Source: Bacteroidales bacterium (GTDB lineage Bacteria > Bacteroidota > Bacteroidia > Bacteroidales > JAIPAP01). Taken from it: 44,806 nt of DNA. The DNA lies in NCBI GenBank assembly GCA_021740045.1, contig JAIPAP010000018.1:1-44806 (forward strand), read 5' to 3'. The translations under genes and the position numbers were made by a program. Position 1 is the stretch's first letter, and each line of letters begins with the position of its first letter. This document shows positions 1 to 44,806 of the stretch, piece after piece. The notes beneath the pieces are model-generated. The model had not been told where the DNA came from and did not search any database. It saw nothing but the letters and a program-made list of their open reading frames with translations.

Positions 1-929
1 AAAACCCTGCCGGTATTGCTAAGTGAACGGCTAAAGCCATGGGAATATCCTACCGGGATAATGGCGATGCGTTTGTCTTCCTGTGCCAGAAAAGTAGTGC
101 CGTAACTGATAAATTCTCCTGCATTCACATTCTTTATCGACATGATCTTACTTTTCCAGTTAATGATCTGCTTGATAGGATCGGATTTATCCTGTTTTTT
201 GTTCACGTAATGAATAAGTGTTTCCTTACTCGGCCAAAAGCCATATTGCAGAATACCCACACGAACCATATCCTTGCGGGTTCGGGGGTAGGCAACCGTG
301 GCTGCCGAACTGGCCGTATGATGGTAAACCGGTGTGATACCAAGGTTATGAAACCATTTTACCACCTTGTGGTAACGTGCAATTTGTTTTTGTACCCGTA
401 CATGATTGGCTATGCTTTCGGCTCCGGCAAAATGTGTACATATGCCCATCACCTCGAACGATTCGGGGTGATCTTTTAAGATACGGGCCAGCTTGCGCCG
501 GGTTTTGATGGGAAATCCCGTGCGGTTCATTCCGGTTTCCACTTCTATATGGATCTTCGCCGGTTTCTTGAGTTTTTTGGCAAATTTTAGCGCAACTTCC
601 ACCCGGTTAAGTTCGAAAACATAAAATTCAATTCCATTTTGAACACACCATTCCAACTGGTCATCATCCATCCATCCCATCACCATCACATCGGTTGCGG
701 GCTTTACAAGGCGGAAAACGCGTATAGCTTCATCGGCGCTAAACACCGCAAAATGATCGATACCGCAGCTTTCGGCCAGGGGAACAAATTCTTCTATTCC
801 ATGACCATAAGCGTTGGACTTTACTACCGATGATATTTTAACCCCTTCACCTACGGTTTCCCGGATGAAATTTAAATTATTGAGCAAAGCCGATTTGCTG
901 ATCTCGATGAAGGATGTGCTTCCAAACAT
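1..929 (-). CDS. alr: Alanine racemase, C-terminally truncated by the window edge
   Basis: Open minus-strand frame absent from the ORF track; translation starts MFGSTSFIEISKSALLNNLNFIRETVGEGVKISSVVKSNAYGHG, with the PLP-lysine motif VKSNAYGHG and later IEVETGMNRTGF and the GICTHFAGA region typical of alanine racemases. Confidence 0.93.
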   Translation of the reverse strand, partial: MFGSTSFIEISKSALLNNLNFIRETVGEGVKISSVVKSNAYGHGIEEFVPLAESCGIDHFAVFSADEAIRVFRLVKPATDVMVMGWMDDDQLEWCVQNGIEFYVFELNRVEVALKFAKKLKKPAKIHIEVETGMNRTGFPIKTRRKLARILKDHPESFEVMGICTHFAGAESIANHVRVQKQIARYHKVVKWFHNLGITPVYHHTASSAATVAYPRTRKDMVRVGILQYGFWPSKETLIHYVNKKQDKSDPIKQIINWKSKIMSIKNVNAGEFISYGTTFLAQEDKRIAIIPVGYSHGFSRSLSNTGRV

Positions 930-930
930 A

Positions 931-2073
931 TTAAGCTGTTTTCCTTAATAATTCATTATAAATACCTGAAAACATATTGACCCCGGTTTCTATTATATCT
1001 TCCGGAAAATCATAATCCGGGTTATGAAGCTGGGGTTGCTTTAAACCGGAACCTAACCCAAATAGCGCTCCCTTGTATTGGTTGGTAAAATGGCTGAAAT
1101 CTTCCGACCAGCGGAAGGGTTCCTCTCTTGTCATGATTTTTTTATCAAGGCTTTTAGCCGTTCTTTTAATAAGGTCGTTACATTGCTTATCATTGACAAC
1201 GGCCAGGAATTCTTCCACCCATTCAAATGAAGGGCTAAGCCTTTCTTTTTCTGCAATTTTACGGATGACATTTTCCGCCTTTTCCGATAGCTGTTCCATG
1301 TCATCATTACTATATGAGCGCAGGGTTGTCATCACCTCGGCATAACCGGCTGATGTACCGAAAGCCCGCTCGCCCAGTTTTATGTTTATAAAGGTAAGAA
1401 ATGTAAGTGACTGGAACAGCTTTTTGTTAAATGAAAGTTTATTGAGCGCTGCAATAATTTCCGACACGGCCAAGGCAGGATTAATGCCATTTTCAGGTTC
1501 TCCTGCATGTGCTGTTTTCCCTTGTAGTTTAGCGATCATACCTTTCGAGGCCGAGGCAAAAGTATCATCTCTAACAACAATGGTGTTCTTTTCGTATCCT
1601 GGCAGGTTGTGTAAGGCAAAGACGTAATCGGGTTCTATTTGTTGGAATTTCGGATCGCTAACCACCCACTGGGCTCCTTCGCCGGTTTCTTCGGCAGGTT
1701 GATAGAGTATGACGGCCCGTCCTTTTTCCGGGCGGTTTTTTCCAATGTATTCCGCCAATCCGGCAATCATCGTCATGTGCCCGTCGTGACCGCACTTATG
1801 GGCAACGCCCTCCGAAGTCGATTTATAGGGGATTTCATTGATCTCCTGTATGGGCAAAGCATCAAGTTCACTTCGAAACAAAACCGAGGGGCCGGCCTTG
1901 CCACTGTCATAGATGGCGGCCAAACCGGTTCCACCTATTCCGGTTACAACCGCATCGGGGTTTGTGCGGGCAAGATAGGTATGGATCCGCTTTGCAGTGT
2001 TATGTTCCTTGCCTGATAATTCCGGATAGCGGTGAAGTGTTTTTCGCAGCTCGCTAAGTTCTTCATTTATCAT
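931..2073 (-). CDS. M20 family amidohydrolase / N-acyl-amino-acid deacylase
   Basis: ORF with LHRYPELSGKEHNTAKRI, HKCGHDGHMTMIAGLAEYI, YQPAEETGEGAQW, FALHNLPGY motifs of M20D amidohydrolases; 1 bp from alr. Confidence 0.92.
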   Translation of the reverse strand: MINEELSELRKTLHRYPELSGKEHNTAKRIHTYLARTNPDAVVTGIGGTGLAAIYDSGKAGPSVLFRSELDALPIQEINEIPYKSTSEGVAHKCGHDGHMTMIAGLAEYIGKNRPEKGRAVILYQPAEETGEGAQWVVSDPKFQQIEPDYVFALHNLPGYEKNTIVVRDDTFASASKGMIAKLQGKTAHAGEPENGINPALAVSEIIAALNKLSFNKKLFQSLTFLTFINIKLGERAFGTSAGYAEVMTTLRSYSNDDMEQLSEKAENVIRKIAEKERLSPSFEWVEEFLAVVNDKQCNDLIKRTAKSLDKKIMTREEPFRWSEDFSHFTNQYKGALFGLGSGLKQPQLHNPDYDFPEDIIETGVNMFSGIYNELLRKTA

Positions 2074-2122
2074 TGTTCCCTCCTCACCTTATTTATCGGG
2101 TATTTCTTTAGGAAGGATTCGA

Positions 2123-2572
2123 TCAGGCTTCTTTTTTTGGTTTGAACCGATATTCCAAATATTTATTGGTAAAACCTACTTTTTCATAAAGAAACCGGGC
2201 TGGATTGTCATGCTCCACATGGAGCTTAACATCACCTTCGGTCAGTTCAAGGGTTTTGTTCATGAGTATCTTGCCGTATCCTTTTCCGCGGTAATCTTTG
2301 TGCACGGCAATGTATACCAGGATGTTCTCAGGGATATAACCCGACATACCTGTTTTGTTGATTACAACCGCTCCTACCAAATCATCCCCTTCGTATCCCA
2401 AAAGAATAAAACCTCCGTCAATTGAAGTTTCACGCAATGCATAATTGATGCATTTCATTATATCTTCCTTCGTATCACCATATTGATCAAGATGGGTATA
2501 AAGAAAGTCGACGATCTTTTCCTTTTCAATCAGTCCAGCCGAACTTAAGGGGTCAAGAATTTCAAATTTCAT
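2123..2572 (-). CDS. GNAT family N-acetyltransferase
   Basis: AVHKDYRGKGYGKILMNKTLEL acetyl-CoA binding motif and LYEKVGF. Confidence 0.88.
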   Translation of the reverse strand: MKFEILDPLSSAGLIEKEKIVDFLYTHLDQYGDTKEDIMKCINYALRETSIDGGFILLGYEGDDLVGAVVINKTGMSGYIPENILVYIAVHKDYRGKGYGKILMNKTLELTEGDVKLHVEHDNPARFLYEKVGFTNKYLEYRFKPKKEA

Positions 2573-2734
2573 GTTTGCTGTCTTTAAATTTCATTTTCAC
2601 GTCTAACAAATAGTTTCTGCGCCACAAAACTAATTAAAAAATTCCATTCGACGAATATAAATCGCTGAAATCAAGTAACTCCATCGATGCATAATTAATA
2701 CGTTTGTGTTAAATGTATATTGCATCAATGCTTT

Positions 2735-4192
2735 TTATGCCTTTATATGTGCCTTTTGTCTTGCGGAACCGGACAGAATGGCGGCTAACAGGAAGTAGAC
2801 CACGGCCGAGGCCAGGATTCCAAAAATATTCGGCTCAAGATCAAAGGGCATGTTCCATTCCCCTATCACAAGTGCGATAGTGGTTCCCCCACCCAGCAGC
2901 ATTGCCCAAAAAGCTGCTACTGCGCTCCGTTTTTTCCATAATATGGCGCCCAGTACCGGGATAAACAATCCCGAAACCATGAATGCATATGAGTGTAGCA
3001 TTAAATCGAGGACCATGGTCATTTCCAGGGCGATCATCAGGGCAATTACCCCGATGATCAACGTGATGAATTTTGAGATCCGCAAGGCCCGGTGGCTGTT
3101 CATATCGAATTTGAAGATCTTGCTAAGCAGGTCGGAGGTGATATTACCCGAGGCGGCCATCAGGCAACTGTCGGCTGTTGAAAGAATGGCCGAAAAATAA
3201 GCCGAAAGCATCAACCCCATAATACCAAAGGGAAGCACTTCGCGCAACAGCATAGGCAACCCCATTTCTGCATCCAGATCGGAACCGGGGGCATGCCCAA
3301 GGTGCGCAAACATGCCCGTTTCAAAGGCAACTCTCGAAAATAACCCAAGTAATACACCCATAAAAGCCATAATGGGCCATTCGAATAATCCCGCTACAAA
3401 CCAGGCTCTTTTAGCCACCTTTTCCGAGCGAGTGGCATATATTCGCTGGTATAAGGTCATCCCTACAAACCAAATGGGAACAATGGTCACAATCCAGTTG
3501 AGAAATTGCTGCCATGTAAGATTTGAAAATGACAGAAACTCCCGGCCAATGGTGGATTTTACCGCTTCCATCCCACCAACTGCATTATAGGCAAATGGGA
3601 TACCGATGAAAATAAGACCTCCCATTAAAATGATCCATTGCACCGTATCAGTATAAATTACAGCCTTTAAACCTCCCATCACTGTATAAGCAATGGCAAT
3701 AAAACCCATAAGCAACAATGCATGATCCAGTGTGAGGGTTGGAAATGTCGCCGAAGCAAGTTTGGCTCCGGCCAGCAACTGTGAACTGGTAAACCCGATA
3801 TATCCTACAGCGGAGATTACACCGGCGAGCAATGCCACATTTTTATTGTAATAACTCTCGAAGATCTGCGGGAAGGTATGGAGCTCTCTTGTCTTCGATA
3901 GCTTCTTAATGTTTGGGATCAGAATAACGGCACTGAGCCAGGCTCCCACCAGTCCTGTGAACAACATCCATGAGCCGGCTATACCGATCAGGAATCCCAA
4001 TCCTCCCAACCCAATGGAAAATCCTCCTCCAACATCGGTGGCAACTACCGACAAGCCAATATGCAGGCTACCCATTTTACGGCCGCCCACGTAAAAATCA
4101 TCAAAGTCTTTGTTTTTCCGGTGAAAAAAGAAACCGATCCCAAGCATTAGGATCATGTAAAGGATGAAGATAATCAGGTCAAGTATGTGCAT
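2735..4192 (-). CDS. Sodium:solute symporter family (SSS) transporter
   Basis: 485 aa, ~13 hydrophobic segments, FYVGGRKMG, GGLKAVIYTDTVQW and STADSCLMAASGNITSDL motifs. Confidence 0.92.
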   Translation of the reverse strand: MHILDLIIFILYMILMLGIGFFFHRKNKDFDDFYVGGRKMGSLHIGLSVVATDVGGGFSIGLGGLGFLIGIAGSWMLFTGLVGAWLSAVILIPNIKKLSKTRELHTFPQIFESYYNKNVALLAGVISAVGYIGFTSSQLLAGAKLASATFPTLTLDHALLLMGFIAIAYTVMGGLKAVIYTDTVQWIILMGGLIFIGIPFAYNAVGGMEAVKSTIGREFLSFSNLTWQQFLNWIVTIVPIWFVGMTLYQRIYATRSEKVAKRAWFVAGLFEWPIMAFMGVLLGLFSRVAFETGMFAHLGHAPGSDLDAEMGLPMLLREVLPFGIMGLMLSAYFSAILSTADSCLMAASGNITSDLLSKIFKFDMNSHRALRISKFITLIIGVIALMIALEMTMVLDLMLHSYAFMVSGLFIPVLGAILWKKRSAVAAFWAMLLGGGTTIALVIGEWNMPFDLEPNIFGILASAVVYFLLAAILSGSARQKAHIKA

Positions 4193-4228
4193 ATAGTTCG
4201 TGTAGTCTGGTTTATATGCGATATTTAG

Positions 4229-4251
4229 TTTGTATACAACAAATATACAAA
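4229..4251. promoter_or_regulatory. Perfect inverted repeat TTTGTATA-N7-TATACAAA overlapping a putative minus-strand TATATTTG -7 box of the symporter gene
   Basis: Read directly; the minus strand contains TTG-N21-TATATTTG, matching the Bacteroidota promoter pattern. Confidence 0.5.
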
Positions 4252-4309
4252 TAAATTAAAAAAGTGTTCAACCTACTTATTTGCCCGTGCTGGTAGATAT
4301 CACAAGGGA

Positions 4310-4846
4310 TTACTCGTTTTCTTCCCTGGAGTTTGCCGACAAGTCATCCTCGTAGGTAAGCAGTGGGCTGGCATCAACATGCTCAATATCGAGTAAGGAA
4401 ATGAGCTCATTAAGGCTGTTTTCGATCTGAGCGATCTTTTCGGGGGGTAATTTCCCAATTTTCATCGAAAGTTGTTGATGGAGCAAGGGCGGTATCTGTT
4501 CAAGAAGGTCTTTGCCCTTGGCAGTAAGCGCAATATAGGTAACTCGTTTATCGGCAAACTTGGGTAGCCGCGCTATGTATCCCCTTTTTTCGAGCCTGTG
4601 TATGATACCGGTTACCGTGCTTGAATTCAGATTAAGAAACTTTCTGATTTCTTTCTGGGTGGTTTGGTAGCTTTTGGCGCTTTTAATGTAGTTTAAGCAG
4701 AGTACCTGTGGTATGCTAACCCCGTATTGCTTTTGGATCTTTTTCGATTCCAGGTTAATAGATCTTACAATTTTTCTAACCTTGATCAGGATTTCCGGAT
4801 AATTCGATTGCAACTCCTTAGTCATTTCCTTAAATAATTTCAGCAC
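4310..4846 (-). CDS. MarR family transcriptional regulator
   Basis: Winged-helix region LNLNSSTVTGIIHRLEKRGYIARLPKFADKRVTYIALTAKGKDLL. Confidence 0.92.
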   Translation of the reverse strand: MLKLFKEMTKELQSNYPEILIKVRKIVRSINLESKKIQKQYGVSIPQVLCLNYIKSAKSYQTTQKEIRKFLNLNSSTVTGIIHRLEKRGYIARLPKFADKRVTYIALTAKGKDLLEQIPPLLHQQLSMKIGKLPPEKIAQIENSLNELISLLDIEHVDASPLLTYEDDLSANSREENE

Positions 4847-4932
4847 GAATTAAATTCTCGACAAAAATAATAAAATATTCAAAATCAAACATTAAAAAAT
4901 TTTTGTTGTTCAAACGCTGAATACCAAAAAGT

Positions 4933-6972
4933 ATGATAATGAGTACCAAGAATTCTTCACACTATACAAACCGGCTGATTAATGAAACCAGCCCTTACCT
5001 TTTGCAACATGCCCGCAATCCGGTAGATTGGCACCCCTGGGGCGATGAGGCACTTGATAAAGCTGAAGAGGAGGACAAACCCCTGATCATCAGCATCGGT
5101 TATTCCTCCTGTCATTGGTGTCATGTGATGGCTGACGAATCGTTTGGCGATGAATCAATTGCACAATTAATGAACGATCATTTTATTCCGGTGAAGGTCG
5201 ACCGTGAAGAGCATCCTGATGTTGACCAAACTTATATGACGGCTGTACAATTGCTCTCCGGCAGGGGAGGTTGGCCGTTAAATGTTTTTGCCTTGCCCGA
5301 TGGAAGGCCTTTTTGGGGTGGCACGTATTTTAACAAAGAACAATGGACGGCAATTGTTGAAAAGATTAGCGATCTATACAAAAATAAATATGAGGACCTT
5401 GAAGCCCAGGCCGAGCAATTGGAGTCGGGTATAAGGAGAAGTAGTATAATACAGCCGGTGGAGGAAGAGCAGGAATTCACCTTTGAGCTGGCAAAAACCA
5501 TGAGCGATAAATTATCCCGCGACTTCGACTATGATCATGGTGGTATGGCCGGCTCACCCAAATTTCCCCTGCCGGTAATCCCGGAGTTCCTGCTTCAGTA
5601 TAATTATCATCAAAATAATAGCGACATAAACCGCTTTATCCAAACCACCTTGAGAAATATGGCTTATGGCGGTATTTACGATCAAATAGGGGGCGGGTTT
5701 TCCCGATATGCCACAGATGATGCCTGGCGAATACCTCATTTTGAAAAGATGTTATATGACAATGCCCAGCTCGTTTCGCTCTATTCCAAAGCTTATCAAT
5801 ATTTTAAAGAACCCTTGTATGAGGAGGTGGTTCGTGAAACCATTACTTTTTTGAAACGGGAAATGATGAGTGAAGAAAATGGCTTTTATTCCGCACTTGA
5901 CGCTGATAGCGAAGGTGTAGAGGGTAAATATTATGTGTGGACCAAAAATGAGATCGAACGGATATTAAATGACTATAGCTCGCTGTTTTGTGATTATTAC
6001 AACGTGGAAGGCCTTGGCTACTGGGAAAACGGCAAAAATGTGCTGATGCGTTCCACCAACGATGAAACCTTTGCCAAACGGAACAACCTTTCGCTTACCG
6101 AATGGACAGCATTACGGAAACGATTGAAACAGGATATGTTTAATGCCCGCAATAACCGGAAGCGCCCCGGCCTGGATGATAAGATTTTAACATCGTGGAA
6201 TGGATTAATGCTGAATGGTTTGGTTGATGCCTATAAAGCCTTCGGCAAAGAAGAATATCTTAGCCTGGCTCAAAAAAGTGCCCGGTTTATCATGAATCAT
6301 TTGTTGGGAGAAAAGGGCGGTTTGTTTCATACCTATAAAAACGGACAGGCTAAAATTAACGGGTTCCTGGAAGATTATGCTTTTGTGATTGAAGCATTTA
6401 TTAATCTCTATCAGGTTACCCTGGAAAAAGCATGGGTGGATAAAGCACACGATTTGATGGACTATGCTATAAAGCATTTTTTCGACCGGTATGCCGGATT
6501 GTTCTTTTACACTTCCGATGAAGATAAGCAGGTTGTTTCGCGACGATTCGAAACCATGGATAATGTGATCCCGGCATCCAATTCATCCATGGTACGTTCA
6601 CTTTTTTATCTTGGCCATTTTTATGAGTATAACGATTATCGCCATAAAGCCAAAGCTGCTTTAATGAATGTGATGGATCGTATGCAGCATTACCCCTCGG
6701 CGTTTGCAAATTGGGGACGTTTGTTGCTTCACTTTACAACCGGATTTAACACTGTGGCCATTGCCGGGCACGAAGCATTGACCAGATCAAAAGAGCTTCA
6801 AAAATATTTTCACCCTGAAAAAATCGTGCTCGGTCATGCTTCCGAAGCGGTTTTGCCTCATCTTGAAAATCGCTTTGTCGATGGCAAAACTATGATCTAT
6901 GTATGCACCGAAAAGGCCTGCCAGCAACCAGTAGAAACTATTGAAGATGCCTTGCAACAGCTTAAGGCTTAA
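4933..6972 (+). CDS. Thioredoxin domain-containing protein, DUF255/YyaL (spermatogenesis-associated protein 20) family
   Basis: [29 protein letters not shown]...[38 protein letters not shown]. Confidence 0.96.
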
Positions 6973-8744
6973 TCTTCGGAAAAATATTTGAGCATTTTAC
7001 GGTATGATGAAAATACATTGGCCCTGGAAACAAAACCTTTGTATTTTCCATTTTTGATTACCGGCAAGTTGTAATTTCCGGTATCATGAAATTTTTGGGC
7101 CACCTTTTCCATCGATTCATCTGGATCGACCCACGTGGACGGCATAAACATCAGGTTCTTCACATAGGTTTTATCATACAGCTCAGGCTTGAACATGATG
7201 TCGCGAATATCATCCATGGAAACGATGCCATAAAATTTTTGATCTTTATCGATAACGGGAAAAATATTCCGGTGTGATTCCGAAACCACATTTACCAAAT
7301 CACCCAAAGAGGCCTCGGGGCCAATAGGATTGAAGTTGGTTTCGATCAGGCGGTCCACTTTCATGAGGGAGAGTACAGCTTTATCTTTATGGTGGGTAAT
7401 AAGGTGACCACGTTCGGCGAGTTGGATGGTATATACCGAATTGGGCTCGAACATCTTAATGGTGGCATAGGAAATGGTCCCGGTGATCATTAGTGGAATA
7501 AAGAGTTCATAGCCTCCTGTTATTTCAGCAATAAGAAAGATGGCAGTAAGGGGAGCATGCAACACCCCGGCGATTAATCCTCCCATTCCTGCAAAAGCCA
7601 GGTTGCTGTTGTTAATCGCTTGAATGTCGAAATAGCGAAGGATCAGTCCGAACAGAAGTCCGGTGTTGGTTCCCATGAACAAGGTAGGCGCAAAGATCCC
7701 TCCAATGCCTCCGGCCCCAAATGTAATGGAAGTGGCAACCACTTTAAATCCCATCACCAGGATGATCATAACAAAGATCATGAGCATGTTTTCGCGGAAG
7801 GTATAAAAAATGCTATTCGTAAAAAGATAATCGTATTCACCATTAAGGCTGAGGTTGATGGCATCGTAACCCTCTCCGTAGAGAGAAGGAAGAAAGAAGA
7901 TAAGAATACCCAGGGCAACACCTCCGATGATGATCCTGATTTTCCAGTTTTTCATCTTATCAAAAATCTTCTGAACGTACATATACACACGTGTAAAATA
8001 CAACGAAATGAATCCGGCCAACACCCCGAGGATGAGATAATAGGGTATATCGCTTATGGAGAAAGAAGTTTCCACTTCAAAGGGATAAAGCACATTCATG
8101 CCCAAAAACAGATAAGAGATAACCACCGCCGAGGTTGATGCCAGAAGCAGGGGGACCAATGAGCTCATGGTAAGGTCGAGCATGATCACTTCCAAACCGA
8201 AAATGATGCCTGCAATGGGAGCTTTAAAAATGGCGGCCATGGCACCGGTGGAGGCGCATCCCAACAGAAGGATCACATTTTTATAGTTCAGATGCAAGGC
8301 CCTTCCGAGGTTCGAACCCATTGCGGCACCTGTTGCGACCGTAGGACCCTCCAGTCCTACCGACCCTCCAAACCCGACGGTAAGCGCACTGGTAATGATC
8401 GATGAATAATTATTATGAGGTTTAATGTGTCCGTTTTCTTTGGAAATGGCATATAATACACTGGGAATACCATGACCTACAGGATTTTTGTTGATGTACT
8501 TAATGAAAAGCATGGTAAGCGCAATCCCGATCATCGGGTAAGCAAAATACAGGTAGTTCTCATACTGATGAGTAAACCCCTGAACTACAAGAGATTGAAT
8601 AAAGTGTACGATGTTCTTAATAATAACCGCCGAAAATCCTGCCAGGATCCCAACAATCACAGCAAGGATCATAATAAAGTTGCGGTCATTGATGTGTTTA
8701 ACACGCCAAATCAGGAATTTACTAAGTAATGATTGTCTCCGCAT
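6969..8744 (-). CDS. ClC-family chloride channel/transporter with C-terminal CBS domain pair
   Basis: [45 protein letters not shown]-terminal [40 protein letters not shown]-like sequence. Confidence 0.95.
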
Positions 8745-8940
8745 ATCTCTCCCTTAAAATAGCTGCAAATTTAAGGTATTCACCGTTAAAAAGATACTTT
8801 AACCGAAATGGATTTAGGCGTATTCATTTTCCGGCTACAAGTGGTTGTTTCATGAGATAATTCCTATTTTCGTAAAATAATTTTATTCGTTTTAAACAAG
8901 CATGCATTTAATTTTGGATTAACGGAAACCGCAAGGAGCA

Positions 8941-9717
8941 ATGAATGAAGCCAAGAAAATAATCACCTATAATGTTAACGGAATACGGGCTGCTATTCGA
9001 AAGGGCTTTATCGAATGGCTTAAGGCAGCTCAACCCGATATAGTGTGTATACAGGAAACCAAAGCTCATCCCCAGCAGGTGCCTGTTGAGCTTTTCGAAG
9101 AGCTGGGTTATCATCATTACTGGCATTCGGCCGAGAAAAAAGGATATAGTGGAGTTGCCTTGCTTAGTAAAATGGAACCCGACAAGGTGATCTATGGCAT
9201 GGAGATTGACAAATACGACCGCGAAGGGAGAATGATCAGAGCCGATTACGGAGCTGTTTCGGTAATTACCGTATATCACCCTTCGGGTTCGAGTGGCGAT
9301 GCAAGGCAGGATTTTAAAATGAAGTGGCTGGAAGATTTCTATCATTATATAAACGGAATAAAGCAGGAAAGACTCAAGTTGGTCATCAGTGGTGATTATA
9401 ATATCTGCCATAAACCCATCGACATTCATGATCCGGTTAGGAATGCAAAAAACTCGGGCTTTTTACCCGAGGAGCGTCAATGGATGAGTGAATTTCTGGA
9501 TAGCGGATTTATCGACTCATTCCGTTATTTTGTAAAGGAGCCTCATCATTATTCATGGTGGAATTTCCGCGGAAGAGCGCGTGAAAAAAACCTCGGGTGG
9601 CGTATCGATTATAACATGGTGAGCAATCCATTGGAAGAAAATATGCAGCGGGCAGCAATTTTACCCCAGGCAAAACATTCGGATCATTGCCCGGTTTTAT
9701 TAGAAATGAATATGTAA
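8941..9717 (+). CDS. xth: Exodeoxyribonuclease III / AP endonuclease
   Basis: ITYNVNGIRAAIRKGFIEWLKAAQPDIVCIQETKA ... ISGDYNICHKPIDIHDP ... WRIDYNMVS ... KHSDHCPVLLE. Confidence 0.96.
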   Translation: MNEAKKIITYNVNGIRAAIRKGFIEWLKAAQPDIVCIQETKAHPQQVPVELFEELGYHHYWHSAEKKGYSGVALLSKMEPDKVIYGMEIDKYDREGRMIRADYGAVSVITVYHPSGSSGDARQDFKMKWLEDFYHYINGIKQERLKLVISGDYNICHKPIDIHDPVRNAKNSGFLPEERQWMSEFLDSGFIDSFRYFVKEPHHYSWWNFRGRAREKNLGWRIDYNMVSNPLEENMQRAAILPQAKHSDHCPVLLEMNM

Positions 9718-9737
9718 ACATTTTATTTAAAATACAG

Positions 9738-10700
9738 ATGAAAAAGAATTTGACACGATACTTGGTTTTCGTAACCCTCATAGCAATGGTTGCAGCATCG
9801 TGCACCTCCGAAAAGGAATTACAGACCTTAAGGGAGCGGTGTAATGAGGACATTCAGGAGCTGGAAGCCGATAAAAAAGAGCTTCGCTCCGAAAAACAAG
9901 CTTTGGAAGACAGCCTTGCTTCCATTAAAAAGCAAAAGAAACGCTATAAGAGCGACACGGCCTTAATGGGGGCGTCACTTCGAAGGGTTCAGCAAAACTA
10001 CAAGCAGCTAAAGAATAGCTATGATCTGCTGATGGAAAAAAACCGGCAGTTGATGAAAGGCACCGATAGTGAGACCTCCAGGATTTTACAGGAATTCCAG
10101 GAAACACAGGAAGATCTTCTGGAACGGGAAGACCGCCTTCGTGAAATGGAAAAAGAGCTCAGGGAGAAGAAACAAAACCTGGTACGGCTGCAAAATATTC
10201 TCGATCGTAAGGAAAAGGCGGTTCAACAACTAAGGGATCGTGTTGCCGACGCCCTCTTGGGTTTTGAAGGAAAAGGCCTGAGTATTCAACAAAAACACGG
10301 AAAAGTATATGTTTCGCTCGAAGAACAATTACTATTCGAATCGGGCAAATGGGACGTGAGCTCCAGGGGCGTGGATGCCTTAAAGCAACTGGCTTCGGTG
10401 CTCGCGAAAAACCCCGACATTAACGTACTTATCGAGGGACACACCGATGAGATACCGTATAAGGGCAAAGGCCCCATAAAAGACAATTGGGACCTTAGTG
10501 TGAAACGAGCAACCTCCATTGTTCGGATTCTTATTAACAACAGCACCATCGACCCCAAACGCCTTATTGCAGCCGGAAGAAGTAAATATGTGCCGGTGGA
10601 TGAGGCCAATACCCCTGAAGCAAGGCAGAAAAACAGGCGTACCGAGATCATTCTCACGCCGAAACTGGATGAATTGTTTCAGATTATTGAAATGAACTAG
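9738..10700 (+). CDS. OmpA family lipoprotein with coiled-coil N-terminal region
   Basis: Start moved from 9687 to the ATG at 9738 (MKKNLTRYLVFVTLIAMVAASC lipobox); C-terminal INVLIEGHTDEIPYKG...NWDLSVKRATSIVRIL...RRTEIIL OmpA domain. Confidence 0.92.
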   Translation: MKKNLTRYLVFVTLIAMVAASCTSEKELQTLRERCNEDIQELEADKKELRSEKQALEDSLASIKKQKKRYKSDTALMGASLRRVQQNYKQLKNSYDLLMEKNRQLMKGTDSETSRILQEFQETQEDLLEREDRLREMEKELREKKQNLVRLQNILDRKEKAVQQLRDRVADALLGFEGKGLSIQQKHGKVYVSLEEQLLFESGKWDVSSRGVDALKQLASVLAKNPDINVLIEGHTDEIPYKGKGPIKDNWDLSVKRATSIVRILINNSTIDPKRLIAAGRSKYVPVDEANTPEARQKNRRTEIILTPKLDELFQIIEMN

Positions 10701-10712
10701 ACAGGAGGATTT

Positions 10713-11000
10713 ATGGAGCGGGAAATAAGACTTACCAATAAAATGTTCTACATCGATCTTGATGAAAAGAACAAAGCTACGCTGGAATATGAAACCAAGG
10801 AGAATAATACGGTTGATTTTACCAGTACCTATACCCCCGAACAATACAGGGGGCAGGGAATTGCTTCAAAACTGATCAAAACCGGACTCGACTGGGCGGT
10901 AAAAAGTGGTTATAAGATCATCCCCACCTGCCCGGCAGTGCAAACCTATGTTGTAAGGCACGAAGAGTATCAACAACACCTGGCGGAAGAAGGGGAATAG
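10713..11000 (+). CDS. Small GNAT (YjdJ-type) N-acetyltransferase
   Basis: EYRGQGIASKLIKTGLDWAVKSGYKIIPTCPAVQTYV-type motif (YTPEQYRGQGIASKLI). Confidence 0.88.
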   Translation: MEREIRLTNKMFYIDLDEKNKATLEYETKENNTVDFTSTYTPEQYRGQGIASKLIKTGLDWAVKSGYKIIPTCPAVQTYVVRHEEYQQHLAEEGE

Positions 11001-11041
11001 TCGTGGAATATATTAAGGAGTGGTATCCCGGCAATTTTTTC

Positions 11042-13069
11042 TTACTCCATTGAATAAATCAATTCCGCGGCATTATTCATTTTGATCAGATAACCTTCAG
11101 CCGGTTCCAGTTCGCCAATGCCGTTTACCCAATTGGGCCCGATTTTGCGGAGCATGTCACCTTCGGTGTTGCGCACAAATTCAAGGCCGTTGTTAAGGAT
11201 GTTGTCAAATGCTGTTATGGCATTGAGCGGGGTGTCGGGCAGGTAGCTCACAAATTGGTAACCTGCTTCAAGTTGGATGGGAGTTTGAGGATTGATTTGT
11301 TCCCCTTGAATAATAAGCTCATCGCCATTGTTCATTTTGAATAAATAACCTTCCACAGCGCTCCAATCGCCAATTCCATTTACCCAATCGGGGCCGATTT
11401 TGTGCAACATATCCCCATCGGTGTTTCTCACAAATTCGAGGCTTCCGTTTTCCATTTGGGTTGCCAGCAATTCCATCATATCAGGATTTACCGGTATCCG
11501 GTAGGTTGATACAAATTGATACCCGGAATTTAGCTGGATGCTTTGAGAAGCGAATGATAAATCCCTGCACAAGGTTAATGGACTACCCTGCAGATAGCGG
11601 CTTTCGGCAGGAATGGTGCCACTGTCGAGCTCATTGGGAATTCCGATGGTAGGCCAGTTATCCGTTACGGTCCAGAATTCAGGTTGCTGTTCATAAAAAT
11701 AGGTAGTATCGGTTAGGTCATCAGTTCCTGAAGGAATAATAGTACCTTTCACATTATTGCCGTATTCAAAATGGCCCTCACCGCTTAAATTATACAAACC
11801 ATGAAACCATTGGGTGTTGGTCACTTCGTTGCCCACCAGGTTTTGGTGATCGGTTTCGGTTTCGGAAGAAGTGAAAATGATACCATACAGTTCGGCACGG
11901 TTACGGAAAAAGGTATTATAGGGTCCCGATGGCCCCCAGTAATGATCGATAATAATGTTTTGTACAATGTTGCCTTCAAACAGGTTGGCAAAAGCATAAT
12001 GACCGTGCAATGAAATATCACCGCCTGCATCGCTGGGAAATTCAGGGCGGTGGGGTTCAATGGAATAATTGTAGGCAAATACATTGCCATTGGCGCCGGT
12101 TTTTACCATCATGGCATGGCGGAGGTGGCGCAGGATATTATTCTCAATGAGGCAATCGCTGCTGTGGTTATTAAGGGTAATACCATAACCCCTTTTGCCG
12201 GAGCCGTCGTAGGTGAAAGCATGATGAATGTAATTTCCGGAAAGTTCAATGTTTTTCGAGGTAACCACACCGATGTGAGATGAAACGCTCTTATAGCTTT
12301 CCACGCCAATAACCCAGCAATTCACTGCCATATTCATGGTGATGTTATCACCTGCGCCGGCTGGAACACTATCTGCCCTGTGAATTTTCATGCATTCAAT
12401 TCCAATATTCCTGGCAGGCTCAATTTTTCTGATCTCAGGGTTAAGTTCCGGTTCATAATCGATGCGCAGTGGCTGGTCGATGGTAATGGTTTGGCCATTG
12501 ATACCGGTGATCTTAACCATTTGCCCCACCACCTTTTCGGCCCAGGGAGCAGGATCGGAATCCCAGTCCCCGTTTTCCTGCCTTAGTTCGGCATAATCGC
12601 CGGTGGAAAACCCGGAAGCATTGTCAAGGGTTAGGCTGGATGATCCTTTTTCAAGCCCTCCGGTAACCGGAACGAAAGAACCACCGGCTTGTCCGGAGAT
12701 GACGATGCAATTTTGTGGCTGTTGGTTCAAATCGAAATAAATGGCTGTGGAGTCTGCTCCGGTTCCTCTTAAGATTACGTTGGATGGCAGGTTTAACGGA
12801 CTTTGTAGTAGAAAAGTTCCTTCAGGGAAATAAACAACTCCCGGATTGCCTTGCAGTGAATCGATGGCACTGATAACAGCATCCCAATCGTCCTGTTGTC
12901 CGTTTCCCGTGGCCCCAAAATCCATCACATTAAGTATTGTGGATGGATTGGGCATAGTGCCGTCATATCCCGCATTCTGCCAGTTAACCCTTACGGAATC
13001 GGGAATCACCTGGGCTAAAATGACATTAGACATCAATAATAAAGATAATATGATCGATGTTTTTTGCAT
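11042..13069 (-). CDS. Secreted right-handed parallel beta-helix (pectate lyase-3-like) protein with duplicated C-terminal module
   Basis: Signal peptide; ILNVMDFGATGNGQQDDWDAVISAIDSL start of pectate-lyase-3-type fold; HNHSSDCLIENNILRHLRHAMMVKTGANGNVFAYNYS helix rungs. Confidence 0.85.
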   Translation of the reverse strand: MQKTSIILSLLLMSNVILAQVIPDSVRVNWQNAGYDGTMPNPSTILNVMDFGATGNGQQDDWDAVISAIDSLQGNPGVVYFPEGTFLLQSPLNLPSNVILRGTGADSTAIYFDLNQQPQNCIVISGQAGGSFVPVTGGLEKGSSSLTLDNASGFSTGDYAELRQENGDWDSDPAPWAEKVVGQMVKITGINGQTITIDQPLRIDYEPELNPEIRKIEPARNIGIECMKIHRADSVPAGAGDNITMNMAVNCWVIGVESYKSVSSHIGVVTSKNIELSGNYIHHAFTYDGSGKRGYGITLNNHSSDCLIENNILRHLRHAMMVKTGANGNVFAYNYSIEPHRPEFPSDAGGDISLHGHYAFANLFEGNIVQNIIIDHYWGPSGPYNTFFRNRAELYGIIFTSSETETDHQNLVGNEVTNTQWFHGLYNLSGEGHFEYGNNVKGTIIPSGTDDLTDTTYFYEQQPEFWTVTDNWPTIGIPNELDSGTIPAESRYLQGSPLTLCRDLSFASQSIQLNSGYQFVSTYRIPVNPDMMELLATQMENGSLEFVRNTDGDMLHKIGPDWVNGIGDWSAVEGYLFKMNNGDELIIQGEQINPQTPIQLEAGYQFVSYLPDTPLNAITAFDNILNNGLEFVRNTEGDMLRKIGPNWVNGIGELEPAEGYLIKMNNAAELIYSME
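11045..11533 (-). repeat. Intragenic tandem duplication of a ~76-87 aa C-terminal module
   Basis: LNSGYQFVS...LEFVRNTDGDMLHKIGPDWVNGIGDWSAVEGYLFKMNNGDELI versus LEAGYQFVS...LEFVRNTEGDMLRKIGPNWVNGIGELEPAEGYLIKMNNAAELI. Confidence 0.93.
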
Positions 13070-13185
13070 GGTTTTATAAAGATAACCTAAAAAGGGGGTG
13101 GAATTGTTTATTTTAGGTTAAAAGATAAGCTCTCAAACAAAAAAGTAAATGAAAATTTATTTATTTTTGTGACAAACAGATAATT

Positions 13186-13452
13186 ATGCAGGCAACGTTT
13201 AAAATATCTGCTGAAGAATTGGATGATCGGTTATTGCAAAAGATCAAGAAATTGGTAGAAGGAAAACCGGTGACCATAACCATTACTACTGAAGCGGATG
13301 AAACAACCTATCTGACCGCTAACGAAGCTAATAAAAATCATTTGCTGGAAAGTATGGCAAGCGAACCGGAGGTGACTTTCAGTGCTGAGGAATTCGAAAA
13401 GCATGTTGAAGAGTTGCTTGAGCAATCAGGCAATTCAACCGATAATAAATGA
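13186..13452 (+). CDS. Antitoxin-like small protein (partner toxin apparently missing)
   Basis: MQATFKISAEELDDRLLQKIKKLVEGKPVTITI...TYLTANEANKNHLLESM; resembles the antitoxin-side proteins that precede RelE/YoeB-type toxins. Only MRNIT* follows at the overlapping ATGA. Confidence 0.55.
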   Translation: MQATFKISAEELDDRLLQKIKKLVEGKPVTITITTEADETTYLTANEANKNHLLESMASEPEVTFSAEEFEKHVEELLEQSGNSTDNK

Positions 13453-13514
13453 GAAATATAACCTGAAACTTGGAATGCCGAAAAAAAGAAATCTTTGATT
13501 TCGTATTTTTTTCG

Positions 13515-13544
13515 AGCCTGCCCGTATGAATTCGTTCAGGCGGG
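13515..13544. repeat. GC-rich inverted repeat, possible member of a dispersed intergenic palindrome family
   Basis: gcctgcccgtatgaattcgttcaggcgggc; compare 24786-24802, 44583-44599, 44730-44745. Confidence 0.5.
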
Positions 13545-13611
13545 CATCCTCGAAAATTTAGGAAAATTTTAATTTTCCAATTTTCGGGACTCAGAACTTG
13601 GAACCTCCCCG

Positions 13612-14979
13612 TCACCCAAACAACTTTCCTACCACTTCTTCAATCTTCCCAACCGGCACCAACTCAATGTTGAATTTATTTTGCTCCAGGCCTTTGAAGT
13701 TAAAGCGGGAGATGAAAATCCGTTCGAATCCCAGCTTATCGGCTTCGCTGATGCGCTGTTCAATGCGGTTTACCGAACGAATCTCTCCTGAAAGTCCTAC
13801 TTCTGCCGCAAAGCAATATTTTTGGGAAATAGGGATATCTTCACTGGATGAAAGTATGGCACTTACAATGGCCAGATCGGTAGCAGGGTCATCCACTCGC
13901 AGACCCCCGGCTATATTCAGAAAAACATCTTTAACCCCCATGCGGAAACCGCTGCGTTTTTCAAGCACGGCCAGCAGCATGTTAAGGCGGCGCGTGTCGA
14001 AACCCGTAGTAGAGCGTTGTGGTGTACCATAAGCTGCCGAACTCACCAATGCTTGTGTTTCGATAAGCATGGGGCGCATACCTTCGATGGTGGCGGCAAT
14101 GGCTACCCCGCTCATGTTTTCATCACGCTGGGAAAGCAGAATTTCAGAGGGATTGCTCACCTCGCGCAAACCGCTGTTTTGCATTTCGTAAATGCCCAAT
14201 TCGGAGGTGGAGCCAAAACGGTTTTTGGTAGCCCGGATGATTCGATACCCATAATTACGGTCACCTTCAAACTGAAGCACGGTATCCACCATGTGTTCCA
14301 GTATTTTCGGTCCGGCAAGGCTGCCTTCTTTGGTAATATGGCCTATCATAAACACCGGTACATCTGAGGCTTTGGCATAGCGCTGTAATTCTGCCGCACA
14401 TTCCCTGATCTGTGAAATGGAACCGGCCGATGAATCGATAACCGAAGTTTGCAAAGTTTGTATAGAGTCGATCACCAGTAGTTGGGGCTTTAATTGCTCG
14501 ATGTGCTGAAAAATGCTTTGGGTGTTATTTTCGGTAAGGATATAACAATCGTTGTTTTCAATCCCGATGCGTTCGGCACGCATACGTATTTGCTGGTTGC
14601 TTTCCTCACCGGTTACATAAAGTATTTTAAGGTTTTTAAGTTGAAGGGCGATTTGCAGCATCAGTGTTGATTTTCCAATGCCCGGTTCACCACCCAACAG
14701 AATCAATGAACCGGGAACCATACCGCCACCCAGAACCCGGTCGAGTTCGTTATTGAGGGTGCTTACACGGAATTCGCTGTCATAGGTGATCTCCTGCACC
14801 GGGGTGGGCCTGGCTGACGACCGGTCATGTGAGGACCGGCCCGGTACTTTTTTATCTTCCCGCTGGATCACTTCTTCAACAAAGCTGTTCCATTCGCCAC
14901 AGGAAGGACAACGTCCGAGCCATTTACTGGTTTGATAACCGCAAGACTGACAATAAAAACTGGTTTTGGTCTTTGCCAT
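13612..14979 (-). CDS. radA: DNA repair protein RadA
   Basis: CQSCGYQTSKWLGRCPSCGEWNSF zinc finger, GGEPGIGKSTL Walker A, TKNRFGSTSELGIYEM KNRFG motif. Confidence 0.98.
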   Translation of the reverse strand: MAKTKTSFYCQSCGYQTSKWLGRCPSCGEWNSFVEEVIQREDKKVPGRSSHDRSSARPTPVQEITYDSEFRVSTLNNELDRVLGGGMVPGSLILLGGEPGIGKSTLMLQIALQLKNLKILYVTGEESNQQIRMRAERIGIENNDCYILTENNTQSIFQHIEQLKPQLLVIDSIQTLQTSVIDSSAGSISQIRECAAELQRYAKASDVPVFMIGHITKEGSLAGPKILEHMVDTVLQFEGDRNYGYRIIRATKNRFGSTSELGIYEMQNSGLREVSNPSEILLSQRDENMSGVAIAATIEGMRPMLIETQALVSSAAYGTPQRSTTGFDTRRLNMLLAVLEKRSGFRMGVKDVFLNIAGGLRVDDPATDLAIVSAILSSSEDIPISQKYCFAAEVGLSGEIRSVNRIEQRISEADKLGFERIFISRFNFKGLEQNKFNIELVPVGKIEEVVGKLFG

Positions 14980-15028
14980 GATGGTGTTTTTTTCTTTTGT
15001 GGGTATAAAACTATTAAATTCGGAAATA

Positions 15029-15529
15029 TTATTCCTTTATCCTTTCCACAATCGAACTTGTGGAATAACCGGGAACGAGATCGATGATCTCCACCTTGCC
15101 GCCTTTTACGGATACCACATCGTATCCTACAACATCTTCGGCCTTGTAATCGCCGCCTTTTACTAAAATATCGGGTTGTATGTAATTGATCAGCTCATAA
15201 GGGGTGTCTTCATCAAAATAAACAATGGCATTGGTCAAACGAAGAGCCGCCAGCGTTAATGCCCTTGCATCTTCATCAATCACCGGCCGCGAATCGCCTT
15301 TTATCTTTTTCACCGAATTATCACTGTTAAGTCCAATGATAAGTACATCGCCCATATCGGCGGCTTTAGCCAGGTAATCGATATGGCCTTTGTGGAGGAT
15401 ATCGAAACAGCCGTTGGTAAATACGAGCTTATATTCCTTAAAGCGCCAGAATGCCATCAAGCGGTCAAAATCGATCTTGTTTTCCGGTAAACGGAATATT
15501 TTCCGGTTAATGTAATCAAGCTTTTGCAT
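15029..15529 (-). CDS. rfaE2: D-glycero-beta-D-manno-heptose 1-phosphate adenylyltransferase (RfaE domain II-like nucleotidyltransferase)
   Basis: VFTNGCFDILHKGHIDYLAKAADMGDVLIIGLNSDNSVKKIKG ... DILVKGGDY ... YSTSSIVERI. Confidence 0.94.
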   Translation of the reverse strand: MQKLDYINRKIFRLPENKIDFDRLMAFWRFKEYKLVFTNGCFDILHKGHIDYLAKAADMGDVLIIGLNSDNSVKKIKGDSRPVIDEDARALTLAALRLTNAIVYFDEDTPYELINYIQPDILVKGGDYKAEDVVGYDVVSVKGGKVEIIDLVPGYSTSSIVERIKE

Positions 15530-16541
15530 TGAGCGGAGTTTTTTTGGTTACGGTTAAAACTAATACAGATATTGATCCCAACAAAACAATAAACAGGTTT
15601 TGCGAGGTATGCACGATGAGTGCAAAGGAAGCCGATGCTTCGGAGGCTATCTGGTACACATCCATCAGTGTTTTAGTAACAATATAATGATAGGCACCAA
15701 TCCCTGCGGGAACCGGAGCCACCATACCGACACTTCCCAGTGTGAGAACAGTTAATCCATCAATAATTCCAAGTTGTGATGTTGCCCGAAGTGCCGGAAA
15801 TGCCAGATAAATCATTAAAAAATACATGATCCAGATGTTGAGGGTATGCAAAATAAAAGCCCATTTCTGGTCCATACGCTTGATGGTTTTTAATCCATCA
15901 ATAAGTCCAACGATAATGTTACGTACCTTTTCGTAAAAAGAAAGGTTTTTAATGCGTTCCTTATTGAGTTTGATGAAAAATAAAAACAGAAATCCCCCAA
16001 CAATAACGCCAACGATGTAGAGAATGATCAGGGTTACATTTCCGGAAACATTTGCTGATAAGGGGTTGAGCACATATTTATCAAGAAAATCGGCTAAAAA
16101 ATCCAGCTGAAAAATCACCACCAAAAAGGCGATAAGGGCAAGGGTGATAAAATCGAAAACCCTTTCGGAGATGACGGTACCAATGAGGGAATTCATCGGG
16201 ATGTTTTGTTCTCGGTTCAACACCCCGCACCGGGTAAGCTCTCCCAGCCGGGGAACGGCAAGGTTGGCAAAATATCCGATCATTACTGCCCAAAAAGTGT
16301 TGAATATCTGTGTTTTATATCCAAGGGAACGGATCATAATGTTCCATCGTGCTGCCCTGCTTATATGACTTATGGCAGCCGGCACCAACGAAGCACCAAT
16401 CCACCAATAGTTGGCGTTTTTCAGTTCGATAAACATGAGCTCAAAGTCCTGCCCCCTTAGGGCCAGCCAAAGGAGTGTTAATCCGATGCCGAGAAATAAA
16501 AGGTTTTTTAGAACATTGATTACTTTCCGCTTCAAAACCAA
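15516..16541 (-). CDS. Flippase-like / lysylphosphatidylglycerol synthase transmembrane family protein
   Basis: 341 aa polytopic; AAISHISRAARWNIMIRSLGYK, GYFANLAVPRLGELTRCGVLNR, APVPAGIGAYHYIV. Confidence 0.87.
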   Translation of the reverse strand: MVLKRKVINVLKNLLFLGIGLTLLWLALRGQDFELMFIELKNANYWWIGASLVPAAISHISRAARWNIMIRSLGYKTQIFNTFWAVMIGYFANLAVPRLGELTRCGVLNREQNIPMNSLIGTVISERVFDFITLALIAFLVVIFQLDFLADFLDKYVLNPLSANVSGNVTLIILYIVGVIVGGFLFLFFIKLNKERIKNLSFYEKVRNIIVGLIDGLKTIKRMDQKWAFILHTLNIWIMYFLMIYLAFPALRATSQLGIIDGLTVLTLGSVGMVAPVPAGIGAYHYIVTKTLMDVYQIASEASASFALIVHTSQNLFIVLLGSISVLVLTVTKKTPLNAKA

Positions 16542-16886
16542 TTAGATTTTGTTATGCTCATTTGGAAATATTACTGTGGGCTTGAATGATTTGGCTTCCT
16601 CAAAATCAAGACTGGCGTATGATGCAATAATGATCAGGTCGCCGGGATGTGCTTTACGGGCTGCGGCTCCATTCATGGAGATATCGCCACTACCACGCTC
16701 CCCTTTAATTACATAAGTAATCAAGCGTTCCCCATTGTTAATATTCAGGACCTGGACCTTTTCAAATTCTATCAGGTTGGCAGCTTCCATTAGATCTTCA
16801 TCGATGGTAATGCTGCCTATATAATTTAAATCGGCTTGTGTGACCCGCGCACGATGTATTTTCGATTTTAATACTTCTATCATCAT
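16542..16886 (-). CDS. panD: Aspartate 1-decarboxylase
   Basis: [37 protein letters not shown] with the Gly-Ser self-cleavage site; [20 protein letters not shown]. Confidence 0.97.
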
Positions 16887-16902
16887 AGCCTGTCTCCCTG
16901 TG

Positions 16903-17745
16903 TTAAAACAACATCATATTGTCTATTAATCGGACTTCACCCACAAAAACGGCGGCGCAAGCTACTATATTTTCACTTTCCGTCCAATCATGTATGGGTT
17001 GCAAAGTGTTAGCATCCACTATTTCGAAATACTCAACTTCCATATGACTGGTAATATTGAGTTTGCCGGTCATTTCTTTTTTCAACTCATTTATGGGTTT
17101 CTTCCCGGCATAATGCCGGGTTTCCAGCAATGCTTTGTAGATATCAGGTGCTACCTCCCGCTGCTCCCGGGTTAACCGCGCATTCCTGGAGCTCATGGCC
17201 AGGCCGTCATCTTCACGAACAATAGGGCATGGCACAATTTCCACATTCATTTGTTCTTTCCTTACCAGTTCTTTAATGATCGCCAGTTGCTGGAAGTCTT
17301 TTTGTCCGAAGTAGGCTCTGTCCGGTTCTATGATCTCAAACAATTTTCGCACCACAATGGCAACACCGTTAAAATGACCCGGACGAAAACGGCCTTCCAT
17401 CACCTTATCGAGCTGACCAAAATCATATTGTGTCGTTTCGTGCTCGGGATACATTTCCTGTTCCGGGGGCATAAAGATCATATCAACGCCGGCTTTTTCA
17501 AGCTTTTTGGTGTCGCCCACGATGTCGCGGGGGTATTTCTCCAGATCTTGTTTGTTGTTAAATTGGATGGGATTTACGAAAACACTAACGGCCACAAGAT
17601 CATTATCCTTACAGGCATAATCGACAAGGGAAAGGTGCCCTTGATGCAGAGCGCCCATGGTAGGGACAAAACCTATGGATTTACGCTGTTCTTTCGCCTG
17701 TTTTAAATACCGCTTGGTGTCGTTAATGGTTTCGAATACCTTCAT
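16903..17745 (-). CDS. panC: Pantothenate synthetase (pantoate-beta-alanine ligase)
   Basis: [51 protein letters not shown]. Confidence 0.98.
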
Positions 17746-17747
17746 AA

Positions 17748-18236
17748 TTAATCTATCCGGTCAAGATGCTCAAACAAGTCTTCTTCCAACGATTGCTCAG
17801 GGCTTTCAATTATTCTGCCTATTTCTTTTCCCTTGCTGTATAAGATAAAAGTGGGTACATATTCAATATTGAGGGATTCGATTGAAATATCTCCGGTTTC
17901 TTTGTTGCGGTCAACACAAATCATTTCAAGGCGCTCAAACGGATAGTTGGCATGTTCGAGTATCTTGATAAATCGGGGAACTTCACGCTTACTGTCGCTG
18001 CACCATGTGCCCAGTACAATAACAATATCGGTTTGTTGGATCAGGGGATCGATTTTGGAAACCAAGTATTCATTCAAATCATAATCCGCATATTCGCGTT
18101 TAAATTCCTGGTAAAAAACACCTTCCTGCAGTTCCTGAAGTGTACACTCGCCGACCGGCATTTTCTCATCTTCACTTTGGGGAAAAGCCGATACAGCCCA
18201 TAAAATAACAGCTATGCTTATCAAGATCCGTTTCAT
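17748..18236 (-). CDS. Secreted thioredoxin-fold family protein
   Basis: Start moved to MKRILISIAVILWAVSAFPQ (signal peptide); VIVLGTWCSDSKREVPRFIKIL active-site-like region. Confidence 0.8.
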   Translation of the reverse strand: MKRILISIAVILWAVSAFPQSEDEKMPVGECTLQELQEGVFYQEFKREYADYDLNEYLVSKIDPLIQQTDIVIVLGTWCSDSKREVPRFIKILEHANYPFERLEMICVDRNKETGDISIESLNIEYVPTFILYSKGKEIGRIIESPEQSLEEDLFEHLDRID

Positions 18237-18406
18237 AATGTTTGATTTACTGATTATTACATAATGCAAACAGCCAGTGCATATAAAAGTTTACCCGGCA
18301 AATATAAACCTTTTAAAAATTCAATTACCTACTGTTCTTTAGATTAGAAGATAAATACCCAATTTTAGCCTCGTTCCGTGAACATCATTTACTTTTCAGT
18401 GTTAAT

Positions 18407-18424
18407 TTTTAAGTTTGCTTAAAA
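18407..18424. promoter_or_regulatory. Perfect 7-4-7 inverted repeat TTTTAAG-TTTG-CTTAAAA overlapping a TAAGTTTG -7-like box
   Basis: Directly read 23 bp upstream of the DtxR-type gene; a second repeat TTTAG-N5-CTAAA lies at 18431-18445 next to the start codon. Confidence 0.55.
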
Positions 18425-18446
18425 TATAATTTTAGTTTTCCTAAAT

Positions 18447-19115
18447 ATGTCTGTATCAACTGATAATTTTTTAAAAGCTGTTTATCAACTTCATAGCGAT
18501 AAGCATCAAAAAGCAGTAAGCGCCCGGCTGGTGGAACGGCTTAACGTTTCGGGTGCAGCCATTACCGATATGGCTAAGCATTTGGCGCAAAAAGGATTAA
18601 TCGAATACGAACCTTACAAGGAACTCCGGTTGACTAACAAAGGGAGAGAGAAAGCGCTGGCGGTGGTCCGAAAACACCGGTTATGGGAAACATTCCTCGT
18701 ACAGGTTTTGCAAATTCCTTGGGAAAAAGTGCACGGCGAAGCCGAACGTCTCGAGCATCAAACTTCCGATTATCTTATTGATAAAATCGATGAGTTTTTG
18801 GATTATCCGAAGCTTGATCCCCACGGTGACCCAATTCCTGATGTTAAGGGAGAGATGGATGAAACTATTAATGAGATGGTTCTCATCGCCGGAAAATCAG
18901 ATGCTGATTTTATCATTACACGGGTACAACATCATGATGAAGATTTGATGGAATTCTACAATAAACACAACATTCGACCGGGCAAGGGGCTGAGAGTGAT
19001 CAGTAAAATGGATAAGTTTGGTTTTATCTCCGTAGAAATGAATGGAAGCACAATAGCACTGCCCGAAAAGATTGCCCGTAGTCTGTATGTTAAACCCATA
19101 GCAAAAAACCCATGA
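18447..19115 (+). CDS. DtxR/MntR/IdeR-type metal-dependent transcriptional repressor
   Basis: TDNFLKAVYQLHSDKHQKAVSARLVERLNVSGAAITDMAKHLAQKGLIEYEPYKELRLTNKGREKALAVVRKHRLWETFL; HGEAERLEHQTSDYLIDKIDEFL; C-terminal FeoA/SH3-like region. Confidence 0.96.
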   Translation: MSVSTDNFLKAVYQLHSDKHQKAVSARLVERLNVSGAAITDMAKHLAQKGLIEYEPYKELRLTNKGREKALAVVRKHRLWETFLVQVLQIPWEKVHGEAERLEHQTSDYLIDKIDEFLDYPKLDPHGDPIPDVKGEMDETINEMVLIAGKSDADFIITRVQHHDEDLMEFYNKHNIRPGKGLRVISKMDKFGFISVEMNGSTIALPEKIARSLYVKPIAKNP

Positions 19116-19891
19116 AGAGCCTTAAGCACATAATATTGTTAATTGGAATTTATGCCTGTTCCGTGTCGGTTTATGCGCAGAAAGATGGCACCCCGGAAAT
19201 GGTAACCGACCGGCCTGATCAATCGGAATCTTCAATGGTTTTGCCAAAGGGCTTTTTACAGGCCGAGACAGGTTTCATTCATGAAAAAACCTCTGAACTG
19301 GTTGATAATACCAATTATCATTCAACGCTTCTGCGCTACGGATTGCTCGATAACCTGGAGCTGCGATTGGGTAATGAGTACTTAAGGTCTTCCCGTGAAC
19401 TGGCACAGGGCGACACAACCGTTCAGGGATTAACCCCACTTACCCTTGGGACGAAAATCTTTATTTCCGAAGAAAACGGAATTATCCCTGAATTAGCATT
19501 TTTGGCCGGAGTTGCATTGCCTTACATTGGCCGGGAGGAATTTACCCCCAATCATATTGCTCCGTCAATGAGAATAGCCGCTACGCATACCATAAGCGAT
19601 CTTTTCTCACTGGGATGGAATTTCGGTGGTGAATGGAGCGGTGAGAACTCGGAAACATCCGGTTTTTATTCCGGGGTGCTGGGAATTGGCGTGACTGATA
19701 AGATTGGCGCATATGTTGAGCTTTACGGCTTTTTGCCCGAAGATCATAAGCCCGATCACCGGTTTGATGCCGGCCTTACTTACCAGGTTAGAGGGAACTT
19801 GCAACTTGATCTATCCGGAGGATTGGGTGTGAATGAAATGGCGCCCGATGGGTTTTACAGCTTTGGTATCTCATATCGTATGCCAAATTAA
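19112..19891 (+). CDS. Outer-membrane beta-barrel protein (phenol-degradation meta-pathway/'transporter' type)
   Basis: Signal peptide ending VYAQ; MVTDRPDQSESSMVLPKGFLQAETGF; alternating amphipathic strands; ATGA overlap with the regulator. Confidence 0.8.
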   Translation: MKSLKHIILLIGIYACSVSVYAQKDGTPEMVTDRPDQSESSMVLPKGFLQAETGFIHEKTSELVDNTNYHSTLLRYGLLDNLELRLGNEYLRSSRELAQGDTTVQGLTPLTLGTKIFISEENGIIPELAFLAGVALPYIGREEFTPNHIAPSMRIAATHTISDLFSLGWNFGGEWSGENSETSGFYSGVLGIGVTDKIGAYVELYGFLPEDHKPDHRFDAGLTYQVRGNLQLDLSGGLGVNEMAPDGFYSFGISYRMPN

Positions 19892-19916
19892 TAATTGATA
19901 ACAAAGAAATAGAAAT

Positions 19917-20849
19917 ATGAAAACAATAAAACTATTCATGCTTGCTTTTACGGCTATTACCATCTTAAGCTCTTGTGGTTCGCAAAGGGGGGAAGAAGAG
20001 AACGGCAAGATCAACATTGTTGCAACTACAACTATTGTTGCCGATTTGATGAAAAATGTCGGGGGCAGCAAGGTTAATGTTACCGCATTAATGGGTCCTG
20101 GCGTCGATCCACACCTTTATAAAGCCAGTGAAGGCGATGTAACCCGTTTATCCCGGGCGGACATGGTCTTTTATAATGGCTTGCACCTTGAAGGAAAAAT
20201 GGTGGATGTACTCGAAAAGCTGGAACATGGCGGCAAAGAAGTAGTGGCAGTGGCTAAGGCGGTAAATGAGGACAAACTTATCGGCTCCACCGAATATGCT
20301 TCGAGCTATGATCCACATATTTGGTTTAATATCAATTTGTGGCAAAAAGCAGCAGCCTATACTGCCCAGGAACTTGGTAAAGCCTATCCGGAGCATAAAG
20401 CGGCTTTTGAAAAAAATGCCGAAACATTTAACAGGAAGTTAGATACGTTAAAACAGTTTTCCCATTCAAAAATCAATCAACTCAATCCACAGCAACGTGT
20501 TTTGGTAACCGCTCACGATGCCTTTAACTATTTTGGGCAACAATATGATTTTAAAGTGGTGGGGTTGCAGGGCATCAGTACAAGTTCCGAGGCCGGTGTG
20601 AAAGACGTTCAGAATCTGGCCGATTTCATTTATAAGCGAAAGATCGGGGCTATTTTTATTGAATCATCGGTTCCGGAACGTAATATAAAGGCCTTGCAGG
20701 AAGCGGTGAAGGCAAAAGGTTTTCATACTAAAATAGGCGGTGAATTATATTCCGATGCATTAGGCTCGCCCGGAACCGGGGAGGGAACCTATCTCGGGAT
20801 GTACAGGCATAATATTAACACCATTGTTGATGCATTAATGTTGGAATAG
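19917..20849 (+). CDS. Metal ABC transporter substrate-binding lipoprotein (TroA/ZnuA/MntA class)
   Basis: LSSCGSQR lipobox; ATTTIVADLMKNVGG, GPGVDPHLYKAS, YDPHIWFN, VTAHDAFNYF, GELYSDALG ligand regions. Confidence 0.95.
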   Translation: MKTIKLFMLAFTAITILSSCGSQRGEEENGKINIVATTTIVADLMKNVGGSKVNVTALMGPGVDPHLYKASEGDVTRLSRADMVFYNGLHLEGKMVDVLEKLEHGGKEVVAVAKAVNEDKLIGSTEYASSYDPHIWFNINLWQKAAAYTAQELGKAYPEHKAAFEKNAETFNRKLDTLKQFSHSKINQLNPQQRVLVTAHDAFNYFGQQYDFKVVGLQGISTSSEAGVKDVQNLADFIYKRKIGAIFIESSVPERNIKALQEAVKAKGFHTKIGGELYSDALGSPGTGEGTYLGMYRHNINTIVDALMLE

Positions 20850-20851
20850 AT

Positions 20852-21595
20852 ATGCAAACGAATGCAGTAGAAATTAATGACCTTACGGTTTCGTACCGCT
20901 ATAAACCGGTGCTTTGGGATATCGACCTTGATATTCCCGAAGGGGTGCTTATGGCCATTGTTGGGCCGAACGGTGCAGGAAAATCAACACTTATCAAAAC
21001 CATTTTGGGCATTGTTAAACCGGTGGCCGGAAGCATCAAGATATACGGTAAGCCCTATCACCAAAACCGCTCAAAAGTTGCATACGTACCCCAACGGGGC
21101 ACTGTGGATTGGGATTTTCCTACAACCGTACTTGATGTGGTATTGATGGGTACTTACGGAAAATTGGGATGGATTAAGCGACCCGGAAAAAAGCAAAAAG
21201 AAAAATCGTTGGCCGCTTTGAAGGAGGTAAAAATGCATGACTTTGCCAACCGGCAGATCAGTCAGCTATCGGGTGGCCAACAACAGCGGGTGTTTCTTGC
21301 CCGCGCACTGGTGCAGGATGCCCAGATCTATTTTATGGATGAACCTTTACAGGGCGTTGATGCCGTTACCGAAAAAGCAGTGATCAATATTCTGAAAGAA
21401 TTGAAAAATGAAAACAAAACCGTTGTGGTGGTGCATCACGATCTTTCAACGGTTCCCGATTATTTTGATTGGGTTACCTTTCTCAATGTCCGCCGCATTG
21501 CAAGCGGTAAGGTTATGACGGTGTTTAACGATGCGAATCTCGAGAAAACATACGGTAGCAGTTTCAGAACTTTAAAGGGATATACTACGGCATAG
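20852..21595 (+). CDS. Metal ABC transporter ATP-binding protein (TroB class)
   Basis: VGPNGAGKSTL Walker A, LSGGQQQRVFLARAL signature, IYFMDEPLQGVD Walker B. Confidence 0.97.
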   Translation: MQTNAVEINDLTVSYRYKPVLWDIDLDIPEGVLMAIVGPNGAGKSTLIKTILGIVKPVAGSIKIYGKPYHQNRSKVAYVPQRGTVDWDFPTTVLDVVLMGTYGKLGWIKRPGKKQKEKSLAALKEVKMHDFANRQISQLSGGQQQRVFLARALVQDAQIYFMDEPLQGVDAVTEKAVINILKELKNENKTVVVVHHDLSTVPDYFDWVTFLNVRRIASGKVMTVFNDANLEKTYGSSFRTLKGYTTA

Positions 21596-21604
21596 GGGGC
21601 TGAA

Positions 21605-22738
21605 ATGGAATTCATTGATTTTTTCATTGATTTGTTTACCGATTATACCACGCGTACTATAGGTATTGGAACAGCTATATTGGGTATTGTGAGCGGGGTA
21701 TTGGGTAGTTATGCCGTGCTTCGGCAGCAAAGCTTGCTGGGTGATGCTATCTCCCATGCTACTCTGCCAGGCATTGCAATAGCATTCCTGATTATCGGTA
21801 CCAAAAGCACCGCTTTTTTCTTTTTGGGTGCTGCCGTAGCCGGATGGGCAGGAACTATGTGGATCCGGGGGATCGTTCAAAATACCCGTATTAAAAGCGA
21901 TAGCGCATTGGGCTTGGTGCTTTCCGTATTCTTTGGCTTTGGAATGGTGCTTTTAACCTTTATCCAAAAAATGCCCAATGCCAATCAGGCCGGATTGGAA
22001 ACATTCCTGTTTGGGCAAGCTGCAACACTTATTCATACCGATGTTATTTTGATGGCTATCATCGGGGCGTTTTCCCTTTTTGCCGTTATCTTGTTGTGGA
22101 AGGAATTTAAAATATTGACCTTCGATCCGCAGTACGCTGCTACTCTTGGGTTCAACACCAAATTACTCGACATCATCCTGATCTTCATAATTGTGCTGGC
22201 TATCGTGCTGGGCTTGCAAGCTGTAGGTGTGGTGTTGATGAGCGCCATGCTTCTTGCGCCTGCTGCTGCGGCTCGCCAATGGACGGACAGCCTGTCGATA
22301 ATGATCTTATTGGCGGCCCTTTTCGGTGCCTTGGCAGGGTTAACCGGAACAGCCATCAGCAGTGCAGCTATGAATCTATCAACAGGGCCGGTTATTGTTT
22401 TGGTTTCCATTGCCTTTGTGTTTATTTCATTCATGTTCGCCCCGAACCGCGGGCTTTTATTCAGGGAGATACGGAAACAAGCCAATAAAAAGGAAATGCG
22501 GATGAATCATGTGCTCGAGAACATGTATTGGATTGCCCTGGGTCACGAAAATCTGCAACACCCTCATTCCAATGCCATCTTGAATAAAACACTGGGGTAT
22601 TCCAAAAAGTGTATGCGCGAGCTAAGGGATAAGCATTTGATCGAGCTGAATGAGGATTACGATTGGAACCTTACAGAAAAAGGCATTAAAAGAGCTAAGG
22701 AAGTATACACAGATAATAATAAGAACGAACAACAATGA
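21605..22738 (+). CDS. Metal ABC transporter permease (TroC class) with C-terminal winged-helix-like tail
   Basis: ABC-3 motifs GDAISHATLPGIAIAFLI, VLMSAMLLAPAAAARQWTDSL; C-terminal MRMNHVLENMYWIALGHENLQHPHSNAILNKTLGYSKKCMRELRDKHLIELNEDYDWNLTEKGIKRAKEVY. Confidence 0.95.
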   Translation: MEFIDFFIDLFTDYTTRTIGIGTAILGIVSGVLGSYAVLRQQSLLGDAISHATLPGIAIAFLIIGTKSTAFFFLGAAVAGWAGTMWIRGIVQNTRIKSDSALGLVLSVFFGFGMVLLTFIQKMPNANQAGLETFLFGQAATLIHTDVILMAIIGAFSLFAVILLWKEFKILTFDPQYAATLGFNTKLLDIILIFIIVLAIVLGLQAVGVVLMSAMLLAPAAAARQWTDSLSIMILLAALFGALAGLTGTAISSAAMNLSTGPVIVLVSIAFVFISFMFAPNRGLLFREIRKQANKKEMRMNHVLENMYWIALGHENLQHPHSNAILNKTLGYSKKCMRELRDKHLIELNEDYDWNLTEKGIKRAKEVYTDNNKNEQQ

Positions 22739-23907
22739 GTGTTGCTCAACTGGAAATACAGATCATAGCCGTAATTGTGGCCATTGCTTGTGCCTTGCCG
22801 GGTGTTTTCCTGGTTTTGCGCAAGCGGGCCATGATCAGCGATGCTATCAGTCATGCTATATTGCCGGGGATTGTTATCGGCTTTTTTCTTACCGGGGACC
22901 TATCCTCTCCATTTCTGGTGTTACTTGCAGCAGCTACAGGAGTGCTTACCGTTAGTTTGGTGGAAGTAATCGACCGCACCGGGCTGGTTAAGGAAGACAC
23001 CTCTATCGGGCTTGTTTTTCCCGCCCTGTTTAGCATAGGGGTTATCCTCATATCAAGGTATGCCGGTGATGTTCACCTCGACACGGGTGCTGTTTTGCTG
23101 GGTGAGCTTGCTTTTGCTCCTTTCGACAGGCTTATTATTAACGGCATTGACATGGGCCCTAAAGCACTGTATGTGATGGGAGGTATATTACTGATCAATT
23201 TCCTGTTCATTAGTGTATTTTTTAAAGAGTTAAAGATCAGTACTTTTGATGTTGGCCTTGCTACAACCTTAGGCTTTACGCCAATGGTGCTCCATTATCT
23301 TTTAATGAGCATTGTTTCGATAACAGCAGTAGGTGCATTCGATGCCGTAGGCTCTATTCTGGTTGTTGCCCTCATGATCGTTCCCGCAGCAACGGCTTAC
23401 CTCTTAACCGATGATTTAAGAACCTTGCTGATACTCTCCGGGCTTGCCGGCCTCATCTCAGCTTTGGCCGGGTATTGGATAGCGCACTGGCTGGATGCTT
23501 CCATTGCAGGATCTATGGCCACGGTAGTGGGGCTGCTATTTCTGCTTACTTATCTTTTTGCACCGGGAAGAGGCATTTACTTTATCATCAGAAGGCGTAA
23601 ACGTCAGAAATACGAGTTTGCCCAAATGACCCTAACGGTGCATATCATGAACCACAGCGGTGAGTATGATAATATTGAAGAAAGGCGTATGGATCACTTT
23701 CAGCATCACTTTAACTGGGACCTGGAGCAAGCCAGAACAATTGTAAAACAAGCCCTTAGAAATAAATTCATTCAGCTGGATGGCGATCTAATCTCCCTGA
23801 CCAATAGGGGGCTGCGATTCGCCAGGGCTTCCCAGTCATTGATAATGGCCGAAAAAGACCCTAATATCAATGAGTTTAGAAAACAATTTGTAACGTTCAA
23901 TGAGTAA
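22735..23907 (+). CDS. Metal ABC transporter permease (TroD class) with C-terminal winged-helix-like tail
   Basis: DAISHAILPGIVIGFFL, ILVVALMIVPAATAYLLTDDL; tail MNHSGEYDNIEERRMDHFQHHFNWDLEQARTIVKQALRNKFIQLDGDLISLTNRGLRFARAS. ATGA overlap with the preceding gene. Confidence 0.95.
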   Translation: MSVAQLEIQIIAVIVAIACALPGVFLVLRKRAMISDAISHAILPGIVIGFFLTGDLSSPFLVLLAAATGVLTVSLVEVIDRTGLVKEDTSIGLVFPALFSIGVILISRYAGDVHLDTGAVLLGELAFAPFDRLIINGIDMGPKALYVMGGILLINFLFISVFFKELKISTFDVGLATTLGFTPMVLHYLLMSIVSITAVGAFDAVGSILVVALMIVPAATAYLLTDDLRTLLILSGLAGLISALAGYWIAHWLDASIAGSMATVVGLLFLLTYLFAPGRGIYFIIRRRKRQKYEFAQMTLTVHIMNHSGEYDNIEERRMDHFQHHFNWDLEQARTIVKQALRNKFIQLDGDLISLTNRGLRFARASQSLIMAEKDPNINEFRKQFVTFNE

Positions 23908-24028
23908 CAGCAAAATCAACCGGGAAAAATAAGCCCCTAAACAAAGTCTACCCTTTGATTGTTGCATGATACAGAAATGGAACAAGCATTGCAAAATGGG
24001 TTTTAATGATGATTTAAATGATAAGGAT

Positions 24029-24535
24029 ATGAAAAAGATCGGTTTATTTTACGGTGGAACCAGTAAGGGAAGCACCTATAAAGTAGCGAAAAAGATACAG
24101 GAAGCATTGGGTAAGGAAAATGTAGATTTGCACGATATTGCAAAGTCAAGCAAAACAGATATAGAAAAATATACCAACCTGATATTTGGGACCTCAGCTT
24201 GGGGCGTGGGCGACATGCACCGCGACTGGGAAGGATTCATAGATGAATTTGTCGAAGTTGATTTTTCGGATAAAATAGTTGCTCTGTTTGGACTGGGCGA
24301 TCAGAAAAATTATCCCGAAAGTTACCTCGATGGAACAGGGACCATTTTCTGCCGCCTGCCGAATAAGGAAAACGTAATTGGTTTCTGGCCTACCGAAGGA
24401 TATACTTATTACTATTCATCGGCTGAAAAAGATGGGAAATTTGTTGGTTTAGCCATTGATGAAGATACCCAGCCCGATAAAACCGATGACCGGATCAAGC
24501 AATGGGTAGAGCAGATAAAAGATAAGTTCAAATAA
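24029..24535 (+). CDS. Flavodoxin
   Basis: Start moved to MKKIGLFYGGTSKGSTYKVAKKI; IFGTSAWGVGDMHRDWEGF, VALFGLGDQKNYPESYLDG, GFWPTEGYTYYYSSA. Confidence 0.95.
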   Translation: MKKIGLFYGGTSKGSTYKVAKKIQEALGKENVDLHDIAKSSKTDIEKYTNLIFGTSAWGVGDMHRDWEGFIDEFVEVDFSDKIVALFGLGDQKNYPESYLDGTGTIFCRLPNKENVIGFWPTEGYTYYYSSAEKDGKFVGLAIDEDTQPDKTDDRIKQWVEQIKDKFK

Positions 24536-24663
24536 AATCATAGGTGTAGAAAACATTTTTTTCATCTGGGATTATCCTGTAAGGTGAGGTTACGCCAATT
24601 TCTGTTTGCGATACCAGGCGGTTATTGAAGGTTTATGAACAAAATTTTGGGCAAAATTGAAGT

Positions 24664-24690
24664 TATATATCGATATATATATTACCTTTG
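24664..24690 (+). promoter_or_regulatory. 16-bp perfect palindrome TATATATCGATATATA followed by TACCTTTG (-7-like box)
   Basis: Directly read; TAnnTTTG consensus at 24683-24690 with a TTG 23 bp upstream (24657-24659). Confidence 0.5.
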
Positions 24691-24732
24691 TTATTCGAAA
24701 AACGATAAAATGAACTGATGAAACGTCCATGA

Positions 24733-24772
24733 GCAAATAATCATTATCTTAAACACGGAAATGATTATTTGC
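24733..24772 (+). promoter_or_regulatory. Leader hairpin: perfect 13-bp inverted repeat GCAAATAATCATT / AATGATTATTTGC with a 14-nt loop
   Basis: Directly read in the 5' leader of the small-protein/HmuY/TonB gene set. Confidence 0.7.
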
Positions 24773-24837
24773 GAATGGTAAGTTCCCTGTCTGACGAACA
24801 GGCAGGCATCTGACCATTGAAAATAAAAAATGAACAG

Positions 24838-25206
24838 ATGAAATTGGCCAATAAGTTCCATAAGTATCTTTTGCTTACCACAGCTACAGCATTGTGCTGG
24901 GTGTTTGTGGGGTCACTGGTTAATTTTCATCAACATCAGCTTTTCGGTAAAACCCTCCTCTATAAATTACAACCCTATTTACTACCTTCTAAGGAGCACA
25001 GTAAAAAGGACCATTTTGAAGCAGCCCCGGATAATGGTTTCGACCATTCCGCTGTTAGCATTAGTCCATTTGCCTTAGCCGAAGAACATCAATACCTTAT
25101 TCAACTGCCGGTTTTGGCAATGGAACGTGATCATTATTACTTTTCACTCAACCTTGATGAAGCATGTTATTTGCTTCAGCTCAGGGGACCTCCTGCTTTA
25201 GCCTAA
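24838..25206 (+). CDS. Small single-TM or signal-peptide, His-rich exported protein of unknown function
   Basis: Track start at 24817 is TTG; ATG at 24838 gives MKLANKFHKYLLLTTATALCWVFVGSLVNFHQHQ...; ends EACYLLQLRGPPALA. Confidence 0.7.
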   Translation: MKLANKFHKYLLLTTATALCWVFVGSLVNFHQHQLFGKTLLYKLQPYLLPSKEHSKKDHFEAAPDNGFDHSAVSISPFALAEEHQYLIQLPVLAMERDHYYFSLNLDEACYLLQLRGPPALA

Positions 25207-25340
25207 GCGCTCAAAAGGCTTAAATATCATTTTCGGTAATTTCCGGTGTTAAGAGCCAAAATTCCATTGAGGGAGTTTTGCTAAAACATATGGAAACTAA
25301 AAAAATCAATCAATTATTAATTTTTAAAAAGTTACTGTAT

Positions 25341-26606
25341 ATGAAGATCAATACTACTATTTTGATGATGGTTGTGTTTACCATATCTTTTATAACATTA
25401 AATTCAAACCGGGCTGTGGCCTATATACAATCCGAAGAAGACTCGGTGATTATGGGCTCCAATTACGCCAATGATGTATATTATAACCTGGAAAGCGGGG
25501 AAGTTGGCACGGCTAACCGCACCAACTGGGATGTTGCTTTTTCCACTCAACAAATGAGTGTGAGCATCCTCACCAATGGTGGCGCCGGAACAGCATTGTA
25601 TACCTACCCCAAGGACGATACTGCCGGTTGGAACAGTGTGGATACCACGGGGCTTCATGAATGGAAGGCCCAATACAACTCAAAGGAGGAATGGGCTATC
25701 GGCGCTTTCAATCGCAATGCCCTTGGCCATCCCGATTATGGATGGGGCATGTATAACATCAACACGCATAATGTAACCGGCGATTCATTGTTCATTATTC
25801 AGCTCTCGAATGGAAGCTATATGAAAATGTGGATGGAGATGAAGAACTCTATCGCCAACACCTATCATTTTCGATATGCAGCCCTGGATGGGAGCAATGA
25901 GCAAAATGTGGAAGTAAACGCCAATAATTTCACAGGCAATTATGCTTACTATTCGCTGCAAAACCAGGAAACTGTCGACCGGGAGCCGGAGGAAAATTGG
26001 CATTTGTTATTTACAAAATATGCTGCCGCCATTAATATGGGTGCCGAAGTGGTTCATTATCCGGTTACCGGCGTATTGGTAAATGCCGGCGTAGAAGTGG
26101 CTGAAGTGACCGGTGTGGAGCAGGAATCGTATAACGACTGGGGCGCCCATGCCTTTGCCACCGCTATTGCTGAAATTGGCTACGATTGGAAAGAATTTAA
26201 TGATAACACCTTTCAGTACGAAGTGCTCGATTCACTTGTGTACTTTGTTAAAGACACTTTAGGCAACGTTCATAAGCTGTACTTTACCGGATTTGAAAGC
26301 GGCACTTCCGGTAATGGAAAAGTTGTATTTAACCTTGAAACAATATCCGCCACCGGTACAGAGGAACTTGAGGCCGATGAGATGCTCAACCTATACCCCA
26401 ATCCAGCTAATAACCAGGTGAACCTTCAATTAAGTACAGAAGATGCAACCATCAGTGTTTTTGATGTTACAGGCCGGATGGTTTACCAAACAAAAGGTGA
26501 TAACCATGTTAAGATCAACACCAATGATTGGCAGAGCGGCCTTTATATCCTGAAAATCGATAACGAACAACGGACCATAACGCGTAAGTTGATCATTGAC
26601 AAATAA
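25341..26606 (+). CDS. Secreted HmuY-like protein with T9SS type A C-terminal sorting domain
   Basis: ATG at 25341 starts a signal peptide; two HmuY-like halves (DVYYNLESGEVGTANRTNWDVAFST and YYSLQNQETVDREPEENWHLLFTKY); tail LNLYPNPANNQVNL...GLYILKIDNEQRTITRKLIID. Confidence 0.85.
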   Translation: MKINTTILMMVVFTISFITLNSNRAVAYIQSEEDSVIMGSNYANDVYYNLESGEVGTANRTNWDVAFSTQQMSVSILTNGGAGTALYTYPKDDTAGWNSVDTTGLHEWKAQYNSKEEWAIGAFNRNALGHPDYGWGMYNINTHNVTGDSLFIIQLSNGSYMKMWMEMKNSIANTYHFRYAALDGSNEQNVEVNANNFTGNYAYYSLQNQETVDREPEENWHLLFTKYAAAINMGAEVVHYPVTGVLVNAGVEVAEVTGVEQESYNDWGAHAFATAIAEIGYDWKEFNDNTFQYEVLDSLVYFVKDTLGNVHKLYFTGFESGTSGNGKVVFNLETISATGTEELEADEMLNLYPNPANNQVNLQLSTEDATISVFDVTGRMVYQTKGDNHVKINTNDWQSGLYILKIDNEQRTITRKLIIDK

Positions 26607-26608
26607 AA

Positions 26609-28831
26609 ATGCTAAAATATACGGTTAAATTATTTTTGGTCATCAGCCTGTTGGCTTTTACCTCGCGAGGTTTAAGCCAGCAGGTTTCTTTTAAGCTGGT
26701 CGATAAAAAAAGTAAACAGCCTGTTGCTTATGCCCATGTTTTACTTGAAGGAATTGACAAGGCGTTCAACAAGCAACTGATAACTGATGTTAACGGAAAA
26801 GTTTCAACCAAAATTAGCGGAAAAGCTAAAGTTACTGTTTCGTATGTGGGCTACCGGACATTAACCGATACCATAAAACCGACCCGGAAAAACCTTGTAT
26901 TTGAATTAACTCCCGATATACTTGAAGTTAGCGAGGTGGTTGTCACCGGGCAATATACACCCCAGCGTGTAGACCAATCCATTTACAAAGTTGATGTCAT
27001 CGGTAAGCGCGACATCGATGAAGTGGCTGCTGAAAATCTTTCGGGTTTGCTGGAAAAGCGCTTAAACATCAAAACTTCTTATGACGGTGCTCTGGGCTCC
27101 AGCCTGAGCTTACAAGGCCTCTCGGGCCAGCATGTGAAATTTCTCATCGATGGCGTTCCCGTGATCGGGCGAATGAACGGTAATATCGACCTGGAACAGC
27201 TTAACATGTACAATGTCGATCATATTGAAGTTGTTGAAGGGCCCATGTCAGTGATCTATGGAAGCAATGCCCTGGCCGGTGTTATTAATATCATTACCGA
27301 AGATGGTACCGATGGAAAAGTCGCGGCTAATGTGGATGCGTATTATGAATCGGTGGGTAAATATAACCTGAATGCCAAGACTTCCTACCGGACCGATGAT
27401 CATAATATCGCCCTTAGCGGGGGAAGGCATTTTTTTGATGGCCATCCCGAAACCGGCCAACGCAACCAGTTTTATAAACCAAAACGGCAATATAATGTGC
27501 AGGCCAATTATATTTATAACCCCGGCACCGATTTTAAATTAAAATACAATGGTCGCTTTTTTGATGAAAAAATACTTGACCGTGGCGCTTTGCTGGAACC
27601 TTATTATGAAACAGCGTTTGATAAATATTTCACCACTTCGCGCCTTACCAATGATATTAACCTGAAGACACGCTTTTTTAGTGATCACTATTTTGATTTC
27701 CAGGCATCATATTCAACATACGACAGGAAAAAGAAAACCTACTTTAAAGACCTCACCACCTTGGAGCAAGTTGTAACCGATGACCCCGAAGATCATGATA
27801 CCACTCGGTTTGACGCCTACAGGGGACGGGGAACCTTTACACTCTCCGATGAAAAGCGAAATATGAATTACCAGTTGGGTTTTGACCTGAATTATGAAAC
27901 CGGCAGTGGTAAAAGAATAGAAGGCGAGGAAAAACGTATTGGGGATTATGCCGGATTTTTCAGCTTTAAATACAAACCAACCGGTGAGTTAATACTCCAG
28001 CCGGGCATTCGTTATAACTACAACACCAAGTATAATGCGCCATTGGTTTATTCCCTCAATGTAAAATATGATATTATCGATAAAATGACATTCCGGGCTT
28101 CTTATGCCAAAGGATTCAGGGCTCCTTCGCTAAAAGAGCTTTACCTGTTTTTTGTCGACATCAATCATAACATCAGGGGCAACGAAGACCTTAAGGCCGA
28201 GCACTCCAAAAACATTAATTTCAGCCTTAACTATACCCATCAATGGGAAAAGCTAAGCGGAAAATTCGAAGCCGGAGGGTTTCATAATAACATTCGCAAC
28301 ATAATCACCCTGGCCCGTGAAAGCGGTGACTTATATACCTACATTAATGTGGACCAATATTTGACCAAGGGTATTTTCCTGAAAACAAACTGGTATTTTG
28401 ATTCCGGATTAAAATTTAACGCAGGGGTAACCTATACCGGGCGTTATAACCGGTTTACCACCGATGAGCAAGTGCGGGAATTTGCCTACAGTACTGATGT
28501 TACCTCAGGCCTCTCTTATAACTGGGTGAAGAAAGATGTTAATTTTTCAGTCAACTATAAATATACCGGTGAAGTTCCTGAATTTTATGTTGAAGACGAG
28601 CAAGTTAAGGAAGGATTTGTTGCTGATTATCATAATCTCGATTTCACGGCCATCAAGCATTTCTTTAATCGAAATATGCATTTGTCGGCCGGGGTGAAAA
28701 ATATATTCAACAACACCACTATCCCGGCAGTTGGCGGAACCGGAAGCGTTCATGCCGGGGACTCGGGAAGTATACCCATAGGCTGGGGAAGAACTTATTT
28801 TATTGGATTATCGTACGATTTTAAGAAATGA
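26609..28831 (+). CDS. TonB-dependent outer-membrane receptor with N-terminal carboxypeptidase-like domain
   Basis: Plug VSEVVVTGQYTPQRVDQSIYKVDVIG...FLIDGVPVIGRMNGNIDLEQLNMYNVDHIEVVEGPMSVIYGSNALAGVINIIT; barrel end YFIGLSYDFKK. Confidence 0.96.
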   Translation: MLKYTVKLFLVISLLAFTSRGLSQQVSFKLVDKKSKQPVAYAHVLLEGIDKAFNKQLITDVNGKVSTKISGKAKVTVSYVGYRTLTDTIKPTRKNLVFELTPDILEVSEVVVTGQYTPQRVDQSIYKVDVIGKRDIDEVAAENLSGLLEKRLNIKTSYDGALGSSLSLQGLSGQHVKFLIDGVPVIGRMNGNIDLEQLNMYNVDHIEVVEGPMSVIYGSNALAGVINIITEDGTDGKVAANVDAYYESVGKYNLNAKTSYRTDDHNIALSGGRHFFDGHPETGQRNQFYKPKRQYNVQANYIYNPGTDFKLKYNGRFFDEKILDRGALLEPYYETAFDKYFTTSRLTNDINLKTRFFSDHYFDFQASYSTYDRKKKTYFKDLTTLEQVVTDDPEDHDTTRFDAYRGRGTFTLSDEKRNMNYQLGFDLNYETGSGKRIEGEEKRIGDYAGFFSFKYKPTGELILQPGIRYNYNTKYNAPLVYSLNVKYDIIDKMTFRASYAKGFRAPSLKELYLFFVDINHNIRGNEDLKAEHSKNINFSLNYTHQWEKLSGKFEAGGFHNNIRNIITLARESGDLYTYINVDQYLTKGIFLKTNWYFDSGLKFNAGVTYTGRYNRFTTDEQVREFAYSTDVTSGLSYNWVKKDVNFSVNYKYTGEVPEFYVEDEQVKEGFVADYHNLDFTAIKHFFNRNMHLSAGVKNIFNNTTIPAVGGTGSVHAGDSGSIPIGWGRTYFIGLSYDFKK

Positions 28832-29832
28832 AGATCAAAAACCTCAACATACTTTATTTTTTAGCCTTGATGCTGCTAACAGCTTGTTTCAAAGAAGATG
28901 AACGGGTGGAGCCGCACAAATCGGGCGATCTTAAGCTTGCTTCGGTGGCTATGGAAAACGATTACCGGTACCAGGCCTATTTTGAACTGCAAACCGGAAA
29001 AGTGGTGAAAAAGCATTTGAAAACCTCATGGGATCTTGCTTTTGAGAATGCGCCTGAAGGCGATAAGATAGTGCTGAACGCTTCCCTTTTCATGATGGCT
29101 GCTAAAACACAAAAGCAGGGCATACAATCGCCGGTAGATACCACCGGCTTACAATGGCATTACGATGCTGCCAGTGGCAACACCGATTCATTGGCCATTG
29201 ATAACTGGTATTCCGTGAATGCCGGGGATACAATCTTGAGCAAACAACTTTTTATAATCGACCGGGGGCTTGACTTGCAGGGGAAATCCCGTGGTTTCAG
29301 GCAGTTGGTGGTTTCGGGTTTCGGTAAGAGGTATTATGAAATTACCCATGCCAAAATGGATGGCAATGATAAAAAAACTGTAAAACTTGATAGGGACACC
29401 TCCCGCACTTATACGTATTTTTCATTTGAAAACTCCAATGAAAACCTACCGGCACCTCCACCTAAAAATAACTGGGATTTGTTGTTTACCCAATACACCA
29501 AGCTATTGTATACCGATGAAGGTGAACCCTATCCATACCTGGTTACCGGGGTTCTCTTAAATCAACACAAAGTGATGGCTGCTGAGGTTACAAGCGATTT
29601 TGAAAACATCACCCTTGAATATGCCCAGGGGATTTCTTACACTGATGTTAACGATGTTATCGGTTATGACTGGAAGACTTATGACTTTGATGCCGGAAGT
29701 TATACGGTTGACCCGGACAAAATCTTTTTGATCAAGGGCGCCGAAGGGTTTTACTACAAGCTCAGGTTTGTGGGTTTCTACAGTAATACCGGTGAAAAAG
29801 GTCATCCCACTTTTGAATATAGGCAACTGTAA
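28828..29832 (+). CDS. HmuY-like lipoprotein
   Basis: LMLLTACFKEDE lipobox; YQAYFELQTGKVVKKHLKTSWDLAFEN and YTYFSFENSNENLPAPPPKNNWDLLFTQY; ATGA overlap with the receptor gene. Confidence 0.83.
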   Translation: MKIKNLNILYFLALMLLTACFKEDERVEPHKSGDLKLASVAMENDYRYQAYFELQTGKVVKKHLKTSWDLAFENAPEGDKIVLNASLFMMAAKTQKQGIQSPVDTTGLQWHYDAASGNTDSLAIDNWYSVNAGDTILSKQLFIIDRGLDLQGKSRGFRQLVVSGFGKRYYEITHAKMDGNDKKTVKLDRDTSRTYTYFSFENSNENLPAPPPKNNWDLLFTQYTKLLYTDEGEPYPYLVTGVLLNQHKVMAAEVTSDFENITLEYAQGISYTDVNDVIGYDWKTYDFDAGSYTVDPDKIFLIKGAEGFYYKLRFVGFYSNTGEKGHPTFEYRQL

Positions 29833-29934
29833 ATACTGGTGAACCAATTACAATTAAATATGTTAGCCTGTGATATATGATAAATGAAATGCAATAAGTA
29901 CATTTAGGTACTGAAGACAATAAAAATTATACAA

Positions 29935-31737
29935 ATGAATATTTTGGATTTAAAACAATTACGGTTAATTCTTCTGCTGATGATTCCTGCCCTGTGGTTC
30001 AAGGTGGGGTGTGCCCAGGAACCAGTTAAAATTACGGCAGATGAACTCCAATCGCACATCACTTACCTGGCTTCCGGAGAACTTAAGGGGCGTAAACCCG
30101 GAACGCCCGGCGGTAAAAAGGCGGCTGAATACGTCCGGGATCAGTTTGACCAATACGGTTTGGTTTTACCCGCCAATAATGGCTTTCAGTCATTCAAGGT
30201 GGTAACCGGGGTTACGGCCGGCGAGGGGAATAATTTCCGGTTTAATGATTTTAACGGGGAGCTTAAGAAAGATTTTATCCCCCTTTCGTTTTCCGATAAT
30301 GATACCTTAACCGCAGGGGTTGTATTTGCCGGTTACGGTTTCAATATCGAAACCGATACCCTCACATGGCAAAGCTACCAAAACATCGATGTAGCCGGTA
30401 AATGGGCAATGGTATTACGGGGCGACCCCGAGCTGGATGATCCGGAGAGCATTTTTATAGAACACAGTACCGAGCGCATCAAAGCACTTAATGCCAAAGA
30501 TTACGGTGCCGCCGGGATCATTATGGTCACGCCTCATGAAATGGAGGACAAAGATAAATTGCTGGACATGTACTATGATAAAACCGCCAGCGATGCGGGT
30601 ATCCCGGTCATCAACATCACACGGGAAGTGGCTGATAAGATGCTGGCAGCTAATCATAAAACAGTAAAAGAATTGGAGCAAAAGCTCAACAAAACCCGCA
30701 AGCCGCATACATTCGAATTGCCTGTTGATCTCACGGCGTCAACACATGTGGAATTGGAGAAAGCCACCACCCAAAATGTGGTCGGAATTCTTCATGGACA
30801 GGATGAGCTGCTGCGGGATCAATATATAGTGGTAGGAGCTCATTATGATCACCTGGGAATGGGTGGACCCGGAAGTGGTTCCCGCATGCCCGATACAGTG
30901 GCACCACATTATGGCGCCGATGATAATGCCTCGGGGGTGGCAACAGTCCTGGAACTGGCCCAGCAGTTTTCGGCCGATACAGCTACACCAAAAAGGAGCA
31001 TGGTATTTATTGCTTTCGGAGGGGAAGAAATGGGGCTGTTAGGGTCCAAATATTTCATCAATAGTGGATTGATCGACAAGGACCAGATTAATACCATGAT
31101 GAACTTCGATATGGTGGGCCGCCTGGATAAGGAAGACAAAATACTGTCGGTGGGAGGTACGGGTACCGCCGATAGAATTGCCTCTATTTTGGATGAATTT
31201 GCCAAAGAAATGCCATTTAAAATAGAGAAATCAAAAGAAGGTTACGGGCCTTCGGATCATGCCGCATTTTACGCCGAAGATGTGCCGGTAATTTTTTTAA
31301 CAACAGGTCCGCATAGCGATTATCATACCCCGAAAGATAAAATTTCAGAAATCGATTTTTCAAGCCAGGAGCGGATTACAGAGTATGCTTACAAAATTCT
31401 TACCAAAATAAACAATATGGAAAATCCATTGGCGTTCAAAAGATCAGGCGTTAAGGCCAGGTCGAAATACGGAAGACGGTTTAAAGTAACGCTTGGCATA
31501 ATTCCTGATGTAACATCAAGTAAGAATAACGGGCTTGGTGTTGACGGAGTAAGAGAAGGAGGCCCCGCTGACCGGGGTGGTATGAAAAAAGGCGATCGTA
31601 TCATCTCGATGAACGGGGAAGAAGTCAGCAACATTTACGACTACATGGGTCGGCTTCAAAAACTGAAAGAAGGAGAGACGGCTACTGTAGAAGTAATGAG
31701 AAACGGAAAAAAGGAAATTTTGCTTATTCAATTATAA
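29935..31737 (+). CDS. M28 family metallopeptidase with PA-like insert and C-terminal PDZ domain
   Basis: VGAHYDHLGMGGPGSG, PHYGADDNASGVATVLELA, FIAFGGEEMGLLGSKYF; GVDGVREGGPADRGGMKKGDRIISMNGEEVSNIYDYM PDZ. Confidence 0.95.
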   Translation: MNILDLKQLRLILLLMIPALWFKVGCAQEPVKITADELQSHITYLASGELKGRKPGTPGGKKAAEYVRDQFDQYGLVLPANNGFQSFKVVTGVTAGEGNNFRFNDFNGELKKDFIPLSFSDNDTLTAGVVFAGYGFNIETDTLTWQSYQNIDVAGKWAMVLRGDPELDDPESIFIEHSTERIKALNAKDYGAAGIIMVTPHEMEDKDKLLDMYYDKTASDAGIPVINITREVADKMLAANHKTVKELEQKLNKTRKPHTFELPVDLTASTHVELEKATTQNVVGILHGQDELLRDQYIVVGAHYDHLGMGGPGSGSRMPDTVAPHYGADDNASGVATVLELAQQFSADTATPKRSMVFIAFGGEEMGLLGSKYFINSGLIDKDQINTMMNFDMVGRLDKEDKILSVGGTGTADRIASILDEFAKEMPFKIEKSKEGYGPSDHAAFYAEDVPVIFLTTGPHSDYHTPKDKISEIDFSSQERITEYAYKILTKINNMENPLAFKRSGVKARSKYGRRFKVTLGIIPDVTSSKNNGLGVDGVREGGPADRGGMKKGDRIISMNGEEVSNIYDYMGRLQKLKEGETATVEVMRNGKKEILLIQL

Positions 31738-31780
31738 TAAGCTTCATACGGTCAGTTTTTGGTTAGTAATTAGGTTGATT

Positions 31781-31820
31781 AGCGGCCACGTCCATCCCGG
31801 ACTGGTCGCTTTTCTTTTTT
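31781..31820 (+). terminator. Rho-independent terminator after the M28 peptidase gene
   Basis: AGCGGCCAcGTCCatcccGGACTGGTCGCT followed by TTTCTTTTTT. Confidence 0.75.
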
Positions 31821-31828
31821 ATGAGAGC

Positions 31829-32248
31829 TTATTCGGCTGAATATTTTTGTTCGCCAAATGATTCGGGGGTATCATCTTCCTTATATTTCGACGGACATTT
31901 CAGCAACAGGCTGCTCGCCCTGAAAACGCTATCGTCTTCATCGACTTGACCTACCAGGACGATCTGTTCTGATTTTTCAAAGTCCTGTGGCTTGCTGTCG
32001 TCGTAAATTACCTTCATTTCATCACCATTATTATCGATCATGTAAAATGAGAACTCATCGGGGTTGTTATGCTCATCATACACAACTTTTTTATTGGTGT
32101 TAAGCTGCCCTATCACATGATATTCCTTTCCGGGACGCTGGGCGGCTTCGCTAAAGGTTACGTAAGTACTCGAGTCGGCAACGGTGCTTAAAATAGCTCC
32201 AAGTGCTACTACAGCAACGATTATGGCTAAAATATGGGTCTTTTTCAT
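31829..32248 (-). CDS. ccmE: Cytochrome c maturation protein CcmE with CxxxY (not HxxxY) haem-binding motif
   Basis: TM anchor, TYVTFSEAAQRPGKEYHVIGQL, FYMIDNNGDEMKVIYDDSKPQDFEKSEQIVLVGQV...LLLKCPSKYKED. Confidence 0.9.
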   Translation of the reverse strand: MKKTHILAIIVAVVALGAILSTVADSSTYVTFSEAAQRPGKEYHVIGQLNTNKKVVYDEHNNPDEFSFYMIDNNGDEMKVIYDDSKPQDFEKSEQIVLVGQVDEDDSVFRASSLLLKCPSKYKEDDTPESFGEQKYSAE

Positions 32249-32315
32249 AAAGGTCTTTCTTTTGAGTATTAAATTAACGTTTGAATAACCGTCTATGGTT
32301 TAAACCGGACAACTT

Positions 32316-32462
32316 TTAAGGCTCCTCCGTCTCGGGTTGTTCTTCTTCCAGTCGCTTTTCCAGCTTTTTAACATTACGGTCCAGCATTGAAAGATAAACA
32401 ATGATCCCTACAAAAATGATCAATACCACGGCTATTACGACAAAAATCTTATTTTCAACCAT
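32316..32462 (-). CDS. ccmD: CcmD-like small membrane protein (48 aa, below the ORF-track cutoff)
   Basis: MVENKIFVVIAVVLIIFVGIIVYLSMLDRNVKKLEKRLEEEQPETEEP; single TM plus charged C-terminal tail, between ccmC and ccmE. Confidence 0.8.
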   Translation of the reverse strand: MVENKIFVVIAVVLIIFVGIIVYLSMLDRNVKKLEKRLEEEQPETEEP

Positions 32463-32470
32463 ATTGAATT

Positions 32471-33148
32471 TTATTTAGTCATGAGCAATCGCTCTTTCAA
32501 CTTGTCTTTTATATTTCTGATCCTTAATCTGATATTATATATCCACAGGCCAATAAGAAACCACCCGGCAATTGCCGGGTAGAAAACCAGGCGCATGGTG
32601 TTGTCGAGTTCGCTAACGGTCATGGGGCTGCCGCCTTTACCGGGGTGTAATGAGCTTTCGGCCATGCTGGGCAATATTTGTATAAAGATGATGAGCATTA
32701 CAAAAGCAAATATGTTGTATACCCCGGCCACTTTACCCCTTTTTTCTTCATCATCGAGCGATGAACGCAGTATGAGGTATGCGAAATAGATCATCAAACT
32801 GACGGCGGCTCCATTCAACTGGGGGTCGTTCGTCCAGAAATCGCCCCAGGCAAAACGTGCCCATATCATTCCGGTAACCAGCCCAAGGATGCCGAACACC
32901 AGGCCGGTATTGACTGCTTCAACCGCCATGCGATCATATTTGCGGTTAAAGGTGGCTAAATAACGTATGCTATTGATAAATCCGATCAAAAAGATCAATA
33001 TCATGGTAAACCACATGCAAACGTGAAAAAATAAATTACGTATGGATTCACGGATAATGGGCAGGTCGGGCACATCGATCAGGAAACCTGCAATTATCGT
33101 GTAGGTTAATAAGAGGACGCCAAGTATTTTCCACCAGTGTTTTTTCAT
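32471..33148 (-). CDS. ccmC: Haem exporter/handling protein CcmC
   Basis: Six TM segments, WARFAWGDFWTNDPQLNGAAVSLMIYFAYLILR tryptophan-rich region. Confidence 0.92.
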   Translation of the reverse strand: MKKHWWKILGVLLLTYTIIAGFLIDVPDLPIIRESIRNLFFHVCMWFTMILIFLIGFINSIRYLATFNRKYDRMAVEAVNTGLVFGILGLVTGMIWARFAWGDFWTNDPQLNGAAVSLMIYFAYLILRSSLDDEEKRGKVAGVYNIFAFVMLIIFIQILPSMAESSLHPGKGGSPMTVSELDNTMRLVFYPAIAGWFLIGLWIYNIRLRIRNIKDKLKERLLMTK

Positions 33149-33149
33149 A

Positions 33150-33806
33150 TCAATCTTTCCATAAATAAGGGAATAACAAATAGGCCAGCACTATTACGAT
33201 TACATTGATCAACAGCAGCACCAGCAAGAGTTGCGAGTTTTCCGCCCAGGTGGTTTCAAATAATGTATTTTTCGACACCTTCATCAGGGTGATGAGCAAG
33301 GGCAACACCAGCGGAAAACTCAATATCGCCATCAAGGTAAAATTATTATTGGTTTGGGCGGCAATGGCAGCCACCATAGTTAAAATGGACGAAAAGCCCA
33401 TGCTACCCAGTATCAAAGCCACAATGAATATGGCCGGTGATTGTATATAAAATCCCATGAATAGGGAATAAATTAACAGGCTGATTAAGCTCAGGATAAT
33501 GATCAGGAATGAGTTGTAGGTGATCTTTGCCATGATGATGGCGTTGGGGCCGGTTAGTGTATAATAGTACAACTGCCGTTCGGTGTCTTCCTGTACAAAG
33601 CTTTTGGAAATGGCATTAACGGAGGCAAATAAAATAATGATCCAGAATAATGCATTCCAGGTTTTTGGTTCTATCAAGCCGCTAAAGGCCAGGTAACTAA
33701 CAAAAATAGTGGAAAAAATATACAATAAAATACCGTTCAAAGCATATTTTTGCTTCAATTCAAGTTGAATATCCTTTTGTATCAATGCCCGAACAGCGTG
33801 TTGCAT
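33150..33806 (-). CDS. ccmB: Haem exporter CcmB
   Basis: ALIQKDIQLELKQKYALNGILLYI, FVQEDTERQLYYYTLTGPNAIIMAKI, GSMGFSSILTMVAAIAAQTNNNFTLMAILSFPLVLPLLI. Confidence 0.92.
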   Translation of the reverse strand: MQHAVRALIQKDIQLELKQKYALNGILLYIFSTIFVSYLAFSGLIEPKTWNALFWIIILFASVNAISKSFVQEDTERQLYYYTLTGPNAIIMAKITYNSFLIIILSLISLLIYSLFMGFYIQSPAIFIVALILGSMGFSSILTMVAAIAAQTNNNFTLMAILSFPLVLPLLITLMKVSKNTLFETTWAENSQLLLVLLLINVIVIVLAYLLFPYLWKD

Positions 33807-33916
33807 AAATGCGTCCTGCTAACAAAAATGTTACTACAAGCTTTAATTTTCAGGGTGCTAAAATACAATTTTTCAGGACAGATATAACATTTTACATATA
33901 TAAGTAGGGATTAAAA

Positions 33917-33945
33917 AACGACCGGCCCCAATGGAACCGGTCGTT
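33917..33945 (-). terminator. Hairpin terminator downstream of T9SS protein gene 1
   Basis: AACGACCGG...CCGGTCGTT with flanking A/T tracts. Confidence 0.75.
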
Positions 33946-33975
33946 TATTATAAAAAGAAGTTAAATGTCTTGCGT

Positions 33976-35886
33976 TTATTCAACAATCATCTTACGGGTC
34001 ATTTCTTTATCACCTGAAGTAACGGTGTAGAAATAAACGCCTGATGAAAGCTCGCCTGCATTAATGGTCATCTTATGGGTGCCTGCGTTAAGTGCACGGC
34101 TGGTTTCCATAACACGCTGACCGGTCATGCTGTAAACAGCAATATTAACGTTGGCATCTTTTTCAAGGGTAACATCAACATTGGTTAAGCCGCTAACCGG
34201 GTTGGGATAATTCGCCGAAACATTGAAAGCTGAGCCACCGATGATGGTTTCTTCAACGCCTACGTAATCATCTTTTGGTACGGAAGCAAAGATGATCTTG
34301 TTCATGGTATAAGCATCTTCGTCACCACGTACTGCCAGCCCGGGTTCTTCGTCGGCCTGATAGCTAAAGTGGATGTCTTCGGTGCTTGTAGCAGCAACAG
34401 ACGGGAACACACATTCATCAAAGGTATGTACCGGTGATTCGGTCAACCAGGCGAAATCCTCACGCCAGGTGGTGCCGCCATCAGGCGATGCCGTGGCAAA
34501 CAACTGACGGTAGTTTTGGTTTTGAGTTGCACGTTCTTCACATACTGCTGAGAAAACAATGGAGATGGTATTGTTTTCATCAACCACAATTTGTGGCATA
34601 CTGGCCGGGCCTAAATAATAGGTGCCAATGCCATCAATTTCGGGATTTACCAGGTCGTCCACCCAGGTACCGTTACCGTTCAAGTCGGGGACCCAGCCAA
34701 TGAGGTTGTGCAGGTATTCCATTTCCGAATCAGGATCACTTCCGGTATAAGGGCTCAATGCATCCACATTGTCGGAGAATGATTCACGGTCTTCGTTCCA
34801 GTAGCCAATACCTTCAACAAAGGGGAACCAACTGGGGCCTGCGGCACCATCTTCGTACATGGCCCTGTTAATACCAAACGTCACATGAATTTTACCGTTG
34901 GCATCATAAGCGCCGTGGAATGATCCGTCAACACAATAGAATGTATCGGTAGGTGTTGGGTTATTCGGGTCCCACATCGGATATGGGTGTTCCCAGATAA
35001 CGGTTTTTTCCCAGGTCTCACCGCCGTCGTGTGATTGCATCAGCATAAAATCAACCCAGTTATCACCAACCAAGAAGGCAATGTCATCACCTTCGGAGTC
35101 GATCCAGGCATAAGTGTCACCACTAAAGCCGGCGTAATAATCGGAGCTGATACCGTCGATAATACGATGTTCATCTTCCCAGGTTTGTCCACCGTCGGTT
35201 GAGCGGTAATAAAGCAAAGCGCCGTCAAGGTCCTCATAAGGTGATCCCTGGTTAGCGATGGGAGGTGTAAGGGCTAAAATGTGAATCGCTTCGTTATTTT
35301 CACCGGCAGTGATCATGCGGGGCCAAAGGATGTCTTCATGGCCTTCGGGACCGGGCAGGAATGTTTCTGTCCAATCGCCTGTACCCTTTTCGGGGCGGTT
35401 GCTGATAACCAAACCGTCAGCGCCACCGCTGTGTGTAACAACAATTTCACCGTTCTCACCCCATTTGTCATATGAAGGCCAGCCATTACGGGTGCTTTCA
35501 ATACGCTCAGTCGGGTAGGGTCCCCATTCGGAACCGTCGTAATAGTTATAACCGGTACCACGGCCGGGGAAACCTGTCGCGTCTTCAAAACCCATGATCC
35601 ATGTTGAAGCTGCCGTACCATCGTCATAAAATACCGTACGGTTTTGGGTACAAGCATTGCTTTGGAGGTCGTACTTGGTTTCTCCGATTTGTGTTTCCGA
35701 GGGTGTAAATCCGCTTTTCACAAAAGGATTTACGGCTTCTTTAAGGTTAGTGGGGTTGTCAACAGCTCGCATGTCGGGAACCGCAATGTTGCGGTATTCT
35801 TTAGGAGCCGGAGCGAATTCCTGGGCTATAAGGCTTGTTGTAAAGAACAAGGCAAAAGCCAAGAGTAGAGTTCTTGTTCGTTTCAT
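33976..35886 (-). CDS. T9SS type A sorting domain protein, Asp-box/sialidase-like propeller, subfamily A
   Basis: STDGGQTWEDE, SHDGGETWEKT, SPDGGTTWRED Asp-box motifs; C-terminal YPNPVSGLTNVDV...SSGVYFYTVTSGDKEMTRKMIVE. Confidence 0.85.
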   Translation of the reverse strand: MKRTRTLLLAFALFFTTSLIAQEFAPAPKEYRNIAVPDMRAVDNPTNLKEAVNPFVKSGFTPSETQIGETKYDLQSNACTQNRTVFYDDGTAASTWIMGFEDATGFPGRGTGYNYYDGSEWGPYPTERIESTRNGWPSYDKWGENGEIVVTHSGGADGLVISNRPEKGTGDWTETFLPGPEGHEDILWPRMITAGENNEAIHILALTPPIANQGSPYEDLDGALLYYRSTDGGQTWEDEHRIIDGISSDYYAGFSGDTYAWIDSEGDDIAFLVGDNWVDFMLMQSHDGGETWEKTVIWEHPYPMWDPNNPTPTDTFYCVDGSFHGAYDANGKIHVTFGINRAMYEDGAAGPSWFPFVEGIGYWNEDRESFSDNVDALSPYTGSDPDSEMEYLHNLIGWVPDLNGNGTWVDDLVNPEIDGIGTYYLGPASMPQIVVDENNTISIVFSAVCEERATQNQNYRQLFATASPDGGTTWREDFAWLTESPVHTFDECVFPSVAATSTEDIHFSYQADEEPGLAVRGDEDAYTMNKIIFASVPKDDYVGVEETIIGGSAFNVSANYPNPVSGLTNVDVTLEKDANVNIAVYSMTGQRVMETSRALNAGTHKMTINAGELSSGVYFYTVTSGDKEMTRKMIVE

Positions 35887-36008
35887 AATTCATCGATTTT
35901 ATTAGTTAAACTTAGTATAGCTAGCTCATTCTAGTAGCCGCCAAATTTAATAAAAAATTTTAAGTGCGGGATGGGATGAAAAAAAATCATCAATTTTATA
36001 AAACCTGT

Positions 36009-36042
36009 AAAAAACCCCTCCCGAAATCTTCAGGAGGGGTTT
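36009..36042 (-). terminator. Hairpin terminator downstream of T9SS protein gene 2
   Basis: AAACCCCTCC...GGAGGGGTTT; minus-strand reading ends in a T run. Confidence 0.85.
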
Positions 36043-36094
36043 GTGGTTTATTATGGCTTATTAATATCGCAAGCCATAACTATTAAAACTGATT

Positions 36095-38077
36095 CTACTT
36101 TACGGTCATTTTCCGGGTGATGGTTTCCTCACCGGCTTCTATGCTATAGAAGTATACGCCCGGTGTTAGTTTACTTCCATCAATAATGAATTGATGGAGG
36201 CCATTCACCATGCCGGCGTCTTCCGTTTGAATGATTTGTCCGGTGACGCTAAAAAGCTGTAATTGAACAGGCACCGCTTTGTCGGTGGTTACTTCTATCG
36301 TAGTCTTTCCGCGGAATGGGTTGGGGTAATTCTGTGAAACATTGATATCCGATGCTACTGTCACAGGTTCACTCATGCCGACTCCATCGGGGAATGGATG
36401 AACAAAATCGCCCTCGGTTAACGTAAAGTCCTGGATATACATGTAAGTAACCTGTTTAGTCGGGTCATTCGGATCCATGTCTTCATAGGTAAATGGAATT
36501 GTATACTGATCATTGTCAGTAAACATATAATGCGGGGCAGCAAAGAAATAAGCCTGAAGCCAGGCAACGGTAGCTTCGGTAACGTTGAGGGTGTCCGTAA
36601 AGGTGCGAGCAACCATATCAAGGCCTACGCAGCGGATATCGGGCATATTATTGGTTTCGCTGAAGCCGGGATCGGTCTCCTGCCAGGAGATCAGCACTTT
36701 TTCGCCATTCATGGTAGTGGTTGCCTGAATACGGTTATCTTCGGTAAGGTCACCGTATTCACCCCTGAAATTAGCCAGTTTTTTCAGATCAAGGCCGGTC
36801 CATGTAAGAGCCCCGTCAGTTGACCAGATGTCAAAAGCAGCAAAGGTATAAGGTTCGGTCACAATAGAATAGGGATTAGCTCCTGCAACACCTACTACAA
36901 CACCAATGTGGGGATTACCGGTATGATCGACCACCAGGTCGAAATCAAATGCTGTGGTATAAAGGATTTCATCACGGTCGGGTATCGGTGGCTCGAAAAG
37001 CGATTCTATTTGCTGATCGGTTAGATATTGCTTTACCCTGTGAATACCATCTTCACCGCCTAGTTGGATTCCTCCCATGTATTCCCAGTCATCACCGCCA
37101 TTGGTGGTTTTAAATACGATGGGGTAAATGGCACCGGCCGAAAAATCAACCGATTCGTCATTTGAAAGCAACACCATGTAACCAATTTCCCCGTCAGGGC
37201 CAAAGGCTACTTTTTCGTTCATCACGTAGTAAAGGTCTTCATCATGGATTACTTCAAATTCCATCAGTTCAGCTTCGTAGGTAATGTCGCCTTCTTCTTC
37301 ATCGAAAGTGCCCTTATTCACGATCAGGTTATCGGTGTAGTTCAGGCTTCCTGATGTCCAGTCATCGGCCGGATCAACCACCCAAGCCACACCGTCTTGC
37401 GTTACCGTATAAGCCTCGGGGATGTATTGATACATACCTTCATCGGGATTAGCAGGCCGGGTATGCTTGGTAGTGTCGGCATGATCGACCAAATTGGCCG
37501 TGCCATAGCCATAACCGCCCCAGGTATCAGGTGAATTGGAGCCATCGAGAATTGGCCCGAAAAAAAATAAGTAAGCATTAGCAGGGTCAAGGTTCCCCAC
37601 CGGGTTGTAAATGGCTCCGTGCGGATAGCGGATCGCATCCACATTGTAATTGGGCCCCGGTTCGTTGGATTCATACACCATAATGTTGTTTTCGAAAGTC
37701 TGGCCCATGTCCAGTGAGAGGTCCATCGCAAGGTTACCCGAGTAAGTTTCGGATGTCATGCGGTGGGTGTTGGTTACAGCATTCAGGTGATCATCCACCC
37801 AAAGGATGGTCTTTTGGCCACCGCCGTATCCATAGCTATAAGCATTGGCCGATTGTCCTATGGCAAAGATGTTTAATTGCTGTGCACCTTTGGTCCGTTC
37901 AGGGACTGCATAGGTTGAAGAAGTAATCGGTGTGGGTTTGCTTACACTTTCGATGGCCACTGCCTGCTCAGGATTATGCACGGCAGTTTGCAAGCCATTT
38001 TGTAAGCTTGAATTTTGCTGGGCATAAATTGTTACAACCAGCATTAGTGAAACGGTTAACAGTACAAACTTTTTCAT
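36095..38077 (-). CDS. T9SS type A sorting domain protein, subfamily B
   Basis: Signal peptide; YGYGGGQKTILWVDDHLNAVTNTHRM; TTNGGDDWEYMGG; YPNPFRGKTTIEV...PGVYFYSIEAGEETITRKMTVK. Confidence 0.85.
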   Translation of the reverse strand: MKKFVLLTVSLMLVVTIYAQQNSSLQNGLQTAVHNPEQAVAIESVSKPTPITSSTYAVPERTKGAQQLNIFAIGQSANAYSYGYGGGQKTILWVDDHLNAVTNTHRMTSETYSGNLAMDLSLDMGQTFENNIMVYESNEPGPNYNVDAIRYPHGAIYNPVGNLDPANAYLFFFGPILDGSNSPDTWGGYGYGTANLVDHADTTKHTRPANPDEGMYQYIPEAYTVTQDGVAWVVDPADDWTSGSLNYTDNLIVNKGTFDEEEGDITYEAELMEFEVIHDEDLYYVMNEKVAFGPDGEIGYMVLLSNDESVDFSAGAIYPIVFKTTNGGDDWEYMGGIQLGGEDGIHRVKQYLTDQQIESLFEPPIPDRDEILYTTAFDFDLVVDHTGNPHIGVVVGVAGANPYSIVTEPYTFAAFDIWSTDGALTWTGLDLKKLANFRGEYGDLTEDNRIQATTTMNGEKVLISWQETDPGFSETNNMPDIRCVGLDMVARTFTDTLNVTEATVAWLQAYFFAAPHYMFTDNDQYTIPFTYEDMDPNDPTKQVTYMYIQDFTLTEGDFVHPFPDGVGMSEPVTVASDINVSQNYPNPFRGKTTIEVTTDKAVPVQLQLFSVTGQIIQTEDAGMVNGLHQFIIDGSKLTPGVYFYSIEAGEETITRKMTVK

Positions 38078-38221
38078 GATCGGATTTTTTAGGTTAACTC
38101 AATAAATATTTGGTTTTAGCCGCGACAAGATATGAAAAAGATATAAATTATACAAGTAGTCATTTAAAATGCAATTGATTAGTTAATTAAAAGTACTGCT
38201 ATGCCTGATTCCTAGTGGTAT

Positions 38222-38250
38222 AAAAAAACCCTCCCGGATTGACGGGAGGG
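38222..38250 (-). terminator. Hairpin terminator downstream of T9SS protein gene 3
   Basis: CCCTCCCG-gattga-CGGGAGGG; minus-strand T7 run. Confidence 0.85.
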
Positions 38251-38307
38251 CTTTATAGTGCTTAACAGCTACTGCATGTGGTAGCCTGTTTCTTATGCAT
38301 TGTTATG

Positions 38308-40296
38308 CTATTTAACGGTCATCTTCCGGGTAATGGTTTCCTCACCGGATTTTATAGTATAGAAGTAAACGCCGGGTTTTAAGGTGTTTCCATCAATTTT
38401 AAAGCTATGATGACCATTTACAGTTCCGGCATCTTCGCTGTATACCACTTGTCCGGTAAGGCTGATAACCTTAACCTGGACCGGCATTGTTTCATCCGTA
38501 TGAATATCGATAGTGGTTGTTAAGCTAAATGGGTTCGGATAATTCTGTGAGACGTTTATGTCGCTTATCATCACAGGATCCTCATTAAAGCCAACTCCAT
38601 CAGGGAATTCGTGTTTGAAATCGGCTTCGGTCCAGGCAAAATCCTGTATGTACATGTAGGTTACCGGTTTGGCTGGGTCGCCCGGATCCATCGCTTCATA
38701 AGTAAACGGGATGGTGTACTTATTATCGTCCGTTAGCACATAATGCGGGGCTGCAAAGAAATAAGCCTGAAGCCATGCCATGGTATATTCGGTTACATCC
38801 ACAGTATCGGTATAAAGGTGACCGACCGGATCGATACCTACACACTGAATATCGGGCATATCGTTGTTTTCGCTCCATTCAGGATCGGTTTCCAGCCATG
38901 AAACAAATACTTTTTCACCATCCATCGTGGTGGATGCCTGTATGCGGTTATCTTCAGTATAGGTGGCATCACCGAATTCACCCCGCAAGCTGGGTACTTT
39001 TTTCAAATCGAGCGCAGTCCATGAATTGGCGCCATCGGTTGACCAGATATCAAAAGCTGCAAAGGTGTAAGGTTCGGTTACAATGGAAAAGGGATCGACA
39101 CCTGTAACTCCTACCATAACGGCAATGTGCGGGTTTCCGGAGTAATCAACCACCAGGTCGAAATCGAAGGCAGTGGTATAAAGGATCTCATCACGGCCGG
39201 GTACCGGGTCGAAAAGAGTAGCCAGTTGTTCATCGGTGAGGAATTGCTTTACACGTTCCAGGCCATCTTCTCCACCAAGTTGAATGCCACCCATATTTTC
39301 CCAGTCGTCGCCACCATTGGTGGTTTTATAAACAATGGGATAAACGGAACCTTCCGAAAATTCAACAGATCCGTCGTTGGATAAAACCACCATATAACCG
39401 GTTTGTCCGTCAGGGCCAAAAGCGATCTTCTCATTCATAATGTAATATAGATCGGGATCATCGATCACTTCACAATCTATCAGGTCGGCTTCGTAAATCA
39501 CATTGCCTTCTTCTTCATCGTAAATCCCTTTATTCACAATGAGGTTACTTGTATAGTCAAGGGTTCCTGAAGTCCAGTCATCGGCAGGGTCTACGGCCCA
39601 GGCAATGCCATCCTGGGTAACGGTAAATGCTTCAGGGATGTATTGATACATGCCTTCATCCAGGTTTGATGAACGGGTATGCTTGACGGTATCCTCAAAA
39701 TCGACCAGGTTGGCCATTCCAAAACCATAACCGCCCCATGTGTCATCACTGGAATTTGAACCGTCGAGTACGGGTCCGAAGAAGAACAGGTGTGCATTTG
39801 CCGGATCGAGATTTCCCAACGGATTATAGATTGCTCCGTGAGGGTACCGGATAGCATCAGAATTATAGCTGGGTCCCGGTTCGTTGGATTCATACACCAT
39901 AATGTTGTTTTCGAAGCTTTGTCCGCCATCCAGTGAAAGGTCCATAGCCAGGTTGCCCGAGTAAGTGTCCGCAGTCATGCGGTGGGTGTTGGTAACGGCA
40001 TTGAGGTTGTCATCCACCCAAAGGATGGTTTTTTGACCGCCGCCATATCCATAGCTGTAAGCATTGGCCGAAGCCCCGATCTCAAAAATGTTCAGGTCTT
40101 TTGAACCCTTTGTTGTTTCGGGAACGGCATGGTCCGAAGTGGTGATCGGAGCAGGTTTACTCACGGATTCAATGGCTACTGCCTTTTTTGGGTGATGAAC
40201 TGCAGATTCAAGGCCATTGCGGAGTGTTTGGTTTTGCTGAGCATAAAGCGCTGTAGACAGCAAAAGTGTGAGCGCTACTAGTACATAATTTTTCAT
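38308..40296 (-). CDS. T9SS type A sorting domain protein, subfamily B (close paralogue of 36095..38077)
   Basis: Near collinear with the neighbour: YGYGGGQKTILWVDDNLNAVTNTHRMTADTYSGNLAMDLSLDGGQSFENNIMVYESNEPGPSYN; NYPNPFSLTTTIDI...TRKMTVK. Confidence 0.85.
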   Translation of the reverse strand: MKNYVLVALTLLLSTALYAQQNQTLRNGLESAVHHPKKAVAIESVSKPAPITTSDHAVPETTKGSKDLNIFEIGASANAYSYGYGGGQKTILWVDDNLNAVTNTHRMTADTYSGNLAMDLSLDGGQSFENNIMVYESNEPGPSYNSDAIRYPHGAIYNPLGNLDPANAHLFFFGPVLDGSNSSDDTWGGYGFGMANLVDFEDTVKHTRSSNLDEGMYQYIPEAFTVTQDGIAWAVDPADDWTSGTLDYTSNLIVNKGIYDEEEGNVIYEADLIDCEVIDDPDLYYIMNEKIAFGPDGQTGYMVVLSNDGSVEFSEGSVYPIVYKTTNGGDDWENMGGIQLGGEDGLERVKQFLTDEQLATLFDPVPGRDEILYTTAFDFDLVVDYSGNPHIAVMVGVTGVDPFSIVTEPYTFAAFDIWSTDGANSWTALDLKKVPSLRGEFGDATYTEDNRIQASTTMDGEKVFVSWLETDPEWSENNDMPDIQCVGIDPVGHLYTDTVDVTEYTMAWLQAYFFAAPHYVLTDDNKYTIPFTYEAMDPGDPAKPVTYMYIQDFAWTEADFKHEFPDGVGFNEDPVMISDINVSQNYPNPFSLTTTIDIHTDETMPVQVKVISLTGQVVYSEDAGTVNGHHSFKIDGNTLKPGVYFYTIKSGEETITRKMTVK

Positions 40297-40560
40297 TTAA
40301 CGTCGTTTTAGATTTAAAGTAGATTGATTAGCTGGTGCTAAAATAGGCCGATTCCGCGAAATATGCTAATTTTTTGCATATAAATTTCCTGCATGAGCTA
40401 ATAAACCACTAGCGACCGGAAAATTTCCTGCCTGGAATCTCCTTCGGGTTGCAGCTCCTTTTTTATAACTCAGGCACTGTAACCTCGATTATTTGGTTTA
40501 TTACGAACATTATGAAGCTATCCATAAGGACCTCGCAAGGGAGAAGCCACTGAAAAAGAA

Positions 40561-40589
40561 AAAACCCCTCGCTTGATGGGAGGGGTTTT
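40561..40589 (-). terminator. Hairpin terminator downstream of T9SS protein gene 4
   Basis: AAAACCCCTC...GAGGGGTTTT. Confidence 0.85.
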
Positions 40590-40648
40590 TCAATATGTAT
40601 CCGGCTACTTAAAAGCAGAAACCGGGATTGTATGCAAGCCTGCTTAAT

Positions 40649-42511
40649 CTATCTTACCGTCATCTTTTTGGTAAGGGTTTGATTACCGGCTTCGATGCTA
40701 TAAAAGTAGATGCCTGACGAAAGCTCCGAACCATCGATGGTAAACTGATGTGTATTGTTTACCTTGCCGGCATCCTGCGAGTAGATCAATTGACCGGTAA
40801 TGGAGTATACATTCAGCTTCACATTCACAGGTTTGGTGGTATTCACCATAATGATGGAATTATCCATAAACGGATTGGGCTGATTCTGGCTTACCCTGAT
40901 AGCCGGTTCTGCCGCCTGTGGATCATCCATGCCGATGATCTCCGACTTTTGTATCTTGCCGTAAATAATGCGGTTTTCAACATAGGGATGCTCATCATCC
41001 AATGCCACACCCGGGTGCTCATCGGCCTGATAGAAATAATGGAAATAATCACCGGAGCGGGATGTTAACTGGGGATAAATGGTTTCATCGAAGCTATGTG
41101 CCACAAAGAATGCGATCATATCGGTGAATGATCCCCAGGTTAAACCACCGTCGGGAGAGGAACGAGCCCATACATGTTTATAGGTGTTTGTTCCGTTGTC
41201 AAAGCCCTCGGTGGTGGAAGCATACATGACTAATATCTTTCCCTCGGCATCCACGCTGATCGTTGGCATGGTTGATAGCCCTATGGATCGATAGTGGATA
41301 ATCTCATCCTCCAGGTCCATTTCGCCGTTGCCGTTTACATCCTGGTACCAGCCAATAAGGTTTTCATTTTCGACCAGTTCCGAATCAGGGTGGCCATAGG
41401 GATCGAGGGCATGAAGATTATCGGAAAAAGTTTCCATATCTTCATTCCAATAACCGATGCCATCAACAAAGGGGAAAAAAGTATAAGTGGTTCCGGTTTC
41501 AGCATGCAGTACCCGGTTAATACCGAAAACAACATGGGCTTTTCCGTTTTTATCCAATGTTATATTGGCTGAATTATCAACACAATAGAAGGTATCCGTT
41601 ATTGTTTCATCAAACTTAAAGAAGGGATAAGGATGCTCCCATATCACGGTTTTTTCCCAGGTGCTGCCATTGTCGGTTGATTTCATCATAAACATATCGT
41701 GCCATGCACTTGCAACCAAGAATGCAATGGCGCCACCGTTGGGTTGTGCCCATACGTAATCATCGGCTGAAATTTCTGTGTAATAATCTTCACCCAAGCC
41801 ATCGAGAATGATGTTATCATCCAGCCAGGTTTCACCGCCATCTTCCGAACGTGAATATAACAGTGCCGTTGGCTGACCTTCGTAGGGCTCATATGAGTTG
41901 GCTATAATATGCACCCACATATTGTTTTCACCGGAAGTAGATACCCGGGGCCAGGTTAATAAGGGTGCTTCATCGGGCCCCATAAAAGTTTGGTGGCTCC
42001 ATTCGCCGGTTCCCTTTTCAGGGCGGGTTGCAATGTTAAGTCCTTCGGCAAGATGAGCTACAACCATTTCACCGTTCTCACCCCAAGGGGCATAACTGGG
42101 CCAGCCAACACGATCGTCCTCTATACGTTCGGTAGGCATGGGACCCCAGGATGTTCCATCATGGTAATTGTAACCGGTGCCACGGTCAGGGCAGCTTGGC
42201 GGATTTTCCATTCCTCTTGTCCAAGTGGCAGCAAGCGTTCCATCAGCGTGCATGTAAAAACGGTTTTGTAGCGTTGAGTTGGTTTGCAGGTCATAAACGG
42301 TATTACCAATGGTGTCCTCAGTTGGAGCTAATACGGGGCGGTACTTGGTAAGATCGACAGGATTATCGAAGTTGTTGCCGTCTTTTACCGGCGCCTTGTA
42401 CTCAACTTTCACGCCGTAATCCTTGTGAGGTGCAGTGATTTGAGATGCACGCTGACCGTATAAATACAGGCCAAATACCAGCATCAATGTTAACAGTAGT
42501 ACTCTTTTCAT
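40649..42511 (-). CDS. T9SS type A sorting domain protein, Asp-box propeller-like, subfamily A
   Basis: SEDGGETWLDD, STDNGSTWEKT, SPDGGLTWGSF; QPNPFMDNSIIMV...GIYFYSIEAGNQTLTKKMTVR. Confidence 0.85.
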   Translation of the reverse strand: MKRVLLLTLMLVFGLYLYGQRASQITAPHKDYGVKVEYKAPVKDGNNFDNPVDLTKYRPVLAPTEDTIGNTVYDLQTNSTLQNRFYMHADGTLAATWTRGMENPPSCPDRGTGYNYHDGTSWGPMPTERIEDDRVGWPSYAPWGENGEMVVAHLAEGLNIATRPEKGTGEWSHQTFMGPDEAPLLTWPRVSTSGENNMWVHIIANSYEPYEGQPTALLYSRSEDGGETWLDDNIILDGLGEDYYTEISADDYVWAQPNGGAIAFLVASAWHDMFMMKSTDNGSTWEKTVIWEHPYPFFKFDETITDTFYCVDNSANITLDKNGKAHVVFGINRVLHAETGTTYTFFPFVDGIGYWNEDMETFSDNLHALDPYGHPDSELVENENLIGWYQDVNGNGEMDLEDEIIHYRSIGLSTMPTISVDAEGKILVMYASTTEGFDNGTNTYKHVWARSSPDGGLTWGSFTDMIAFFVAHSFDETIYPQLTSRSGDYFHYFYQADEHPGVALDDEHPYVENRIIYGKIQKSEIIGMDDPQAAEPAIRVSQNQPNPFMDNSIIMVNTTKPVNVKLNVYSITGQLIYSQDAGKVNNTHQFTIDGSELSSGIYFYSIEAGNQTLTKKMTVR

Positions 42512-42552
42512 AACGCTTAAATTTTAATGAATAATTGGTTAACTAGATTGAT

Positions 42553-44418
42553 TTATTGAATGATCATTTTTTTGGTTATCACACGATTGTTTGTAATAAT
42601 GCGGTAAAGATAGGAGCCCGGTTTCAGGTCAGCAGCCTCTAAATTGAGTGTATAATCTCCTTTTACTACACCAAGGTTTTGAGATCTTACCAGTTTTCCG
42701 GCAAGGTCATACATTTCAAAAAGCATATGGGAGCTTTCAGCGGAGGAAATTTTGATTGTTGTTTCGCGGGTAAACGGATTGGGTTGGTTTTGAGAAACCA
42801 CCAAATCATTAGTCCTGTTTACAGGATTAGTTATTCCAACGATATCCGCTTTGGGAATTCGGGAGTGATAAATGCGGTTTTCCACCCATTCATGCTGGTC
42901 GTCCAAGGCTATTCCGGGCATTTCATCGGCCTGGTAGATGAGGTGAACATCTGTTTCGGTGGTGTTTTGTGCAGCCACCGGGTAAACACATTCATCAAAG
43001 GTATGGATGGGATTGATGGTGATGTCGTGAAACTCACCCCAGCTCAGGCCGTTATCGGGGGATGTGCGGGCCCAGAGGTGCTTATAATTATTCACACCGT
43101 TATCGTATCCTTCGGTGGTTGAACTGTAAAACACAAATACTTTCCCTTGCTCATCAATGGTAATGGTCGGCATGGTTGACAGGCCCAATTCACGGTAATA
43201 GATCAAATCATCGAGCAGGTCCATTTGGCCGTTGCCATTCACATCCTGATACCAGCCAATGAGGTTTTCATTTTCAACCAGTTCCGAATCCGGGTGTCCA
43301 TAGGGATCGAGGGTGTGAATATTATCGGAGAAGGTCTCCATATCTTCATTCCAATACCCAATGCCATCAACATAAGGAAAGAGGAAATATTCGGTTCCGG
43401 GTTCACTGTGCAATACCCTGTTGATTCCGAAAACAACATGAGCTTTTCCATTTTTGTCGAGGGTAATGCTGGCCGAATTATCAACGCAATAAAAGGTATC
43501 GGTAATGGTTTCCTCCCATTCAAAGAAGGGGTAGGGATGTTCCCATATTACGGTTTTTTCCCAGGTTTCACCGTTGTCGGTCGATTTCATCATAAACATA
43601 TCGTGCCAGGCGTCGGCGCACAGGAAAGCTATGTTTCCGTTACGAGGCTCTGCCCACACGTATTCATCGGCAGAAATGCTGTTGTAATAATCCGGGCCTG
43701 TTCCGTCGAGCAATTCATTTTCAATGTCCCATGTTTCACCGCCGTCGGTGGAACGCGAATAAAGCATGGCGCCATCCATGCCTTCATAGGGTGTTCCACC
43801 GTTCCCTTCGGGAAGGGTTGTAGCCAGTACATGTACCGAATTACCATCGGTTGCCATGCGTGACCAGGCCAATACATGTTCATCGCTTGGGTTTTCGAAA
43901 GTGAATTCGTTCCATTCGCCACTGCCTTTGGCTTCGCGGGTAAGATACACCAGGTTATTGGTAAAATCATGGCTAAACACGATCTCGCCGTTTTCTCCCA
44001 GGGGAGCATATGAAGGCCATCCGGTTCTTACCGATTCCAGGCGCTCTTCGGGCTGAGGGCCCCAGGCAGTGCCGTCATAAAAGTTATAGCCGGTGCCCCG
44101 GTCGGGGAAGGTGGGTGGCGATTCAACGCCCATGGTCCAAACAGCCCCCATAGTACCATCGGCATAAACATGGAAACGATTGGCCAGCAAGGTGTTGCTT
44201 TGCAGGTCGTACCAGGTTTTCCCGATCACGGTTTCCTCGGGGGCTGCACCATGCTGATACATATCAAAAGCAGTGGCGCTATTGGTACTCACATCTATAA
44301 AAGGTTGATGAACTGCCTTTACGGCAATGTCTTTATGGGATTCGGTTAGTTGGGGATTTTGCTGCCCAAAGCACCACAGGGTGGCGACAAGGAGCATTGT
44401 TATTAAAATTGGTCTCAT
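42553..44418 (-). CDS. T9SS type A sorting domain protein, Asp-box propeller-like, subfamily A
   Basis: STDGGETWDIE, STDNGETWEKT, SPDNGLSWGEF; QPNPFTRETTIKI...GSYLYRIITNNRVITKKMIIQ. Confidence 0.85.
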   Translation of the reverse strand: MRPILITMLLVATLWCFGQQNPQLTESHKDIAVKAVHQPFIDVSTNSATAFDMYQHGAAPEETVIGKTWYDLQSNTLLANRFHVYADGTMGAVWTMGVESPPTFPDRGTGYNFYDGTAWGPQPEERLESVRTGWPSYAPLGENGEIVFSHDFTNNLVYLTREAKGSGEWNEFTFENPSDEHVLAWSRMATDGNSVHVLATTLPEGNGGTPYEGMDGAMLYSRSTDGGETWDIENELLDGTGPDYYNSISADEYVWAEPRNGNIAFLCADAWHDMFMMKSTDNGETWEKTVIWEHPYPFFEWEETITDTFYCVDNSASITLDKNGKAHVVFGINRVLHSEPGTEYFLFPYVDGIGYWNEDMETFSDNIHTLDPYGHPDSELVENENLIGWYQDVNGNGQMDLLDDLIYYRELGLSTMPTITIDEQGKVFVFYSSTTEGYDNGVNNYKHLWARTSPDNGLSWGEFHDITINPIHTFDECVYPVAAQNTTETDVHLIYQADEMPGIALDDQHEWVENRIYHSRIPKADIVGITNPVNRTNDLVVSQNQPNPFTRETTIKISSAESSHMLFEMYDLAGKLVRSQNLGVVKGDYTLNLEAADLKPGSYLYRIITNNRVITKKMIIQ

Positions 44419-44582
44419 GTTTTAAGGATTTTGGGTTTCGTTAACAAATATATAAAATAATCAACTATACCTCATTTGATTATTGAATTTGTTGGCGCTT
44501 GTTATGAATTTTTCCTGTTCCGTTTATTCAAATACATAATCTTTATCATTGGTGTCCGGTAAACATCTAGGAGATTCCCTGC

Positions 44583-44599
44583 CCTCGCCTGAGGCGAGG
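44583..44599. repeat. Intergenic GC-rich hairpin CCTCGCC-TGA-GGCGAGG
   Basis: Perfect 7-bp stem; flanked by agattccctgcc and ctcgctccgctaccaatgacaa. Confidence 0.65.
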
Positions 44600-44729
44600 C
44601 AGACAGGCTCGCTCCGCTACCAATGACAAGTTTTTACTGGATGCTGATTGTAAAATGGTTATCAATTATTCCCGATAAAGTGGGCTAGGTAAAAATGTAA
44701 AGGTGACTGCATTACGACGGAGATTCCAG

Positions 44730-44745
44730 CCTGCCGGCTGGCAGG
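44730..44745. repeat. Intergenic GC-rich hairpin CCTGCC-GGCT-GGCAGG
   Basis: Perfect 6-bp stem; flanked by gagattccag and aatgacaatc, like the 44583 element. Confidence 0.65.
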
Positions 44746-44806
44746 TCTCAGTCGCCTCCTAACGTCGGCTCCATCGAAATGACAATCATGGTTTTAAAAG
44801 ATGGTG

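Follow-up and report, generated by a model that had tools for sequence, protein, structure and literature searches.

Organization of the locus

The locus poses two linked questions: what is taken up by a TonB receptor that stands between two HmuY-like proteins, and what is the small ORF in front of them for? It lies in a 44,806-nucleotide stretch of a Bacteroidales genome (contig JAIPAP010000018.1), hereafter called the window. The original prediction was of an undescribed acquisition operon encoding a small His-rich protein, a T9SS-secreted HmuY-like protein, a TonB receptor, and an HmuY-like lipoprotein. The coordinates confirmed the four genes in this place and order (Table 1), and they agreed with the tight spacing claimed for them: 2 bp separate the T9SS-protein and receptor genes, and the receptor and lipoprotein genes overlap in ATGA. 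As argued below, the set is likely to be a haem-acquisition operon under nascent-chain control, with candidate roles for haem binding and translational arrest.

Table 1. Positions of the genes, domains, and small elements in the window
Feature	Position	Strand	Remarks
FldA long-chain flavodoxin	24029-24535	+	TIGR01752 197 bits (cut-off 147); linked, outside the core
13-bp perfect inverted repeat (GCAAATAATCATT / AATGATTATTTGC)	24733-24772	.	5' of the leader ORF; candidate operator or 5' UTR hairpin
Leader ORF	24838-25206	+	ATG start, 122 aa; a longer TTG ORF begins at 24817
RGPP motif of the leader	25183-25194	+	AGG GGA CCT CCT, 3 residues before the stop
Leader-to-T9SS-gene intergenic region	25207-25340	+	Possible attenuation site
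T9SS-cargo tandem-HmuY protein	25341-26606	+	421 aa; ATG chosen to fit relatives
T9SS protein, HmuY domain 1	25461-25832	+	
T9SS protein, HmuY domain 2	25938-26321	+	
T9SS protein, type A sorting domain	about 26391-26597	+	Por_Secre_tail 65.7 bits
TonB-dependent receptor	26609-28831	+	740 aa
Receptor parts	26609-28831	+	N-terminal CarboxypepD_reg, plug, barrel, FRAP...H...GNEDL box
Receptor His520 codon	28166-28168	+	Inside the FRAP/NxxL box
Tandem-HmuY lipoprotein	28828-29832	+	334 aa
Lipoprotein HmuY domains	28960-29247 and 29407-29820	+	

Of the 91 testable unique loci, the window included, 24 have an fldA homologue on the same strand no more than 2 kb upstream; fldA is an iron-starvation gene in Bacteroidota (PMC10434189). 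DtxR/MntR, ZnuA-like, and ABC-3 genes also precede the window set on the same strand, and we rejected this metal ABC transporter as a part of the system since its genes are conserved neighbours in only 0-2 loci. The inverted repeat was discarded as a family element because it is absent from the other loci. Fur-box-like sites were not enriched over shuffled sequences in the 300 nt upstream of 78 leaders.

Two tandem HmuY proteins with different export signals

The Pfam family PF14064 (HmuY, cut-off 27) matched both the T9SS protein (49.4 bits) and the lipoprotein (68.2 bits), and no further occurrence was found in this genome. Two HmuY-family proteins therefore flank the receptor, as had been claimed. 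Each contained two PF14064 stretches: T9SS protein and lipoprotein alike are built of two HmuY domains in tandem, and their homology extends from end to end. Neither has the single HmuY domain of described hemophores. The first reading was right about family membership and overlooked this tandem build. The two domains of the T9SS protein aligned with each other in hhalign (94.9%, E 4.6e-8).

AlphaFold2 gave confident models of the two proteins (pLDDT 92.4 and 93.7). In a Foldseek search of the PDB, the ten best matches of the lipoprotein all belonged to the HmuY family (probability 0.98-1.00), with the next match at E 0.03; the top matches of the T9SS protein were likewise HmuY-family structures, and a profile search of PDB sequences returned HmuY-family chains only. 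Because a single HmuY was aligned across both domains, the TM-scores were modest, at 0.30-0.47 of target length. A structure prediction without the HmuY fold had been named as grounds for dropping the family call, and both models had that fold. In a joint tree of 51 + 51 sequences, T9SS proteins and lipoproteins separated cleanly (support 1.0), and their pairwise distances were correlated (r 0.80). The two go back to one old duplication.

The type A sorting tail attributed to the first HmuY protein was recovered with TIGR04183 (62.5 bits, cut-off 23); its sorting domain matched structure 8glk (TM 0.85 of target), and the genome encodes SprA of the T9SS (578 bits). The protein also has a signal peptide, read from the sequence only. 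The lipobox reported for the second HmuY protein is present, with Cys20 followed by F-K-E-D-E. The resulting C-F-K-E-D-E fits the surface-export consensus of Bacteroidota lipoproteins, C-X-K-(D/E)2-X (PMC5080379). The pattern C-X-[KR]-[DE]-[DE] occurred in 33 of 41 lipoprotein relatives with a recognisable lipobox.

Recurrence of the four-gene set

Dozens of Bacteroidota lineages share the four-gene order; they span many families of the same taxonomic order and reach outside it, which argues that the window arrangement is more than chance. HmuY homologues do co-occur with this receptor clade, the opposite of the pattern that the original prediction had named as its refutation. Where upstream sequence was available, 77 first genes combined a T9SS tail with a leader, and in nearly all of these the receptor and then the lipoprotein followed directly downstream. 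Two results count against our best explanation: the leader was undetected in 14 of the 91 loci that carry a sorting tail, and the Flavobacteriia-like loci showed none. In the latter genomes the T9SS-protein gene is placed divergently. Two lineages (L090 and L101) have leader, receptor, and lipoprotein and do without the T9SS protein, so it is an accessory and not a necessary opening step.

The gene set is widespread in Bacteroidota and seems not to have been described, and a tandem HmuY pair around one receptor under an R[GA]PP-type leader was apparently not described before. The claim of novelty stands for the whole set and fails for a secreted HmuY alone: T9SS-tailed HmuY (in Flavobacterium columnare, PMC9618737) and RAPP leaders were known beforehand.

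The receptor and its probable ligand

The FRAP/NxxL box, a described signature of haem/haemoglobin receptors (PMC9331221), was present with the aligned His (window His520) in 101 of 101 receptors. The window receptor belongs to none of the curated subfamilies. It scored 113.7 and 115.1 bits against TIGR01785 and TIGR01786, below the cut-offs of 317 and 324, and its best NCBIfam score was with the B12 receptor (140, cut-off 600), which counts against haem. Receptor and lipoprotein homologues in Flavobacteriia-like genomes are followed directly by genes for a periplasmic binding protein, a FecCD permease, a haem ABC ATPase (276 bits to NF010068, cut-off 261), and HemS (251 bits). Given these neighbours, we take haem as the most likely ligand at the window locus and consider it quite probable. 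The earlier suggestion of haem is thus the best supported, by the receptor box and by this genomic context.

Other observations count against haem. No HemS was found in the window genome, and the search for a FecCD permease gave only cross-matches to the adjacent metal-type ABC-3 permeases. A Met at residue 288 of the T9SS protein, found in 43 of 67 relatives, is absent from the window protein. Ferrochelatase is present in this genome, so the organism is no obvious haem auxotroph. Candidate haem ligands in the T9SS protein are His130 (60/67 relatives) and His143 (67/67). The lipoprotein has no conserved His; its candidates are partly conserved Met residues (M42 in 40/59, M89 in 45/59). Haem ligation varies among HmuY proteins, some of which bind without coordinating the iron (PMC12106395).

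The leader ORF

The leader has a basic N-terminus, one membrane segment, a His at residue 31, and a C-terminal RGPP. Its family comprises 78 loci, and conservation was read over 63-78 sequences. All 78 leaders carry R-[GA]-[PS]-P 2-6 residues short of the stop codon, as RGPP (42), RAPP (33), or RGSP (3), with the Arg and last Pro invariant. Only the membrane-proximal His, one Gly, and this final R-x-P-P were near-invariant. The His lies just after the membrane segment, 81-86 residues upstream of the Arg in 59 of 77 leaders. Values of dN/dS were mostly 0.05-0.25, which indicates translation under purifying selection. In the long ORFs of the same loci, 449,162 residues in all, neither RAPP nor RGPP occurred.

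The leader matched no Pfam family, and PF11162 (DUF2946) had no match in 63 members of the leader family. Conserved Cys and conserved multi-His sites were lacking. The description of this small protein as His-rich did not survive: mean His content was 3.8% (8/122 here), and with a single conserved His we rejected the label both as a family trait and as a guide to function.

C exceeded G over the final 120 nt in 68 of 69 leaders and in 58 of 68 downstream intergenic regions, against 32 of 69 upstream regions. The window intergenic region is an exception (C 18, G 21), which counts against our explanation. RNA folding between leader and T9SS gene showed no conserved hairpin (mean z -0.92 vs. -0.66 in control regions), and a CutF-like stem-loop after the leader was rejected on this ground.

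RAPP and RGPP are demonstrated arrest motifs that are avoided in proteomes (PMC12992588). RAPP ends CruR, a copper-sensing leader that controls a TonB receptor (PMC9426467), and SecM of Mannheimia arrests at RGSP (PMC10987492). The window leader has the traits of the RAPP/RGPP uORF class, being small, membrane-bound, and first in its operon, with R[AG]PP near the C-terminus. Its most probable role is that of a regulatory nascent chain, predicted to sense iron or haem, although the sensed ligand is a guess; the literature searched described no haem- or iron-sensing arrest peptide. The first reading did not recognise the small gene as an arrest-type leader ORF, as opposed to a ligand binder. R[GA]PP ORFs were surveyed by a profile search of 147 genomes. 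Close leader relatives head an operon of TonB, RhtX-like MFS, hemN, and protoporphyrinogen-oxidase genes. Tentatively, the leader may found a Bacteroidota class of nascent-chain sensors: a single-His branch would sense haem or iron via R[GA]PP arrest and control haem and siderophore uptake, and an HxH...HAHPF sister branch would sense zinc or another metal and control ZnuD-like receptors and Czc-type efflux.

Proposed mechanism and alternative explanations

In the model that we favour, translation starts with the signal-anchor leader, about 120 residues long and closed by R-[GA]-[PS]-P; the second gene yields the T9SS-exported tandem HmuY protein, the third a receptor of the haem/haemoglobin type, and the fourth the paralogous tandem HmuY lipoprotein with its surface-export signal. 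These four steps have support from sequence and comparison. Scarcity of haem or iron would make the ribosome stall at RGPP during passage of the leader through Sec. The stall would keep expression of the downstream genes going, and the simplest route would be a block of Rho-dependent termination, as for Bordetella CruR. Ligand bound near the membrane-side His would release the stall and turn the operon down. The secreted HmuY protein would strip haem from the surroundings, the surface lipoprotein would hold it at the receptor mouth, and the receptor would import it using TonB energy. Such a relay from secreted to surface binder is an inference.

The operon might instead import a non-haem ligand (siderophore, iron-free porphyrin, cobalamin, or metal complex), with the HmuY fold reused as a general binder of hydrophobic ligands and the ZnuA/MntC-like metal ABC transporter as inner-membrane partner. 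The sub-cut-off B12 match of the receptor, the upstream metal genes, the missing HemS and true FecCD permease, and the varied ligation in HmuY proteins all fit this reading. We regard it as rather unlikely: the metal ABC genes are seldom conserved neighbours, the haem-receptor box and its His occur in every receptor, homologues precede haem ABC transporter and HemS genes, and P. gingivalis Hmu likewise has no adjacent classical haem ABC transporter (hmuYRSTUV, PMC10434189). Another alternative concerns the relay. The two HmuY proteins may serve different ligands or niches, one as a secreted public-good binder and the other as a cell-bound partner of the receptor. Their putative ligands differ (His130/His143 against a partly conserved Met), and L090 and L101 lack the T9SS protein, whose gene is divergently placed in Flavobacteriia-like genomes. 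The two proteins strictly co-occur in one operon with the gene order of the window, which speaks for a relay, as does the distance correlation, though shared descent alone would also yield a high value; independent roles are nonetheless a serious possibility, somewhat short of even.

Two other roles could be given to the leader. As a SecM/ApdP-type secretion monitor, it would sense the state of Sec export and adjust an operon whose products are exported. A signal-anchor with RxPP is indeed shared with ApdA, ApdP, and SecM (PMC7897499, PMC10987492), but the downstream genes are not sec or yidC, members of the leader family go with iron/haem and metal operons, and the invariant His has no obvious role in such a monitor, which makes this explanation unlikely. 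It is very unlikely that the leader is an ordinary inner-membrane protein, a haem/metal chaperone or TonB-system helper that works once made, with RGPP as a binding motif. Translation under purifying selection and anchoring by one membrane segment would suit such a protein, whereas the conservation confined to His, Gly, and R-x-P-P, the position of the motif 2-6 residues from the stop, its absence from the long ORFs of these loci, its avoidance in proteomes (PMC12992588), and a leader that heads the set wherever it is found would not.

If the reading as a haem operon under nascent-chain control is true, Bacteroidota known mainly from metagenome-assembled genomes share one haem-scavenging system, in which an ancestral two-domain HmuY was duplicated into secreted and surface-bound forms around one receptor. 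The system would be a clean test case for the passing of haem between binders. It would also make testable whether arrest peptides, so far shown for export state and copper, can sense haem or iron, and it may help explain post-initiation control of TonB uptake in phyla other than Proteobacteria.

Comparison with known systems

The closest parallel to the leader is CruR-bfrG of Bordetella pertussis, in which a small exported uORF ending in RAPP heads a TonB-receptor operon (PMC9426467) and arrest has been shown (PMC12992588). The fixed spacing between sensing and arrest motifs and the C>G-rich leader end are also shared. CruR senses copper via CXXC and belongs to PF11162, whereas the window-type leader has one membrane-adjacent His, no conserved Cys, and no PF11162. 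RAPP/RGPP uORFs near TonB-related genes, reported in all Gram-negative groups, resemble the leader in motif, size, localisation signal, and position class (PMC12992588). The window leader differs from them in directly preceding a T9SS-HmuY gene and not the receptor gene; the text of that survey mentions neither HmuY, T9SS, haem, nor iron.

Receptors with an HmuY-related protein are known in Flavobacterium psychrophilum (HfpR/HfpY, BfpR; PMC9331221) and Riemerella anatipestifer (FepA-HmuY; PMC5429918), where iron limitation induces them. HfpY binds haem 1:1, and BfpR shares the FRAP/NxxL box, a loop-7 His, and an N-terminal extension with the window receptor (PMC9331221). Each has a single HmuY partner; the operons as described contain no T9SS HmuY, and no leader is reported. 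HmuY of F. columnare (C6N29_01035; PF14064 and Por_Secre_tail) is T9SS-tailed like the window protein and reported to be T9SS-secreted; it was described as a single gene whose deletion had no growth phenotype, and the account describes no flanking receptor, second HmuY, or leader (PMC9618737). Porphyromonas gingivalis hmuYR(STUV) resembles the window set in uniting an HmuY-family surface lipoprotein of the same fold and a TonB haem receptor in one operon. The window set lacks hmuSTUV and has an arrest-type leader, and where P. gingivalis has one single-domain HmuY, the window has a tandem-domain HmuY on either side of the receptor, and one of the two is a T9SS cargo.

Gene content and HmuY assignment

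The original prediction described four closely packed genes, encoding a small His-rich protein, a T9SS-tailed HmuY-like protein, a TonB receptor, and a HmuY-like lipoprotein, and we found all four in this order with the claimed spacing (2 bp, then an ATGA overlap). Pfam confirmed both binding proteins as HmuY and the T9SS sorting domain of the first; the receptor had plug, barrel, and N-terminal CarboxypepD_reg domains. The HmuY fold was borne out by confident AlphaFold2 models (pLDDT of 92.4 and 93.7) and by Foldseek. All ten best PDB matches of the lipoprotein were HmuY-family structures, and the T9SS protein matched a T9SS C-terminal domain and HmuY-family structures. TM-scores against single HmuY proteins were modest because one HmuY domain gets spread across two. 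A sequence-profile search of PDB chains returned the HmuY family alone.

Features of the window and of related loci
Feature	Location	Strand	Source
Leader ORF (likely start, ATG 24838)	window 24838-25206	+	
T9SS-tailed HmuY gene (likely start, ATG 25341)	window 25341-26606	+	
TonB receptor	window 26609-28831	+	
HmuY lipoprotein	window 28828-29832	+	
Perfect 13-bp inverted repeat	window 24733-24772		
DtxR/MntR-type regulator with FeoA domain, outer-membrane protein, ZnuA/MntC-like binding protein, ATPase, two ABC-3 permeases	window 18447-23907		
M28 peptidase with PDZ domain, directly downstream of the module	window 29935-31737		
Five consecutive 620-660-aa proteins	window 33976-44418	-	
Extended module, genome G007	L028:3241-12270	reverse	
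880-residue first gene product	L094:11015-13657	reverse	
Leader-headed hemN operon, siderophore-type TonB receptor	L236:5538-12506; L237:5232-10765 (reverse)		leader profile search

Tandem domains and localisation

Two PF14064 matches were present in each binder. In profile-profile comparisons, the halves of the T9SS protein matched each other (94.9% probability, E 4.6e-8), its first half matched the first half of the lipoprotein (98.3%), and its second half the second (99.9%); the halves of the lipoprotein matched each other weakly (56%, E 1.1e-4). A joint tree set 51 T9SS proteins apart from 51 lipoproteins (support 1.0). Because the halves match pairwise and the tree separates the two groups, the proteins derive from a single duplication of one two-domain ancestor, the copies then reaching the surface by different routes. 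The T9SS tail is of type A, and SprA is encoded in the same genome. In the lipoprotein, Cys20 is followed by F-K-E-D-E, which fits C-X-K-(D/E)2-X, the consensus for surface export established in Capnocytophaga (PMC5080379); this pattern occurred in 33 of the 41 relatives having a recognisable lipobox.

The first gene product of a related locus, L094, resembles two T9SS-type tandem-HmuY units in a single chain. The five proteins on the minus strand of the window have C-termini resembling T9SS sorting tails, a likeness consisting of weak matches to the T9SS-HmuY profile.

Recurrence of the module

A tblastn search covering 40 genomes of the order besides the window's own detected the lipoprotein in 8, and profile searches detected it in 60/393 genomes of the order and 38/396 of the phylum. 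A GTDB genome scan gave 432 relatives of the T9SS protein, the best 80 of which were retained. The survey comprised 104 distinct first genes once duplicates were dropped, and the predicted gene order recurred, with receptor and lipoprotein downstream of nearly all of them. Where upstream sequence was available, 77 had tail and leader, 14 a tail without a leader, six neither, and one a leader alone. Because the L090 and L101 lineages keep leader, receptor, and lipoprotein and have no T9SS gene, receptor and lipoprotein form the core of the module. At 9 of the 87 loci that could be tested, an M28 peptidase homologue lay 3′ of the lipoprotein gene and on its strand.

In genome G007, the module runs on into a second TonB receptor, which lacks the His of the box, a HmuY-like lipoprotein of 222 aa, and perhaps a PepSY-type membrane protein, giving the impression of two fused haem systems. 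The two ABC-3 permeases of the window carry long C-terminal extensions (~100 residues) that, judged by eye, resemble winged-helix regulators.

The leader

Alignments of 30 and then 63 leaders showed a basic N-terminus, one membrane segment with an invariant His at its end, and a poorly conserved middle. The C-terminal motif R-[GA]-[PS]-P (78 loci) was RGPP in 42, RAPP in 33, and RGSP in three, with 2-6 residues, most commonly two, before the stop. The distance from His to Arg was 81-86 in 59/77; values >100 are artefacts, the search pattern having picked up an earlier His. RAPP/RGPP did not occur in the long ORFs of the same loci (0 in 449,162 residues), and just two of the ~3,100 other small ORFs ended in R[AG]PP without being leaders. 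No leader member matched DUF2946, the CruR family. Since dN/dS between close pairs was mostly 0.05-0.25, the leader is a genuine coding sequence.

The small first gene reads as a putative ribosome-arrest leader, because RAPP, RGPP, and RGSP are arrest motifs and CruR controls a TonB receptor. RAPP and RGPP were established by experiment, RGSP is the Mannheimia SecM motif, and Bordetella CruR, with RAPP, responds to copper and controls the downstream receptor via Rho (PMC9426467, PMC10987492, PMC12992588). For CruR, mapping placed the rut site in a C>G bubble inside the uORF. C exceeded G over the leader's final 120 nt in 68/69 loci and in the intergenic region 3′ of it in 58/68, compared with 32/69 upstream regions and 54/86 control intergenic regions, counts that are indicative only because the loci are related. 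The bias was absent from the window's own leader-to-T9SS-gene intergenic region, and no conserved RNA hairpin was found among the module loci. The inverted repeat, which lies between the leader ORF and its likely promoter, was absent from other loci.

When 147 genomes were searched with the leader profile, G005 and G122 yielded close relatives. These head an operon made up of a TonB receptor, an MFS transporter (RhtX/FptX-like), hemN, and protoporphyrinogen oxidase, to which hemH is convergent; gene families were tested on the copy in G005. The arrangement suggests that one leader family underlies a haem/iron regulon. Distant R[GA]PP relatives (L238, L239, L240, L241, L243, L244, L245) are marked by an HxH...HAHPF motif and lie upstream of TonB receptors that are ZnuD-like (one case) or haem-like; at L239, the sole CzcA-family case, the leader is upstream of an OEP-HlyD-CzcA heavy-metal efflux set. 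They may be arrest leaders through which Bacteroidota sense zinc or copper. Thus, the window's leader branch accompanies haem/iron genes, as in the G005 and G122 operons, and the HAHPF branch accompanies metal genes. The invariant His of the leader may bind haem or iron.

The ligand

Three lines of sequence evidence point to haem as the probable ligand: the receptor box His, haem-gene neighbours, and fldA linkage. His520 was within the FRAP...NxxL box in 101/101 aligned receptors, and this box with His is a signature described for haem/haemoglobin receptors (PMC9331221). In Flavobacteriia-like genomes, a homologous receptor and a tandem-HmuY lipoprotein are directly upstream of genes encoding a periplasmic binding protein, a FecCD permease, a haem ABC ATPase (scoring above its curated cut-off), and HemS. 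The fldA gene, among the most strongly iron-limitation-induced in Bacteroidota (PMC10434189), was just upstream of the module in 24 of 91 loci. However, the window's genome encodes a ferrochelatase, neither HemS nor a FecCD permease of its own was found in it, and the lipoprotein family has no conserved His, all of which count against haem.

Comparison with known systems

A HmuY with a T9SS tail has been reported from F. columnare (PMC9618737), and F. psychrophilum and R. anatipestifer have HmuY-receptor pairs that iron limitation induces (PMC9331221, PMC5429918). In the RAPP/RGPP survey, uORFs precede TonB-related genes in all Gram-negative groups, and HmuY, T9SS, haem, and iron are unmentioned (PMC12992588). 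The literature searched, which took in few subscription papers and no bioRxiv preprints, contained no description of the module. By profile and fold, the window's proteins are members of the HmuY family. The likeness to P. gingivalis Hmu lies in the way of working; the differences are the tandem domains, the leader, and a second HmuY that is secreted.
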